Assembly: GCA_017518185.1 (NCBI GenBank)
Contig: JAFWWB010000089.1
Location: 1-59,455, forward strand
DNA from: Lachnospiraceae bacterium
GTDB taxonomy: Bacteria > Bacillota > Clostridia > Lachnospirales > Lachnospiraceae
Reading direction: 5' to 3'
DNA: 59,455 nt
The notes below the pieces were generated by a model. The model saw only the letters and a program-made list of their open reading frames with translations. It did not search any database and was not told the DNA's origin. Positions 1-59,455 of the stretch are shown one piece after another (the first letter of the stretch is position 1; each line of letters starts with the position of its first letter). The translations under genes were made by a program, and so were the position numbers.

Positions 1-1256
1 ATGAGCCTTGGCCGTACTTCTACCTTCATCGACTGCTACGCAGAGCGTGACCTTAAGAACGGCAAGTTTACTGAGGAAGAGATCCAGGAGTTCGTTGATC
101 ACTTCATCATGAAGCTCCGCTGCGTGAAGTTCGCACGTACACCTGAGTACAACCAGATCTTCGCCGGCGATCCCGTATGGGTTACCGAGTCTCTGGGCGG
201 CGTAGGTGTTGACGGACGTCACATGGTCACCAAGACCAGCTTCCGTTATATGAATACACTGAACAACCTTGGTGCAGCTCCCGAGCCCAACCTGACAGTT
301 CTGTGGTCAACCAGACTGCCCAGACCCTGGAAAGAGTTCTGCGCTAAGATGTCCATCAAGAGCTCTTCCATCCAGTATGAGAACGACGATCTGATGAGAG
401 TTACCCACGGCGATGATTACGCTATCGCATGCTGTGTATCCTCCATGAGAGTCGGTAAGGAGATGCAGTTCTTCGGCGCAAGAGCAAACCTTGCAAAGTG
501 CATGCTCTATGCTCTTAACGGCGGTGTGACGAGGTTTCCAAGAAGCAGGTCGGCCCCAAGTACCGCAAGTACGAAGGCGATGTTATCGAATACGATAAGT
601 TCATGCCCATGTTCGAGGACATGATGGAGTGGCTTGCTGATGTGTATGTAAATACCCTCAACGTTATCCACTACATGCATGACAAGTACTGCTATGAGCG
701 CGCACAGATGGCTCTGCATGACAGAGACGTACGCCGCTACTTCGCAACCGGTATGGCAGGTCTGTCGGTCGTTGCCGACTCCCTCAGCGCCATCAAGTAT
801 GCTACCGTTAAGCCTATCCGTGATGAGGACGGCATAATAGTAGACTTTGAGACCACCGGCGAGTTCCCCAAGTACGGTAATGATGATGACCGTGTAGACC
901 AGATCGCACATGACCTTGTCAGCAAGTTCATGATGATGATCCGTCGTCACCACACCTACAGGAACGGCTTCCCGACCATGTCCGTGCTTACCATCACCTC
1001 AAACGTGACCTATGGTAAGGCTACCGGCAATACTCCCGACGGACGCCGCAAGGGACAGCCTTTCGCACCCGGAGCCAACCCGCTGCACGGCCGTGACACC
1101 CACGGTGCCGTAGCTTCCCTGAGCTCTGTGGCAAAGCTGCCTTTCAACGACAGCCAGGACGGTATCTCCAATACCTTCACCATCATCCCCGGCGCTCTCG
1201 GCAAGGAGGATCAGGTGTTTGCAGGCGATATCGAAGTGGATCTTGCAAAGAAGTAA
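1..1256 (+). pseudogene. pflB: Pyruvate formate-lyase catalytic chain, 5'-partial, single frameshift, lacking the glycyl-radical domain
   Basis: Formate C-acetyltransferase converts pyruvate and CoA to acetyl-CoA and formate in anaerobic fermentation. The reading frame enters from before the window. Visible family motifs are RTSTF, GDPVW, the catalytic Cys-Cys pair in IACCVSS (codons 430-435), [17 protein letters not shown] and GANPLHGRD. At about 526-528 one base is missing: frame 1 reads ALNGGV and the protein continues as [14 protein letters not shown] in frame 3, where E. coli PflB also has GGVDE. The second frame then runs to a stop at 1254-1256 after EVDLAKK. Ordinary PFL continues about 75 residues further with the glycyl-radical domain; that part is a separate gene here (1599-1844), so the chain ends naturally at the domain linker. 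The frameshift could be real or a sequencing error. Family assignment is very secure. Confidence 0.93.
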
Positions 1257-1270
1257 ACAGTTGCGGATGA

Positions 1271-1310
1271 GTGCCTTCCCCACCGGGGAAGGAGGCACAC
1301 CGAAGGTGTG
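1271..1310. repeat. Tandem hairpins, miniature palindromic repeat-like
   Basis: Two adjoining inverted repeats follow the pfl large chain. The first pairs GTGCCTTCCCC (1271-1281) with GGGGAAGG plus GGCAC across an ACC loop and a small bulge. The second pairs CACACC (1296-1301) with GGTGTG (1305-1310) across GAA. There is no T-run after either, so a terminator is unlikely. The unit is bounded by GGATGAG and CGTATGAG. It could be a REP-like mobile palindrome or an mRNA-processing or stability element between subunit genes. Confidence 0.5.
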
Positions 1311-1335
1311 ACGTATGAGACAAGGAGGACAGGCC

Positions 1336-1539
1336 ATGACGGAAGAACAGATGATACAGGATCTTGTGGCGCAGCTTGACGGAGGTTTCTCTCAGGGCGT
1401 GGGACACGTAAATGTCAGCACGGACGGAGGATCCGAGGGAAAGAAGGAGGTGGAGACCATGGGCTGTACGGATTGTTCCAGGACCCCGCTGGCCTGCTCC
1501 GTTCCCACCCTTCATCAGGGAATAGACGATTTCCAGTGA
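1336..1539 (+). CDS. Small cysteine-containing protein resembling the start of the PFL glycyl-radical domain
   Basis: A 67-residue protein starting at an ATG 7 bases after AAGGAGG, which is better than the ATG at 1315. Its N-terminal half (DLVAQLDGGFSQGVGHVNV) lines up by eye with [19 protein letters not shown] of the downstream glycyl-radical subunit. It then diverges: there is no RVSGYA radical loop, and the C-terminal half instead carries MGCTDCSRTPLAC, three cysteines including a CxxC. It sits between the large and small PFL genes in the same direction. I do not recognise a named family. It may be a regulatory or spare subunit that binds the same groove of the large chain, or a redox or metal-binding accessory. 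That it is a gene is supported by the ribosome site and the similarity; its function is open. Confidence 0.7.
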   Translation: MTEEQMIQDLVAQLDGGFSQGVGHVNVSTDGGSEGKKEVETMGCTDCSRTPLACSVPTLHQGIDDFQ

Positions 1540-1598
1540 TAAAGGGTTTCAGACTCATTTGGAACAGTAGAATACATAAGTTTTAGGAGGAAATAAAA

Positions 1599-1844
1599 AT
1601 GGCAGAAGCAAGTGCAGCACAGGTTAACAACCTTGTGTCTTTACTGGATGGATATGCAACCAAGGGCGGCCATCACCTTAATGTGAACGTTCTTAACCGT
1701 GAGACCCTCATCGATGCTCAGAAGCATCCTGAGAACTATCCCCAGCTGACCATCCGTGTTTCCGGCTATGCAGTGAACTTCATCAAGCTCACTCCGGAGC
1801 AGCAGGCAGACGTTATCAGCCGTACTTTCCACGAGGCTATCTGA
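1599..1844 (+). CDS. grcA: Stand-alone glycyl-radical subunit of pyruvate formate-lyase (GrcA-like)
   Basis: An 81-residue protein equivalent to the last about 75 residues of a normal PFL. It has [35 protein letters not shown] and [14 protein letters not shown]. The glycine in RVSGYA (residue 56) is the site where the PFL-activating radical-SAM enzyme places the stable radical. In E. coli the homologue YfiD/GrcA is a rescue part for an intact PFL. Here the upstream large chain lacks this region altogether, so this protein should be the obligatory radical-bearing subunit of a two-chain enzyme. The ATG follows AGGAGGAAATAAAA, a strong ribosome site, suggesting high expression to match the large chain. 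No activating enzyme gene is in the window. Confidence 0.92.
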
Positions 1845-1868
1845 GATAACGGATAATTAAAGACTGAG

Positions 1869-1898
1869 AACAGAGGCATGTCCGCATGCCTCTGTTTT
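1869..1898 (+). terminator. Rho-independent terminator after the pfl locus
   Basis: A perfect 12-bp stem, AACAGAGGCATG (1869-1880) with CATGCCTCTGTT (1885-1896), around a TCCG loop and ending in a short T tract. It lies 25 bases after the glycyl-radical subunit gene and closes the pfl transcription unit. Confidence 0.85.
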
Positions 1899-1936
1899 AC
1901 TATACAGAGAGGTAACAATGGTAAAGGGGGGATATC

Positions 1937-2338
1937 ATGGGCTTTTTTTCAAAAACGGAGATCAGCTCTTTTGAGAGCATCTTTATGCGTATCAGCGGTA
2001 TGCGGAGCATCTGCGAATACGAGATCGCAAACACCGGAGATAAGGCGGAGTTATCACTGTACCGGATGTATTACGGGAACGGTGAAGAGGAACGCCGGCT
2101 CATAGCGCAGGGCTCCTGTTCCGCCGGGCATATGAAGGAACTGCTGAACAGCTGTGAAGTGACCGGTTGGAACGGCTTCAACGGAAAGCATCCGAAGAAT
2201 GTGAGGGACGGGGAGATGTTCCGCTTCAGGGCTCTTGTAAACGAAGGCCTTGAGATATGTGCGGAGGGCTCCGCAAACTTTCCGAAGCATTTTAATGAAT
2301 TCCGGCGGGAAATAGACAGGATGCTGCGTGAACAGTAG
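1937..2338 (+). CDS. Hypothetical protein, single copy of a domain repeated in the 54708-55769 lipoprotein
   Basis: A 133-residue protein with no signal peptide or membrane segment; ATG preceded by GGGGGG at a suitable distance. It matches no family I can name. By eye its second half (WNGFNGKHPK, FRALVNEGLEICAEG, ANFPKHFNEF) follows the same pattern as both halves of the lipoprotein at 54708-55769 (for example AMNGHSKRN, LEADYAGGEKISIYAEG, AVPYEW). The shared pattern is a helix, then an aromatic or methionine with NG, then two beta strands ending in AEG or ARG, a proline, and a closing helix. This one would be the cytoplasmic version of that domain. It stands alone after a terminator, so it has its own promoter. 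Function unknown. Confidence 0.75.
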   Translation: MGFFSKTEISSFESIFMRISGMRSICEYEIANTGDKAELSLYRMYYGNGEEERRLIAQGSCSAGHMKELLNSCEVTGWNGFNGKHPKNVRDGEMFRFRALVNEGLEICAEGSANFPKHFNEFRREIDRMLREQ

Positions 2339-2345
2339 AAACTGC

Positions 2346-2374
2346 GTGACAATACGGCGTATATCTGGTAAACT
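2346..2374 (+). promoter_or_regulatory. Candidate sigma-A promoter for the GGDEF-EAL gene
   Basis: GTGACA (2346-2351), a 17-base spacer and TAAACT (2369-2374) with an upstream TGG that resembles an extended -10. It lies directly upstream of the 2405 gene. Match is moderate. Confidence 0.4.
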
Positions 2375-2404
2375 GTCATTATCTATGCAGGAATGAGGGA
2401 TATG

Positions 2405-4732
2405 ATGAAAAAGGTACGGACCGCCGTTTCAGTCATATCGGTCTTGTCATACGTCGGATTTGCGGTGGCAACCTTTCTGGAGAATGACTTCTGGATCGAG
2501 TTGTCCTCTCCGCTCACGACGCTTCTTTGTGTTGTGCTGATACTGATGTGCCTCAGGGATCTGGGAAGGTTTAAGCTTCCGGCTGTGATGATAGCCTGCG
2601 GCATAGGAGTGTGGGTCTCGGCGGATATCCTCATGTTCATAAATGATTTCGCACTGGGTATGGAGGAACCCCAGACGGAGCTGGTAAGGACACTGTATCT
2701 TATCCCGAATTATTTCTTCGGTGCCTCCGGTGTGATCTTTCTGTTCCTTAAGCTGAAGAAAAGGGATCTTTATATAACTGCGGCCAATACCTTCCTTGTT
2801 ACAGTCGTGGGTTTCGCATTCGTGGCCAAGCTCATCCAGGCCGCAGGAGTCCTTACGGAGAACGATCCGGCCCTGTTCAGGGTATATTCCTATTTTTTTG
2901 TTAATATCATCATCCTTGTGATCGGGGCTCACATCCTCTATATGGTAGGTCCCGGCAATCTGAAAAAGGGGACCAATCTCATACCACTCTGCATACTGGG
3001 ATACATAATCATAGATTTCCGTTATTCCTATCAGGAGGCAGTGGGGATCGATCCCGAAAGCATATATGTGGACCTTCTCTATATGCTCTTCCTGCTGGGA
3101 ATGACCATGGGCACTGTATCGCAGGTCAGGCATGGTTATGTCTATGTCCTGAAGGAACGTGACGAGAACATGAACAATATGATATATGTACGTGTCCTTT
3201 CGCCGCTGCTCCTGATCACTGCCGCAGTGCTGAGGGTGATGGACATATTGTCACAGTCGGAATTCTCCTATATCCTTATTGCGGTACTGGCCTATTTTAT
3301 CATGTATGCCCTGCTGAGGAACAGCGGCCTGAACGAGAAACTGTTAAAGCAGCAGCAGGAGCTGAACACAGCACTTGAAGCCCAGGTCGCGGAGAAGACC
3401 AGGGATCTTAAGAAAGCCAACTGTGATCTGGAGTACCTGTCCTCGACGGATCTGCTTACCGGTCTCTATAACAGGAGGCATGGTATCAAAGCCCTGGACC
3501 AGCTGGTATATGAGTCTGAAAAATATGACATAAGCTTTGCGGTCTTCGGTATCGATCTTAACCATTTCAAGCCCGTGAACGATACCTACGGTCATGAGAT
3601 GGGGGACCGTGTGCTGGAGGAGTTCGGGAAACGCATGCGGGAACTTCCGGAAAGGTTTACCAGTATCCGAAGCGGCGGAGATGAATTTGTGATCCTGTAC
3701 TCGCACGTAAGGGACAGGGATGAGGTGACCGCGGCTGCGGAGCTGCTTAAGGATCTGTTCAAAAGGCCGATAGTCCTGGACAGCTTCACCTTCAGGCTTT
3801 CCGGAAGCATAGGCATCTCTCTTTATCCGGATGATGCGACCGATCCCGAGGATCTTCTGCAGTTTGCCGATGCCGCCATGTATACGGTGAAGCGGAGCAA
3901 GGCCAGGGACGATTACCGTTTCTTTGATTCGGGACTGGTCAAAAACGTGGACCGCAGGAAAAAGATAGAAGAAGAGCTTAAGAAGGCTGAGCCTGAGAGG
4001 GATTTCATACTCCACTACCAGCCCCAGTTTGACATCATCGAAGGCAGGGTTGTGGGGATCGAGGTGTTCCCGCGCTTCAAGATCCCCGGTTTTGAGGACT
4101 GCACTCCGGCAGAACTGATACCCATAGCCGAGGAGTGCGGTTTTATGAGCAGGCTGGGTATATGGACTGCCGAAACGGCACTGAGGCAGGTGAATGAATG
4201 GAACCGTAAGTACGGCATGAAGCTTACGACTACCATAAACCTGGCTCCGCTTCAGCTTCTGGATACGGATTTTATCAACTGCCTTGCTGCTGTCATTGAG
4301 CAGCTGGGGGCCGATCCCTCGGGCCTCATCCTGGATGTGAGCAATGAGGTCATGATGGGCGCGGCAGAGTCGGCAAAGGATACCCTCAGGGATTTTCAGC
4401 ATTCGGGATATACCCTGTCCCTTAATGAATTCGGAGGCGGTGATATAAACCTGTCATATATAAAGGACTGCGGCTTTTCTACCATAAAGCTTTCACGTAC
4501 GCTGATACCCCAGGGGATAAAGGATCCGGCACGTCTGGACATCATACTTGCGCTGCTGGCCCTGGCCGGTAAGCTCAAGGTGGATGTAGTGGCAGTGGGA
4601 ATAGAGACTGATGACCAGCTGCAGCTGATGCGGGGGCTCGGTATAAGGATAATGCAGGGATACTATTACGGGAAACCGCTGCCGGCGGGAGATATGGAAA
4701 AGAAATTCCTGGCGTCGCTGGTGGTAGGGTAG
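2405..4732 (+). CDS. Membrane GGDEF protein with degenerate EAL domain
   Basis: About 775 residues. The N-terminal third holds about eight hydrophobic segments, followed by a short coiled coil (EKLLKQQQELNTALEAQVAEKT), a GGDEF domain with an intact SGGDEF active site (around 3671-3688) and a C-terminal EAL-family domain. The GGDEF part should make c-di-GMP; I see no RxxD inhibitory site at the usual place. The EAL part has lost most catalytic residues: EAL reads EVF, the metal-binding DDFGTG motif reads NEFGGG, KIDRSF reads KLSRTL and VVAEGVE reads VVAVGIE, although QGYYYGKPLP is kept. It is therefore probably a non-catalytic c-di-GMP- or protein-binding module. The start at 2405 (MKKVRTAV) is chosen because GAGGG lies 5 bases upstream; 2393 and 2402 are alternatives. 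Confidence 0.9.
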   Translation: MKKVRTAVSVISVLSYVGFAVATFLENDFWIELSSPLTTLLCVVLILMCLRDLGRFKLPAVMIACGIGVWVSADILMFINDFALGMEEPQTELVRTLYLIPNYFFGASGVIFLFLKLKKRDLYITAANTFLVTVVGFAFVAKLIQAAGVLTENDPALFRVYSYFFVNIIILVIGAHILYMVGPGNLKKGTNLIPLCILGYIIIDFRYSYQEAVGIDPESIYVDLLYMLFLLGMTMGTVSQVRHGYVYVLKERDENMNNMIYVRVLSPLLLITAAVLRVMDILSQSEFSYILIAVLAYFIMYALLRNSGLNEKLLKQQQELNTALEAQVAEKTRDLKKANCDLEYLSSTDLLTGLYNRRHGIKALDQLVYESEKYDISFAVFGIDLNHFKPVNDTYGHEMGDRVLEEFGKRMRELPERFTSIRSGGDEFVILYSHVRDRDEVTAAAELLKDLFKRPIVLDSFTFRLSGSIGISLYPDDATDPEDLLQFADAAMYTVKRSKARDDYRFFDSGLVKNVDRRKKIEEELKKAEPERDFILHYQPQFDIIEGRVVGIEVFPRFKIPGFEDCTPAELIPIAEECGFMSRLGIWTAETALRQVNEWNRKYGMKLTTTINLAPLQLLDTDFINCLAAVIEQLGADPSGLILDVSNEVMMGAAESAKDTLRDFQHSGYTLSLNEFGGGDINLSYIKDCGFSTIKLSRTLIPQGIKDPARLDIILALLALAGKLKVDVVAVGIETDDQLQLMRGLGIRIMQGYYYGKPLPAGDMEKKFLASLVVG

Positions 4733-4772
4733 TTTTCCCTGAAACAATGCATTACTTTAAGGAGGAGGTAAT

Positions 4773-6170
4773 ATGGGAGAAACAGTAAACAATGATTGGG
4801 AGGCGCTTTTTACGCTGTTTTTTGCGGCGGGTTATCTGCTGATGGAGATCATTCAGTATCTTATCGTCAGCATCGGTATCAGCGGTATCCTGAAGAAATG
4901 CAAGAAGACGGCATGGCACGCCTTTGTGCCGGTGCTGCGTTATTACAGGATCAGCCAGTGTGCAAACAGGGAACATGAAGGCCGGGTCTTCATGCTGCTG
5001 ATCTTTTTGTCCAGGCTCCTGACTCCGCTGCTCAGAAGCAGCAGCAACAGTGTGTTCGGCCTGCAGAATGATGCCGACCCGCTTAGCAAAGGCTTTCTTC
5101 TGGCAACAGCCGTGGCCCTTGGCGTGTCGATCTGTGCTCTTATCTATGATATCCGCATAACCTGCGGTCTCTGCGAGACTTTTGGAAGGAAAAAGAGGTG
5201 GGTGATCCTTTTTGAGATCCCCATTGTGTCCGACATAGCCATGTTGGTCTGGGGCCTTTCAAAGAAATTCCAGCCGGTCGGACTTAAGGAAGAGGAAAAA
5301 GAAAAAGGAGCAGAGGAAAGCAATGCAGATCTGGCAGCCATCAAGGACGGTCTTACGGTGAACATACGTCAGCGCACGGCCAGAGATGGCTTTCAGGAGA
5401 AGGTGCTGCTGAGGGATATCCATCTCACCATTCCCAGGGGACATCTTGTTCTCCTGCTTGGCGGCTCCGGCGCCGGCAAAACAACCTTCCTGAATGCGGT
5501 GACGGGCTATGAGCCTGCGGATGCCACCATAATGCTGGGGGATCATGACGTATACAAGCAGTATGATTCCATGAAGTATGATGTGGGCTTTGTGCCCCAG
5601 TCGGATCTGATGCGCGGCAACGATACCGTACTCAGCACCCTTAACGATGCTGCCATATTACGGCTGCCCAGCACCATGAAGGCAAAGGAGAGAAAAGCAA
5701 GGGTGATGGAAGTACTGGAGACCATGGGTCTGTCCATGCTTTGCAATACTCTTGTGGAGAAGCTTTCCGGCGGCCAGCGCAAACGTCTGTCCATCGCGCT
5801 TGAGATCATCTCGGATCCGCAGCTCTTTATTCTGGATGAGCCCGACAGCGGACTTGACGGCGTGGTAGCGAGAGGACTTTTTGAAAAACTTCGCGCCATT
5901 GCAGACGAAGGGAAGATAGTGGTTGTCATTACCCATACACCCGACCGTGTCATCGACCTCTTTGACGATGTGATAGTGCTGGCCAAGGATGTTGACCGCA
6001 CGGGACGTCTGGCATACTATGGTCCCGTACAGGAGGCCTTTAAGTTCTTTGAGAAGGACAGCATGGAGCAGGTACTGCGCTCCATCAACCAGAAGGAAGA
6101 AGGCGGTGAAGGCCGGGCCACTGAATTTGTAGGCCGCTATGCACATCAGCTGCAGCAAAAGGCATCCTGA
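4773..6170 (+). CDS. ABCG-like ABC transporter ATPase with N-terminal membrane domain
   Basis: 465 residues. The first about 170 residues contain four hydrophobic segments; an acidic/lysine linker (EEEKEKGAEE) leads to an ABC ATPase. Motifs: Walker A GGSGAGKTT (about residue 230), a Q-loop VPQSDLM, signature LSGGQRKRLSIA (about 330), Walker B LFILDEPDSGLD and the switch histidine in VITHTPDR. The long signature tail and the following paired permease are typical of the ABCG/White type of exporter. The ATG follows AGGAGGAGGTAAT. The permease gene starts 16 bases after the stop, so both chains should be made together. The substrate cannot be read from sequence; lipid or peptide export are options. 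The membrane segments fused in front of the ATPase are unusual, since such segments are normally on the other side of the ATPase. Confidence 0.85.
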   Translation: MGETVNNDWEALFTLFFAAGYLLMEIIQYLIVSIGISGILKKCKKTAWHAFVPVLRYYRISQCANREHEGRVFMLLIFLSRLLTPLLRSSSNSVFGLQNDADPLSKGFLLATAVALGVSICALIYDIRITCGLCETFGRKKRWVILFEIPIVSDIAMLVWGLSKKFQPVGLKEEEKEKGAEESNADLAAIKDGLTVNIRQRTARDGFQEKVLLRDIHLTIPRGHLVLLLGGSGAGKTTFLNAVTGYEPADATIMLGDHDVYKQYDSMKYDVGFVPQSDLMRGNDTVLSTLNDAAILRLPSTMKAKERKARVMEVLETMGLSMLCNTLVEKLSGGQRKRLSIALEIISDPQLFILDEPDSGLDGVVARGLFEKLRAIADEGKIVVVITHTPDRVIDLFDDVIVLAKDVDRTGRLAYYGPVQEAFKFFEKDSMEQVLRSINQKEEGGEGRATEFVGRYAHQLQQKAS

Positions 6171-6186
6171 AGGGGGAGTGAAAGAT

Positions 6187-7173
6187 ATGAGTAAAAATGA
6201 AAAGAAAGAAATGTATGCAGCGGAGGTCGACAAGACACAGCTGAAGCACCAGGGACGTCTGGCCCAGACCGGTGTATATCTCGGAAAACTGTTCCGTATG
6301 TTCATCTTCCAGAGTGACTGGAAGGTATTTCCCATGGCAGCGGTGATAGCGGGCCTTGTCTGCTATGTGGTGGGAGAGTCCCTTTTCAAGACCATGGAGG
6401 GTACCCTTTTGGGATCCTTCGCGGTCTCATGTATCTGTATCTGGAACGGTTTCTTCAATTCGATCCAGGTCATCTGCCGTGAGCGCCCCATCATAAAACG
6501 TGAGCATCGCTCCGGTATGCACATTACCTCATATGTGCTGGCGCATATGATATATCAGGCCTGCCTCTGCCTTGGACAGACTCTGGTCACTCTTTATATC
6601 TTCAAACTTATGAAGATACAGTTTCCGGCCGGCTCACTCATTTCAGGAAGCGTTACGCTCGATCTGGCCATCACCATATTCCTTACCACCTACGCGGCAG
6701 ATATGATGAGCCTCATGATATCATCATTTGTACGTTCCACCACCACGGCAATGACGGTGATGCCCTTCCTGCTGATCTTCCAGCTGGTATTCTCCGGCGG
6801 CTTTTTCTCACTTTCCGGAGCGGCTCTTAAGCTTACGGACTTTACGGTCGCCAAGTGGGGGCTTACGGCGCTGTGTTCACAGGGACACTATAACGAGCTG
6901 CCCATGGTGTCGATCTGGAATAATCTGAAAAAGCTGAACAGTGTTGAGATCGATGGCGAACAGCCCCTTCATGAGGTGTTCTACATGATAGAGCAGACCG
7001 AAGGCGGCCGGGAGGAGATCATGCTCAAGTGCGCGGAATACAACCAGAAACCGGAGTATGACTCTGAGCCCGAGACCGTGCTGATGTGCTGGAGCAGGCT
7101 GAGTTTCTTCATAGTGATATTTGCCTGCCTGTCGGTAGCGTCGCTTGAATATGTTGACCGGGATAAACGATAG
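6187..7173 (+). CDS. ABC-2 type (ABCG-like) permease
   Basis: 328 residues, starting at an ATG 6 bases after AGGGGGAGTG rather than at the in-frame ATG inside the preceding gene (6139). A hydrophilic lysine-rich N-terminus is followed by about six membrane segments with the ABC-2 pattern, including an amphipathic region rich in charged residues (CRERPIIKREHRSG) that would contact the ATPase. A large soluble loop lies before the last membrane helix, as in ABCG proteins. It is the partner of the ATPase at 4773-6170. Confidence 0.85.
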   Translation: MSKNEKKEMYAAEVDKTQLKHQGRLAQTGVYLGKLFRMFIFQSDWKVFPMAAVIAGLVCYVVGESLFKTMEGTLLGSFAVSCICIWNGFFNSIQVICRERPIIKREHRSGMHITSYVLAHMIYQACLCLGQTLVTLYIFKLMKIQFPAGSLISGSVTLDLAITIFLTTYAADMMSLMISSFVRSTTTAMTVMPFLLIFQLVFSGGFFSLSGAALKLTDFTVAKWGLTALCSQGHYNELPMVSIWNNLKKLNSVEIDGEQPLHEVFYMIEQTEGGREEIMLKCAEYNQKPEYDSEPETVLMCWSRLSFFIVIFACLSVASLEYVDRDKR

Positions 7174-7191
7174 TAAGATTACGCAGGTTTA

Positions 7192-7938
7192 ATGGGCACG
7201 ATACCGGGAAAGTACTGTTTCGGCAACAGGAGCATAAAAAAGCTTGTGGTGCCGGAAGATATCTCGGAAATAGGCGAATGGGCCTATGGGTCCTGCAGCG
7301 CGCTGGAAGAAGTGCATATCCAGAAGGGCTGCAGGGTTTCCGACAGAGCTTTTGCCGGAAGTGACGGCATACGGAGGATATTTCTGTATAACGAAAAAGG
7401 GGAGAGGGTAAACGGGCTTCCCGGGCTTCTGGCACTGGCTGTCACCGTATGGCCGGGAGACACGTCACGTATCTTCGAAGCCGCTTCGGAGGATGCTGCT
7501 TTCCTCGAATGGCTGGATGAAAGACTGCCGTTGTATCTGGCGGAAGAAGACAGCCTGGGCTACATCCCCTTCCTTGCGGGGGGCGAGGAGGATTACAGGG
7601 ATGAGACCGAGGAAAGAAAGGAACATGAGAGGGCTGTGAAGCTGCGTAAAGCCCGCTTCATGTACGAAAGACTGCTTGCCGGGGGAATAAGGCCTCCCGG
7701 AGCTGAAAAGAGCCGCATGAGCGGCAGGCTGAAAGACTATGGTCCCGGGATCTCCTTTGCACTGATGAAAGAGGACAGCGAAAGAAAAGAGGAATATGGG
7801 CGTCTGTTCTTTGAACTGTGCATAGACGGGGATGCCGGTACCGGAAAGCTGCTGGAATACGCCGGTGAAGATGCCGGACTGAGGGCAATGGTGCTCCGGC
7901 ACAGCGGCGGGGAAGGAGTTGAGGGACTGGATATCTAA
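7192..7938 (+). CDS. Leucine-rich-repeat (BspA-like) protein of unknown role
   Basis: 248 residues without signal peptide. The first about 60 residues contain at least two LRR_5/BspA-like units: IKKLVVPEDISEIGEWAYGS, then LEEVHIQKGCRVSDRAFAGS. The rest is charged and helical, with LEWLDERLPLYLAEEDSLGY and an Arg/Glu-rich stretch, and matches nothing I know. It begins 18 bases after the permease gene, so it is probably cotranscribed with the exporter. The start has only a weak ribosome site (CAGGT), so expression may depend on translation of the permease. It ends 4 bases from the converging gene at 7943. Confidence 0.7.
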   Translation: MGTIPGKYCFGNRSIKKLVVPEDISEIGEWAYGSCSALEEVHIQKGCRVSDRAFAGSDGIRRIFLYNEKGERVNGLPGLLALAVTVWPGDTSRIFEAASEDAAFLEWLDERLPLYLAEEDSLGYIPFLAGGEEDYRDETEERKEHERAVKLRKARFMYERLLAGGIRPPGAEKSRMSGRLKDYGPGISFALMKEDSERKEEYGRLFFELCIDGDAGTGKLLEYAGEDAGLRAMVLRHSGGEGVEGLDI

Positions 7939-7942
7939 GCCC

Positions 7943-9016
7943 TTAAACGTCATCCGGTCCCGGCATAACGAGTATCGCAGTGGGGAGATGACGCATGCCC
8001 AGGAGATTTGAGCCGCGGGTTATCTGCTCACCTTTAAAGAACATGACTGCGGAGGTGCCGCCGTCCAGCATGGAGGCGTTCACCGCACCGTAGCGGACCA
8101 TGATATCACGGAGGTCGTCGGCGGTAGCTCCAAGGCTGCCCGCATGACGGCCTTCTATCACGAGAAGGAGCATGGTGCCGTCTTCCTTCTGGCCGATGGC
8201 TGTACGGGGATTGACGCCGCTGGGCTGGCTGGGAGATGCCACGCCGTCCTTTACCAGCACAAAGCCCTCTTCAAAAGCAACGGCGGAGACCACTCCGGCG
8301 TTAAGTGCCTGGGAGGGCGTCCAGTTGCCCAGGACCAGTCTGTGATCTGCCGTAAAGCCGATCACATTTTTATATACACGCTCGTCTCCGTAGCGTACCA
8401 CTCCGTTTTCCAGTACCATGCCTTCGGGGCAGCCACCCTTTCCGTGGCCGTCTGGATCATAAAAGCCGCCTGCGTTGGTGCCTCCCAGGGCACCGTAATC
8501 CTCGATGAAATCGGGCAGCAGCTTTCCGGCTGCAGTGGTGCTGTAGTTGGGAAGGGTCCCGACTATCACCTGCGAGGGATCGGGAACTATCATCATCATG
8601 CCCTTATATACGCCTTCCTTAACTTCCTCAACATAAACTCTTTTACTTGCGGGAGCTTCGGCTTCGGCAGGCTGTTCTTCGGCAGCGGCTTCCGCCCCGG
8701 CTGACGTCTCTGCCTCTGCCGTCTTCTCAGCTTCGGGCCTGAGGTCGGGATATGAACCCGCCACATAGACGGGAGCGGGAGTGTTCACCGCATTCTTACC
8801 CAGTATGGTGTCGACGGTGTCTGCCGGCAGGAACCAGTAGGGAAGAAATTTCAGTGCGCTGGTCTCCTGACAGGAACGGGTAAAGATGTCCCTTGCATCT
8901 TCCGAGGGGCCGTGGAAGAGCACAGTTATCACCAGCAGGAGAAAACAAAAAAGGAATACCAGCGTGAGAGCCAGATAAGTAAAGCCTATTCCGAGTATAC
9001 GTAAAAACTTTTTCAT
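7943..9016 (-). CDS. Membrane-anchored phosphodiester glycosidase (NAGPA/DUF2233-like)
   Basis: 357 residues. One N-terminal membrane segment (LTLVFLFCFLLLVITVLF) is followed by an Ala/Glu-rich low-complexity stalk and then the NAGPA domain, with motifs GGTNAGGFYD, NPRTAIGQ, VIEGRH and the hallmark NASMLDGGTSAVM. Family members are extracellular and cleave sugar phosphodiesters; in Gram-positive bacteria they are thought to act on wall-linked glycopolymers or exopolysaccharide. The ATG follows the stop of the upstream AmmeMemoRadiSam gene by one base, so the two form an operon. The substrate is inferred only from the family. Confidence 0.88.
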   Translation of the reverse strand: MKKFLRILGIGFTYLALTLVFLFCFLLLVITVLFHGPSEDARDIFTRSCQETSALKFLPYWFLPADTVDTILGKNAVNTPAPVYVAGSYPDLRPEAEKTAEAETSAGAEAAAEEQPAEAEAPASKRVYVEEVKEGVYKGMMMIVPDPSQVIVGTLPNYSTTAAGKLLPDFIEDYGALGGTNAGGFYDPDGHGKGGCPEGMVLENGVVRYGDERVYKNVIGFTADHRLVLGNWTPSQALNAGVVSAVAFEEGFVLVKDGVASPSQPSGVNPRTAIGQKEDGTMLLLVIEGRHAGSLGATADDLRDIMVRYGAVNASMLDGGTSAVMFFKGEQITRGSNLLGMRHLPTAILVMPGPDDV

Positions 9017-9017
9017 A

Positions 9018-10415
9018 TCATCTGTGCCTTATGACTTCAAATCTCTGAAGACTGTAGTCTTCGTTTTCACTTATACCGCCCTTCCTGAGGGCTATGGAAA
9101 CCTGGGTGTCCACATCGTCTACTCCCTCCAGGTCAGGCAGCAGCAGGCCGCGTCTGAAACCGCTGGTGACTATGACGCCGTAGCGTTTCACGTCAAGCTC
9201 GTCCTTCGAGCTTATATCCTCGGCTTCCCCGAGGACATCCACGTTTATCTCCAGCCAGTCAAGCTCGTCGGTGGTTATGGCATCGAAACGGGGATCCCTT
9301 GTGGAGGCGCTTATGGCGTTACCCACTATCTCCTCTGCAAGATTATCCGCAGTGGGGGCGATGGTACCGATGCAGCCCCTGAGTTTTCCGTTCTTATGGA
9401 TGGAGACAAAAGCCCCGGCCCTGTCGGTAAAGATCTCCTGAGGGAGACTTTCCCTCAGGGTGGGAGGGATATCCTCCGGAACGCGGAGTATACGTCCGGA
9501 TCTTATGAAGCTTTCAAGAGATGCTCTTGCAAGACGGACATAAGGATCCGCCGCTGCGGCTTTTTCCCTGTTCTTTTCAAGAAGAGAGTCCAGGAAATGC
9601 CTGCTGTCATCTTTGCCCTCAGGATAGAAACAGCAGATGCCGTAGCCTACGCCTGTCACGTCCTGGTGGCTGTACGCTTTTGCTTTCACGGCGGTGCCGT
9701 CAAAGGCTCCTGCCATGATAACGAAGGAACGGTGGCCGCACTCCGCTGCTTTGTCGCAGAATTCCTCGCTGAAGTCAAAGAATTCGCCGAAGGCACCGCG
9801 CCCCGCGCTGTCCATGATGCGTCTGTCATATTCCGGCCCTTCAGGCGCGAAGCCGTAGGGGCCGTAGTCCTGAAGCTTGTGGGAAAGGTCACCGCTGGCA
9901 ACGAAGACCGTCCTGCGGTCCAGGGCCTCAACCGCCTGTTTTATACACATGCCCAGCCTGTAATGCTCGGCAAAGGACAGGCCGGAAAGACCTATGCGTA
10001 CTATCTTTCCGCCGCCGTAATGCTTTCTTATGAAATAGAGGGGCACCATGGTGCCGTGATCCAGGAGAGGGCTGCGCTCGCCCTCGGATCCCGCGGGGAT
10101 GTTCCTGTCGAAGGCAATGTCGATGATACGGTTCACCAGCTCGTGATCGTATTCTTCGTGAAAGCTCACTTCGGGAGCCCTGAAGTTTCCGAGATCACCT
10201 TCGGCGCCCACACCGGGGGATATATGGAAATAATCGGCATACATGACGGAATGGGGGCTGGTGATGATGATGGTCTCCGGCTCAAGGGCGGCGATCTCCG
10301 CAGCAGCTTTTTCGTATGCCGCCGTAGTCTCCGCTATCTGTGCTTCTCCGCCGCAGCCCACTTCGGGCACTATCATGGGCGGATGGGGTACCATGAATCC
10401 GGCCAATATTCCCAT
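9018..10415 (-). CDS. Fused AmmeMemoRadiSam system protein B-A (Memo plus AMMECR1)
   Basis: 465 residues. The first about 270 residues are a Memo-like domain (class III extradiol dioxygenase fold) with the metal-site histidines in MVPHPPMIV, SPHSVMY and SGDLSHK. The C-terminal about 180 residues are an AMMECR1 domain with the hallmark LRGCIGTIAP and STRDPRF. In many bacteria and archaea these two proteins act with a radical-SAM partner (AmrS) in a system whose chemistry is not established; the partner is not in this window. The start at 10415 (MGILAGF) is preceded by GAGGATAAGAAC; longer starts back to 10583 would run into the promoter at 10497-10525 and are rejected. Confidence 0.92.
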   Translation of the reverse strand: MGILAGFMVPHPPMIVPEVGCGGEAQIAETTAAYEKAAAEIAALEPETIIITSPHSVMYADYFHISPGVGAEGDLGNFRAPEVSFHEEYDHELVNRIIDIAFDRNIPAGSEGERSPLLDHGTMVPLYFIRKHYGGGKIVRIGLSGLSFAEHYRLGMCIKQAVEALDRRTVFVASGDLSHKLQDYGPYGFAPEGPEYDRRIMDSAGRGAFGEFFDFSEEFCDKAAECGHRSFVIMAGAFDGTAVKAKAYSHQDVTGVGYGICCFYPEGKDDSRHFLDSLLEKNREKAAAADPYVRLARASLESFIRSGRILRVPEDIPPTLRESLPQEIFTDRAGAFVSIHKNGKLRGCIGTIAPTADNLAEEIVGNAISASTRDPRFDAITTDELDWLEINVDVLGEAEDISSKDELDVKRYGVIVTSGFRRGLLLPDLEGVDDVDTQVSIALRKGGISENEDYSLQRFEVIRHR

Positions 10416-10496
10416 GTTCTTATCCTCCATCATTCGGCATGAGGCGGCTCCGGAGGAGCCGGAGCCCTGATGCCGTTGTTCTGCTAGATTTACATA

Positions 10497-10525
10497 ATTA
10501 TACTGTATAGTTCTGTGTTTATCAA
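10497..10525 (-). promoter_or_regulatory. Sigma-A promoter for the AmmeMemoRadiSam/NAGPA operon
   Basis: Read on the minus strand: TTGATA (10525-10520), a 17-base spacer and a perfect TATAAT (10502-10497). It lies about 80 bases before the ATG at 10415. An 8-bp stem, GGCTCCGG with CCGGAGCC (10446-10466), falls inside the leader. Confidence 0.75.
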
Positions 10526-10546
10526 GGCATGCCGTTCCCGGCACCC

Positions 10547-10575
10547 TTGTATTTCTGAAAGGGGTTTGGTAAAAT
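10547..10575 (+). promoter_or_regulatory. Candidate promoter for the 10608 gene
   Basis: TTGTAT (10547-10552), 17 bases, then TAAAAT (10570-10575) preceded by TTGG. It diverges from the minus-strand promoter 20 bases away. Confidence 0.5.
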
Positions 10576-10607
10576 GATGCCATTATAGAGGAGTTTTTTC
10601 AGACACA

Positions 10608-11552
10608 ATGAGGAGACGTGAAGAGGACTATTACGAAGAAGAAGGAAGGGGATCCCTGCTGATCCGCTTCTATATCATATATGCATTGGTTCTGGCCCTT
10701 GTAATGGTGGTGGTGCTGGCAGTGCTCTGGATGAAGCTTGCGGATTACCAGAAGGGCGTGGATGAGAGCAAAAGGGCGGTAAGGGATCTGCCGGACGGTT
10801 CGAACAGCATAGCGGGAACCGGCCTCGGGATAATGCCGGAGGACGCGGCTGCCGCTACGACCGTAAGCACAGCGGAAGAAGAGGCTCCGGCAGCAGTCGG
10901 GAACTTTTCCGCGGAGGAGGAGCTGCCTGCGGGCATGAGGCTTGTCTGTAACGGAGAGACCCTGTCGCCGCAGGGGGAAGGAGTATCCCATTTTCCCTAC
11001 GCTTCTATGGAAAACAAACTGGAGAACCCTGTGCTCTGGTACGATTTCAGCGCGGAAGGACTGGCGTCTGAGCCGGCCCTTGAATACGAGTCGGATACGG
11101 CATATGTTTATTCCGAAGAGGACGGCTGCTATGTCCTTATGGCGGAGGATGCCCCTGCCGAACTGAAAGACAGGGCGGAGGAGTTCCTGAAAGCATATCT
11201 TTCCTATATGATGACCGGAGGCCAGGGCAGAGGGGAGGAAGGCAATCCCGTAAGAGCCAGGCTCAACAGGGCCTGCGGACTTACGCCTTCCGACAGCATC
11301 GCAAATGCGAACCTGCAGAAGACCTATGACGGCATATGCTATGCCCTGGTCTACACCGACCAGGATCCGGGTCTTATGGAGACAAAAGGACCCATACGCT
11401 GGGCGGACAACTGCGTCAGCGTGGATATAAGCTATCATGCCTGGGGAACCCTGAACGGGCAGAGAACGGATTATTCGGGGGAGGACCAGCTCTTCCGCGT
11501 GTTCTTCCTGAAGAGGAACGGAAGCTGGGACATATGGGCGTTCAATGCTTAA
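10608..11552 (+). CDS. Single-pass membrane protein of unknown function
   Basis: 314 residues. A short, strongly charged cytoplasmic start (MRRREEDYYEEEGRG) leads to one membrane segment (residues 20-45, YALVLALVMVVVLAVLW) and a large outside part. That part has an Ala/Glu-rich stalk, then a folded region ending SWDIWAFNA, with an aromatic-rich strand pattern reminiscent of small beta-rich lipid- or wall-binding domains. No named family recognised. The ribosome site is distant (GAGGAG about 17 bases before the ATG). The next gene starts 15 bases downstream, so it is probably cotranscribed with the kinase-like gene. Confidence 0.75.
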   Translation: MRRREEDYYEEEGRGSLLIRFYIIYALVLALVMVVVLAVLWMKLADYQKGVDESKRAVRDLPDGSNSIAGTGLGIMPEDAAAATTVSTAEEEAPAAVGNFSAEEELPAGMRLVCNGETLSPQGEGVSHFPYASMENKLENPVLWYDFSAEGLASEPALEYESDTAYVYSEEDGCYVLMAEDAPAELKDRAEEFLKAYLSYMMTGGQGRGEEGNPVRARLNRACGLTPSDSIANANLQKTYDGICYALVYTDQDPGLMETKGPIRWADNCVSVDISYHAWGTLNGQRTDYSGEDQLFRVFFLKRNGSWDIWAFNA

Positions 11553-11567
11553 ATAGGAGGTATTCAT

Positions 11568-12203
11568 ATGGAAAAACTGAGTGACAAGCGGTTCATCCTG
11601 GCGCTGACCAGGACCTGCGGCAGCGGAGCCACCATCATAGGACAGATGCTTGCAAAGGAGTACGGCCTGGATTTCTATGATAAGAAGATACTCCGTATGG
11701 CCAGCGACGATTCCGGCATAAGTGAGGAGCTTTTCGCCAGGGCGGACGAGACAACGAAGAAGAGCCTGCTCTACAGCGTTACCCGGAAGATATACAACGG
11801 CGAGATCATCCCGCCCGAGAGCCCGGATTATACCAAGAACGACAACCTCTTTGCCTTCCAGGCCAAGGTGCTGAAGGAGCTGGCGGAGCGGGAGAGCTTT
11901 GTCTGCATAGGAAGGGCTGCGGACTACGTGCTGAAGGACTATCCCAATCTGGTGAGCATCTTCGTGTACGCTCCCATGGAGAAGTGCATCCAGACGGAGA
12001 TGAAGCGTCTGAACATGAGCAGGAAGGAAGCCGAGAAGCATATCACTGATATGGACAAGTACCGCAGGGCTTATTATAAATACCACACTGGCCGCGAATG
12101 GGAGAGTCCCTACAATTACGACCTCTGCCTCAATACCGGGGAACTCAGCTACGAGCAGTGCGTTGAAGTAGTGACCGAGTACCTCCGCATAAAGCTGGGC
12201 TGA
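11568..12203 (+). CDS. Cytidylate kinase-like family protein
   Basis: 211 residues, start after AGGAGGTATTCAT. It matches the cytidylate-kinase-like family common in Clostridia: RTCGSGATIIGQMLAKEYG as a degenerate P-loop (GSGATI instead of GxGKS), YDKKILRMAS, CIGRAADYVL and the lid-like KRLNMSRKEAEKHI. Members lack a proven reaction. The absence of the usual P-loop lysine is seen across this family, so nucleotide phosphorylation should not be assumed. It is followed by the promoter of the amino acid transporter operon. Confidence 0.82.
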   Translation: MEKLSDKRFILALTRTCGSGATIIGQMLAKEYGLDFYDKKILRMASDDSGISEELFARADETTKKSLLYSVTRKIYNGEIIPPESPDYTKNDNLFAFQAKVLKELAERESFVCIGRAADYVLKDYPNLVSIFVYAPMEKCIQTEMKRLNMSRKEAEKHITDMDKYRRAYYKYHTGREWESPYNYDLCLNTGELSYEQCVEVVTEYLRIKLG

Positions 12204-12266
12204 AAAATACACAAAAAACCGGCGCATCCCACCTCCTTTTTGTGCAATATAACGTGAGGGCTCCGC

Positions 12267-12296
12267 TTGAAATTGACGGGGGGAGCGTGTTAGAAT
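12267..12296 (+). promoter_or_regulatory. Candidate promoter of the liv operon
   Basis: TTGAAA (12267-12272), an 18-base spacer and TAGAAT (12291-12296) preceded by TGT, 43 bases before the livK start. No attenuator or riboswitch was recognised in the leader. Confidence 0.5.
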
Positions 12297-12338
12297 ATTG
12301 TGATTTGTACAGGACAGATCAAAAAGGAGGATAAAATT

Positions 12339-13505
12339 ATGAAAAAGAAGGTTGTAGCTCTTATGATGAGCCTTGTCATGGGCATGAGCATGCTTGCTGC
12401 CTGTGGCGAAGGAGGCGGAGCAGCAGGCGGAGATACCTTTAAGATCGGCGGTATCGGACCTACCACCGGCCCTGCTGCCATCTACGGATCCGATGTGCGT
12501 GATGCCATCTCCATAGCGGTTGACGAGATCAATGCTGCAGGCGGTATCAACGGACACCAGATCGAGTACAAGTTTGAGGACGACGAGCACAATGCAGAGA
12601 AGTCGGTGAACGCGTACAACAGCCTTAAGGACTGGGGTATGCAGATGCTGATAGGTACCGTTACCTCCGGCCCCTGCATCGCGGTCAGCGAGAAGACCAG
12701 GGAGGACAACATGTTCATGCTCACGCCTTCAGGCACCGCAGTACAGTGCGTGCAGTATGACAACGCATTCAGAGTGTGTTTCTCCGACCCTAACCAGGGT
12801 GCGGCTTCCGCTCAGTACATTGCAGATTCCTCACTTAAGGATTCTGCCATCGGTATCATCTACGACAGCTCCATCGAGTATTCTACCGGTATCCACGACA
12901 GCTTCGTGGCCAAGGCAGGCGAGCTTGGACTTAACATCGTAGCAGATACTTCTTTCACCGGGGATTCCAACACCGATTTCACCGCGCAGCTGGCAACCCT
13001 TGCAGACAACGGTGCTAACCTTGTGTTCCTTCCCATCTACTACACCGAGGCATCCCTTATACTTCAGCAGGAGAAGACCATAGGCTTTGATCCGGTATTC
13101 TTCGGCTGCGACGGTATGGACGGTATCCTTGAGGTTGAGAACTTCGATAAGAGCCTGGCTGAGGGCCTTATGCTGCTCACTCCTTTCTCCGCTACCGCCA
13201 CCGATGACCTTACGGTGAACTTTGTCAACAAGTTCCGTGAGAAGACCGGACATGTTCCCAACCAGTTCGGTGCGGATGCATATGACGCTGTTTACACCAT
13301 CAAGAAGGTTGCAGAGGAGCAGGGCATCACTCCCGATATGAGCATCTCCGATATCTGCGACAAGATGAAGACCGGTATGACCACCGTTACCATGGATAAC
13401 GTGCTTACCAGCCCCACCACCATCACCTGGACCGCAGCGGGCGAGCCTAACAAGGATCCCCGTGCAGTTGTCATCCAGAACGGTGAGTATGTTCTTGCGG
13501 AGTAA
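12339..13505 (+). CDS. livK: Branched-chain amino acid ABC transporter, substrate-binding lipoprotein
   Basis: 388 residues, starting at the ATG 8 bases after AAGGAGG. A lipoprotein signal ends at MSMLAAC (Cys22), followed by a Gly/Ala-rich linker and a type I periplasmic-binding fold: FKIGGIGPTTGPAAIYG, the hinge segment AVDEINAAGGINGHQIEY, and QFGADAYDAVY near the C-terminus. It would be tethered outside the membrane and deliver amino acids (Leu/Ile/Val or related) to LivHM. It is the first gene of the operon and separated by two bases from livH. The exact ligand is not decided by sequence. Confidence 0.94.
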   Translation: MKKKVVALMMSLVMGMSMLAACGEGGGAAGGDTFKIGGIGPTTGPAAIYGSDVRDAISIAVDEINAAGGINGHQIEYKFEDDEHNAEKSVNAYNSLKDWGMQMLIGTVTSGPCIAVSEKTREDNMFMLTPSGTAVQCVQYDNAFRVCFSDPNQGAASAQYIADSSLKDSAIGIIYDSSIEYSTGIHDSFVAKAGELGLNIVADTSFTGDSNTDFTAQLATLADNGANLVFLPIYYTEASLILQQEKTIGFDPVFFGCDGMDGILEVENFDKSLAEGLMLLTPFSATATDDLTVNFVNKFREKTGHVPNQFGADAYDAVYTIKKVAEEQGITPDMSISDICDKMKTGMTTVTMDNVLTSPTTITWTAAGEPNKDPRAVVIQNGEYVLAE

Positions 13506-13507
13506 AA

Positions 13508-14395
13508 ATGCTTAACTTTCTCAACACAATCATAAACGGTATAAGCCTGGGGAGCATATATGCGATAATAGCCCTGGGCTATACCATGGTATACGGCATC
13601 GCGAAGATGCTGAACTTCGCCCATGGTGATGTGATCATGGTGGGCGGGTATCTTGTTTACACAGGTATGATCAGCTGGGGGTTCAACCCCCTGCTGGCCA
13701 TACTTTTTGCCTGTATCGGCTGTACGATGCTGGGCATACTTACGGAGCGCGTGGCCTACAAGCCCTTAAGAGGCGCTTCTTCAAATCTCGCAGTGCTCAT
13801 AACCGCCATCGGCGTGAGCTATTTCCTACAGAACATTTCGCTGCTCATCTTCACAGCCAACCCCAAGTCCTTTACCAGCGTCATCACCTGGGAGGGCATA
13901 AGCCTGGCGGACGGCCAGCTGAAGATACAGGGCATCACGATAGTCACCATAGTGGCCGGTATAGTGGTGCTGCTGGCATTGCAGCTTTTCATAAAGAGAA
14001 CGAAGGCCGGACAGGCCATGCTGGCGGTATCCGAGGATAAGGGAGCCGCCACTCTTATGGGTATAGACGTGAATAAGACCATATCCCTTACCTTTGCCAT
14101 TGGTTCGGGACTGGCAGCCATAGCGGGAGCCCTGCTCTGCTCGGCTTATCCTGTGCTGACTCCCTACACGGGAGCAATGCCCGGTATCAAGGCCTTTGTG
14201 GCAGCAGTGCTGGGCGGCATAGGTTCCATACCGGGAGCCATGCTGGGAGGCCTTCTGCTGGGGGTGGCCGAGACGCTGAGCAAGAGGTACATATCCACGC
14301 AGCTGGCTGATGCCATAGTCTTTGCGATACTCATTGTGATGCTTCTGGTGAGACCTGCGGGTCTTCTCGGAAAGAAGCTTCAGGAGAAGGTGTAG
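13508..14395 (+). CDS. livH: Branched-chain amino acid ABC transporter permease LivH
   Basis: 295 residues, about eight membrane helices. Family landmarks are NGISLGSIYAIIALGYTMVYGI and LNFAHGDVIMVGGY near the start, and GSGLAAIAGALL and VAAVLGGIGSIPGAMLGGL, which contain the cytoplasmic loop touching the ATPase. It pairs with LivM as the membrane channel. It starts two bases after livK and ends one base before livM, consistent with translational coupling in livKHMGF. Confidence 0.94.
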   Translation: MLNFLNTIINGISLGSIYAIIALGYTMVYGIAKMLNFAHGDVIMVGGYLVYTGMISWGFNPLLAILFACIGCTMLGILTERVAYKPLRGASSNLAVLITAIGVSYFLQNISLLIFTANPKSFTSVITWEGISLADGQLKIQGITIVTIVAGIVVLLALQLFIKRTKAGQAMLAVSEDKGAATLMGIDVNKTISLTFAIGSGLAAIAGALLCSAYPVLTPYTGAMPGIKAFVAAVLGGIGSIPGAMLGGLLLGVAETLSKRYISTQLADAIVFAILIVMLLVRPAGLLGKKLQEKV

Positions 14396-14396
14396 T

Positions 14397-15438
14397 ATGA
14401 AGCTTAGGAAACAGACAAAAAAAGAATTCATCACCTATGCCATAGTCCTGCTGTTCTATGCGGTGGTAATGATACTGGACGTGACGGGGAACCTGAAGAG
14501 TCATACCAAAGGCCTTCTGGTGCCTGTCTGCTATTATGCAACGGCTGCGGTCTCACTTAACCTTGTGGTTGGCATACTCGGAGACCTCAGTCTCGGACAT
14601 GCCGGATTCATGTGCGTGGGGGCTTTTTCCTCCTCGCTTTTTTCGGTAGTCTTCAAAGAGAGCGCAATGCCCGTGGGTCTGCGCTTCCTTATCGCGCTGA
14701 TCATAGGGACGGCTGTGGCAGCCCTCTTCGGCTTTCTCATCGGTATCCCCGTGCTGAGGCTGAACGGCGACTACCTGGCGATAGTCACCCTGGCCTTCGG
14801 CGAGATCATAAAGAACATACTTGCGGCCATATATCTGGGATATGATGAGGCCGGCGTCCATCTTTCACTTAAGAGCTTTACCCTTCAGGGAGAAGGTAAG
14901 ATGCTGATCAACGGCGCCATGGGCATACAGGGCGTGCCTACGGATTCCAACTTTACCGTGGCCACGCTGATACTGATACTCACCCTTGTGGTGGTACAGC
15001 ACATCGTGGATTCCAGGACCGGCCGCGCCATCATGAGCATAAGGGACAACCGCATCGCGGCTGAGTCCATAGGCATAAACGTGACAAAATACAAGATGCT
15101 GGCGTTTACGGTATCGGCGGCCATAGCCGGTACGGTGGGCGTGCTCTTCTCGCATAACACCTCCACGCTTACGGCTGCCAGCAACTATTTCGGCTATAAC
15201 GTTTCCATAATGATACTGGTATATGTGGTGCTTGGCGGCATCGGAAGCATCAGGGGGTCGGTCATAGCAGCGGCTCTGCTCTATGCGCTGCCCGAGATGC
15301 TGAGAGGCCTCGGAAACCTGAGCAACTACCGTATGCTGATATATTCGGTGATCCTCATCGCAGTGATGCTCTGGAACTGGGCTCCCGCAGCCAGGACCTG
15401 GAGAGAGAAGGTTTTTGCCGGGAAGGGAGGTAAGGCTG

Positions 15439-15452
<14 letters not shown>
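14397..15452 (+). CDS. livM: Branched-chain amino acid ABC transporter permease LivM
   Basis: 351 residues, about nine or ten membrane helices. LivM landmarks include LNLVVGILGDLSLGHAGFM, LRLNGDYLAIVTLAFGEI, RDNRIAAESIGIN and VLGGIGSIRGSVIAA, the ATPase contact region. The C-terminus overlaps the start of livG by 14 bases, which favours coupled synthesis of the permease and its ATPase. Confidence 0.94.
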
Positions 15453-16197
<745 letters not shown>

Positions 16198-16203
16198 GCA
16201 GCG

Positions 16204-16911
16204 ATGATGCTTGAAGTAAAGGATCTTGAAGTCAATTACGGCATGATAAACGCCATCAGGGGCGTGAGCTTTCACGTGGAGCAGGGAGAGATAGTTGCCC
16301 TCATCGGCGCCAACGGCGCAGGCAAGACCACCATACTCCATACCGTCAGCGGTCTCATACCCGCGGCGGCGGGCAGCATAAGCTTTGAAGGCACGGACGT
16401 GAGGAAGACTCCCGGCAATAAGCTGGTGAGCCTCGGCATGGCCCATGTGCCCGAGGGCCGCAGGGTCTTCGCCCAGATGAGCGTGCTCCAGAACCTTAAG
16501 CTCGGCGCATACACCAGAAAGGACAAGGCAGAGGCTGACGAGACCCTGGAGATGATCTACACCCACTTCCCCAGGCTTAAGGAAAGAAGGAGCCAGCTGG
16601 CCGGTACCCTTTCCGGCGGCGAGCAGCAGATGCTGGCAATGGGCAGGGCTCTCATGAGCAAGCCCAAGCTCATTCTGATGGACGAGCCGTCCATGGGACT
16701 TTCACCACTTCTGGTGAAGGAGGTCTTCCACATAATCGAATTCTGCCACGAGCAGGGCATCACCATACTGCTGGTGGAGCAGAACGCAAGGATGGCTCTG
16801 GGAATAGCCGACCGGGCTTATGTGCTGGAAGTAGGAAGCATAAACATGGAAGGCAATGCAAAGGAACTGTTGGAAAGTGAAGAGATAAAAAAAGCATATT
16901 TAGGGGGATAA
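16204..16911 (+). CDS. livF: Branched-chain amino acid ABC transporter ATPase LivF
   Basis: 235 residues, ATG at 16204 (a second ATG follows directly). Walker A GANGAGKTT (about residue 36), signature LSGGEQQMLAMGRAL, Walker B LILMDEPSMGLSP, switch VEQNARMAL. It is the last gene of the liv set; carB begins only three bases after its stop, so the two must be transcribed together. Confidence 0.94.
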   Translation: MMLEVKDLEVNYGMINAIRGVSFHVEQGEIVALIGANGAGKTTILHTVSGLIPAAAGSISFEGTDVRKTPGNKLVSLGMAHVPEGRRVFAQMSVLQNLKLGAYTRKDKAEADETLEMIYTHFPRLKERRSQLAGTLSGGEQQMLAMGRALMSKPKLILMDEPSMGLSPLLVKEVFHIIEFCHEQGITILLVEQNARMALGIADRAYVLEVGSINMEGNAKELLESEEIKKAYLGG

Positions 16912-16914
16912 AAC

Positions 16915-19900
16915 ATGGCGCAGAGAACAGACATCAAAAGCGTACTTATCATCGGAAGCGGTCCTATAGTCATCGGACAGGCATGCGAATTCGACTACTC
17001 CGGCACCCAGGCCTGCAAGGCCCTGAGGAAGCTGGGCTATAAGATCATACTTGTAAACTCCAATCCGGCGACCATAATGACGGATCCGGAGATGGCTGAT
17101 GTTACCTACATCGAGCCTCTGAACGTAAAGAGACTGGAGCAGATCATAGAGAAGGAGCGCCCGGACGCGCTGCTGCCCAACCTTGGCGGACAGTCGGGCT
17201 TAAACCTCTGCGCTGAGCTCAACAGGGAAGGCGTGCTTGACAAGTACGGCGTGAAGGTCATAGGCGTCCAGGTGGATGCCATCGAGCGCGGTGAGGACCG
17301 TATAGAGTTCAAGCAGACCATGGAGGAGCTGGGCATAGGCATGGCCCGCAGCGAGGTTTCCTACAGCGTTGACGAGGCGCTGAAGATCGCGGACGAGCTG
17401 GGCTATCCCGTGGTGCTGAGACCCGCCTATACCATGGGCGGCACCGGCGGCGGTCTTGTGTACAACCGTGACGAGCTGAAGACCGTCTGCGCAAGAGGCC
17501 TTCAGGCAAGCCCCGTGGGACAGGTGCTGGTGGAAGAGTGCGTGGCCGGCTGGGAAGAGCTGGAGCTCGAGGTGGTACGTGACAGGGACGGCAACATGAT
17601 CACCGTCTGTTTCATAGAGAACGTGGATCCCATGGGCGTGCATACCGGAGATTCCTTCTGTACCGCACCCATGCTCACCATAAGCGAGGATCTGCAGAAG
17701 CGCCTTCAGGAACAGGCATATAAGATCGTAGACCGCATACAGGTCATCGGCGGAACCAACGTACAGTTCGCCCATGATCCCGTAAGCGACCGTATCATAG
17801 TCATAGAGATAAATCCCCGTACTTCCCGTTCTTCGGCACTGGCATCAAAGGCAACGGGCTTCCCCATCGCCCTTGTCTCCGCAATGCTCGCCAGCGGCCT
17901 GACCCTTTCCGAGATACCCTGCGGAAAGTACGGAACGCTTGACAAGTACGTTCCCGGCGGGGACTACGTGGTGGTCAAGTTTGCTCGCTGGGCCTTTGAG
18001 AAGTTCAAGGGCGTGGAGGACAAGCTGGGTACCCAGATGCGCGCCGTGGGCGAGGTCATGAGCATAGGCAAGAACTACAAGGAGGCCTTCCAGAAGGCAG
18101 TACGCTCACTTGAGAAGGGCCGTTACGGACTGGGCTATGTGAAGGATTTCCATGAGAAGAGCGCTGAGGAGCTGAAGCAGCTGCTCATCACTCCCAACTC
18201 CGAGCGCCACTTCATGATGTATGAAGCCCTCAGAAAGGGCGTTACCGTGGACGAGCTCTTTGAGCTTACCAAAGTGAAGAAGTATTTCATAGAGCAGATG
18301 AAGGAGCTTGTGGAGGAGGAAGAGGCCCTTGTCGCTTCCTTCAGGGGCAGGGTACCCGATGCAGATGCTCTTGTAAAGGCAAAGAAGGACGGCTTCTCCG
18401 ATAAGTACTTAAGCCAGGTGCTTGAGGTGAGCGAGGATGATATAAGGAATGCCAGACTGGCAGCAGGCTGCGAGGAGCACTGGGAGAAGGTGCACGTCAG
18501 CGGCACGCAGGACAGCGGATACTATTATTCTTCCTACAATATTGATGAAAACGCCGTGACATCCGATGGAACGCAGCCGCAGGGCGCTCAGAAGATCATG
18601 ATCCTGGGCGGCGGTCCCAACCGTATCGGCCAGGGCATAGAGTTCGATTACTGCTGCGTGCATGCGGCACAGAGCCTTAGGAAGCTGGGCTTCGAGACCA
18701 TAATCGTAAACTGCAATCCCGAGACAGTGTCAACGGATTACGATACCTCCGACAGGCTCTATTTCGAGCCCCTTACCCTGGAGGATGTGCTCAGCATCTA
18801 TCATCATGAGAAGCCTGTGGGCGTCATCGCACAGTTTGGCGGCCAGACGCCGCTTAACCTGGCGGCTGACCTTAAGAAGAACGGCGTGAACATACTGGGC
18901 ACCAGCCCCGAGGTCATCGACCTTGCGGAGGACAGGGACCAGTTCAGGGCCATGATGGACAAGCTGGGCATCCCCATGCCGGAGAGCGGTATGGCCACCA
19001 CCGTGGAGGAAGCAAAGGAGATCGCGAAGGGCATAGGCTATCCCGTTATGGTGAGACCTTCCTACGTTCTCGGCGGCCGCGGCATGGAAGTGGTCTATGA
19101 CGAAGAGAGCATAGCGGATTACATGAGGGCAGCCGTTGGCGTTACTCCGGACAGGCCCATACTTATTGACAGATTCCTGAACCATGCACTGGAGTGTGAG
19201 TCCGACGCCATCAGCGACGGAACCCATGCTTTCGTGCCTGCGGTCATGGAGCATATAGAGCTGGCAGGTATCCATTCCGGAGATTCCGCCTGTATTATAC
19301 CTTCAAGGCATATCGATGAAAAGCATCTTGAGACCATCAAGGAATACACGAGAAAGATCGCTGAAGAGATGCATGTGGTAGGTCTTATGAACATGCAGTA
19401 CGCTATAGAGAACGACACGGTCTATGTTCTGGAGGCTAATCCCAGGGCATCCCGTACGGTTCCTCTGGTATCCAAGGTCTGCGGTATACGCATGGTGCCG
19501 CTGGCAACGGATATCATCACCGGAAGCCTTACCGGACGCAGGAGCCCCGTACCCGATCTCGTAGAGAAGGAGATCCCTTACTACGGCGTGAAGGAGGCAG
19601 TGTTCCCCTTCAATATGTTCCAGGAGGTGGATCCCATCCTCGGGCCCGAGATGCGTTCCACAGGCGAGGTGCTGGGTATATCCAAGTCCCTTGCAGGTGC
19701 CTTCTATAAGGCTGAGGAAGCTGCAAGCGCAGGACTTCCCCTTGAAGGCACGGTGCTCATCTCCGTCAACAGAAAGGATAAGCCCGAGATAGCAGCAGTG
19801 GCAAAGAGCTTCTATGAGGCAGGCTTTAAGATACTGGCTACCGGTACCACCTGCGACCTTATCGCTGCAGCCGGGATACCCGTGGAGAAGGTCAAAAAGC

Positions 19901-20154
19901 TTTATGAAGGCAGACCCAATATCCTGGATCTCATGACCAACGGGGAGATACAGCTCATAGTCAATACCCCTGCCGGCAAGGAGAGCGTCAACGACGACAG
20001 CTACCTGAGAAAAAATGCCATCAAGGCGAGGATACCTTATATCACCACCGTTGCGGCAGCGGCAGCGGCTGCAGACGGTATCAGGCATGTAAAGAAGCAC
20101 GGTGTCAGCGATGTGAAGTCGCTGCAGGAATGGCATAAAAGCATAACAGGCTGA
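16915..20154 (+). CDS. carB: Carbamoyl-phosphate synthase large subunit
   Basis: 1079 residues, the usual length for CarB. It has two homologous synthetase halves, each with a nucleotide-binding start (GSGPIVIGQACEFDYSG at about residue 12; GGGPNRIGQGIEFDYC at about 564) and an ATP-grasp core (RPAYTMGGTGGG; RPSYVLGGRGMEV), plus a C-terminal allosteric MGS-like domain (ISVNRKDK, ILATGTTCDLI). It makes carbamoyl phosphate from bicarbonate, ammonia delivered by CarA, and two ATP, for pyrimidines and arginine. CarA is absent from the window: carB follows livF after three bases (ribosome site AGGGGG inside livF). Whether a separate carA lies elsewhere cannot be seen. Confidence 0.96.
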   Translation: MAQRTDIKSVLIIGSGPIVIGQACEFDYSGTQACKALRKLGYKIILVNSNPATIMTDPEMADVTYIEPLNVKRLEQIIEKERPDALLPNLGGQSGLNLCAELNREGVLDKYGVKVIGVQVDAIERGEDRIEFKQTMEELGIGMARSEVSYSVDEALKIADELGYPVVLRPAYTMGGTGGGLVYNRDELKTVCARGLQASPVGQVLVEECVAGWEELELEVVRDRDGNMITVCFIENVDPMGVHTGDSFCTAPMLTISEDLQKRLQEQAYKIVDRIQVIGGTNVQFAHDPVSDRIIVIEINPRTSRSSALASKATGFPIALVSAMLASGLTLSEIPCGKYGTLDKYVPGGDYVVVKFARWAFEKFKGVEDKLGTQMRAVGEVMSIGKNYKEAFQKAVRSLEKGRYGLGYVKDFHEKSAEELKQLLITPNSERHFMMYEALRKGVTVDELFELTKVKKYFIEQMKELVEEEEALVASFRGRVPDADALVKAKKDGFSDKYLSQVLEVSEDDIRNARLAAGCEEHWEKVHVSGTQDSGYYYSSYNIDENAVTSDGTQPQGAQKIMILGGGPNRIGQGIEFDYCCVHAAQSLRKLGFETIIVNCNPETVSTDYDTSDRLYFEPLTLEDVLSIYHHEKPVGVIAQFGGQTPLNLAADLKKNGVNILGTSPEVIDLAEDRDQFRAMMDKLGIPMPESGMATTVEEAKEIAKGIGYPVMVRPSYVLGGRGMEVVYDEESIADYMRAAVGVTPDRPILIDRFLNHALECESDAISDGTHAFVPAVMEHIELAGIHSGDSACIIPSRHIDEKHLETIKEYTRKIAEEMHVVGLMNMQYAIENDTVYVLEANPRASRTVPLVSKVCGIRMVPLATDIITGSLTGRRSPVPDLVEKEIPYYGVKEAVFPFNMFQEVDPILGPEMRSTGEVLGISKSLAGAFYKAEEAASAGLPLEGTVLISVNRKDKPEIAAVAKSFYEAGFKILATGTTCDLIAAAGIPVEKVKKLYEGRPNILDLMTNGEIQLIVNTPAGKESVNDDSYLRKNAIKARIPYITTVAAAAAAADGIRHVKKHGVSDVKSLQEWHKSITG

Positions 20155-20156
20155 AG

Positions 20157-21113
20157 GTGAGCTCGGACGGTAGTAAGGATAAAAACAGAAGAAGGCTGAT
20201 CCTGGGGATCCTGGTCCTTTCCCTCATCTTTACGGTGGTACTCATCTGTTACATCATAAAGGACAGGGAGCAGAAGGAAGCCGTGGTCCTGACGCCGGAG
20301 GGAGAACATCTGGTGGTCTCACAGGTCGGGGAGACCGGAGCGGAGCCGCCGGCAACAGCGGAGCCTGTTGCAGCCCCCACTGAGGATGCGGCACCCACAG
20401 CGGAAGAAAGCGGTGCGGAAAAAGTGTCCGGTGACGGTGAAGGAACTGAAGCAGTCACGGAGAGCGGCGCGGTAACAGAGGCTTCCGCAACACCGGTACC
20501 GACAGAGGCTGCTGCAGTCGATCAGGAAGAGGATGCTGAGCCTACTCCCATGGTTACGGCAACGAGTACTCCATCGCCAACGGAGTACAAGCCGCCTGTA
20601 ACGCTTCACGCGGACAGGGAGGCAGTGGCGGGAGATATAGTCTTCGTCGGTGATTCCCGCTTCGTGGGCATGTCACTTGTGGGTGGCAGCAGCGATATCT
20701 TCATTGCCCAGGCAGGCGCAGGCTATTACTGGTTCTCACAGGAGGCGGTGCCCGAAGCGGACAGCGTGCTGACAGAGGGGACGAGCCTGGTGATAAACAT
20801 GGGCGTCAACGATCTTAACAACGCGGACAAATATGCGAAGAAGATCAACAAGCGCATTGATGACTGGGTGAGCAGGGGAGTAAAGGTCTACTACCTTTCG
20901 GTGAACCCGGTGATAGACGGAAAGAGCAACGCCACCAACGACGGGATATCGATCTTCAATGCCCAGATGACCTCGGAGCTTGATCCCAGAGTGGTCTGGA
21001 TAGACAGTAACAGCTGGCTTCAGGAGAACGGCTTCGAGACGGCGGACGGCCTTCATTACGAGAATAACACAAGCCAGAATATATATAATTTCTGTCTGCT
21101 GAATATGGAATGA
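20157..21113 (+). CDS. Membrane-anchored SGNH/GDSL-family hydrolase
   Basis: 318 residues from a GTG two bases after the carB stop. One N-terminal membrane segment (LILGILVLSLIFTVVLICYI) is followed by a long Thr/Ala/Glu/Pro-rich stalk (residues about 50-150) and an extracellular SGNH domain. Catalytic blocks: VFVGDSRFVG with the nucleophile serine near residue 166, NMGVNDL for the Gly/Asn oxyanion residues, and DGLHYE for the Asp-His pair. Such enzymes remove acyl groups from wall polysaccharides, peptidoglycan or plant polymers. The long low-complexity stalk suggests reach through the cell wall. The substrate is not known. A terminator follows. Confidence 0.85.
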   Translation: MSSDGSKDKNRRRLILGILVLSLIFTVVLICYIIKDREQKEAVVLTPEGEHLVVSQVGETGAEPPATAEPVAAPTEDAAPTAEESGAEKVSGDGEGTEAVTESGAVTEASATPVPTEAAAVDQEEDAEPTPMVTATSTPSPTEYKPPVTLHADREAVAGDIVFVGDSRFVGMSLVGGSSDIFIAQAGAGYYWFSQEAVPEADSVLTEGTSLVINMGVNDLNNADKYAKKINKRIDDWVSRGVKVYYLSVNPVIDGKSNATNDGISIFNAQMTSELDPRVVWIDSNSWLQENGFETADGLHYENNTSQNIYNFCLLNME

Positions 21114-21121
21114 TATCAGAA

Positions 21122-21151
21122 AGGGCGCAGCCGGTATCCGGTCTGCGCCCT
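21122..21151. terminator. Bidirectional hairpin between convergent genes
   Basis: AGGGCGCAG (21122-21130) pairs with CTGCGCCCT (21143-21151) with an inner CCGG-TAT-CCGG. Read on the minus strand it is followed by TTTCTGAT, a weak T tract. It separates the carB/SGNH unit from the converging gene at 21194. Confidence 0.65.
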
Positions 21152-21193
21152 GAATGTTGAGTCTGTCAGGCTGTATAACTCAAAAGCCCTGTA

Positions 21194-21832
21194 TCACTCA
21201 GTCTGCTGCTTCTGCTGTTCTGCATACTCATCGAAGAGAGACTGTACCGCGCCGTAGGTGCGCTGGCTGATGTCGGGAAGATCGTCACCCCATGCTGAGG
21301 TTGCCTGCTTGAAGCCCTTTTCAAAGGCTCCGCGCATCTCTTCCATCTTGTCGGGATCGCCGCCGGTCAGAGCCATCGCAAAATCAAAGATACGCTGTGA
21401 AGTCTGCTCGACGCCCCAGTAGCCGTCGTCCGCGATGTCCTTCCGGGCCTGCGCCCTGGTCTCTTCGTCCACCTCAAGGTTTGCGAAGATGTCCTTAAGG
21501 TTCTTGCCGTTCGCAATGTCGAAAGTCTGTCCCTGCTTGCTGATCAGCTTGTTGACCACATCCTGAAGCTGCTGTGTGCGGGCTTCCGCATCCGCCTTCA
21601 GTTTTGAGACCAGCGCGCTGTCCTGCTTGTAGGTCTTCTTTTCGGCTGCCTGTTCCGCTCCCTTCGTATCGGCGCTGTGCTCGTAGATAACGCCTTCGCT
21701 TGCAGCGGTGCTCTTTGCAGAAACATCTGCCGTTGCTTTGGCCGGGCTTTCACCGGTCGTCTTGTTTGCCGTGTAATTGTATACCTCGGCTGAACTGGTT
21801 GCTACACTTCCCGTAATTCCGTTTACGCTCAT
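21194..21832 (-). CDS. Conserved-looking hypothetical protein of Lachnospiraceae type
   Basis: 212 residues, no signal or membrane segment. The first about 75 residues are Ser/Thr/Ala/Lys-rich and probably disordered; the rest is helical with the segments KGFKQATSAWGDDLPDISQR and IADDGYWGVEQTSQRIFDFA. I associate this type of C-terminal region with uncharacterised clostridial proteins, but I cannot give a function. AAAGGA is followed by ATGATG and then ATG; the start at 21832 (MSVNGITG) gives the best spacing of 9 bases, with 21838 and 21841 as alternatives. It has its own promoter and a terminator, so it is a monocistronic gene. Confidence 0.72.
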   Translation of the reverse strand: MSVNGITGSVATSSAEVYNYTANKTTGESPAKATADVSAKSTAASEGVIYEHSADTKGAEQAAEKKTYKQDSALVSKLKADAEARTQQLQDVVNKLISKQGQTFDIANGKNLKDIFANLEVDEETRAQARKDIADDGYWGVEQTSQRIFDFAMALTGGDPDKMEEMRGAFEKGFKQATSAWGDDLPDISQRTYGAVQSLFDEYAEQQKQQTE

Positions 21833-21883
21833 GTTCATCATTCCTTTCTTATATTCTATGTAGCGGTTTACAGTTACATGCTC

Positions 21884-21912
21884 ATTCTACCACAGCGGGC
21901 TGTAAATGTAAA
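21884..21912 (-). promoter_or_regulatory. Promoter for the 21194-21832 gene
   Basis: On the minus strand: TTTACA (21912-21907), 17 bases, TAGAAT (21889-21884) with an extended -10 TGG before it. About 50 bases upstream of the start codon. Confidence 0.7.
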
Positions 21913-21934
21913 GCATTACAGCGCATTACTCCGC

Positions 21935-21963
21935 TTGCAAATATCGGGGTCTGGGGGTATAAT
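21935..21963 (+). promoter_or_regulatory. Sigma-A promoter of gdpP-rplI-dnaB with almost no leader
   Basis: TTGCAA (21935-21940), 17 bases, perfect TATAAT (21958-21963). The gdpP ATG is at 21972, only 8 bases after the -10 box. Transcription should start at or within three bases of the start codon, and no ribosome site is present. Confidence 0.75.
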
Positions 21964-21971
21964 AGCCCTGT

Positions 21972-24017
21972 ATGTCAGAAAAGCTTAAATTAAAAGGGAA
22001 AATAAGAGCGTACCTTCAGGCGCCGCTGCTGCTGGGACTGATACTGGCCCTGGTGGATGTCTGGATGTACATCTTCGATATCAGGGCCGGAGCTGTGCTC
22101 AGCGGCTTTCTGATCGTATATTTTGTTACCGTTATCTGCATGATGGCTTTTGCCAGGCCGTCCATCAATGCCGAACTGGTGAACTTTGCCACGGAATACG
22201 GGCAGATACAGAAGCGGCTCCTTAAGGAGCTGGAGCTTCCCCATGCTCTTCTGGACGAGGATGGCCGCATAATCTGGATGAACAGGGCTATTGAGCGGGT
22301 ACTGGGCAGCGAAAAGGAAGTAAAGAATAAAAAGATACATGCGCTCATGCCTGAGGTGAAGCCCGAGATATTCCCCCAGCCCGGGGAGACCAGGGAGCTG
22401 GAGCTGAGCTATGACGATAAGGACTATAAGCTCAAGATGAAGCGCATAGGTCTCAGGGATATGGCGGCGCTTACCGAAGCGGATCCCGGTGATTATAACG
22501 GCTTCCTTTATGCGATCTATCTCTTTGATACCACTGCCCTTAACGTGGCGTTGAAGGAAGTTGACGACCAGAGCGTGGTCGTGGGCCTCATATACATCGA
22601 TAATTACGAAGAGGCCCTGGACAGCGTTGAGGATGTGGGACGGAGCCTCCTGGGAGCTTTTATAGACAGGCAGGTCAACCAGTATATCAACTCCGTTGAC
22701 GGTATAGTGCGAAAGCTTGAGAAGGACAAGTACCTGGTGATAATCAGGAAGAGCGCCCTTGTCAGGATGAAGGAGGATAAGTTCCGGCTGCTGGAGGACG
22801 TTAAGGAGATCAACATAGGAAACCAGATCTCCGTGACTCTTTCCATAGGTATGGGACTGGACGGCTTAAGCTACGCCCAGAACTGCGAGTTCGCCAGAAA
22901 TGCCATAGACCTTGCCCTGGGCAGGGGCGGCGACCAGGCTGTTGTGAAGAGCAGGAACAACCTTTTCTATTACGGAGGAAAGAGCCAGCATAAGGAGACC
23001 AATACCAGAGTCAGGGTACGTGTGAAGGCCCAGGGCCTGGAGGAGATAATAAACACCAAGGACAGGGTGTTTGTCATGGGACACCGGAACGGGGACATGG
23101 ATTCCTTCGGCGCATCGGTGGGTATAAGGAGCGCATGCGTGAACATGCAGAAGCCCTGCCATATAGTGCTGGATGACGTGACACCCAACCTGAAGCCCCT
23201 TGTGGAGCTGTACCAGTCCCATCCGGATTATGAGGAAGGCTCGATACTTGGCTCCGCGCAGGCACTGGAGCTTGCGGAAGGTAATACCGTTGTTGTGGTG
23301 GTGGACGTGAACCGCCCCATCATCACCGAGTGCCCAGAGCTCCTGAAACGCTGCCGTTCCGTGGTGGTGATAGACCATCACAGGCAGGGAGCCGAGGTAA
23401 TAGAAAACGTCACCCTTTCCTATGTGGAACCAAACGCATCTTCGGCCTGCGAAATGGTGGCGGAGATACTGCAGTACATAAACAACGGAGTGAAGTTCAA
23501 GGGCACGGTGGCGGACTGTCTGTACTCCGGCATAGTGATGGATACACAGAGCTTTACCGCAAAGACCGGTGTGCGTACCTTTGAGGCGGCAGCCTTCCTG
23601 AGAAGGAGCGGCGCCGATGTCACCAGGGTGAGGAAGATGTTCAGGGAGGACGCCGCGGATTATATGGCCAAGGCAGAGGCCATAAGGCGGGCCCAGGTGT
23701 ACAGGAAGGAATTCGTCATCTCCTCCTGTACCAGCGAAGGACTCAAGAGCCCTACGGTCATCGCGGCACAGGCCGCAAACGACCTGCTAAATATTAACGG
23801 CATGAAGGCCAGCTTCGTGATGACGGACTATCAGGGGCAGATATTCATATCTGCCAGGTCCATCGATGAGGTGAATGTGCAGCTCATAATGGAGAAACTG
23901 GGAGGCGGCGGCCATATGAACATGTCCGGCGCGCAGCTGGCAAACAGTACCATAGAAGAAGCGACAGCGGTCCTTAAAAAGACGCTGGACGGAATGATAC
24001 AGGAAGGAGAGATCTGA
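21972..24017 (+). CDS. gdpP: Cyclic di-AMP phosphodiesterase GdpP (YybT family)
   Basis: 681 residues. Two N-terminal membrane helices (residues about 15-55), a PAS-like domain (HALLDEDGRIIWMN), a degenerate GGDEF domain (VVGLIYIDNYEEALDS, no GGDEF motif) and a DHH-DHHA1 hydrolase. Catalytic motifs are GHRNGDMDSFG (about residue 370), VVIDHHRQG (about 467) and GGGGHMNMSGAQL (about 644). It degrades c-di-AMP at the membrane and so controls potassium and osmotic balance and wall stress. The start ATG has no Shine-Dalgarno sequence and lies next to the promoter, suggesting a leaderless message. The rplI gene overlaps its stop (TGATG). Confidence 0.95.
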   Translation: MSEKLKLKGKIRAYLQAPLLLGLILALVDVWMYIFDIRAGAVLSGFLIVYFVTVICMMAFARPSINAELVNFATEYGQIQKRLLKELELPHALLDEDGRIIWMNRAIERVLGSEKEVKNKKIHALMPEVKPEIFPQPGETRELELSYDDKDYKLKMKRIGLRDMAALTEADPGDYNGFLYAIYLFDTTALNVALKEVDDQSVVVGLIYIDNYEEALDSVEDVGRSLLGAFIDRQVNQYINSVDGIVRKLEKDKYLVIIRKSALVRMKEDKFRLLEDVKEINIGNQISVTLSIGMGLDGLSYAQNCEFARNAIDLALGRGGDQAVVKSRNNLFYYGGKSQHKETNTRVRVRVKAQGLEEIINTKDRVFVMGHRNGDMDSFGASVGIRSACVNMQKPCHIVLDDVTPNLKPLVELYQSHPDYEEGSILGSAQALELAEGNTVVVVVDVNRPIITECPELLKRCRSVVVIDHHRQGAEVIENVTLSYVEPNASSACEMVAEILQYINNGVKFKGTVADCLYSGIVMDTQSFTAKTGVRTFEAAAFLRRSGADVTRVRKMFREDAADYMAKAEAIRRAQVYRKEFVISSCTSEGLKSPTVIAAQAANDLLNINGMKASFVMTDYQGQIFISARSIDEVNVQLIMEKLGGGGHMNMSGAQLANSTIEEATAVLKKTLDGMIQEGEI

Positions 24018-24463
24018 TGAAGGTAATACTCACACAGGATGTAAAGTCCCTTGGAAAGGCCGGGGATATGGTGGAGGTAAGCGACGGCTACGCAAGGAAT
24101 TTCATACTTGCAAAGAAGAAGGGCGTTGAGGCTACTTCCGAGAATCTGAACAACCTGAAGCTTAAGAAAGCAAACGAGGAGAAGAGGGCGAAGGAACTGC
24201 TGGAGGAGGCTAAGGCCTTCAGCGCACAGCTTTCCACCCTGGAGCTTAAGCTCTTCATCAAACAGGGAGAGGGCGGAAAGGCTTTTGGCTCCATCACCTC
24301 CAAGGAGATAGCGCAGGCTGCGGAGCAGCAGTATTCCATAAGCCTTGACAAGAAGAAGATAGTGCTGAAGGATCCCATCAAGGCAGCAGGTTCCTTTACG
24401 GTACCCGTCAAGCTGCATCCCGAGGTAACGGCCGAACTGAAGATCAAGGTCTCCGAGGAGTGA
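24017..24463 (+). CDS. rplI: 50S ribosomal protein L9
   Basis: 148 residues, standard length. N-terminal rRNA-binding domain MKVILTQDVKSLGKAGDMV with the conserved VSDGYARNFL-like segment (VSDGYARNFILAKKKG), a long connecting helix, and the C-terminal domain with GKAFGSITSKEIA. The ATG overlaps the gdpP stop by one base. gdpP-rplI-dnaB is a conserved Firmicutes order, here intact. Confidence 0.97.
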   Translation: MKVILTQDVKSLGKAGDMVEVSDGYARNFILAKKKGVEATSENLNNLKLKKANEEKRAKELLEEAKAFSAQLSTLELKLFIKQGEGGKAFGSITSKEIAQAAEQQYSISLDKKKIVLKDPIKAAGSFTVPVKLHPEVTAELKIKVSEE

Positions 24464-24466
24464 CAG

Positions 24467-25810
24467 ATGCCTGAAAAGAATGAAGCTGCCGTAAGGCGGG
24501 TAAGGCCCCACTCCGACGAAGCGGAGAGGGCTGTGCTGGGCGGACTCTACATAGACAACAGCCAGATTCCCGTGGCAGGGGATATACTTCCCAACGGCAA
24601 GGCTTTTTACAATCGTATATACGGTTCCATATATGAGGCCATGCTCCACCTTTCCGCCAGCGGAAGGGTCATTGACATGGTCACGCTCCAGGACAGGCTT
24701 AAAGAAATGGATGTCCCTCCGGATGTGGTGAACGCCGATCTTCTCAGGGACGTGATCACCTCCGTGCCCACGGCAGCCAATGTGAAGCACTATGTTAACA
24801 TAGTCTCCGAGAAGGCGCTGCTCAGGGAACTCATCGCTGTTACCGAGGACATCAGCGAGGAGTGCTATGCCGATAAGGGGGATGTGGACGAGCTGATGGA
24901 GAAGACCGAGAAGAAGGTCTTCGACGTTGTACAGAAGCGCTCCGTAGGTAAGGTCACACCCATCGACAGCGTGGTGTGGGACGCTCTGGAATCCATAAAC
25001 CGCGCGGCGCAGACCACCGGCGATGTGACGGGACTGGCCACGGGCTTTGTGGACCTGGATCACTGGACTGCCGGGCTCCAGCCCGGGAACCTGGTGCTGG
25101 TGGCTGCAAGGCCTGCCATGGGAAAGACCTCCCTGGTGCTTTCCATACTGCATAATGTGGTGGTCAAACAGCACAAGCCTGCACTTATGTTCTCGCTGGA
25201 AATGTCCCAGAAGGAGCTTATGAACAGACTGCTGTCCATGGATTCGGGAGTCAATTCACAGAAGTTCAAGACAGGACAGCTGACCGATGCCGACTGGGTG
25301 CTGCTCATGGAGAGCGGCGGGAACCTGGCCCACAGCGGTCTTATACTGAATGATACGGCCACTACCCTGGGAGAGATACGTTCCATCTCCCGTAAGATGA
25401 AGGCCGAGAAGAATATAGAACTTGTGGTGGTGGACTACCTCCAGCTGATGAATTCCACCAGCAAAAGGGCGGACTCCAGACAGCAGGAGATCTCGGAGAT
25501 ATCCAGAGGCATGAAGCTGCTGGCCAAGGAGCTGCAGCTGCCGGTCATAGCACTCTCGCAGCTGTCCCGTTCCGTGGAATCCAGAACTGATCACCGTCCT
25601 ATGCTTTCGGATCTCCGTGAATCCGGAGCCATAGAGCAGGACGCGGATATGGTCATGTTCATCTACAGGGACGAGGTATACCACGAGGACAGCGATAAGA
25701 AGGGCATAGCCGAGATAAATATCGCCAAGCACAGGAGCGGCCCCGTCGGTGTGGTGGAGCTCGTGTGGATGGCGGAACTGACGCAGTTCAAGAACAAGGA
25801 ATACAGATGA
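24467..25810 (+). CDS. dnaB: Replicative DNA helicase DnaB
   Basis: 447 residues. N-terminal DnaB domain starting at PHSDEAERAVLGGLYID, a linker, and the RecA-like motor with Walker A ARPAMGKTS (about residue 214), Walker B VVVDYLQLM, the SQLSRSVESR loop and DLRESGAIEQDADMV, and the arginine finger region KHRSGPVG. It unwinds DNA ahead of the replication fork as a hexameric ring. It follows rplI after three bases; the next gene's ATG overlaps its stop (ATGA). Confidence 0.97.
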   Translation: MPEKNEAAVRRVRPHSDEAERAVLGGLYIDNSQIPVAGDILPNGKAFYNRIYGSIYEAMLHLSASGRVIDMVTLQDRLKEMDVPPDVVNADLLRDVITSVPTAANVKHYVNIVSEKALLRELIAVTEDISEECYADKGDVDELMEKTEKKVFDVVQKRSVGKVTPIDSVVWDALESINRAAQTTGDVTGLATGFVDLDHWTAGLQPGNLVLVAARPAMGKTSLVLSILHNVVVKQHKPALMFSLEMSQKELMNRLLSMDSGVNSQKFKTGQLTDADWVLLMESGGNLAHSGLILNDTATTLGEIRSISRKMKAEKNIELVVVDYLQLMNSTSKRADSRQQEISEISRGMKLLAKELQLPVIALSQLSRSVESRTDHRPMLSDLRESGAIEQDADMVMFIYRDEVYHEDSDKKGIAEINIAKHRSGPVGVVELVWMAELTQFKNKEYR

Positions 25811-28463
25811 AAAAGAGGATCGGATGCCTGCTGCTCTGCGCCGTTATGCTTGCGGGCTGCGGAGCCGGCGATAAGGGCGTTTCTGAAAACAGCGCGGCCG
25901 GCGGAGTGCTTCCCTCCGGGGATAAGGGCTCCGGCGAAGTGACTGACGGTACTTCACCGGAGGCATCTGCGGACAGCCCTTCCGGCGTAAGCGGCGGCGG
26001 AAATGATAATGCCGGATCACTGCCTGTCTTTACGGGAGGGAGCGGCATCCTTGATACGGGTATCCTCACCGAAGAGGGGAACGGTTATGAAGGGATAGAG
26101 GGGAACGGCGCCTTTAACTATGGCGAGGCTCTCCAGAAATCCCTTTGTTTTATGAACTTCAGAGGTCCGGTGACCTGCCCGAACAGGTGCGCTGCAACTG
26201 GCGAGGCGACAGCTGTCTTACGGACGGCGCCGATAACGGCATCGACCTTACCGGCGGCTGGTTTGACGCCGGGGATCATGTGAAGTTCAATCTCCCCATG
26301 GCATATACCGGGGCCATGCTGGCCTGGTCCCTTTATGAGGACAGGGATGCCTACGAGGAGAGCGGTCAGCTGGAATATATGCTGGGTGACCTGAAATGGG
26401 TAAATGATTATCTTATAAAGTGCAGTCCTTCGGAGGACATTTATTACTACCAGGTGGGCAGCGGATCCGGTGACCATACCTGGTGGGGACCGGCGGAGGT
26501 CATCCATATGGACAGGCCTTCCTATGCGGTGACAAAGAGTTCACCCGGCAGCTGTGTCTGCGCGGGCAGCGCAGCCTGTCTCGCAGCGGCTTCGGTGGTG
26601 TTCAGGGATGTGGACGGCGCCTATGCCGATGAGTGCCTGAAGCATGCAAAGATGACCTATAAGCTGGCTGATGAGACCCGTTCGGATTCGGGATATACGG
26701 AGGCCAACGGCTTTTATACTTCCAACAGCGGATTCTATGATGAGCTTTCCTGGGCCGGAGTCTGGCTTTACAAGGCCACCGGAGAGAAAGAGTATCTGAC
26801 GAAGGCTGAGGCCGATTACGGTGCAAAGGAATGGGATTACAACTGGGCCCACTGCTGGGATGATGTGCATGTGGGCGCGGCGCTCCTGCTGGAACGGGAG
26901 ACCGGGGACGGCAGATATAAGAAGGACCTTGAGAAGCACCTTGATTACTGGAGCTGCGGGACTGACGGCGAAAGGATAACTTATTCCCCTAAAGGCCTGG
27001 CCTGGCTGGACGGCTGGGGGCCCCTGCGCTACGCCACGACCACCGCATTCATAGCGGCGGTATACAGCGAGAGCGGCAGCTGCGACGCCGACAAAAAGGA
27101 CATTTACTGGGATTTCGCCCGTTCCCAGGCGGATTACGCTCTGGGTTCCTCGGGACGGTCCTATGTTTGCGGCTTCGGTGACAACCCTCCGGAGCATCCC
27201 CATCACAGGACGGCACAGGGGTCGTACTGTGACAACATGAACGAGCCTTCGAGCCACAGGCACACCCTTTACGGAGCCCTGGTGGGCGGGCCCGATGCAA
27301 ATGACAGTTATACGGACGAGGTGTCAAACTACCAGACCAATGAGGTGGCCTGCGATTACAACGCCGGCTTCACCGGGCTTCTGGCAAAGATGTACACCCG
27401 TTATCACGGGAAGACCATAAAGGATTTCGGAGCCGTGGAACAGCCTGACTCCGCAGAGTTCTATACCGAAGCCGGCGTGAACGTGAGCGGTCAGGATTTT
27501 ATCGAGATCAGGGCTTTTGTATATAATACCTCCGCCTGGCCCGCAAGGACGGCACAGGATCTGGAGTTCAGGTATTTTGTGGACTTGAGTGAGGTATACG
27601 ATGCCGGCGGCACCGTGGGAAACATAGAGATCACCACCAATTACATGTCGGGAGGCAGGGTGGACGGCCTGCGCATCTGGGATGAGGAAAAGCACCTCTA
27701 CTACCTGTCGGCGGTGTTTGATGATGACAGCCTCTATCCCGGCGGCCAGAACAGCTATAAGAAGGAAATGCAGATCCGCATGAGGAACCCTCTGGGAGTG
27801 TGGGATGATTCAAACGATCCCTCTTATGCGGGGCTTAATACCTCAAACGGTCAGACGGGCATAGCGGAGAGCATAGCCCTTTACGAAAACGGAAGGATAG
27901 TCTTCGGCAGGGAGCCTGAGGGCGGCGAGAATGCCGGAGCCCTGGCAGTAGAAGCACCGGGAGCCGGGAACGGCAGTAACGGCAGCGGGCAGGGAACGGC
28001 AGCAAACGCAGCCTCACAGGCCTCATCTTCTAACGGTGAGCTTTCGGTATCCGTTAAGTATGACGGCGGACAGGCAATCTCCGGCACCATGGAGATAAAA
28101 AATACCGGAGGAGACATAGATCTGGGCTCCCTTAAGATACTGTATTATTTTACCGCTGAGGGCGGATCCATGACCTATGACTGCTACCATAGCGCCGTAA
28201 ACGGCGCAAACGGCAGCTATAACGGACTTTCCGGTGTTACAGGCAGTTTTTCCGCTGCATCGGGAGAGGGAGCCGACAGCGTATGCACCATGAGCTTCCC
28301 CGCCGGAAGCGTAGGGCAGGGGGATACCCTTACGGTGAACTTCTGCATACATAAGAGCGACTGGTCGGTCATGAACTGTTCCGATGACTGGTCCTATAAG
28401 GATCCGGGCAACATCGTTATAGAAAGTGGCGGAAATGTCATTTTCGGGAGCAGACCCAATTGA
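25807..28463 (+). pseudogene. Lipoprotein GH9 cellulase with two CBM3-like domains, single frameshift
   Basis: The ATG at 25807 starts a lipoprotein signal (CLLLCAVMLAGC), then a Gly/Ser/Asp linker, then a GH9 catalytic domain beginning FNYGEALQKS. At the T4 run 26148-26151 the frame breaks: inserting one T restores LCFYELQRSGDLPEQ and the GH9 core in the frame ending at 28463. The core has WRGDS, GGWFDAGDHVKF (base and nucleophile-side aspartates) and TNEVACDYNAGFTG (catalytic Glu). It continues with a CBM3c-like domain, a Gly/Ser linker and a second CBM3-like domain. GH9-CBM3c enzymes are typically processive endoglucanases. Anchoring to the membrane as a lipoprotein is unusual for this class. 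The frameshift may be a homopolymer sequencing error, in which case the gene is intact at about 885 residues. Confidence 0.88.
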
Positions 28464-29218
28464 CGGCGGAGGAGCGCATACGGGCTTTTAAGGAAGCTTC
28501 GTCCAAGGCTGCGGCGCAGTCCGGCATAAAGCCACGGACTGGGATACTCAGAAAGTACAGGCCGCTGATACTGGCCATGCTCATCTTCCTGCTGGGCGTA
28601 AACATCTCAAAGATCGCCCAGATGAACGGAAACGGCTACAAGCTGACCGAGCATTTTGACGAGGCCGCCATCAGCGTGGACAGTCCCTCGGGACGGACCT
28701 ATACCCTGACCATGGGTGAGCTTGGTTATTACATCCTGAGGCTCGAGCGGGTGGTGGATGAAAAAGCCAGGGCCTATGACAGCGACAATCCTTCAGCCTA
28801 CTGGAAGATAAGGATAAGCACAAAAGATAAGGCATCCTATGTAACAACCCTGGCCAGGGAGACGGTGCTGGATTATTCCGAGAGGGATCTGATCTACGCC
28901 GCGGATGCTGAGGAGGCGGGGCTTACCCTTACTGAAGAGGAGCTTAAGCAGGTAAGGCTTGAGTCCGGGCGTTTTTATCTGAGGATGAGTGAAGAGGAGA
29001 AAAACGCCACGGGCCTTACGGCGGAGAGCCTTGAGAGTATAATGTGCAGGGAAGCCCTTGCGAAGAAGCGCATGGAGAGCGCGGACGCAAAGGATACGGA
29101 TGTGGGCAGTGCATACTACACAGAACTGAAGGACCGGTATGATATTCAGCGCAACGATGACGAACTGTCAAAGCTGCGGGTAGGATATATAACTATCAAT
29201 AACGGAGAGCATAAATGA
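28460..29218 (+). CDS. Membrane-anchored protein of unknown function, SurA/PrsA-N-like helical part
   Basis: 252 residues from a TTG overlapping the cellulase stop by four bases. One membrane segment (LILAMLIFLLGVNISKIAQM) after a basic cytoplasmic start, then an outside domain with ETVLDYSERDLIYAADAEEAG and LTLTEEELKQVRLESGRFY. Those helices resemble the N-terminal chaperone part of PrsA/SurA proteins, but I see no rotamase (PPIase) domain. It may help fold or anchor secreted proteins such as the adjoining cellulase; that is a guess from position. glgB starts at ATGA overlapping its stop. The start codon is uncertain. Confidence 0.72.
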   Translation: MTAEERIRAFKEASSKAAAQSGIKPRTGILRKYRPLILAMLIFLLGVNISKIAQMNGNGYKLTEHFDEAAISVDSPSGRTYTLTMGELGYYILRLERVVDEKARAYDSDNPSAYWKIRISTKDKASYVTTLARETVLDYSERDLIYAADAEEAGLTLTEEELKQVRLESGRFYLRMSEEEKNATGLTAESLESIMCREALAKKRMESADAKDTDVGSAYYTELKDRYDIQRNDDELSKLRVGYITINNGEHK

Positions 29219-31095
29219 TAAGAGAAAAGGATTTACAGGATTTTTTTGAAGGGAACGCGCTGAATGCGTGGAAATACCTGGGAGCTCATGCGGGAAAGAC
29301 CGGTACGGTATTCCGCACCTATGCCCCCGGGGCCACCGGAGTCAATATCTTCGGGGATTTCAACAACTGGACCGAGGAACCCATGCAGCGGGACGAAAGG
29401 GGCTTCTACAGCATCAGCATAAAGGGAGCGAAGCCCGGGGATCTTTACAAGTACGTGATCTACGGCCATAACGGCTGGAGAGCAGAGCACGCCGATCCCT
29501 ATGCCTTCGGGGCAGAGCTGAGACCGGGCAGCGCATCGAAGATCGTGGATCTGTCGGAGTACGAGTTTACGGATGAGGAGTGGATAAAGTCCAGGAGCGA
29601 ATGCTTCGACAGGCCCATGTCGGTATACGAGATACATGCCGGCGCCTTCATAAGGAGCCGCAGGGAGGACGAGACCTGGCTCAGCTACAGGGAGCTGGCT
29701 GCCCCCCTTATAGAGCATGTGAAGAAGAGCGGCTATACGCATGTGGAGATGATGCCTGTCTGCGAGCATCCCTTCGACGGTTCCTGGGGCTACCAGCTCA
29801 CGGGCTTCTTTGCGCCTACCATAAGATACGGCACCGCCGCAGACCTCAAGTATCTCATAGACGAGTGCCACAAAGCAGGCATAGGCGTGATCATGGACTT
29901 CGTTCCCGTGCATTTCGCGCTGGATGATTTCGCCCTGAAGCTTTACGATACCACGGCACTTTACGAGTGTTACCGCGGCGGGAACGAGAGCCAGTGGGGC
30001 ACCTGCATGTTCAACCATGACAGGCCCGAGGTGGTGAGCTTCCTGCTTTCCGCGGCGGATTACTGGATAGAGGAATTCCATTTCGACGGCCTCCGTGTGG
30101 ACGCCGTAAGCTGCCTCATCTATCACGGCGGACAGCAGAGCGGCGGCGAGAACAGGGGAGGGATGGAGTTTGCAAGAAAGCTGAATACCCTGATCAAGAA
30201 AAAGCATAAGGGCGTTGTAATGTTCGCGGAGGATTCCTCCTCCTGGCAGGGCGGCGTCACAAAGCCCGTCAGCGAAGGCGGTCTGGGCTTCGACTACAAG
30301 TGGGATATGGGCTGGATGTACGACAGCCTGTATTTCATGTCACTGCCCCCCGAACAGAGATACGGGGCATATCACAAGCTCACCTTCTCAATGTGGTATT
30401 ATTACACCGAGAGGTTCATACTTTCCCTTTCACATGATGAAGTGGTGGGAGGGAAAGGGACCATCGTCAGTAAGATGCCCGGCAGCGAGGAGGACAGGTT
30501 CGCCCAGGCCAGGGCATATTATGCATACATGTACATGCATCCCGGAAAGAAGCTCTCCTTTATGGGCAACGAGCTCGGTGAGACCGAGGAGTGGAACGAA
30601 ACAAGGGAGGTTGATTTCCCCCTGCTGGAGAAGCCGCTGAACAAAGGCCTCTACAAGCTCATCTGCGATCTCCAGAAGATGTACCTTACTGAGCCTGCAC
30701 TCTATAAGTGTGAGTATGACAGGGACAATTACGAGTGGCTCTACTGCCAGGAGGGCGATAAGCTGCTCTATGTCATGAAGCGCAGCCTTAAGGGAAGAAG
30801 CCTGGTCTGCGTGCTGAACTTTGGCGCAGAGGCCATTAAGGGCTATGAGCTTAAGCTTGATAAAGAAGAACCTGAAGAGGAGAAGAACGAAGAGGCAAAG
30901 GCTTCCGTAGAGGAAACGAAGAAGCCTGTAAAGAAGGCAAAGAAGAAGGAAGAAAACTGGAGCTGCGTGCTCTGCAGCCGCTGGACGAGATATGGCGGTG
31001 AGCTGAAGGAGAAGCGCGGTACCATTACGTCTAAGGACAGGATCATGGAGCTGAACGTACCTGCGTACTGCGCGATGATCTATGAGGCAGGCTGA
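29215..31095 (+). CDS. glgB: 1,4-alpha-glucan branching enzyme
   Basis: 626 residues. N-terminal CBM48-like domain (TVFRTYAPGATGVNIFGDFN), GH13 barrel with YEIHAGAF, DFVPVHFALD, FDGLRVDAVS (nucleophile D296), VMFAEDSSS (acid/base E339) and LSHDEVVGGKGTI, and a C-terminal beta domain. It introduces alpha-1,6 branches in glycogen. The C-terminal domain is interrupted by a Glu/Lys-rich low-complexity stretch at about residues 545-581 (DKEEPEEEKNEEAK then KKPVKKAKKK), not usual for GlgB; it leads into WSCVLC. No other glycogen gene is near; it sits between a membrane protein and a PilZ gene with overlaps of a few bases. Confidence 0.92.
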   Translation: MIREKDLQDFFEGNALNAWKYLGAHAGKTGTVFRTYAPGATGVNIFGDFNNWTEEPMQRDERGFYSISIKGAKPGDLYKYVIYGHNGWRAEHADPYAFGAELRPGSASKIVDLSEYEFTDEEWIKSRSECFDRPMSVYEIHAGAFIRSRREDETWLSYRELAAPLIEHVKKSGYTHVEMMPVCEHPFDGSWGYQLTGFFAPTIRYGTAADLKYLIDECHKAGIGVIMDFVPVHFALDDFALKLYDTTALYECYRGGNESQWGTCMFNHDRPEVVSFLLSAADYWIEEFHFDGLRVDAVSCLIYHGGQQSGGENRGGMEFARKLNTLIKKKHKGVVMFAEDSSSWQGGVTKPVSEGGLGFDYKWDMGWMYDSLYFMSLPPEQRYGAYHKLTFSMWYYYTERFILSLSHDEVVGGKGTIVSKMPGSEEDRFAQARAYYAYMYMHPGKKLSFMGNELGETEEWNETREVDFPLLEKPLNKGLYKLICDLQKMYLTEPALYKCEYDRDNYEWLYCQEGDKLLYVMKRSLKGRSLVCVLNFGAEAIKGYELKLDKEEPEEEKNEEAKASVEETKKPVKKAKKKEENWSCVLCSRWTRYGGELKEKRGTITSKDRIMELNVPAYCAMIYEAG

Positions 31096-31100
31096 AGGGC

Positions 31101-31760
31101 ATGAACTATTCCGATATACCCATGGGGGTAAAGGTTCAGATAAGCGTCACAAACGGCGGCGACTCCCAGGCGCGTTTTGTGTCCAGGGTCATGAAGACAG
31201 GTGATAAGAGCCTGCTGGTGATCCCTTTTATGCATAAGGGCGTGCGGGTAAACTTCAACGGCACCAACGTGAAGATACATATGGAGGTGCCTGACGGAGA
31301 GGGAAATAACTGGACCTTCAAGAACTGCAAGATAGAGACCGTTAAGAAGAACGGTCTGCTCTATCACCGCATCATAACCCCCATGAGCGAGGGCATAGAG
31401 AACAGAAGGGGCGAGCGCAGGACTTATGTGTGGCAGCCCGCCATATTCACCATTGAAGGCATAACGGACCAGGTATTCACCACACTGAAGGATGTGAGCC
31501 CCAGCGGTTTCGCCTTCGTGGTGGATCCCAAAAAGAGGCTGGTCATAGCCAACGGTAAGAACGTGACCTGTACCATCAATGAAAGGGACGGTACGGTGAT
31601 ACACCTGAGGGGTAAGGTGATCCGTAAGGAAAAGATGGACCAGTATATACTGTACGGCTGCCGTTCCGCAGAAAAGACCGAGGAGGTCCTGAATTTTATA
31701 GAACGTCTGAACAGAAGAAAAGAAGAGCAGGAAAAGAAAGAGCAGCAGGCAAATAAATAA
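31101..31760 (+). CDS. PilZ-domain c-di-GMP-binding protein (YcgR-like)
   Basis: 219 residues. The N-terminal about 95 residues resemble the YcgR-N/PilZN beta domain; the C-terminal PilZ domain shows the c-di-GMP motif NRRGERR (about residues 100-106) and DVSPSGF (about 130). The C-terminus is a charged helix (RLNRRKEEQEKKEQQ). It should act as a c-di-GMP effector, typically controlling motility or exopolysaccharide. It begins five bases after glgB. The GGDEF enzyme at 2405 could supply the ligand; no direct link is visible. Confidence 0.85.
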   Translation: MNYSDIPMGVKVQISVTNGGDSQARFVSRVMKTGDKSLLVIPFMHKGVRVNFNGTNVKIHMEVPDGEGNNWTFKNCKIETVKKNGLLYHRIITPMSEGIENRRGERRTYVWQPAIFTIEGITDQVFTTLKDVSPSGFAFVVDPKKRLVIANGKNVTCTINERDGTVIHLRGKVIRKEKMDQYILYGCRSAEKTEEVLNFIERLNRRKEEQEKKEQQANK

Positions 31761-31780
31761 GTGCAAAGGAGGCTTTTATC

Positions 31781-32218
31781 ATGGCAAAAAAAGATGAAGA
31801 TGCAAGGGGCATACGCGGACAGGAGGTGGCTTTCAGGGAGAGAAAGCGCTGGCTGTTCCTGGGCCTGCCCTGGACCTTTACGGTCTACAGGATATCCAAC
31901 AAGCTTATCAATGTCTCCGCAGGCTTCCTGAGCAAAAAGGAAGATGACTGCTATATGTATAAGATCACGGATGTCAGGCTGGAGAGGAGCTTCCTTGAGA
32001 GACTTGTGGGTGTAGGTACGGTGAGCTGCTATTCCGCAGACGTTACCGATCCCACTCTTGTGCTGAAGCATGTAAAGCACTGCGTGGAGATAAAGGATTT
32101 CATACTGGAGGAGTCCGACAGGGAGAGGATCGCCCGCAGGACCGTCAATATGCAGGATGTAGGCTTCGGCACCATGGCTGACCTTGACGGAGACGGTATA
32201 CCGGACGGCTTGCAGTGA
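31781..32218 (+). CDS. PH-like-domain protein
   Basis: 145 residues, no signal. The pattern RKRWLFLGLPWTFTVYRIS, then ISAGFLSKKEDDCYMYKITDV-like strands (actual: NVSAGFLSKKEDDCYMYKI) and LERLVGVGTVSCYSADVTDP, resembles the bacterial PH (bPH2/DUF304) fold. The last 20 residues include DLDGDGIPDG, which reads like a Ca-binding or dockerin-type loop but stands alone. Strong ribosome site (AAAGGAGG). The GTG of folC overlaps the stop by four bases. Role unknown. Confidence 0.7.
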   Translation: MAKKDEDARGIRGQEVAFRERKRWLFLGLPWTFTVYRISNKLINVSAGFLSKKEDDCYMYKITDVRLERSFLERLVGVGTVSCYSADVTDPTLVLKHVKHCVEIKDFILEESDRERIARRTVNMQDVGFGTMADLDGDGIPDGLQ

Positions 32219-33501
32219 CGGCTTCGGAGCTTGACGCCTGGGAATATGAGCTGAAGGGCAGGGGCATCACCCCCGGTCTTTCGGCTGTGGCAGAGCTGGC
32301 CAGGGAGCTGGGGGATCCACAGGAAAAGGTTCCCGTGATCCATATCGCGGGTACCAATGCCAAGGGCTCGGTGCTGGCCTATATCTCCACTGTGCTGAAG
32401 GAAGCGGGATACAGGACCGGCAGGTTCTTCTCGCCCTCTCTTTCGGAGGACAGGGAGAGCATACAGATAGGACTGAAGCCTGTCAGCAAAAAGGACTATG
32501 CCGCCGGGATGGAGCGCATAAAAGAGGCGGATGAGCGCATCCGCGAGAGGGGCTTCCGGGGCGTGAGCTTTTTTGAAGCCCTGACCGTGCTGGCATACTT
32601 AAGCTTTGCGGAAAAGGGATGCGACCTGGCCGTTGTGGAATGCGGCATGGGAGGACTTGCGGATGCCACGAACATAGTATCAGCTCCCCTGGTCACCGTG
32701 ATCACTCCCGTAGCGGCGGATCACCAGGCTTTTCTCGGAAAGAGCCTTAAGGAGATAGCCGGAAATAAAGCCGGGATAATAAAGCCCGGGGCAGTCTGCG
32801 TCACGTCCTGTGAGCAGGAGCCAGAGGTTTATGCCGCGTTAGCGGAAAAGGCAGAAAGCTGCGGGACAGAGCTTATAGTAGCAGATACGCCCGTCCGTCT
32901 GAAGGGCGGGATAAGGAAGCAGAGCTTTGATCTGGGTGAAAGGAAGGGCCTGAAGATAAGCCTTGCAGGCCTTCACCAGAGCAAAAATGCCGCCCTGGCC
33001 GTAAAGGCGCTGGATGAGGCGGCAAAGAAGGGCTTCGTGATAAGTGACGGCGCGTTAAGGCGCGGGCTTGAGAAGACGGAGTGGTACGGACGTTTCTCCG
33101 TTCTTAAGAGCAGGCCGTACCTTATAGCAGACGGAGCACACAATCCCGCGGGGGCCCGGAGCCTGGCGGAGTCGCTGGAAAGATACTTTCCGGAGGAGAA
33201 GTTCATCTTCATCATCGGAGTACTTAAGGATAAGGCCTATGAGGAGATGCTGGATATCTGGTGTCCCCTGGCGGAATATATCATATGCATAACACCTCCG
33301 GAGAACAGCCGGGCTCTGCAGGCCATGGAGCTTGCGGAGGAAGCGGCGGCACGGGGGGTCAACGTTACAACGGCAGACAGCGTGGAGGAAGGACTGGAGG
33401 AAGCGCTGCTGTTATCCGGCGGGCAGAAACACATTATTGCCTGCGGATCACTTTCATGGCTTGAAAAACTGCGAAGAGAGGTTTTGAAAAATGGTAGATA
33501 A
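32215..33501 (+). CDS. folC: Folylpolyglutamate synthase / dihydrofolate synthase
   Basis: 428 residues from a GTG overlapping the previous stop. Mur-ligase-type fold: P-loop IAGTNAKGS (about residue 44), the folate-binding FFSPSLSEDRE region, VECGMGGLADATN, ITPVAADHQAFLG and KAGIIKPG, and the C-terminal domain with LIADGAHNPAGA. It joins glutamate to dihydropteroate or folate. It is the first of three clustered folate genes; the folE start overlaps its end by 11 bases. Confidence 0.94.
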   Translation: MTASELDAWEYELKGRGITPGLSAVAELARELGDPQEKVPVIHIAGTNAKGSVLAYISTVLKEAGYRTGRFFSPSLSEDRESIQIGLKPVSKKDYAAGMERIKEADERIRERGFRGVSFFEALTVLAYLSFAEKGCDLAVVECGMGGLADATNIVSAPLVTVITPVAADHQAFLGKSLKEIAGNKAGIIKPGAVCVTSCEQEPEVYAALAEKAESCGTELIVADTPVRLKGGIRKQSFDLGERKGLKISLAGLHQSKNAALAVKALDEAAKKGFVISDGALRRGLEKTEWYGRFSVLKSRPYLIADGAHNPAGARSLAESLERYFPEEKFIFIIGVLKDKAYEEMLDIWCPLAEYIICITPPENSRALQAMELAEEAAARGVNVTTADSVEEGLEEALLLSGGQKHIIACGSLSWLEKLRREVLKNGR

Positions 33502-34048
33502 GAAGAAGGTACGTGAAGGCGTAAAGCTCATGCTGGAGGGAATGGGCGAAGACCCTAAAAGAGAGGGTCTTAAGGATACTCCCGAACGTGTGGCGAGGAT
33601 GTATGAGGAGCTTCTCTTCGGCATGGAAGAGGAAGCGGCTGATCATCTTTCCCGCACCTTTACCGTGGAGGAGGAGGATATGGTCCTGGAAAAGAACATA
33701 GCCTTTGCTTCCATATGCGAGCATCATCTCATGCCCTTTTTCGGGAAGGCCCATATAGCCTATATCCCCGACGGAAAAGTAGTGGGGCTGTCCAAGCTGG
33801 CCAGGACTGTGGAGGTCTTCGGAAGGAGACTGCAGATGCAGGAGAGGATGACGGGGCAGATAGCCGACGCCATAATGGATGAGCTGGACTGTGCAGGAGT
33901 CATGGTCATGCTGGAGGCTGAGCATACCTGCATGACCATGCGCGGCGTGAAAAAGCCCGGCAGCAGCACCGTGACTCTGGCCGTAAGAGGGACTTTTGAG
34001 GGAGATGACGAGCTGCAGAGACGATTCTTTGAAATGGTGAAGATATGA
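33491..34048 (+). CDS. folE: GTP cyclohydrolase I
   Basis: 185 residues, typical type IA. Zinc and active-site residues are seen in ICEHHLMPFFGKAHIAYIP (Cys and His) and AEHTCMTMRGVKKPGS (second Cys and the arginine). N-terminus includes GEDPKREGLKDTPERVARMY, the conserved TPxRV segment. It turns GTP into dihydroneopterin triphosphate, the first folate step. Ribosome site GAGAGG lies inside folC. It ends in ATGA overlapping the folB-folK start. Confidence 0.96.
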   Translation: MVDKKKVREGVKLMLEGMGEDPKREGLKDTPERVARMYEELLFGMEEEAADHLSRTFTVEEEDMVLEKNIAFASICEHHLMPFFGKAHIAYIPDGKVVGLSKLARTVEVFGRRLQMQERMTGQIADAIMDELDCAGVMVMLEAEHTCMTMRGVKKPGSSTVTLAVRGTFEGDDELQRRFFEMVKI

Positions 34049-34884
34049 TGGATGAGATCTGCATCAAAGGCCTGAGGCTGTTCGGATATCACGGCGTATA
34101 CCCCGAAGAGGAAGAGAGGGGGCAGGATTTTTATATCGACCTGAAGCTCTTTCTGTCCACCCAGGCAGCGGGTATAAGCGATGAACTGGAGGACAGCATA
34201 TCCTATGAAGAGGTATGTGAATTTGTAACTGCCGAGTTCAAAAAAAAGCGTTACAGACTCATTGAGGCTGTTGCGGAGAACCTCTCCTGTGCCCTCTTCC
34301 GTAAATATACCGGGCTTTCCGAACTGGAGCTTAAGCTGAGCAAGCCGGAAGCCCCGCTGGATGCCGTCTTTGAGGATGTGAGTGTCACCATAAGACGGAA
34401 AAAGCATGTGGTGTATATCGCTTACGGAGCCAATGAGGGGGACAGCCTGCGCCAGATCGAGGACAGCATAGCCATGGTCGATAAGGATCCCTTCTGCAAG
34501 GTGGTCCGCATGACAAGGCCCATACAGTCCACTCCGTACGGGGATGTGGTGCAGAACGATTTCTACAACGGAGTACTGGAGATATATACTCTTTATAACC
34601 CCGTCGATCTTATGAAGAGGCTTCATGAGATAGAGCGCTTCCAGGGCCTTGACCGCGACAAGAAGATACACTGGGGACCGAGACCGCTGGATCTGGATAT
34701 ACTGCTCTATGATAACGAGGTGATCGACCTGCCGGGGCTTACCGTGCCCCACAGGGATATGGTCAACCGGGATTTTGTCATGATACCGCTGGCAGAGCTG
34801 GCGCCCCATGTGAGGCATCCGCTGCTGGGCCTTACCATAGGCGAGCTGGCAAAGAAGCCCATGGAAAAGCATCTGAGGAAATAA
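34045..34884 (+). CDS. folB-folK: Fused dihydroneopterin aldolase / HPPK (FolB-FolK)
   Basis: 279 residues. Residues 1-117 are FolB (dihydroneopterin aldolase) with LFGYHGVYPEEEERGQDFYID, SYEEVC and KPEAPLDAVFEDVSV. From about residue 125 it is FolK (6-hydroxymethyl-7,8-dihydropterin pyrophosphokinase) with VYIAYGANEGDSLRQ, QNDFYNGV, RFQGLDRDKKIHWGPRPLDLDI and VPHRDMVNRDFV. The two steps are consecutive in folate synthesis, so the fusion channels pterin. folP (dihydropteroate synthase) is not next to it and not in this window. Confidence 0.95.
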   Translation: MMDEICIKGLRLFGYHGVYPEEEERGQDFYIDLKLFLSTQAAGISDELEDSISYEEVCEFVTAEFKKKRYRLIEAVAENLSCALFRKYTGLSELELKLSKPEAPLDAVFEDVSVTIRRKKHVVYIAYGANEGDSLRQIEDSIAMVDKDPFCKVVRMTRPIQSTPYGDVVQNDFYNGVLEIYTLYNPVDLMKRLHEIERFQGLDRDKKIHWGPRPLDLDILLYDNEVIDLPGLTVPHRDMVNRDFVMIPLAELAPHVRHPLLGLTIGELAKKPMEKHLRK

Positions 34885-34885
34885 G

Positions 34886-35941
34886 ATGAACAAGACTTTA
34901 AAGACTGTACTGCTGATAGCCATACCGGTTGTGCTCATCGCCGGCATTATCATAGTGAGGGCCATCGTGGAAAAAGCCCAGGAGATCCCGGATAACGCTC
35001 CTGATCTTTTCGGGAATACGGCGGGGAATCTTTATAACGGCGGTTCGTTCTGCGAGCATGAGGGGACCGTTTATTTTTCCAATCCCTATGACGGAGGCAG
35101 CATCTATGCCTTCGATACGAACCATGAGAATATGCGAAAGGTGATAACCGCGGATGCTTCCTTCCTGAATGCCGCCGGCGGTTATATCTATTATTTCTCG
35201 GCTTCCTCAGCCGGCCAGTCGGGACTGGGCTACGTCCGCGACGGACGCGGCGTGTACCGTGTTGACGATAAGGGGAAGCGTAACATCCTGCTGAACCGCT
35301 GCACCACGGACTCACTTCTCCTTCTCGGGAACAATCTGTACTATACTGATTTCGGCGAGGATGAGAAAAAGCCGGAGAATGCGGTGGTAAGGGTCAGCGA
35401 GGTATCCAAGGAGGGAGAGAGCGAAGGCTTTATCATAGATGACCATGTCAGGCTGGCCGCTGCATACAACGGCGAGATCTACTATGCGGCCATGACGGGA
35501 AACCATCATCTCTTTGCTTACAATCCTCTCACAGGCCAGTCAAGACAGCTGGGTGACTTTAATATGTATGAGCCCGTGGTACAGGGAAACGTGGTATACT
35601 TCCTGGATCTGGACGATGACATGCACCTGAAGAGCTGGTTCATAGGGGACAGCACCACCACCCTGATATCGGATGAACGTATAGAGACCTTTAACCTGTA
35701 CGGCGATACCATCTACTATCAGACAACTGCTGACTCGGGCTACTACTTCAAGAAGATACGTGTGGACGGCACCGGAGAGACCACACTGAAGGACGGCGTG
35801 GTGAGCAACATACAGGTGACTTCCGAGGGAGTTTACTTTACGGATTTCAATTCCGAACTGCCGCTGTACCGCATAGCCGCAGGAGGAAGCTCCATAATGG
35901 TATTCCAGGAAGCGGCGGATGCCGTCAGCCTGCCTGAATGA
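34886..35941 (+). CDS. Membrane-anchored beta-propeller protein (DUF5050-like)
   Basis: 351 residues. An N-terminal membrane anchor (VLLIAIPVVLIAGIIIVRAIV) is followed by about six repeats of the YY/YF-aromatic type: GTVYFSNPYDGGSIYAFD, GGYIYYFSAS, NNLYYTDFGEDE, GEIYYAAMT, NVVYFLDLDDDM, DTIYYQTTADSGYYF, GVYFTDFNS. This is the DUF5050 propeller pattern common in Clostridia surface proteins. It starts one base after folBK and ends overlapping the GH43 start (ATGA), so the transcription unit continues. Function unknown; ligand or sugar sensing outside the cell is a guess. Confidence 0.82.
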   Translation: MNKTLKTVLLIAIPVVLIAGIIIVRAIVEKAQEIPDNAPDLFGNTAGNLYNGGSFCEHEGTVYFSNPYDGGSIYAFDTNHENMRKVITADASFLNAAGGYIYYFSASSAGQSGLGYVRDGRGVYRVDDKGKRNILLNRCTTDSLLLLGNNLYYTDFGEDEKKPENAVVRVSEVSKEGESEGFIIDDHVRLAAAYNGEIYYAAMTGNHHLFAYNPLTGQSRQLGDFNMYEPVVQGNVVYFLDLDDDMHLKSWFIGDSTTTLISDERIETFNLYGDTIYYQTTADSGYYFKKIRVDGTGETTLKDGVVSNIQVTSEGVYFTDFNSELPLYRIAAGGSSIMVFQEAADAVSLPE

Positions 35942-37494
35942 TGAAGTACGATAATCCGCTGATCTACTGCGACTATTCCGACCCCGACGTTTACCGTGTG
36001 GGGTCGGATCATATTATGACGGCGTCAAGCTTTTGCAATGTTCCCGGGCTTCCCATACTGAAGAGCCGGGATCTGGTTCACTGGAAGCTTGTAGGCTACG
36101 CCCTAAAGAAGCTGCCGGACGAAAGCTACGCAAGACCAAGACACGGCTGCGGCGTATGGGCCCCGGCCATCAGATATCATAACGGTCTCTGGCATATCTG
36201 TTTTCCCATGCCCGATGAGGGCATATTCATGATCAGGGCAAAGGATCCCGCGGGCGAATGGTCCGAGCCCGTATGTTTATACAGAGGAGCGGGTTTTATA
36301 GATCCCTGCCCCTTCTGGGATGAGGACGGAAAGGCTTATCTGGTAAACGGAGTGGCCGCCTCGCGCATCGGTTTCAAGAGCAGGCTCTATATCACGCCGA
36401 TGGCTGAGGACGGCCTGTCGCTCACGGGTGAGACGAGGCTTGTTTATGACGGTACGGCCGACGGCAATATCACCGTGGAAGGGCCGAAGCTGTATAAGAG
36501 AAACGGATATTATTACATATTCGCGCCGGCAGGCGGGGTGAAATGTGGCTGGCAGGTCGTGCTGCGGAGCAGATATATATACGGCCCCTATGAGAGCAGG
36601 ATAGTCATGAAGCAGGGCAGCACCGGTGTGAACGGGCCCCATCAGGGAGCCTGGGTGGAGGAAGAGGACGGAAGCTCCTGGTTCATACATTTTCAGGATG
36701 TGTTCGCCGCAGGGCGGATAGTGCATCTGCAGCCGGTGGTATGGAAGGACGGCTGGCCGGTCATAGGAGAGCCGGTTGAGGGTGAGACCTGGGGTGAACC
36801 TGTAAGCGGAGGAGAGCTTCCCTGGGACAGTGATGAGCCTGCAGAGCCGGGAGGGCTTTCCGGCGACAAGGATCTGCCTTCTTTAGAATGGCAGTGGAAC
36901 GCAGCGCCGGGCGATGGCTGGGCACTGCCTGCAAAAGGCTGTCTCAGGCTTTCCGCACAGCCCTTCGCGGAACTGGCCGTGTGCGATATGCCAAACCTAC
37001 TTCTGCGTAAATGGGAGGCTCCCGAATTTGAAAAAGAGTTTGAGGCGGATATCACGGGGCTTCCGGAAGGCAGCATCTGCGGCATGGTGAGCCTGGGGAT
37101 ATCCTACGGCGGCATCATACTGGAAAAACGGAAGGACGGCATCATGGTACGCAGCCTTGAGGGCTTTATGGTCTTTGAGAATGAGAAGAGCCGGGCCTGT
37201 GAATCCCGTGAGCTGCTGGGATCCTGCGGCGGAAGCCGAGTAAGGATAAAGATGAAGGTGAGCAATGTAAACGGCGTGACGGCCATGTCGCCAAAGCCGG
37301 AATACGGCCTTGGAGATGAGGCAGTGGTCCTCCATCCCAGGGAAAAAGTGCGTTTCAGCGTGTATGCCGGGGACGGGAGCATGCTCGGCAGTTATTCTTA
37401 TCCCGCCAAAGCCGGACGCTGGGTAGGCGTAAAATACGGCTTCTTCTGCTGCGGTGAGGCCGGGGAGCTTCTGGTTAAGGAGGTTAAGCCATGA
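35938..37494 (+). CDS. Glycoside hydrolase family 43 protein (beta-xylosidase-like)
   Basis: 518 residues without signal peptide, so cytoplasmic. Five-bladed propeller with the GH43 triad: Asp in DYSDPDVYR (base), Asp in GFIDPCPFWDEDGKAYL (pKa modulator) and Glu in TVEGPKLYKRNGYYYIF (acid). HGCGVWAPAIRYHNGLWHI is a further landmark. The C-terminal about 200 residues form a beta-sandwich with GH43 C-terminal-like character. It probably cleaves xylose- or arabinose-containing oligosaccharides taken into the cell. Its ends overlap both neighbours by four bases. No transporter for its substrate is nearby. Confidence 0.9.
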   Translation: MMKYDNPLIYCDYSDPDVYRVGSDHIMTASSFCNVPGLPILKSRDLVHWKLVGYALKKLPDESYARPRHGCGVWAPAIRYHNGLWHICFPMPDEGIFMIRAKDPAGEWSEPVCLYRGAGFIDPCPFWDEDGKAYLVNGVAASRIGFKSRLYITPMAEDGLSLTGETRLVYDGTADGNITVEGPKLYKRNGYYYIFAPAGGVKCGWQVVLRSRYIYGPYESRIVMKQGSTGVNGPHQGAWVEEEDGSSWFIHFQDVFAAGRIVHLQPVVWKDGWPVIGEPVEGETWGEPVSGGELPWDSDEPAEPGGLSGDKDLPSLEWQWNAAPGDGWALPAKGCLRLSAQPFAELAVCDMPNLLLRKWEAPEFEKEFEADITGLPEGSICGMVSLGISYGGIILEKRKDGIMVRSLEGFMVFENEKSRACESRELLGSCGGSRVRIKMKVSNVNGVTAMSPKPEYGLGDEAVVLHPREKVRFSVYAGDGSMLGSYSYPAKAGRWVGVKYGFFCCGEAGELLVKEVKP

Positions 37495-38519
37495 TACTTT
37501 TTTATGCCGAGGCAGGGCCGGAAACAGGCAGCGGACATGTGATGCGCTCACTGTCCATAGCGGAAGCATCGGAAGAAAAATGTATATTCATAAGCTTTGG
37601 CAGGGAGGCGTCGGACATGGTCTCGGCAAGAGGCTATGAGACAGAGAGACCGGGCTGCGCCGACAGGGCCGCAGCGCTGGTTTCTCTGGTGACGGGATCC
37701 GGAGCTTCCGTGCTTTTCGTGGATGATTATGATATCAGCCCGGAGGGGATGCAGAGGATAAAAAACTGCTGTGAGGCGGCGGGCTGCCTGCTGGTGTATA
37801 TGGACGACCTGTTCAGGGCGCTGCCCTGCCACGTGCTGGTGAACTATAACATATATGCTGAAAGGGATGCCTATGAAAAGCTCTATGCCGGAGGGGAGCT
37901 CCCCCGGCTTTTGCTCGGCCCCGGGTATGCTCCTCTCAGAAAGGAGTTTTCGGAAGCCGCTATAAGAAAGATACCGGAAAAAGCAGGAAAGATACTGATA
38001 TCCGCCGGAGGGGCCGATCCGGCCCATATATCACTGGAGCTCCTGAAACGCATTGCCGCTGACGGCCGCGAATACGCTTTTGTCATAGGCGCGCTGAACC
38101 CGGATAAAGAGGAGATATACGAGCTGGCCGGCAGCAGGAGTAACGTGAGGCTTTATGAGAACGTGAACAATATGTCGGAGCTTATGTCGGAAGCCGACCT
38201 GGCCATATCAGCGGCAGGCTCCACCCTCTATGAACTATGCGCCACGGGCTGTCCCGCCCTTACCTACGTGCTGGCGGATAACCAGAAGGCCGGAGCGGAG
38301 GGCTTCGCGGAAAGAGGGCTTATGGAATACTGCGGCGACAGCAGGGAAGAGGGGAGCGGAAAGCTCGCTGAAAAGCTGCTTGAATCCGCAGCTTCACTGG
38401 CGGAGGATAAGGAAAGGCGGCTGTATATGAGCACAGCCATGCGGGATGTTTCGGACGGAAAAGGAGCGGGAAGGATACTGGAGGAGGTCTTTGACCGGAA
38501 GGGCAGGAATGTGATATAA
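37491..38519 (+). CDS. pseG: PseG-like UDP-sugar hydrolase / GT-B fold protein
   Basis: 342 residues. The N-terminus FYAEAGPETGSGHVMRSLSIA has the PseG signature GSGHVMR; FVDDYDIS and VYMDDLFRAL follow. The C-terminal half has the MurG-like nucleotide-sugar part: ILISAGGADPAHISLELL and ADLAISAAGSTLYELCATG. PseG removes UDP from 2,4-diacetamido-trideoxy-altrose during pseudaminic acid synthesis. The other pse genes are not here, so the exact substrate is uncertain; related proteins also modify other sugars. It overlaps the GH43 stop. The promoter of parA is at the very end of the gene. Confidence 0.8.
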   Translation: MILFYAEAGPETGSGHVMRSLSIAEASEEKCIFISFGREASDMVSARGYETERPGCADRAAALVSLVTGSGASVLFVDDYDISPEGMQRIKNCCEAAGCLLVYMDDLFRALPCHVLVNYNIYAERDAYEKLYAGGELPRLLLGPGYAPLRKEFSEAAIRKIPEKAGKILISAGGADPAHISLELLKRIAADGREYAFVIGALNPDKEEIYELAGSRSNVRLYENVNNMSELMSEADLAISAAGSTLYELCATGCPALTYVLADNQKAGAEGFAERGLMEYCGDSREEGSGKLAEKLLESAASLAEDKERRLYMSTAMRDVSDGKGAGRILEEVFDRKGRNVI

Positions 38520-38520
38520 T
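38491..38520 (+). promoter_or_regulatory. Promoter of the parA / phosphorelay unit
   Basis: TTGACC (38491-38496), an 18-base spacer, perfect TATAAT (38515-38520), inside the last codons of the PseG-like gene. GGAGG and the parA ATG follow within 28 bases. The next genes run on without visible terminator. Confidence 0.75.
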
Positions 38521-38542
38521 ATAATATTGGAGGATTAGTACA

Positions 38543-39304
38543 ATGGACAAGATAATCGCTATAACAAACCAGAAGGGCGGAGTGGGAAAGACTACCACTG
38601 CCACCAGCCTTACGGCCTGCCTTGCCGAAAAGGGAAAGCGCGTGCTGCTCATAGACGTTGATCCCCAGGGAAACGCCACCAGCAGCTTTTCCATAAACAA
38701 GGTGGAACAGGAGAATACCATCTACGAGCTCATGCTTGGTGAGATATCCATCAAGGAGTGCATCGTAAAAGCAGAGCTTCCCAACGTGTCGGTCATTCCT
38801 TCCAACGTGAACCTGACCGCGGCCGAGATAGAGCTCATAGGCATAGAGAATAAGGAGTTCATACTGAAAAAAGAGGTGGAGTACATAAAGGACGATTATG
38901 ATTATATCATCATCGACTGTCCGCCTGCCCTGACGACCCTTACTCTCAATGCCATGACCACCGCGGATTCCGTCATAGTTCCCATACAGTGCGAGTATCT
39001 CGCCCTGGAGGGACTTTCAGACCTTATCCATACCGTGAACCTGGTGAAGGAGAGGCTGAATCCTGCCCTTGACCTGGAAGGCATCGTCTTCACCATGTAC
39101 GACAGCCGCACCGTGCTGTCACAGCAGGTGGTGGAGAACGTCAGGGAGCATTTCCCCGATAAGATCTATGAGACCAAGATACCCAGGAATGTCAGGCTTT
39201 CCGAGGCCCCCAGCTTCGGCCAGCCCATCACTGTCTATGACCCCAGGTCTACGGGAGCCGAAGCCTACCGGAGGCTGGCGGAGGAGATTTTAAAGGGAAG
39301 ATAG
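38543..39304 (+). CDS. parA: ParA/Soj-family ATPase
   Basis: 253 residues. Deviant Walker A QKGGVGKTTTA (residues about 10-20), LIDVDPQGNATSS (switch I/Walker A'), IIDCPPALTTLTLNA (Walker B), QQVVENVREHFPDKIYETKIPRN and APSFGQPI, all standard for chromosomal Soj/ParA. Such ATPases move DNA or proteins by ATP-dependent binding to the nucleoid. The usual partner parB/spo0J does not follow; histidine kinases do, 30 bases downstream. It is therefore either the chromosomal Soj separated from ParB, or an orphan ParA positioning a membrane or signalling cluster. Confidence 0.9.
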   Translation: MDKIIAITNQKGGVGKTTTATSLTACLAEKGKRVLLIDVDPQGNATSSFSINKVEQENTIYELMLGEISIKECIVKAELPNVSVIPSNVNLTAAEIELIGIENKEFILKKEVEYIKDDYDYIIIDCPPALTTLTLNAMTTADSVIVPIQCEYLALEGLSDLIHTVNLVKERLNPALDLEGIVFTMYDSRTVLSQQVVENVREHFPDKIYETKIPRNVRLSEAPSFGQPITVYDPRSTGAEAYRRLAEEILKGR

Positions 39305-39333
39305 AATAATTCTGAACGGGGGATTAAAGATAG

Positions 39334-41400
39334 TTGAACGATAATTCGGTCCGTAATCTCAGAAATCATAATACGGTAGTCTGGATCATCACGGTGGCCT
39401 GTATCGGGACCATTGCGGGGAGCACCACACTCGAATGGGAGCTGTGGGTGCATCCCCTGATAATCATCGGTCTCATAGCCACCTGGGTGTTGCATCTGAC
39501 CCGGCGCGGGACACCGGGCTTCCGGGAGAACTACTACCTTATCTTCACCATGCTCCTCTCTTTTTATCACGGGGTACATCCCAGCAGTTTTTATGATATC
39601 TACGTGATCTCGGCGCTGCTGATGGTCAACGTGACACTGTTCAGGCGTAAGGAATTCATCGTCCTTATGCTGGTTGAATTCTTTTTTCTTACCGCAGTCC
39701 AGATCTGGATGGGCATAGAGGCGGGAACCCTTATATTTGACAAGCTTACTGTATCGAGGATCACACTCCACATCGTTTCCGAGCTCTGCGTATTCAAGGG
39801 ACTCAGCACTGTTATCACGAATTATAAAAGGGATGGGGAAGAGCTTGAACGCAGGGATAACGAAAAGGAGATGCTGCGTTCGGAGATGGAGGATTTCCTG
39901 GTCAACATTTCCCATGAGCTGAGGACTCCCGTAAATGTTATCAACGGCATGTCTACCCTGATCCTGAAAGAGGAGGAGAGGAAGGATGTGATCGCTATCC
40001 GTGATGCGGGCCTCAGGCTTTCCAGCCAGATAGAGGATATACAGGACTACAGTGAGATACAGAGAGGCGGAGTGGTACTTGAGGAAGACAGGTACATGAT
40101 CACCTCGATACTCAATGATATAGCCGTTAATTTCAGGGTGCTGGGACGTTCCAGGGACCAGGAGCTGGTGATATATGTGGATCCCGATTTTCCTGCAGCA
40201 CTCAGGGGCGATGCCAGGAAGATCAGGAAGATTATCCGGCATCTGCTGGACAATGCCTTCAAATTCACCCCCAGGGGCGGTATCTTCCTGCGGGTAAGCA
40301 GCATAAAGCGTGATTACGGCATAAACCTCATCATAGAGGTCACGGATACGGGCATAGGCATGAGCGCCTCGGATGTGGAGAAGCTGTCCGCAGGTCTTTA
40401 CCAGGTGAACAAAAGACGCAACAGGAGCACCGGGGGCATAGGCCTGGGCCTTTCGATAGTGTACGGCTTTGCCAGGGCCATGAAAGGTTTCGTGACCATC
40501 GACAGCAAAAAGCACAGGGGCACAACGGTGAAGGTGAGCATAGCCCAGGAGGTGCTGGATCCATCACCCTGTCTCAGTGTAACGGGCGACAGGTTCATAA
40601 ACATGGTCATATATATGCAGATGACCATGAAACAGCAGCGGGGAGTAAGGGAATTCTACAGACGCGCAGCTGCTGATATGGCTGCCGGCCTGCGCATAAA
40701 TCTCTATTTCGCCGCTGACAGGGATGATCTGATGAAGATCATCGGCCGGGGGGATATCACGCATATCTTTACCGGGGAGGAGGAATACTCCCGGGATCCT
40801 GCTTTCTTTGATGAACTTGCCGAAGATGAGACAGAGGTGGCGGTGCTGGCTAAGTATGGTTTTTCTGTAAGACCCGGAAGCAGGGCGGTGGTGATGACCA
40901 AGCCTTTCTACTGCGGCCAGTTTGTCAAATTGTTAAGTGAGAGCAGCGGAGGCGGCCAGGGAGATAAGAGTATCCACGGGAAAAAGCTGAGTCTGGAGGG
41001 ACTGCATGCCCTGGTGGTGGATGATGAACCCATGAACCTGGTGGTGGCATCAGGTCTTTTCAAGGCATACCGCATGGTGATAGATACCGCAGAGAGCGGG
41101 AAGGAAGCTATCGAGAAATACCGCGCCGGCAGCTATGATCTTGTATTCATGGACCATATGATGCCCGAAATGGACGGAGTAGAGGCCATGAAGCGGCTCA
41201 GGGAAGTGTCCGAGGAGCGGCACGCCCAGGCAGCAGGCATGATAGCCCTCACGGCAAACGCCATAAGCGGCGCGAGGGATATGTTCCTCAGGGAAGGTTT
41301 TGACGGCTTTATCAGCAAGCCTGTAGACATCAACGATTTCGAAAGGGTAGTGGCGTCGGTCATCAACAAGACCGGTCTCCGGGAAGGAGGCAGGACGTGA
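39334..41400 (+). CDS. Hybrid histidine kinase HK1 (membrane, kinase, pseudo-receiver, receiver)
   Basis: 688 residues from a TTG (GGGGGATT upstream). About six membrane helices (residues 15-165) with no obvious sensor domain, then HisKA with NISHELRTP (His194), an HATPase with LLDNAFKFTPRGG, TDTGIGM and GGIGLGLSIV. Next is a degenerate receiver (about residues 415-530) where the phospho-Asp is replaced (ITHIFTGEEEY) though KPFYC is kept, then a true receiver with VVDDEP, phospho-Asp607 in FMDHMMP and SKPVD. There is no HPt. The architecture equals HK3 (47806) without its tail, so the two are paralogues. The next gene overlaps by four bases (GTGA). A phosphorelay needs an HPt from a partner, which HK2 supplies. 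Confidence 0.88.
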   Translation: MNDNSVRNLRNHNTVVWIITVACIGTIAGSTTLEWELWVHPLIIIGLIATWVLHLTRRGTPGFRENYYLIFTMLLSFYHGVHPSSFYDIYVISALLMVNVTLFRRKEFIVLMLVEFFFLTAVQIWMGIEAGTLIFDKLTVSRITLHIVSELCVFKGLSTVITNYKRDGEELERRDNEKEMLRSEMEDFLVNISHELRTPVNVINGMSTLILKEEERKDVIAIRDAGLRLSSQIEDIQDYSEIQRGGVVLEEDRYMITSILNDIAVNFRVLGRSRDQELVIYVDPDFPAALRGDARKIRKIIRHLLDNAFKFTPRGGIFLRVSSIKRDYGINLIIEVTDTGIGMSASDVEKLSAGLYQVNKRRNRSTGGIGLGLSIVYGFARAMKGFVTIDSKKHRGTTVKVSIAQEVLDPSPCLSVTGDRFINMVIYMQMTMKQQRGVREFYRRAAADMAAGLRINLYFAADRDDLMKIIGRGDITHIFTGEEEYSRDPAFFDELAEDETEVAVLAKYGFSVRPGSRAVVMTKPFYCGQFVKLLSESSGGGQGDKSIHGKKLSLEGLHALVVDDEPMNLVVASGLFKAYRMVIDTAESGKEAIEKYRAGSYDLVFMDHMMPEMDGVEAMKRLREVSEERHAQAAGMIALTANAISGARDMFLREGFDGFISKPVDINDFERVVASVINKTGLREGGRT

Positions 41401-44400
41401 AGCCTTTCAAAAAAATCAAAGCCCTGATATTAGATCAGGCCCGGGGGTTCCGGGAGAGAGTATTCGTGCTGCTGACCCTTATCGCCGTGGCAATGGCGGC
41501 GGTTGCCCTGACAGGTGACATACTGTTCGGTGAGAATGAGATCGAGATCATAACCCTTGCGGGGGCTGTCGTCTTTGTGCCTTTATTGACGATCATCGGT
41601 GTAAAGACAGGAAAAACCGAACTGATCTCCGGGCTGATATCCCTGGGTATCATATTTGTCATAATGCCCGTGATCTTTATATTCGGAGGAGGAGTCGAGG
41701 GCGGTGCGATCCCCTGGCTGGTATTTGCTTTCCTTTATCTCGGGCTTGTAATGACCGGATGGTGGAAGATCGCTTCCCTGATACTGATGACATCGGTGGT
41801 CTGTGTGCTCTTTTCGCTGGATTTCTATTTTCCCGACCTCATCTATCACCATTCAAGGCAGATGCTCTTTATAGATATGTCCCTGGGCGTTATAGAGGTG
41901 GGATTTGTCTGCTTCTTCATGACCTGGTTCCAGACCATGATGCTGGTCCAGGAGAATGAAAAATCCCGGAAGGAAACGGAAAAGGTTGAGGAGATGAACC
42001 GCTCGCAGAACAGGTTCTTCTCCAACATGAGTCATGAGATAAGGACACCCATCAATGCCATTCTGGGGCTGAACGAATTGATCCTGCGGCAGCAGGATGC
42101 TTCGGAGGAGATCATAAAGGATGCCAATAACATCCAGGGGGCCGGCAGGATGCTCCTCTCACTGGTAAACGATATACTGGATTTCTCCAGGATAGAAGCG
42201 GGAAAGATGGACATAGTTCCCGTGAACTACAACCTGGGTGTCATGGTTTCGGAGATCACCGAAATGCTGTGGCTCCGCGCAGAGAATAAGGGGCTGGAGT
42301 TCAGGGTTTTTGTGGATCCTTCCATTCCTGCCGAGCTTTACGGCGATGAAGTACGCATACGCCAGATACTGGTGAACCTTCTGAATAATGCGGTCAAGTA
42401 TACTGAGTCCGGAAGCGTTACCCTGAGCATAGATAAAGAGGAAACCAGGGATGATCTGGTCATGCTGACCTACTCCGTTGCAGATACCGGAACCGGCATC
42501 AAACAGGATGCAATCCCCTATCTTTTTGATGCCTTCAGCAGGGCCGATGAGGACAAAAATGCCGCCATCGAGGGCACGGGGCTGGGACTTTCCATCGTAA
42601 AGCAGCTGGTGGACCTGATGAACGGCAGCATCAGCGTGAACAGCGTTTACACCCAGGGATCCACCTTTACGGTGACACTGTGGCAGAAAGTGGCAAGGGA
42701 AGGCGCTGTCGGTGATATAAATATCGGAGGCGGCTCCGGCAGTAAAGAGAACAGGGGATACCGGCCGGGCTTTACCGCACCGGATGTCCGGCTGCTGATA
42801 GTAGATGATAATGAGATAAACCGTGAGGTGGAAAAGAAACTGCTGGAGGGCACCTGCATCAGCGTTGACACTGCATCCGGCGGAGAAGATGCCCTGACGA
42901 TGACACTGTCCACACGCTACGACCTGATCTTAATGGATCATCTCATGCCGCAGATGGACGGTGTAGAGTGCCTGCAGCGCATCCGTACACAAAAGGGCGG
43001 CATGTGCAACCACGCACCTGTGGTGGTGCTGACAGCCAATGCGGGAAGTGAAAACCAGGAGCTGTACAGGAACAGCGGTTTTGACGGATATCTCTTAAAG
43101 CCCGTTTCGGGAAGACAGCTGGAGGAGTCTGTCCTCTCCCACCTGCCGGAGGGAAAGGTGTCAAGAAATTCCGCTGAAGGCGCGGCATCCTACAGCATAA
43201 GCACAGCCAGCGGCTACAGCAGGAAGATCCCGCTGATCATCGCGACCAACAGCTGCAGCGAGATCCCTGCGGATATACTTAGGGAGCAGCAGATCGACAT
43301 CATACCCTACAATATCGCGGCGAACGGGAAAGTGTATTATGACCGGCTGGAGGCAGACACGGACGAACTGCTGAGATACAGGGCTGCGGGTGTTGATCTC
43401 CGGGCAGAGGCACCGACCGTGGAGGAACTGGAGCTCTTCTTCGGAAATGAACTGAAAAAAGCACATAATCTGCTGTACATAACACATTCAGCCCTGATAA
43501 GCAGCGAATACGAAAAAGCGGTGACCGCGGCGAAGGTTTACGGCAATGTGCGTGTCTATGACTCGGGCTCCGCGTCTGCGGGCGTTGGCGTGCTGGCGCT
43601 GTATGCCCGCAAGCTCAGCGCGGCAGGCCGGGATACCGACAGGATCATCGCGGAGCTGGATAAACTGAAGGAAAAACTGCGCTGCATATTTGCCGCCGAT
43701 AATATGGTCTTTGCCATGAAGGAAAGCAGGGGGGTGAGGGCCGCAGGAAATATCCTGAGCGTGCTGGGCATAAGGCCCTTTGTAAGGATACGGGACGGAG
43801 CTTTTGAGATAAGCAGACTGGCTATGGGAGAACAGGACAGCTGCCTCGGCACATTCCTGGATCATGCTTTCGGAGGCGTAGCCGAACCGGACTACGATCT
43901 GCTGATCGTATTACATACGGGGCTCAGTGACGAAGCACTGAAGACAGCCGAAAAAAGGATAAGGGAGAACAGGCCTTTTAAGAACGTGATCTTTATCAAG
44001 CCTTCGCCCGTCACTGCGCTTACAGTAGGATCTGGTTCCCTGGGGCTGGTATTCTTTGCCGGGGTAAAAGAGTCTCCTGCCCTCAGTTCCATGTTTGAAA
44101 CAAGTCTTTATGATGACTATACCGAAGAAGAGCCGGCGGAGGAAGAAAACACCGCAGAGGAAGAAAGCTCAGGGAAAGAATATGCAGAAGAAGAGCCGGA
44201 GGCGGAAACTGAAACAGCTAACCTCTGGTATGAGCGGATTGAGGGGATAAACGGTGAAAAGGGGATAAAGAACAGCGGCACCGAGGATTTCTACAGGACT
44301 GTGCTGGGTATATTCTGCGAATCCGTCAGCGAGAAAAAGGCGGAGCTTGAAGGCTTCTTTGATAACAGCGACTGGGAAAACTACACAATTAAGATACATG

Positions 44401-44852
44401 CGCTGAAGAGCTCGGCAAGACTCATCGGAGGGGATGCGCTGGCGGATGATGCACAGGCCCTGGAGAATGCCGGAAAAGCCGGTGATACGGACTATATAAA
44501 GGCAAACCACGAAAGAGCAATGACGGACTTCTGCGTACTTGACAGGCGGATCAGGGAAGCCCTGGGCATCCCGGAGGAAAAGGAAGAAGCTGCGCCGGAG
44601 CCTGTTCAGTCTGAGCCGGAAGTAAATGAACATTTTGACAGCTATCTCATCGAATGTGTATATGATGCCCTCAGGGAGGCTGTGGCAAACCGGGATGATA
44701 CGGTCATAGAGGAGACCTTCAGCGAGGTAGAGGGTTATCCCATGCCGGACGAGCATCTTGAGCGCATGGAGAAGCTGAAAAAATGCTTTGCGGAAGGTGA
44801 CCACTGGGGAATGATGGATCTGCTGGATGAAGAAAAGAAGTCTGAGGAGTAA
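41397..44852 (+). CDS. Hybrid histidine kinase HK2 with DegV-like lipid-binding domain and HPt
   Basis: 1151 residues from a GTG overlapping HK1. Six membrane helices, HisKA with NMSHEIRTPINAI (His213), HATPase with NLLNNAVKYTESG and GTGLGLSIVKQL, receiver with VDDNEINREV, Asp514 in LMDHLMP and LKPVS. Residues about 609-890 read as a complete DegV/FakB fold: ATNSCSEIPADIL (normally TDSxxDLP), ITHSALISSEYEKA, YDSGSASAGVGVLALYA, and the C-terminal GSGSLGLVFFAG. A Glu-rich linker leads to an HPt with HALKSSARLIGG (His1001) and a helical tail. DegV/FakB proteins bind a fatty acyl chain. A DegV domain inside a histidine kinase is rare in my knowledge. Paralogue of HK4 (50424), which lacks the HPt. 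Confidence 0.9.
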   Translation: MKPFKKIKALILDQARGFRERVFVLLTLIAVAMAAVALTGDILFGENEIEIITLAGAVVFVPLLTIIGVKTGKTELISGLISLGIIFVIMPVIFIFGGGVEGGAIPWLVFAFLYLGLVMTGWWKIASLILMTSVVCVLFSLDFYFPDLIYHHSRQMLFIDMSLGVIEVGFVCFFMTWFQTMMLVQENEKSRKETEKVEEMNRSQNRFFSNMSHEIRTPINAILGLNELILRQQDASEEIIKDANNIQGAGRMLLSLVNDILDFSRIEAGKMDIVPVNYNLGVMVSEITEMLWLRAENKGLEFRVFVDPSIPAELYGDEVRIRQILVNLLNNAVKYTESGSVTLSIDKEETRDDLVMLTYSVADTGTGIKQDAIPYLFDAFSRADEDKNAAIEGTGLGLSIVKQLVDLMNGSISVNSVYTQGSTFTVTLWQKVAREGAVGDINIGGGSGSKENRGYRPGFTAPDVRLLIVDDNEINREVEKKLLEGTCISVDTASGGEDALTMTLSTRYDLILMDHLMPQMDGVECLQRIRTQKGGMCNHAPVVVLTANAGSENQELYRNSGFDGYLLKPVSGRQLEESVLSHLPEGKVSRNSAEGAASYSISTASGYSRKIPLIIATNSCSEIPADILREQQIDIIPYNIAANGKVYYDRLEADTDELLRYRAAGVDLRAEAPTVEELELFFGNELKKAHNLLYITHSALISSEYEKAVTAAKVYGNVRVYDSGSASAGVGVLALYARKLSAAGRDTDRIIAELDKLKEKLRCIFAADNMVFAMKESRGVRAAGNILSVLGIRPFVRIRDGAFEISRLAMGEQDSCLGTFLDHAFGGVAEPDYDLLIVLHTGLSDEALKTAEKRIRENRPFKNVIFIKPSPVTALTVGSGSLGLVFFAGVKESPALSSMFETSLYDDYTEEEPAEEENTAEEESSGKEYAEEEPEAETETANLWYERIEGINGEKGIKNSGTEDFYRTVLGIFCESVSEKKAELEGFFDNSDWENYTIKIHALKSSARLIGGDALADDAQALENAGKAGDTDYIKANHERAMTDFCVLDRRIREALGIPEEKEEAAPEPVQSEPEVNEHFDSYLIECVYDALREAVANRDDTVIEETFSEVEGYPMPDEHLERMEKLKKCFAEGDHWGMMDLLDEEKKSEE

Positions 44853-44875
44853 GAGTTACAGGGAGGAATAGCATA

Positions 44876-45655
44876 GTGAACAACAGCGGAGTAAAAGTTG
44901 CGGTAATAGCATACCAGTTCAGTGTGGTGGTGAAGTCCATGGAAAAGGGCCTCAGGGATATGAATTTCGAAGTGACCCTTATGGACGATTCGGCGGATAA
45001 GATCCGTGCTGCCTTAAAGGAACTGGATGTGTTCATACTTTATCTGCCGGATTCCATACTTGACAGCTCGGACCGTATCAGGAAGCTTCTGCTCATCAGC
45101 GACTGCTTCAAGGACAATGAGCGCAACCTGATACTGATAGGGGCGGCAAATAAAAGGCTGGATATCGAAAAGACCGTGCCGGGGCTTAAGGAGGCCCCCT
45201 GGCTGGACCGTCCGGTGGATATGCATAAGCTGATAAAGGAGATCGAGATCGAAGCCGAGAACGCCAGGGATACCAGATCAAAGAAAAAAATACTCCTTAT
45301 CGATGATGACCCTTTCTTTGCCAGGATGGTCAGTGAATGGATGAAGGATGATTTCGAGACCGAGATGGTCACCGGAGGCATGCAGGGTATATCCTATATA
45401 GCAAACAATAAAGTGGATCTCATACTTCTGGATTATGAGATGCCCGTGGTGGACGGACCCAAGATACTGGAGATGCTCAGGGAGCTGCCCGAGACCTCAT
45501 CCATACCGGTGATCTTCCTTACCGGTGTGGGCACAAAGGAGAGCATAGCCAGGGTCATGGCGCTGAGACCGCAGGGCTACATACTGAAGACAGCCACCAG
45601 GGAAGAACTCATCGCTTCGATAAAGGGATTTTTTGAAAAACAGAGATACAGGTAA
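44876..45655 (+). CDS. Two-receiver response regulator without output domain
   Basis: 259 residues from a GTG after GGAGGAATAGCATA. The first about 130 residues form a receiver-like fold without the acidic pocket (VAVIAYQFSVVV; FILYLPDSI where the phospho-Asp would be; LDRPVD). The second is canonical: LLIDDDPFF, Asp186 in LILLDYEMPVVDG, LTG and LKT. No DNA-binding, enzymatic or other output region follows; it ends KGFFEKQRYR. It could be a phosphate sink, an adaptor, or the diffusible step between the four membrane kinases. Lies 23 bases after HK2 and 14 before the sensor gene. Confidence 0.88.
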   Translation: MNNSGVKVAVIAYQFSVVVKSMEKGLRDMNFEVTLMDDSADKIRAALKELDVFILYLPDSILDSSDRIRKLLLISDCFKDNERNLILIGAANKRLDIEKTVPGLKEAPWLDRPVDMHKLIKEIEIEAENARDTRSKKKILLIDDDPFFARMVSEWMKDDFETEMVTGGMQGISYIANNKVDLILLDYEMPVVDGPKILEMLRELPETSSIPVIFLTGVGTKESIARVMALRPQGYILKTATREELIASIKGFFEKQRYR

Positions 45656-45669
45656 GGCCGAGGTTTGTT

Positions 45670-47799
45670 ATGAAGTTCGGAAAGTTAACAAAAAACAGAA
45701 TAATCGCAGGGATATATATCATCCTTTTGATCGTTTTCTCTGTGTCTGTCATGATCGCCTGCAGGCTGTTCCTGCCGGATAACGAGGATGAGATCCTGGA
45801 TTTTTCCGAAGGCTGGACAGACGAAGACGGACGGCCCTGGAAGATAGACGATGCCAGGGAAAAAGATTTCGAAGGCGATGTCAGCCTTACGAAACAGCTG
45901 CCGGCGGATCTCAGTGACAGCGACAGCCTGTGTTTTGAATCCCTTAATACCTATTTCATGGTTTATGTGGACGGAAAGGCGGTATACGCATTTGCGCCGG
46001 AAAAAAATCTGACGGGAATGGGATACGGCATCAATTTTCACACCGTTCCCCTTGAGCAGGGCTATGCAGGAGCAGAGCTGAAGATAGTATTCTGCGGAGT
46101 AGACGATAAAACTCCCAGCTGCAGCATCATGAATGTAAAGATATGCACAGCCTGGGATTACATCCGTACCTATGTGCGCGGCAGCATATTCCCGGCGATC
46201 GTATCTTTTGTGGTCATGATCATTGGTTTTATAATGGCCGTTCTGTATTTCCGTATCCCTGACAAGGAGAACATGCCTTTCAATATCCTCGCTCTGGGAG
46301 TGACTGCCATCATAGTGGGAAACTGGCTGCTTGTGGACTCTAACGTCCCCATTCTCCTGACGGGACATATGAGCTTCTGGCGTGTCATAAACAGGACTGT
46401 GGTACTTACCATTCCGTATCCGGCCGTGCGTTTCTTTAATTCCATCACCAGGACAAAACGTCCCGGGTATGAATATATGGCGTTTTTCATATCACTCATT
46501 TCGATCCCTGCGGCAATCTGCATAAGGATCTTTGCCGGAGTGGATATGATGGTATCCTTCTTTCCCATACTGACCGTTATCATCATAGCGATGGCGGTGA
46601 TAATGGCGCTGATCTATCTCGACGATCAGCGTTACTGCCGGAAGAACGGGACAGCCACGGCCTTCAGGGAATATTATCCGGGAATGATCTGCCTTCTGGT
46701 ATGTATCTTCATCGATATTGTCATATTTTTCCTTCAGCTGAGGGTGAGGGTATCCTACGGAAACTTCAGCAGGATAGGGGCTGCGCTCTTTGTGCTGCTG
46801 ACACTTTTAAGCTTTCTCTCCTGGTGGACCAGGGACAGGGCTTCCATAGAGAAGGACCGTTTCATCAACCGGTCCATGCAGTATGCCATGTCTTCCGATA
46901 ACCCCGAGGACTGCATACGTTATATGCTGGATTATATGGGGAAGGAGCTGGAGACGGAAAGCGTGTCCATATTCGAGGATCAGGGGAACGGCCGTTTCCG
47001 TGTGACCTATGACTGGCATAGGGACGAACATAAGAGTAAGGGCAGCGATCTCTTATATCTTCCCTTCAGGGGCTTTGTGGATGAGTTTTACCGGTCCATT
47101 TCTCCCGAACAGCGGAGCCTGGTGATAAAGGATCCCGAGGAATACAGGACTTCAAGTCCCGGGCTTTATGAGCTCCTGAAAAAATATAAGGTTAAGACGC
47201 TGGTGGCAGGTCCGCTGGAGTATAACGGAAAGCTGAGAGCGGTCATCATCTTTCAGGATGCTCCCGTGGAGCTTCTGGATACCATAGCGGAGATACCGGG
47301 ACTGTCTTCTTATTTCCTTATCTCCATGCTGAGCCAGAAGGAAGAGCAGAAGAGACTTCAGTATTACAGCTATACCGATTCCCTTTCGGGAGCCCAGAAC
47401 CGCAGGGCTTTTACGGAGTATCTGGAGGACGGGCTGGATATGGCTTCACCCTTCGGCTATCTGGTCTGCAGTATCAGAGGCCTGGATCTGATAAATGCGG
47501 AAAAGGGATATGAAGCAGGCGATAAGCAGGTGGTCGAACTGGCTGACTGTCTGAAATTCATCTTCGGGGAAAAGCACGTGTACAGGATGGGAGGCGCGGA
47601 ATTCGCAGCCTTCGGCTTCGAGCTGGATGAGACCTTCTTTGATAATGATGTGGCCCGTATGAGAAAGCTGGCAAAAGAGAAAGAGATAAACCTTGCCATG
47701 GGCTCGGCATACTGCACAAACGGCACCATGAACATATCAGCGGTCATTGATCACGCATATGAGCGCATGAAGCGTGAAAAAGACAGGGAACGGAGATAA
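45670..47799 (+). CDS. 7TM sensor with GAF-like and degenerate GGDEF domain
   Basis: 709 residues. One membrane helix at residues 10-32, an outside domain of about 130 residues with the beta-pattern of 7TMR-DISM sensors (FESLNTYFMVYVDGKAVYAF), then about seven membrane helices (about 175-390), a GAF-like domain (about 405-560) and a GGDEF-family domain. The active site reads RMGGAEFAAF in place of GGDEF and the metal-binding D of the DxD/IDxFK segment is changed (CSIRGLDLINAEKGYE). It should not make c-di-GMP; it may bind GTP or a partner. It lies between two halves of the kinase cluster and ends six bases before HK3. Confidence 0.85.
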   Translation: MKFGKLTKNRIIAGIYIILLIVFSVSVMIACRLFLPDNEDEILDFSEGWTDEDGRPWKIDDAREKDFEGDVSLTKQLPADLSDSDSLCFESLNTYFMVYVDGKAVYAFAPEKNLTGMGYGINFHTVPLEQGYAGAELKIVFCGVDDKTPSCSIMNVKICTAWDYIRTYVRGSIFPAIVSFVVMIIGFIMAVLYFRIPDKENMPFNILALGVTAIIVGNWLLVDSNVPILLTGHMSFWRVINRTVVLTIPYPAVRFFNSITRTKRPGYEYMAFFISLISIPAAICIRIFAGVDMMVSFFPILTVIIIAMAVIMALIYLDDQRYCRKNGTATAFREYYPGMICLLVCIFIDIVIFFLQLRVRVSYGNFSRIGAALFVLLTLLSFLSWWTRDRASIEKDRFINRSMQYAMSSDNPEDCIRYMLDYMGKELETESVSIFEDQGNGRFRVTYDWHRDEHKSKGSDLLYLPFRGFVDEFYRSISPEQRSLVIKDPEEYRTSSPGLYELLKKYKVKTLVAGPLEYNGKLRAVIIFQDAPVELLDTIAEIPGLSSYFLISMLSQKEEQKRLQYYSYTDSLSGAQNRRAFTEYLEDGLDMASPFGYLVCSIRGLDLINAEKGYEAGDKQVVELADCLKFIFGEKHVYRMGGAEFAAFGFELDETFFDNDVARMRKLAKEKEINLAMGSAYCTNGTMNISAVIDHAYERMKREKDRERR

Positions 47800-47805
47800 G
47801 GCGGG

Positions 47806-50424
47806 ATGAACAGTAAAAACGAAGAAAAGAGAAGAAAAGACTTTTTCGGCGCATCCCATCTGATCATACTTGTCTGTTATACCATAATGTCCTTTGTCCT
47901 CGTCGGAGAGTCTTTTCTGCTGGGCTGGGAGACCTGGGCTCTGATACTTCTGGTAGCGGCCAATATCATCAGCTGGACCCTGCATATCAGGCAGTCGGTT
48001 CCCGTGAACACCAGGATATGGATATATGCCGTCTTTATCGAAGCAACCTCGTTTTTCTACGGTACCCATGTCACCAGTACCTTTGACCTGGGTTACCTTA
48101 TGGCCCTTATAATACTGATCTTCGTCTCCACCGGCATATCGGCACTTGTCACCATGAGCCAGATGACCTATTATCTGGCCTTTGCCTATGACATGTATCA
48201 GATGTACCGGGATGGCGAGGTTTTTGACAGTCTTCTCATTACCAGGGCAATGCTCCATATCGTCCTGATCACGGTAGTCGGGTATATCGCCCGCGCTATC
48301 ATCAACAAGTGGAACAGCATAATGAATGAATCCGAGGATGAAAAGGAGGCCCTTGCCGATGCGGCGGAGCGTCTCAATGATTTCCTTACCAATATTTCCC
48401 ATGAGCTCCGTACCCCTGTCAATGCCGTGACCGGTCTGACGGGGATCAGTATCGAAAGGGAGCAGGATGCGGAGATAAAAAAGAACCTTCTTATGGTCTC
48501 TGAGGCCGGCAAGAGGGTGGGAGATCTTATAGACGATATACTGGATCATTCCGAGATAGATATGGGTTCTGTCGTGGTGAACGAAGAAGAGTACATGCTC
48601 TCTTCGCTGTTAAATGACATGGTGACGGATATCGCATCCCGGAGAAAGCTTACGACGGAGCTGGTCATAGATGTGGATCCTACCATACCTTCCGTCATGA
48701 GCACTGATGTGGGCAAGCTGAAAAAGATACTCAGGCACCTGATTGACAACGGCCTGAAATATACCAGGGAAGGCGGCGTATATGTGCATATCACCGCCGA
48801 AGACCGGGAATACGGCATAAACCTGCTGATAGAGGTACAGGATACCGGTATAGGAATGAATGCGGAGGAACTGGAGAAAGTCTTCGACAGCTTTTACCAG
48901 GCGGATTCGGGACGTACCCGTTCCACCAGCGGACTGGGACTCGGTCTTTCCATAGTGAACGGCTTTACCACCAGCCTCAAGGGTTTCCTTACCATTGAGA
49001 GCGAGGAGGGAAAAGGGACTACGGTCCGGGTCAGCCTTCCCCAGAGAGTGGTGGATGCCGACAGCTGCATGAGCCTGGGGAGACCGGAGCGTCTCTGCAT
49101 AGGCGCGTATCTCCGCTTTGAGAAGTACCCGAATCCGCATGTCAGGGAGTTTTATAACTCCATGGTCAGGGATCTTGTTATAGGTCTTAACACCATCATG
49201 CAGAGAGCCGACAGCCTGGAAAGCTTCAAGCAGCTGGCAAAGGCAGGCCGCTTTACCCATGTTTTTGTAGGTAAGGAGGAGTACGAGGAGGATCCGGATT
49301 TCTTTGATGAACTGGCGGAAAGTACGCTGGTGGCAGTGGTGGCCGACCAGTCCTTCGTAAGACGCAAAGGATCGAACGTAAGCGTCATCCGTAAACCTTT
49401 CTACTGTTTCCCTGTCATATCCTTCCTGGATTCTGATATGGGCGATCTCAGGAGAGAGGAGGGAAGGCTAAGCGCGAAGGGTGTCAGGGCGCTGGTAGTG
49501 GATGATGAATACATGAACCACATGGTGGCCAGAGAGATCCTGGGCAGTTACGATATGACAGTCCTTACGGCCCTCTCCGGACCCGAGTCCATAAGGCTTC
49601 TGCGGGAAAAGGATGTGGACATCATCTTCATGGATCATATGATGCCCGGTATGGACGGCGTAGAGACAATGAAGAGGATACGTACGGAGCTTAGCCGGGA
49701 AAGAAAGGATGTGCCGATCGTTGCCCTCACGGCGAATGCGGTGAGCACGGCAAGGGAGATGTTCCTAAGGGAAGGCTTTGATGCCTTTCTGGCCAAGCCA
49801 ATAGAGATCATCGAGCTGGAGCGCGTATTGAAAAAGGTGCTGCCCAAGTCCCTGATAAGTGTGGATAAACAGGAACGGGAAGAGCAGGTCCCCGGGGATA
49901 AAGCCGGCGGAGAGCAGACAGAGGAGCTAAAGACAGAAGAGGTAAAGCCGAAGGAAGAGGAAAATGAGTTTCAGGCTCTGCAGGCCTTTGGGATAGATGT
50001 GAGCGCAGGCATTTCCTATTCAGGGGAAGACGCGGATTTCTATAAAGAACTGGTACTGCAGTATGCTTCCGAAGCCTCTATGAAGATAAAGAATACAGAA
50101 GCTTATCTGAAGGCCGGGGATCTGAAGAATTACGGTATACTGGTACATGCCGTTAAGAGTACCTCAAAGATGATAGGCGCGGCCCATATCTCCGAAGGGA
50201 TGCTGGAGCTGGAGAAGGCGGCAAAGGCCGGAGATGCGGAGTATGTCAGCGGAAATCATGCCGCTGTGATGGAGGAGTACAAAAAGACGGCGGAAGGCAT
50301 ACTGTCCTGCTTCGGAAAAACTCCTGAAAAAGAAACTGCCGGGGAGGATGACGAAGTGATGGAATTCGGCCCGGGAGATGATGACGAGGTAATGGAATTC
50401 GCTCCGGAAGGGGGTGAGGACTGA
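47806..50424 (+). CDS. Hybrid histidine kinase HK3 with pseudo-receiver, receiver and HPt
   Basis: 872 residues. Six membrane helices, HisKA with NISHELRTPVNAVT (His199), HATPase with LIDNGLKYTREGG and GLGLGLSIVNGF, pseudo-receiver (RFTHVFVGKEEYEEDPDFF; no Asp at the phosphorylation position, KPFYC kept) and receiver with VVDDEYMNHMVA, Asp610 in FMDHMMPGMDG and AKPIE. After an acidic linker, an HPt (about residues 735-855) with HAVKSTSKMIGA (His781). The last 25 residues are a short tandem repeat, DDEVMEFGPG then DDEVMEFAPE. It has the same layout as HK1 plus an HPt. Stop and HK4 start overlap by one base (TGATG). Confidence 0.9.
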   Translation: MNSKNEEKRRKDFFGASHLIILVCYTIMSFVLVGESFLLGWETWALILLVAANIISWTLHIRQSVPVNTRIWIYAVFIEATSFFYGTHVTSTFDLGYLMALIILIFVSTGISALVTMSQMTYYLAFAYDMYQMYRDGEVFDSLLITRAMLHIVLITVVGYIARAIINKWNSIMNESEDEKEALADAAERLNDFLTNISHELRTPVNAVTGLTGISIEREQDAEIKKNLLMVSEAGKRVGDLIDDILDHSEIDMGSVVVNEEEYMLSSLLNDMVTDIASRRKLTTELVIDVDPTIPSVMSTDVGKLKKILRHLIDNGLKYTREGGVYVHITAEDREYGINLLIEVQDTGIGMNAEELEKVFDSFYQADSGRTRSTSGLGLGLSIVNGFTTSLKGFLTIESEEGKGTTVRVSLPQRVVDADSCMSLGRPERLCIGAYLRFEKYPNPHVREFYNSMVRDLVIGLNTIMQRADSLESFKQLAKAGRFTHVFVGKEEYEEDPDFFDELAESTLVAVVADQSFVRRKGSNVSVIRKPFYCFPVISFLDSDMGDLRREEGRLSAKGVRALVVDDEYMNHMVAREILGSYDMTVLTALSGPESIRLLREKDVDIIFMDHMMPGMDGVETMKRIRTELSRERKDVPIVALTANAVSTAREMFLREGFDAFLAKPIEIIELERVLKKVLPKSLISVDKQEREEQVPGDKAGGEQTEELKTEEVKPKEEENEFQALQAFGIDVSAGISYSGEDADFYKELVLQYASEASMKIKNTEAYLKAGDLKNYGILVHAVKSTSKMIGAAHISEGMLELEKAAKAGDAEYVSGNHAAVMEEYKKTAEGILSCFGKTPEKETAGEDDEVMEFGPGDDDEVMEFAPEGGED

Positions 50425-53162
50425 TGGACAAGATACTCGATCTTTTGCTTCATCCCAAAAAGAATCCCCGGTATGAGGAGCTCAGGAGACAGGCGGTAAA
50501 TGATTTCCTGAAGACTTCGCTTTTAGTGTGTCCGCTGATATCCATAGCGGTCATACTCTTTATCGTGATGTCCTTCATATGGCCCGAATCCTACGGTGAC
50601 AGATCACTTCTTCTGGGATACAGGTATTCATACATGTTCATCCTGGCAGGGCTTGTTATCTATGAGATAGTATTACTGCTCATAGATAAAAGATTTAATG
50701 CCTTTTACGCCAGGATACCGGTGCTCAATGTCATGGCCCTCATGGTCCTGATGGGATGGAGCCTGTACATGATCATGCTGGACAGTTATTCCTACGGGAG
50801 GATAGAGCTTACACTGTATATGATCGTATCCTTCTGTATCCCCTTCTGTTTCTATCTGGATCTGCGCGTATATCTTCTCATCACCGCCGTATCGGATGCC
50901 TTCGTGGTATATCTTTTCTTGGCGGATGGGATCGATAAAGCTTTTAATGAGAGCAATCTCGGGGATTTCATCGTATTCATCGGCATACAGATCATACTGG
51001 GAACCATAACGATAAGCTTTAAGCATATAATGAGGGAACGTATCCTGGAGACCGAGAGCCAGAGCAGGGAGATACAGCAGCTCAATGAATCACAGAGCCG
51101 CTTCTTCTCCAACATGAGCCACGAGATAAGGACACCCATCAATACTATAATAGGCCTGAATGAGATGATACTCAGGCAGAATGCTTCGGAGGAGATAAAC
51201 GAAGATGCCAGGAACATCGAGGCGGCCAGCAAGATGCTGCTCCATCTCATCAATGACATCCTTGATATGTCCAAGTTCGAATCCGGGCAGATGAAGCTGA
51301 ACGTCGCACCCTATCATACCGGGGATATGCTTTCGGATATAGTCGGCATGCTGTGGATAAAGGCGAAGGAAAAAAACCTGGAATTCCACATTGATGTTTC
51401 GCCCGAGCTTCCTTCGGAACTCTACGGGGATGAGGTCCGTATAAAACAGGTGCTCATAAATGTCCTGAACAATGCCATAAAGTATACAAGCGAAGGCTCG
51501 GTGCGGCTTTCCATCCAGTGCGAGCGTGACGGCCTGGGAAACGCGGTGGTATCCTATTCGGTAAGCGATACCGGTATGGGTATAAGGAAGGAGAGCATAC
51601 CCCACCTCTTTACGGCCTTCAAACGTGTGGATGAGACCAAAAACCGTTACATAGAGGGAACGGGTCTGGGACTATCCATAGTAAAGAACCTGGTGGATCT
51701 TATGGACGGAAAGATCACCGTGAACAGCGTATATACCAAGGGCTCCACCTTTGTGATCGTGATCCCTCAGAAGATCGCCGTGGACGATCCCGTGGGTGAG
51801 CTGGATATGGAAAGCGGGCACAGGTCTGATAACAGCTATACTTATGTGGAGTCCTTTGAGGCTCCCGAAGGCAGGGTGCTGGTGGTGGATGATACCGCAG
51901 CAAACCTGATGGTGGTCACGAAACTCCTGAAGGAAACGAAGCTCACCATCGATACGGCATCCGACGGAAGCGAGGCCCTGAAGCGTACGCTGGAGAAGGA
52001 ATATCATGTCATACTCATGGATCATCTCATGCCGGGGATGGACGGTATTGAATGCCTCCACGCGATAAGAAAGCAGATAGGCGGCCTCTGCCATTCCTCA
52101 AAGGTGCTGGCGCTCACTGCAAATGCCGGCGGGGATATAGAGGCAATGTATGCAAGGGAAGGCTTTGACGGTTACCTTACAAAGCCCGTTACCGGTGAGG
52201 CTCTGGAAAAAGCAGTGTATAACCTGCTGCCCCGGGAGCTGATAACCGTGAGCAATACCTCACAGTCCATTGAGGAAAAGAGCGTTGACTGGATACATGA
52301 ACACAGGAAGAAACGTCCCGTCCGGGTAACCACCGGAAGCGTGGCTGATATACCTTCGGTCCTGCAGGAAAAACATGATATAGGCGTCATTCCCCACATA
52401 GTCAGGACGGGAGAGGGAGTATTCAAGGACGGTATCGAGATCGAACCCAGAGGCCTCCTGGCATACATGAGGGATAAGAATGCCAAAGTAGAAGCCATGC
52501 CGCCTACCCCCCTGCAGATGGAAAGGTTCTTTTCGAAGCAGCTTGACGCGGCAAACAATATCATTCATATATCCCTTACTGCCGGAGTGGAGAGCGGCGA
52601 ATATCCGGTTGCAATGGATGCGGCAGAGGATTTCGGAAATGTCACGGTCATTGATTCGGGACACCTCTCCAGTGGCCTGGGCCTTATGGCAATAGAGGCG
52701 GCAAGACTTGCCGAAGAGGGCTATATGACAGATGAGATAGTAGAAGCGATGGAGCGTATGCGGGGGCATATCCATACCAGCTTTATCGTGGATACACTGG
52801 AGTTCCTGGTGAGGGCAAAGCATGTGGGCAGCCGTATGGGAAGACTGGCTGATGCCTTCATGGTCCACCCCGTAGTCTCCCTGAAAAAGGGCCGCATGAA
52901 GGTCTCAGGGGTTTATTTCGGCACCAGGGAGCGTGCATGGGAACGCTATATCTCCTCGGTGTTCAACGTGCCGGGAAAAATAGACCGCAGGATGCTCTTC
53001 ATCACCTATGTGGGCATGACCACAAAGGAGCTGGAGAAGGTCAGGCAGATGGCGGAAAAGAAGATGCAGTTCGATGAGGTGTTCATACAGAAGGCCTCGC
53101 CAAGTATAGCAGCAAGCTGCGGCCCCGGAACCTTCGGACTGCTGTTTTTCACCGAATATTGA
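50424..53162 (+). CDS. Hybrid histidine kinase HK4 with DegV-like C-terminal domain
   Basis: 912 residues. Five or six membrane helices, HisKA with NMSHEIRTPINTI (His233), HATPase with VLNNAIKYTSEGS and GTGLGLSIVKNLVDL, receiver with VVDDTAANLMV, Asp533 in LMDHLMPGMDG and TKPVT. Residues about 631-912 are a DegV-like domain: VRVTTGSVADIPSVL (TGS for the usual TDS), HISLTAGVESGEYPVA, DSGHLSSGLGLMAIEAARLA, VDTLEFLVRAKHVGSRMG and the closing CGPGTFGLLFF. The DegV part is nearer the family than in HK2. No HPt; the HPt of this pair is on HK3. A paralogue of HK2. Confidence 0.9.
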   Translation: MDKILDLLLHPKKNPRYEELRRQAVNDFLKTSLLVCPLISIAVILFIVMSFIWPESYGDRSLLLGYRYSYMFILAGLVIYEIVLLLIDKRFNAFYARIPVLNVMALMVLMGWSLYMIMLDSYSYGRIELTLYMIVSFCIPFCFYLDLRVYLLITAVSDAFVVYLFLADGIDKAFNESNLGDFIVFIGIQIILGTITISFKHIMRERILETESQSREIQQLNESQSRFFSNMSHEIRTPINTIIGLNEMILRQNASEEINEDARNIEAASKMLLHLINDILDMSKFESGQMKLNVAPYHTGDMLSDIVGMLWIKAKEKNLEFHIDVSPELPSELYGDEVRIKQVLINVLNNAIKYTSEGSVRLSIQCERDGLGNAVVSYSVSDTGMGIRKESIPHLFTAFKRVDETKNRYIEGTGLGLSIVKNLVDLMDGKITVNSVYTKGSTFVIVIPQKIAVDDPVGELDMESGHRSDNSYTYVESFEAPEGRVLVVDDTAANLMVVTKLLKETKLTIDTASDGSEALKRTLEKEYHVILMDHLMPGMDGIECLHAIRKQIGGLCHSSKVLALTANAGGDIEAMYAREGFDGYLTKPVTGEALEKAVYNLLPRELITVSNTSQSIEEKSVDWIHEHRKKRPVRVTTGSVADIPSVLQEKHDIGVIPHIVRTGEGVFKDGIEIEPRGLLAYMRDKNAKVEAMPPTPLQMERFFSKQLDAANNIIHISLTAGVESGEYPVAMDAAEDFGNVTVIDSGHLSSGLGLMAIEAARLAEEGYMTDEIVEAMERMRGHIHTSFIVDTLEFLVRAKHVGSRMGRLADAFMVHPVVSLKKGRMKVSGVYFGTRERAWERYISSVFNVPGKIDRRMLFITYVGMTTKELEKVRQMAEKKMQFDEVFIQKASPSIAASCGPGTFGLLFFTEY

Positions 53163-53185
53163 AAAGACATGATATGAGGGACCAG

Positions 53186-54694
53186 ATGAAGATTAAAGTA
53201 CAGAGAATACTTGACGTTTTGCTTTTTGGGGGGATATTCCTCTTCCTGACGGTGTTTTTCACGCAGGTGCATCCGCTGCTGCCCTATGATATGGATGACT
53301 GGTCATATCTTTCCTTCAGAAGGAATGCATATCCGATATGGGGCAACTGGAATCCGGCCAGGGTATTTCCGGAAACCTTTATGGCGCTGATATCGGATAT
53401 CGGTGTATATCTTTATACTCCGCTGTTTCATATGGATTATCTTCACGGACAGATACTGGCCCACGGTATGGCTGTGGCGCTTTTCATAACAATATATGTT
53501 TTTCTGTTCAGACGTTTCCTGAAAAGGAAGCTTCATACCGGAGACGGAAATTCGATACTCCTTACCCTGCTGTTCCTTCTTGTGCATTTCAGCATCTTCA
53601 GGAGTGAACACGATGCCAACGAGCATCTCTTCTGGACCTTTAATCTCACGGGATACTGGTATTATGTGATCCCGAATCTGGTGAACGCATCCCTGGTGCT
53701 TTGGCTTCTCGGTACCACCGCAGAAGAGAGGAAGCGCGCAGGGTATGTGCAGAAAGGGATACTGGTCCTGATATCTTATCTGGCAATACTGTCCAATATA
53801 TTTCCCACCGCCATCCTCATGGTCTGGCTCGGGGAAGAGCTGCTTCAGACCGTGTATACCATGAAAAAGAGGGGAAAGCATAAACCGAAGGAATGGCTTT
53901 CCGCATTGTCATGGCAGCTGCCGGCTTTTGCATTGTGGTTTGTATCCCTGATATTCGAGGCAAACGGCGGGCGCGCGGGAGATGCCTCACCCATGGACCT
54001 TAAGGCCAGTATCACGCGCTTTTTTGCCTGGGCGGGAAGACTTAATAAGCAGAGCGCGGCATTGCTCGGGGGGATCGCCATCGCAGCAATTGCCCTGTAT
54101 CTCACCGATAAAAAGCACAAAAACATTTCTAAAGAAGATGCGGGCCTTATGACGGCCTTTGTCATCGCTGCGATACTATGCTCGGTATTTGAGATACTCT
54201 TATGCGCAAAGGTAGATCCGGAAAAGATGGAGCTTTCACGCGTGATCTTTCCGGTATGCTTTTATGTATTCCTGTTCGTTCTGACTGCGGCGGAGAGACT
54301 GATCGCAGCCAGCCCGAAGACGGTGATCGCGCTGCCGCTGATACTTTATATCCTGCTCATCAACACCAGGATAGGTGAGCGCACATTCCTTGACCAGAAC
54401 GGGACCAACCTGGACGGAAAGCGTGCGGCGGCACTTACGCAGTATATCCTGGATCAGGCGGTCACGGCTGATGAGGAGGGGCTTGAAAGGGCGGAGCTTC
54501 ATGTGCCGGCCTGGCAGCAGGAGGACAACTGGCCGCATGCATACGGGCTGGGAGAATCTGTTTCACAGACGCTCTACCGTCACGGCATTGTTTCGCGGCG
54601 TATAGAGTTTACCGTGGTCCCGGATAAGAAAGTAAATGAACTGTTTTCCATAGAAGATACCGCGGTGGATCTTTCGAGAGGGATAAGAAGGTAG
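53186..54694 (+). CDS. Polytopic membrane protein, GT-C glycosyltransferase-like
   Basis: About 502 residues, about ten membrane helices. The start at 53186 (MKIKVQRIL) is preferred because GAGGG lies 6 bases upstream; a TTG at 53159 overlaps HK4. The first outside loop begins PYDMDDWSYLSF, the acidic pair expected in GT-C transferases (mannosyl-/oligosaccharyl-type and DUF6056-like proteins), followed by NWNPARVFPE and FRSEHDANEHLFW. The C-terminus ends in a soluble segment of about 110 residues with LHVPAWQQEDNWPHAYG. It could attach sugars from a polyprenyl-phosphate donor to a surface product, with the signalling cluster as its control; this is a positional guess. Confidence 0.78.
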   Translation: MKIKVQRILDVLLFGGIFLFLTVFFTQVHPLLPYDMDDWSYLSFRRNAYPIWGNWNPARVFPETFMALISDIGVYLYTPLFHMDYLHGQILAHGMAVALFITIYVFLFRRFLKRKLHTGDGNSILLTLLFLLVHFSIFRSEHDANEHLFWTFNLTGYWYYVIPNLVNASLVLWLLGTTAEERKRAGYVQKGILVLISYLAILSNIFPTAILMVWLGEELLQTVYTMKKRGKHKPKEWLSALSWQLPAFALWFVSLIFEANGGRAGDASPMDLKASITRFFAWAGRLNKQSAALLGGIAIAAIALYLTDKKHKNISKEDAGLMTAFVIAAILCSVFEILLCAKVDPEKMELSRVIFPVCFYVFLFVLTAAERLIAASPKTVIALPLILYILLINTRIGERTFLDQNGTNLDGKRAAALTQYILDQAVTADEEGLERAELHVPAWQQEDNWPHAYGLGESVSQTLYRHGIVSRRIEFTVVPDKKVNELFSIEDTAVDLSRGIRR

Positions 54695-54707
54695 GATGCC
54701 GGAGATG

Positions 54708-55769
54708 AAACGTATAGTTTTGCTTTCAATTTGTGCAGTGCTGCTTGCAGGCTGCGGAAACGGGGGTGATGAAATGTTCGGAATATGGAATAACCGTAAT
54801 GCGGAAGCGAGAGGTGTGACTGACAGGTCGGATCCGAAGGCGGATAAGAATATAACATCCGAGGATCTGAAGTCTTTCAGCCTTACCTTTGAAAGCCAGG
54901 GCTGTACCGTTCCGTCTGAGGATGGGAGCTCCGGGCCGGCGGTCTATCCCTGGGGAAGGTATTCATTTGAAATGAAGGAGGACGGCGGCGCAGTGACGGT
55001 AAAGGCTGACTTCGCCGGTGATAATTATGAATTTGAAGCAGATGCCTCCGAGCTTAAGAATCTGGCACGCATGCTTAAGGATAACAACGTCAGCGCCATG
55101 AACGGACATTCCAAACGCAATTCGGCCCTGGGAGACTATATCGATCTGGAAGCGGATTACGCGGGCGGAGAAAAGATAAGTATCTATGCTGAAGGCGGCG
55201 CCTCCGCGGTACCATATGAATGGAGGGATGATATCTACCTGACGTTCTTTGATGAGCTTGTGGAACGCTATACGGGACAGTCTTTTTCAGATTCAAAGAT
55301 AGAGGACAACAGCGATCCGGATGCGGTAAAAAGCTTTTCAAGCGACGAGATAAAAGAGATATATGTGGAGTTCGGTACAGATCCGGTGAACGGAAACCGG
55401 AAGGGTTTTCCTTACGGAACCTACCGGCTGCAGCTAAAGGGAGAAGGACTTCCCTATACCTATGTGGACAAGACCTGCGCCGTCTGGAGGGACAACGGGG
55501 TCGTGGCTCAGTTCGATCATTCGGATGAAGATCTTCAGGCTCTGAAGGACTGGATAGAGCAGAAGGGCTTCAAGGCTCTGAACGGCTGGGATAAAAACGG
55601 AACGGCAGGTTCATCCATATCGATGGAACTGCATGTTTACTATGCGGACGGTGAGAGCCTTATGCTGGATGCAAGAGGGGAAGCGGCCATGCCTCCCGGA
55701 TGGGATCCCATAGAATTCCTGCAGCTGGTCCAGAGCATTGCGGAAAAGCACGGTGAGACACTGCTGTGA
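54708..55769 (+). CDS. Lipoprotein with two copies of an unnamed domain
   Basis: 353 residues, start MKRIVLLSICAVLLAGCGN (lipobox LAGC at Cys17); an ATG at 54696 is an alternative. Two domains of about 135 residues follow, starting TSEDLKSFSLTFESQG and SSDEIKEIYVEFGTDP. Each has a helix ending in N-G or A-L-N-G, strands ending in AEG or ARG, then a P-x-W segment and a closing helix (DDIYLTFFDELVERY; EFLQLVQSIAEKHG). The same domain occurs once in the protein at 1937-2338. I do not recognise the family. It starts just after the GT-C-like gene and overlaps the phosphodiesterase start. Confidence 0.82.
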   Translation, partial: KRIVLLSICAVLLAGCGNGGDEMFGIWNNRNAEARGVTDRSDPKADKNITSEDLKSFSLTFESQGCTVPSEDGSSGPAVYPWGRYSFEMKEDGGAVTVKADFAGDNYEFEADASELKNLARMLKDNNVSAMNGHSKRNSALGDYIDLEADYAGGEKISIYAEGGASAVPYEWRDDIYLTFFDELVERYTGQSFSDSKIEDNSDPDAVKSFSSDEIKEIYVEFGTDPVNGNRKGFPYGTYRLQLKGEGLPYTYVDKTCAVWRDNGVVAQFDHSDEDLQALKDWIEQKGFKALNGWDKNGTAGSSISMELHVYYADGESLMLDARGEAAMPPGWDPIEFLQLVQSIAEKHGETLL

Positions 55770-56431
55770 TGAAGATAGCGGTTGTATCGGATACGCACGG
55801 AAGGCTGAGCCCTGCGGCTGAAGAAAGCATATTCTCCTGCGATGCCGTGCTGCATGCGGGAGATTTCGACGATGAGGACATGTACCGCCGTTTTAACCGC
55901 AGGCTCGTGCCCTTTCTCGGAGTCAGGGGAAACTGCGACAGCTGGGCCTGGGGCGGCAGCCTGAAGGACTCCGTCTATACGGAATATGAGGGTGTGAGGA
56001 TCTTCATGACCCACCGTCCCCAGGATGTTTACCGTCTGTGCAGGCGGGAAGCGGATATCATCATCTGCGGTCATACCCATTGCCATGAAGAGATAACGAC
56101 GGACGGCATGTTCCGGCTGAATCCCGGGAGCATTTCAAGACCCCGGGACGGTCAGGCAGGATATGTGATCCTGCATGTCTCAAACGGAAGCTATGAGACA
56201 GAGTATGTTCCTGCAGAGAGTATCAGACCGGCGGTTTCAGCTAAGGATCAGATGCCTGATGATATGCTGATACGCAGGACCGTGAAGCTTACCGACAGGG
56301 GGCTTCCGGTACCGGAGATAGCAGCAAAGCTCGGCGCATCCCCTGTGCTCATCGACCGCATAGTACGGATGTATCTGACTCATCCCGGCATAGATGTGGA
56401 CGGGATCCTGGCGAGGATCTACGGAAGTTGA
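55769..56431 (+). CDS. YfcE/MJ0936-type metallophosphoesterase with C-terminal HTH-like extension
   Basis: 220 residues. The metal-binding motifs of the YfcE family are seen in order: SDTHGR, HAGDFDDED, GVRGNCDSW, MTHRP and CGHTHCHEE, NPGSISRPRDG. From about residue 155 an extra segment of about 65 residues (LTDRGLPVPEIAAKLGAS, then RIVRMYLTHPGIDVDGIL) resembles a small helix-turn-helix, beyond the usual family end. The core hydrolyses phosphodiesters such as cyclic nucleotides or modified nucleotides; the role of the tail is unknown. ATG overlaps the lipoprotein stop by one base; last gene of the block before a short gap. Confidence 0.86.
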   Translation: MKIAVVSDTHGRLSPAAEESIFSCDAVLHAGDFDDEDMYRRFNRRLVPFLGVRGNCDSWAWGGSLKDSVYTEYEGVRIFMTHRPQDVYRLCRREADIIICGHTHCHEEITTDGMFRLNPGSISRPRDGQAGYVILHVSNGSYETEYVPAESIRPAVSAKDQMPDDMLIRRTVKLTDRGLPVPEIAAKLGASPVLIDRIVRMYLTHPGIDVDGILARIYGS

Positions 56432-56492
56432 ATACCCAATTGACCTCAACATCATATAATATCGAAACGTAGTCAGGACGGTAAAGAACATA

Positions 56493-57335
56493 ATGAATGA
56501 AATAATGCCTGAAAAACAGGAAAAGGCAGAGGAAAGCATACGTAAGAAGTTCCATAAGCAGCTTTTTACACCTTTTGCCAAGGCGTGCAAAACGTATCAG
56601 CTTATACAGGAAGGAGATCATATCGCTGTCTGCATATCCGGCGGAAAGGATTCAATGCTGATGGCGAAACTCTTCCAGGAGATAAAAAGACACAGGCAGT
56701 GCAGCTTTGAACTGACGTTTCTCGTAATGGATCCCGGATATAACAGGGCAAATCGTGAATTGATAGAAAGTAATGCCGGGGCACTTGGGATCCCCATTAC
56801 AGTATTCGAAAGTGAAATATTTGATGCGGTTGATACCATAGATAAGAGTCCGTGCTATATCTGCGCAAGAATGCGCCGCGGTTACTTATACAGTAAAGCC
56901 AAAGCTCTCGGGTGTAACAAGATAGCGCTGGGGCACCATTATGATGACGTCATTGAGACCATCCTCATGGGAATGCTTTATGGCGCACAGGTTCAGACCA
57001 TGATGCCCAAGCTTCACAGCACCAATTTCGAAGGAATGGAACTTATACGGCCGATGTATCTGGTACGTGAGAGTGACATCTGTGCATGGAGGGACTACAA
57101 TGATCTTCATTTCCTGCAGTGTGCATGTCATTTCACGGAAACCTGCAGTACTTACAACGATGACGGGACAACTTCATCGAAACGTCTGGAGACAAAAAAA
57201 CTGATCGCGGAGCTTAAGAAGAACAATCCCTTTGTTGAATCGAATATCTTCAGTAGTGTGGAGAACGTAAATCTGGATACGGTCATTGCTTACAAAAAGA
57301 AGGGGGAACGGCATCACTTCCTGGACGAGTATTGA
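56493..57335 (+). CDS. TtcA-family tRNA thiolation protein (PP-loop ATPase)
   Basis: 280 residues. PP-loop ISGGKDSMLMA (about residue 49), then PCYICARMRRG, the CxxC of TtcA that with a later Cys (LQCACHFTETC) binds an iron-sulfur cluster, and LGHHYDDVIETILMGMLYG. TtcA puts 2-thio on cytidine 32 of certain tRNAs. In Clostridia some of these proteins act on other positions, so the substrate is not certain. Start ATG has only a weak ribosome site (GGACGG). Its codon use appears more A/T-rich than the upstream block. Confidence 0.85.
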   Translation: MNEIMPEKQEKAEESIRKKFHKQLFTPFAKACKTYQLIQEGDHIAVCISGGKDSMLMAKLFQEIKRHRQCSFELTFLVMDPGYNRANRELIESNAGALGIPITVFESEIFDAVDTIDKSPCYICARMRRGYLYSKAKALGCNKIALGHHYDDVIETILMGMLYGAQVQTMMPKLHSTNFEGMELIRPMYLVRESDICAWRDYNDLHFLQCACHFTETCSTYNDDGTTSSKRLETKKLIAELKKNNPFVESNIFSSVENVNLDTVIAYKKKGERHHFLDEY

Positions 57336-57386
57336 CGGCTGAAAGCCATGTCCTGTCCGGGATCGGGATCTGCGGGGAGAATAGAA

Positions 57387-58844
57387 GTGAAAAAAGAAGA
57401 AAACATGTTTAAATGTGATCATAAGGTATTGCATCTGTCCTTTAATGATTTTCATGATGTTAAGGCAGGGGATATGCCGGAGTATGATGAATTCTGTCTT
57501 CTGAGATTAAAGGACGGACGTTATACCGCGGGGAAATGGTATCCGTCCGACTACAGGGATAAGAATTGTATTTCCGGAGAATTCGGTCGGGGAGGCTTTG
57601 ATACGATTGATGCAAGCGAAGTGTCGAAATGGCATTCGTTTGACCGTTATAATCTTTCGTCATGCCTGAAAGAAGGATCGACGAAGGGTATCAACATAGG
57701 AGAATGGATCGAAGACAGCGATAAAAAAGCAGAGTTTGGCGGATTTTGTTCTACTGATGACGGCGACTTCCCGAAAAATGAACAATACTGTCTTCTGATC
57801 TTAAAAGACGGCCGCATGGCCGGCGGAAGATGGAATCTGTGGCGGGGCGGGAAAGGCGGGCAGTTTATATACGCATCGGCTCTGTCCAGCTTCAGTATGA
57901 AAGAAGTGTGGGCATGGACAGCGTTAAGTTCCGACAGGTTTTTTGAAATGGAAGAGGAAAAGGAAAGGGAGAAGAAGCTTGAAGAGGAACTGAACAGAAA
58001 CCCTTCTGCCGATCCGGAGAAATTCAAATACGGAACGGATATCAATGTGTATTACAGAATGGCACTGAAAAAGCTTCGAAAGGAATTCCCGTGGGCAAAG
58101 CTTGCGCAGATGAGAAAGAAAACGCCTTATGTGATCGTACCGCGTCACGGACAGTATATTTTCGGACAGGATAACGGATACTTTGGGGAAGAGAGGATGA
58201 TCCGGGAGTGGACGGAGGGCAGTACAGCAGATGAGTTTATTGATTTCCTTTACGGCTATACGAAAAATGCCGTGAGGGATTCCAACCCTGCCGAAAAATT
58301 CAGGCTTGGAATGGATATAGAGGTATATCTGGAAAAGGCGTATGAAAACGTAAAAAATAATTACCGATGGCTTGATAAAAAAACAGCCGCAGAATACTGT
58401 GAGTTTGCGATCAAAAAGGTACATGGCGACTGGGAATTCGTAAGAAGATTTCAAAGTGATAAAAAATTTTACGTGTGCGACTGCTCTTCCGCGGAAAGAT
58501 TTATTGAAATTGCGGAGCATGATTATCAGGAGGCGGCGATACGGGCAAATCCCGTTGTGAATGAGTATAAGGTCTCGTTCGGAAGTATCGAGATCCATGG
58601 ATGGTATCTGGAAAAGTATATCTTTTATAAACTCAGGTCCGGTGACTACAAGGTAAGTGTTCAGGCCGGAGACCGGGTTACGGGCGGAGGTAGGGACTTT
58701 TTCATCACGCCGTACTGCTTTGAGGCAGAGTCTTATGAGGAATTTCTGGACCGTTATCTGGAGATAGTTCCTGCAGGATCCTTCGGACTGGGGAAAGAAG
58801 AGCTTCTTCCCGATGAAAAACTTAAAGAATTTCTTGGGTATTAA
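57387..58844 (+). CDS. Repeat-built protein of unknown function
   Basis: About 485 residues, no signal. The GTG at 57387 has GGGGAGA 6 bases upstream; an ATG at 57405 is the other option. Two duplications are visible. First, EYDEFCLLRLKDGRYTAGKW at about residues 30-50 repeats as NEQYCLLILKDGRMAGGRW. Second, EKFKYGTDINVYYRMALKKL repeats as EKFRLGMDIEVYLEKAYENV, each followed by a charged helix pair and an aromatic motif (FPW; YRW). I do not recognise a family. The LKDGR units resemble small beta domains; the longer units are helical. The base composition is richer in A/T than the central operons. Confidence 0.72.
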   Translation: MKKEENMFKCDHKVLHLSFNDFHDVKAGDMPEYDEFCLLRLKDGRYTAGKWYPSDYRDKNCISGEFGRGGFDTIDASEVSKWHSFDRYNLSSCLKEGSTKGINIGEWIEDSDKKAEFGGFCSTDDGDFPKNEQYCLLILKDGRMAGGRWNLWRGGKGGQFIYASALSSFSMKEVWAWTALSSDRFFEMEEEKEREKKLEEELNRNPSADPEKFKYGTDINVYYRMALKKLRKEFPWAKLAQMRKKTPYVIVPRHGQYIFGQDNGYFGEERMIREWTEGSTADEFIDFLYGYTKNAVRDSNPAEKFRLGMDIEVYLEKAYENVKNNYRWLDKKTAAEYCEFAIKKVHGDWEFVRRFQSDKKFYVCDCSSAERFIEIAEHDYQEAAIRANPVVNEYKVSFGSIEIHGWYLEKYIFYKLRSGDYKVSVQAGDRVTGGGRDFFITPYCFEAESYEEFLDRYLEIVPAGSFGLGKEELLPDEKLKEFLGY

Positions 58845-58932
58845 ATCTGATCTTGAAGGAGAACTATAGATGGTCTCACCTGTTTTGTTATCGATCAGTT
58901 ATTAGACGGATAAATAAGGAGAAACTGGTAAG

Positions 58933-59196
58933 ATGCACAGAACTGGGAATATTGGAATCACATTGCTTGCGGGCTGTATTTTGCTTGCGGGCTGCGGAAA
59001 TGATCCGGTGGTTACAGGAGAGATAGCAAACACATCTGCTGCCACAACCGAAAGAGTAAATGGTATAGATTCACTTACTCCGGCTAATGATTTTTACGGT
59101 TATATAAATGCTGCCGATATCAAGGAGATGGAGTTAAAAGATAATCAGCAAAAGATCAGCACTCTTGGACTTATCTCTGAGGATGAGATAATATAA
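58933..59196 (+). pseudogene. Truncated M13-family peptidase lipoprotein (N-terminal fragment)
   Basis: 87 residues: lipoprotein signal with ITLLAGCILLAGC, a Thr/Ala linker, then LTPANDFYGYINAADIKEMEL, which follows the M13 (neprilysin-like, PepO) N-terminus pattern (DDFYxYVNGxWL). The frame ends after about 30 residues of the peptidase where a whole M13 enzyme has about 650 residues, with no HExxH motif. From 59197 another frame can be read as SQDRYTLMDSKVELFY for about 55 codons, without clear family identity, so deletion or decay is likely. GGAG ribosome site remains (AAGGAGAAACTGGTAAG). Confidence 0.65.
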
Positions 59197-59318
59197 CAGC
59201 CAGGACAGGTACACACTGATGGATTCTAAGGTGGAGCTGTTCTATCACCTGCAGGTGTTGGGAGAAATCCTGATGCTTGCAGGCTTTTTTGCGTTTTCCC
59301 CAGTTTCTGAGAAAAAGC

Positions 59319-59366
59319 TTGACAAGCTAACGATTTATAGCTACAATATGGCTAACTTTCGTTAGC
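59319..59366 (+). promoter_or_regulatory. Promoter and operator of the TetR-type gene
   Basis: Consensus TTGACA (59319-59324), 17 bases, TACAAT (59342-59347). An inverted repeat GCTAAC-TTTC-GTTAGC (59351-59366) starts three bases after the -10 box, and a third half-site GCTAACG lies in the spacer (59326-59332), 25 bases before its copy. This is a likely operator for autorepression. Confidence 0.8.
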
Positions 59367-59384
59367 GCAGATTGGGAGGATATC

Positions 59385-59455
59385 ATGTCAACAAAGCAAA
59401 GAATACTGGATGAAGCATTAACGCTGTTTGCTGAGAATGGATATGACGGAACCGG
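59385..59455 (+). CDS. TetR/AcrR-family regulator, cut by the window end
   Basis: ATG after GGGAGGATATC. The visible residues MSTKQRILDEALTLFAENGY are the start of a TetR DNA-binding domain (RILDEALxLFAExGYxGT is the family signature). The rest lies beyond the window, so ligand and targets cannot be read. The operator just upstream points to self-control. Confidence 0.88.
   Translation, partial: MSTKQRILDEALTLFAENGYDGT

Follow-up and report, generated by a model that had tools for sequence, protein, structure and literature searches.

DegV domains on paired hybrid histidine kinases of Lachnospiraceae: candidate ligand-binding subunits of proposed two-kinase phosphorelays with a single HPt

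The window, i.e., the whole stretch of 59,455 nucleotides analyzed here, is one contig (C70) of a 3.3 Mb genome of a Lachnospiraceae bacterium assembled in 92 contigs. GH9 with CBM3 and GH43 enzymes are encoded at 26145-28463 and 35938-37494, from which the host can be read as probably being a fiber-degrading bacterium. At 39334-53162 lie six genes on one strand (+), in the order HK1, HK2, a receiver protein, a GGDEF membrane protein, HK3 and HK4. The genes and the individually delimited domains within them are as follows:

39334..41400, + strand: HK1, membrane hybrid kinase HisKA-HATPase-REC (Pfam), the A-type partner of HK2
41397..44852, + strand: HK2, membrane hybrid kinase HisKA-HATPase-REC-DegV-HPt, 1151 aa, the B-type partner (Pfam: HisKA 204-269, HATPase 316-429, REC 467-579, DegV 615-887, Hpt 969-1029)
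43239..44057, + strand: DegV domain of HK2, residues 615-887 (PF02645, E 3e-35)
44265..44561, + strand: HPt of HK2, residues 957-1055 by our own profile and 969-1029 by Pfam (PF01627, E 2.4e-7)
44876..45655, + strand: response regulator with a single Pfam receiver (residues 139-249)
45670..47799, + strand: membrane protein with a C-terminal GGDEF domain (PF00990, E 1.5e-10)
47806..50424, + strand: HK3, membrane hybrid kinase HisKA-HATPase-REC-HPt (Pfam), the A-type partner of HK4
50424..53162, + strand: HK4, membrane hybrid kinase HisKA-HATPase-REC-DegV, 912 aa, the B-type partner (Pfam: HisKA 224-288, HATPase 335-450, REC 485-598, DegV 633-910)
52320..53153, + strand: DegV domain of HK4, residues 633-910 (PF02645, E 2e-41)

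Pfam matches and motifs identify the elements of a hybrid histidine kinase, namely the HisKA H-box, the HATPase and a receiver with the DD, D and K residues; in an alignment of 52 REC-DegV sequences, HK2 and HK4 among them, the receiver positions D10, D11, D54 and K108 do not vary. A simple hydropathy scan recovers 6 hydrophobic stretches at the N-terminus of HK2. The start of HK2 overlaps the final 4 bases of HK1, and that of HK4 overlaps HK3 by 1 base. Inspection for the HPt relied on Pfam and on our own profile, whose seeds are the HPts of HK2 and HK3; neither detects an HPt in HK1 or HK4, while the HPt of HK3 scores 21.8 bits with Pfam, under the cut-off of 24.6, and 110 bits with the profile of which it is itself a seed. 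A Pfam search of the receiver protein at 44876-45655 found no output domain. The GGDEF protein situated between both kinase pairs carries the motif GGAEF as opposed to GGDEF or GGEEF, and is for this reason perhaps non-catalytic.

A preliminary description of this DNA had held that HK2 and HK4 continue past their receivers into a full-length DegV domain, a claim that is borne out in both position and kind. The PF02645 match spans profile positions 4-278 of 280 in HK2 and 2-279 of 280 in HK4, with scores of 122.3 and 142.6 bits, respectively, against a curated cut-off of 27; NCBIfam TIGR00762 is likewise passed (131.3 and 160.1 bits against a cut-off of 99.7), and Pfam places DegV together with HisKA and REC in both proteins. 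The solved chains matching the two domains are DegV/FakB proteins, with 2dt8 best for both; chains named FakB1 are also among the matches, as is 4x9x (MW1315), the S. aureus FakB2. The altered first signature, also pointed out previously, is indeed present as TNS in HK2 and TGS in HK4 where TDS would be expected. Across 86 fused relatives the Asp column of this signature holds D in 45, E in 20, S in 13, T in 4, G in 2, A in 1 and N in 1; hence, N and G are rare at this position and do not constitute a family trait. The same genome additionally encodes a third HK-REC-DegV protein on contig C2 (locus L138), a separate and complete FakA of 545 aa with three domains, and 5 standalone DegVs. The components of its ordinary fatty-acid kinase system are thus available apart from the kinase-linked domains.

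Relatives were gathered by scanning a species-genome collection with HK4, and the best 80 of 448 were kept, as 79 loci; having been chosen by score, they are biased toward the full architecture. The term fused is used here for a DegV match within an open frame of more than 700 aa, some of which leave a simple kinase pattern unmatched (e.g., L035 and L136). The relative that best matches HK4 (69% identity) is labeled Lachnospiraceae, and by record label the kept relatives are mostly Lachnospiraceae, many of them from the rumen, along with Oscillospiraceae, Eubacterium, Treponema and one Bacteroides. Most derive from metagenome assemblies, with bin labels taken as given. A genomic survey of the HK-REC-DegV order had been proposed as a check, and this architecture does recur in dozens of loci, among them contigs of Butyrivibrio sp. 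VCD2006, Butyrivibrio sp. MC2021 and Anaerotruncus colihominis JM4-15. With an alignment of 52 DegV-domain sequences (A2) as the query, an even draw of 150 genomes from the host family contained 41 frames of at least 700 aa with this type of DegV, distributed over 28 genomes and counted by frame length. Among 299 genomes drawn from across the phylum, for which the best 8 candidates per genome were scored and low-ranking matches could escape, such frames were present in 3 genomes among the matches listed, i.e., the window genome and two others, all of the host family.

Examination of the genomic neighborhood covered 89 fused genes, from which 6 with less than 600 bp of upstream sequence were set aside. 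In 78 of the remaining 83, a kinase lies directly upstream on the same strand, as in the HK1-HK2 and HK3-HK4 pairs of the window. This upstream kinase overlaps or touches the fused gene in 58 of the 78 cases, is no more than 60 bp away in 77, and scores best against HK1 or HK3 in 74. Those lacking it either have an opposite-strand neighbor (L018, L054, L154) or are preceded only by short ORFs (L032, L033); for both of the latter a contig end is at most 1.4 kb away, and the short ORF of L032 carries an HPt. Two loci, L036 and L055, contain tandem HK-REC-DegV genes, which are followed by another kinase with an HPt.

The distribution of the HPt across these pairs follows a simple rule: each pair has one, located on either partner. 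Our HPt profile was applied to 71 fused genes preceded on the same strand by a gene of at least 600 aa; by this measure, the HPt is found upstream only in 54, on the fused protein only in 14, on neither in 3 and on both in none; a further 16 fused genes have no such upstream gene in view. When the tree rows are considered along with 8 other kinase-linked forms (see below), the 78 operons comprise 58 with the HPt upstream only, 17 with it on the DegV side only, 3 with neither and 0 with both, such that 75 of 78 conform. The cases with neither are L036 and L055, in which the fused gene is the second of a tandem and an HPt protein is encoded directly downstream, and L138 of the window genome. In the last of these (contig C2, minus strand, about 6629-7262 of the locus), an HPt sequence follows in frame after a stop codon in an acidic linker, which could represent a genuine division of the protein, a nonsense mutation or an error in the sequence. 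Few independent switches underlie the rule: the location of the HPt changes 4 times on the tree, and of 3 independent pairs 2 behave as expected and 1 is without difference, which is not significant.

The association of this DegV type with kinases is not confined to fusions. Unfused cases were sought among high-scoring short frames, including in 397 genomes of the family, and their numbers are therefore lower bounds. In at least 4 genomes (L139, L140, L157, L158), an unfused DegV is encoded directly downstream of an HK-REC-HPt kinase, and those of L139 and L140 are the short-frame DegVs scoring nearest to the fused ones; L157 and L158, like L159-L161 below, come from the 397 genomes, for which the context of ten loci was inspected. 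In L159 and L160, a kinase without an HPt precedes a DegV-HPt protein, with the qualifications that the Hpt of L159 falls under the Pfam cut-off and that the L160 kinase is judged HPt-free by our own profile only. L161 (1808-6544, minus strand) encodes a 1578-aa protein in which DegV comes first and is followed by Cache, HisKA, HATPase, REC and Hpt (Pfam), and which adjoins a second kinase and a gene of the REC-HD-GYP type. Finally, in L156 the second kinase and DegV are in different frames. These 4 unfused, 2 DegV-HPt and the L156 and L161 versions, the last of which is also fused, make up the 8 other kinase-linked forms.

A tree was computed by quick maximum likelihood, with SH-aLRT supports in place of bootstraps. 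A single clade of 96 rows (SH-aLRT 99) takes in all the kinase-linked DegVs; within it, L139, L140, L157 and L158 diverge outside a subset of 92 rows (support 97), and L159, L160 and L161 group together on a separate branch (support 97). The HK2 domain sits on a long branch. The fused label requires 2 changes on the tree, one of them forced by supported branches, such that the fused form may have arisen once or more than once. The relatives branching outside the fused forms have one kinase and an unfused DegV, without a second kinase. As the unfused forms lie outside the fused group, the kinase-DegV association appears to be older than the fusion, and, judging from the same sequences, the second kinase looks optional. 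In the nearest standalone outgroup (L121-L130; loci L144-L153), a kinase tag based on a crude motif was found in 0 of 10 loci.

The residues of the characterized FakB proteins provide a framework for evaluating the ligand site. According to work on FakB1 (PMC8892158, PMC9136124), the carboxylate of the fatty acid is engaged by a network of Thr62, Ser95, Ser171 and His270, whereas Arg173 is required for phosphorylation by FakA and not for exchange, and Arg205 is key for binding both FakA and the bilayer. Three segments form the top of the fatty-acid tunnel of FakB1, and the FakB-related domain of FakA is described as lacking them (PMC9136124, as far as available). These sites were aligned to FakB2 positions 61, 93, 168, 170, 202 and 266, using the numbering of 4x9x from the start of the chain; site 95 of FakB1 was taken as the later Ser of the SSGLSGT motif (S93 of FakB2), and the tunnel segments were transferred between the two numberings via a small offset. 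The counts exclude duplicates, the incomplete rows L060 and L064, and L005, L111 and L133, which are odd or sit on long branches; the DegVs of L119 and L120, which lie beside kinases, are not counted as standalone.

The sharpest difference concerns the docking arginine: site 202 is R in 44 of 45 standalone DegVs, whereas R or K is found there in 0 of 86 fused relatives, with F, M, I, V or L in 80 of them, and no R occurs in any of the 8 other kinase-linked forms. At site 266, the His seen in 41 of 45 standalone versions gives way to Asn in 71 of 86 fused relatives and in all 8 of the other kinase-linked forms. One of the standalone DegVs encoded by the window genome, L005, itself lacks R202 and H266, and its omission thus flatters the contrast; in a count that precedes the row exclusions, with L119 and L120 left aside, the standalone figures are 45 of 48 for R202 and 42 of 48 for H266. 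The remaining sites are retained to varying extents in the standalone, fused and other kinase-linked forms, respectively: S/T at site 61 (45/45, 68/86, 8/8), S at site 93 (43/45, 58/86, 7/8) and R at site 170 (45/45, 43/86, 5/8). The commonest residues at sites 61, 93 and 266 among the 86 fused relatives are S, S and N, and the tunnel-building segments are filled in all 86. Further, certain conserved loops, which we presume to lie at the head-group end of the fold, are better conserved than the rest of the domain (mean entropy 1.54 versus 2.01), with 9 of 270 circular shifts being as extreme.

With respect to this signature, HK2 and HK4 themselves are, by their sequences, poor examples of the site of the family. 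Sites 61, 93, 170, 202 and 266 are A, S, H, F and S in HK4, and A, S, R, M and T in HK2; hence, in place of the carboxylate network Thr62-Ser95-His270 of FakB1 one finds A-S-S and A-S-T, and the docking arginine is replaced by F and M, respectively. The third protein of the genome, L138, has S, S, Y, M and N, and thereby conforms to the family pattern at 61 and 266. As HK2 and HK4 belong to the 8 of 86 fused relatives with neither Ser/Thr61 nor Asn/His266, a free fatty acid is least certain as the ligand in these particular copies. The preliminary description had likened the domains to FakB, which presents its fatty acid to FakA. One part of this comparison stands, in that a genuine DegV/FakB-type domain resides on a membrane hybrid kinase. 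The other part, a resemblance to a FakB able to serve FakA, is not supported, because neither R nor K occupies the docking position in any fused relative, and the loss of R170 in many of them points the same way. In addition, the unit seems to extend beyond a single protein, to a pair of kinases with one HPt.

An inspection of neighboring genes in 91 loci revealed an association with cyclic di-GMP signaling. GGDEF, HD-GYP or EAL domains are encoded by 33 of 137 genes adjoining the pair, as compared with 7 of 275 genes five or more positions away (Fisher p 2e-11, with related loci counted as independent). The search seeds were drawn from eight of the same loci; setting these and the window aside gives 25 of 119 versus 6 of 243 (p 1e-8, loci again as independent). 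Such a gene is adjacent in 32 of the 91 loci, and in the other 59 none is detected by the seeds, in some on account of contig ends. Neighbors confirmed with Pfam include REC-HD proteins in L156, L141 and L159, REC-GGDEF proteins in L158, L160 and L140, and a single protein with REC, GGDEF and HD in L155; in L073 an EAL protein is encoded directly downstream. REC-only proteins like that at 44876-45655 occur near HK2-type genes elsewhere (L070, L079, L162). A search across the loci for a conserved neighboring effector turned up none shared by all; EAL, REC-only, MCP, DUF6976, Na:Ala symporter, DeoC and SBP_bac_3 proteins each occur in subsets. The DUF6976 protein (L086 6892-7857, Pfam) belongs to a cluster of 8 genes from 8 loci, positioned 1-2 genes downstream of the fused kinase, and the sodium:alanine symporter (Pfam, on L085) to a cluster found in 10 loci, mostly 1-2 genes downstream.

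Other DegV proteins were also observed. L133 (1596-3398) encodes a 601-aa protein combining Dak2, a FakA-like middle domain and a C-terminal PF02645 DegV, which by its domain content is possibly a fatty-acid kinase and its carrier in one chain. A 620-aa protein in L135 (1468-3327) couples a HAD-hydrolase domain to a standalone-type DegV, and in a 580-aa frame of L132 (2820-4559, minus strand) DegV occupies the second half, the first being without a Pfam match. L010 (3713-4630) is a standalone DegV.

Beyond the domain make-up, operon pairing, single HPt, common clade, changed residues and unfused versions, all of which are seen directly in the sequences, the interpretation we favor strikes us as about evenly poised between right and wrong. 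It holds that HK1-HK2 and HK3-HK4 are two-kinase phosphorelays, in which DegV is a FakB-derived, resident ligand-binding subunit rather than a fatty-acid carrier. Under this proposal, the two kinases of each pair would form a complex, and DegV would sample a ligand that is amphipathic and probably acyl, at the inner face of the membrane or close to it. Its occupancy could then alter autophosphorylation or phosphotransfer through REC and the single HPt, with the phosphate passing to a nearby response regulator, which in many relatives might be a REC-GGDEF or REC-HD-GYP protein. In the window, the receiver protein at 44876-45655 is a possible acceptor for the HK1-HK2 pair. Weighing against this interpretation are the changed sites 61 and 266 of HK2 and HK4, the long branch of HK2, the small number of independent HPt switches, the treatment of related loci as independent in the cyclic di-GMP comparison along with the 59 loci in which no adjacent gene of that kind was detected, the GGAEF motif of the GGDEF protein in the window, and the three fused genes that have an opposite-strand neighbor where a partner kinase would be expected.

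The position of DegV could also be understood in the opposite sense, with phosphorylation of the receiver switching lipid binding or release by DegV as an output domain, so that the kinase controls a lipid pool instead of sensing it. Response regulators usually carry their REC immediately ahead of a C-terminal domain, and this order holds in HK4 and other HPt-less fused proteins. However, DegV has no receiver on its own chain in at least 6 loci (4 unfused, 2 DegV-HPt), the HPt comes after DegV in HK2-type proteins, and the arginine for docking FakA is lost; we consider this reading unlikely. The apparent precedence of the association over fusion, together with a seemingly optional second kinase, leads us to read DegV as part of the pair and not as the output of one receiver. 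Alternatively, DegV might bind no ligand at all and serve as a structural module, dimerizing or joining the A-type to the B-type kinase. The steady link to a partner kinase would fit such a role, as would the loss of Arg202, the half loss of Arg170 and the altered sites of HK2 and HK4. Nevertheless, the greater conservation of the presumed head-group loops (1.54 versus 2.01), N266 in 71 of 86 and the tunnel segments in 86 of 86 speak against it, and we regard it as improbable to much the same degree as an output function.

A function closer to that of the classical carriers, i.e., a FakB feeding FakA that has been placed on a kinase for regulation, could be raised given the shared fold family and the presence of FakA in the genome. 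This is disfavored and appears very improbable: the docking arginine is absent in 86 of 86, R170 is kept in just 43 of 86, and 5 standalone DegVs are available for the role. As most relatives come from metagenome assemblies, it might also be supposed that the genes are chimeras of assembly or annotation; this has a negligible chance of being correct and was rejected, since the same architecture recurs in dozens of loci, the Butyrivibrio and Anaerotruncus contigs included.

To our knowledge, the inputs of most kinases of gut and rumen Lachnospiraceae are unknown. The DegV kinases offer a hypothesis for such an input, a lipid-like ligand, along with defined residues to examine. The sequence evidence suggests that they could constitute an undescribed route for a lipid-like signal into the signaling of gut bacteria. 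Should DegV indeed bind lipid, it would represent a new class of kinase input linking membrane or environmental lipids to cyclic di-GMP, and this in bacteria whose habitat contains dietary fats and volatile fatty acids. More tentatively, and with rather more doubt than confidence, one may envisage a carrier of the FakB type recruited as a kinase subunit, initially as a neighboring gene and subsequently through fusion to an HPt or a second kinase, yielding an acyl receptor that sets cyclic di-GMP. In rumen and gut Lachnospiraceae, this would be a counterpart of the DSF-Rpf circuit built from unrelated sensor parts. The natural variants (unfused, DegV-HPt, and fused with or without HPt) allow the parts to be separated, and tandem kinases with a single HPt make shared phosphorelays directly testable.

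In terms of known systems, FakB1 and FakB2 of S. aureus resemble the present domains in the full-length DegV, the tunnel segments and, in 68 of 86 relatives, Ser/Thr61. Unlike them, the domains described here are on or beside a histidine kinase, have lost the docking Arg, mostly have Asn in place of His266 and keep Arg170 in half of the cases. BarA, TorS and ArcB share the HisKA-HATPase-REC core, and the HPt has its equivalent on one member of most pairs; their families are among the best NCBIfam matches, far under the cut-offs, but here a DegV domain is present and two adjacent kinases have one HPt between them. The activity of S. aureus SaeRS requires the fatty-acid kinase, for which an intracellular pool of free fatty acids has been invoked (PMC5539427); however, the available part of that paper mentions no DegV on the kinase. 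In the accessible portions of PMC3146951, PMC9912610, PMC12688256, PMC3091722 and PMC9145396, DegV and kinase or receiver terms appear only separately. A search of the open-licence literature found no report of a histidine kinase bearing a DegV domain, with preprints outside the scope and such an absence being no proof; within that literature, this agrees with the earlier remark that no described system of this design was known. Thus, the parts are known, while their combination, the logic of the operons and the signature of residues seem not to have been described before.

The nearest functional parallel, by analogy, is DSF-RpfC. RpfC has the order REC-HPt, and its partner RpfG is a REC-HD-GYP protein. 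In Xanthomonas, DSF, which is a fatty acid, binds RpfC directly, and sensing is mediated by a 22-residue N-terminal region (PMC5391125, as far as available). Both RpfC and the DegV kinases are membrane hybrid kinases, and many of the latter adjoin a REC-HD-GYP or other cyclic di-GMP regulator. The two systems differ in that RpfC uses an N-terminal sensor whereas a DegV domain is found here, and in that two kinases are present here.
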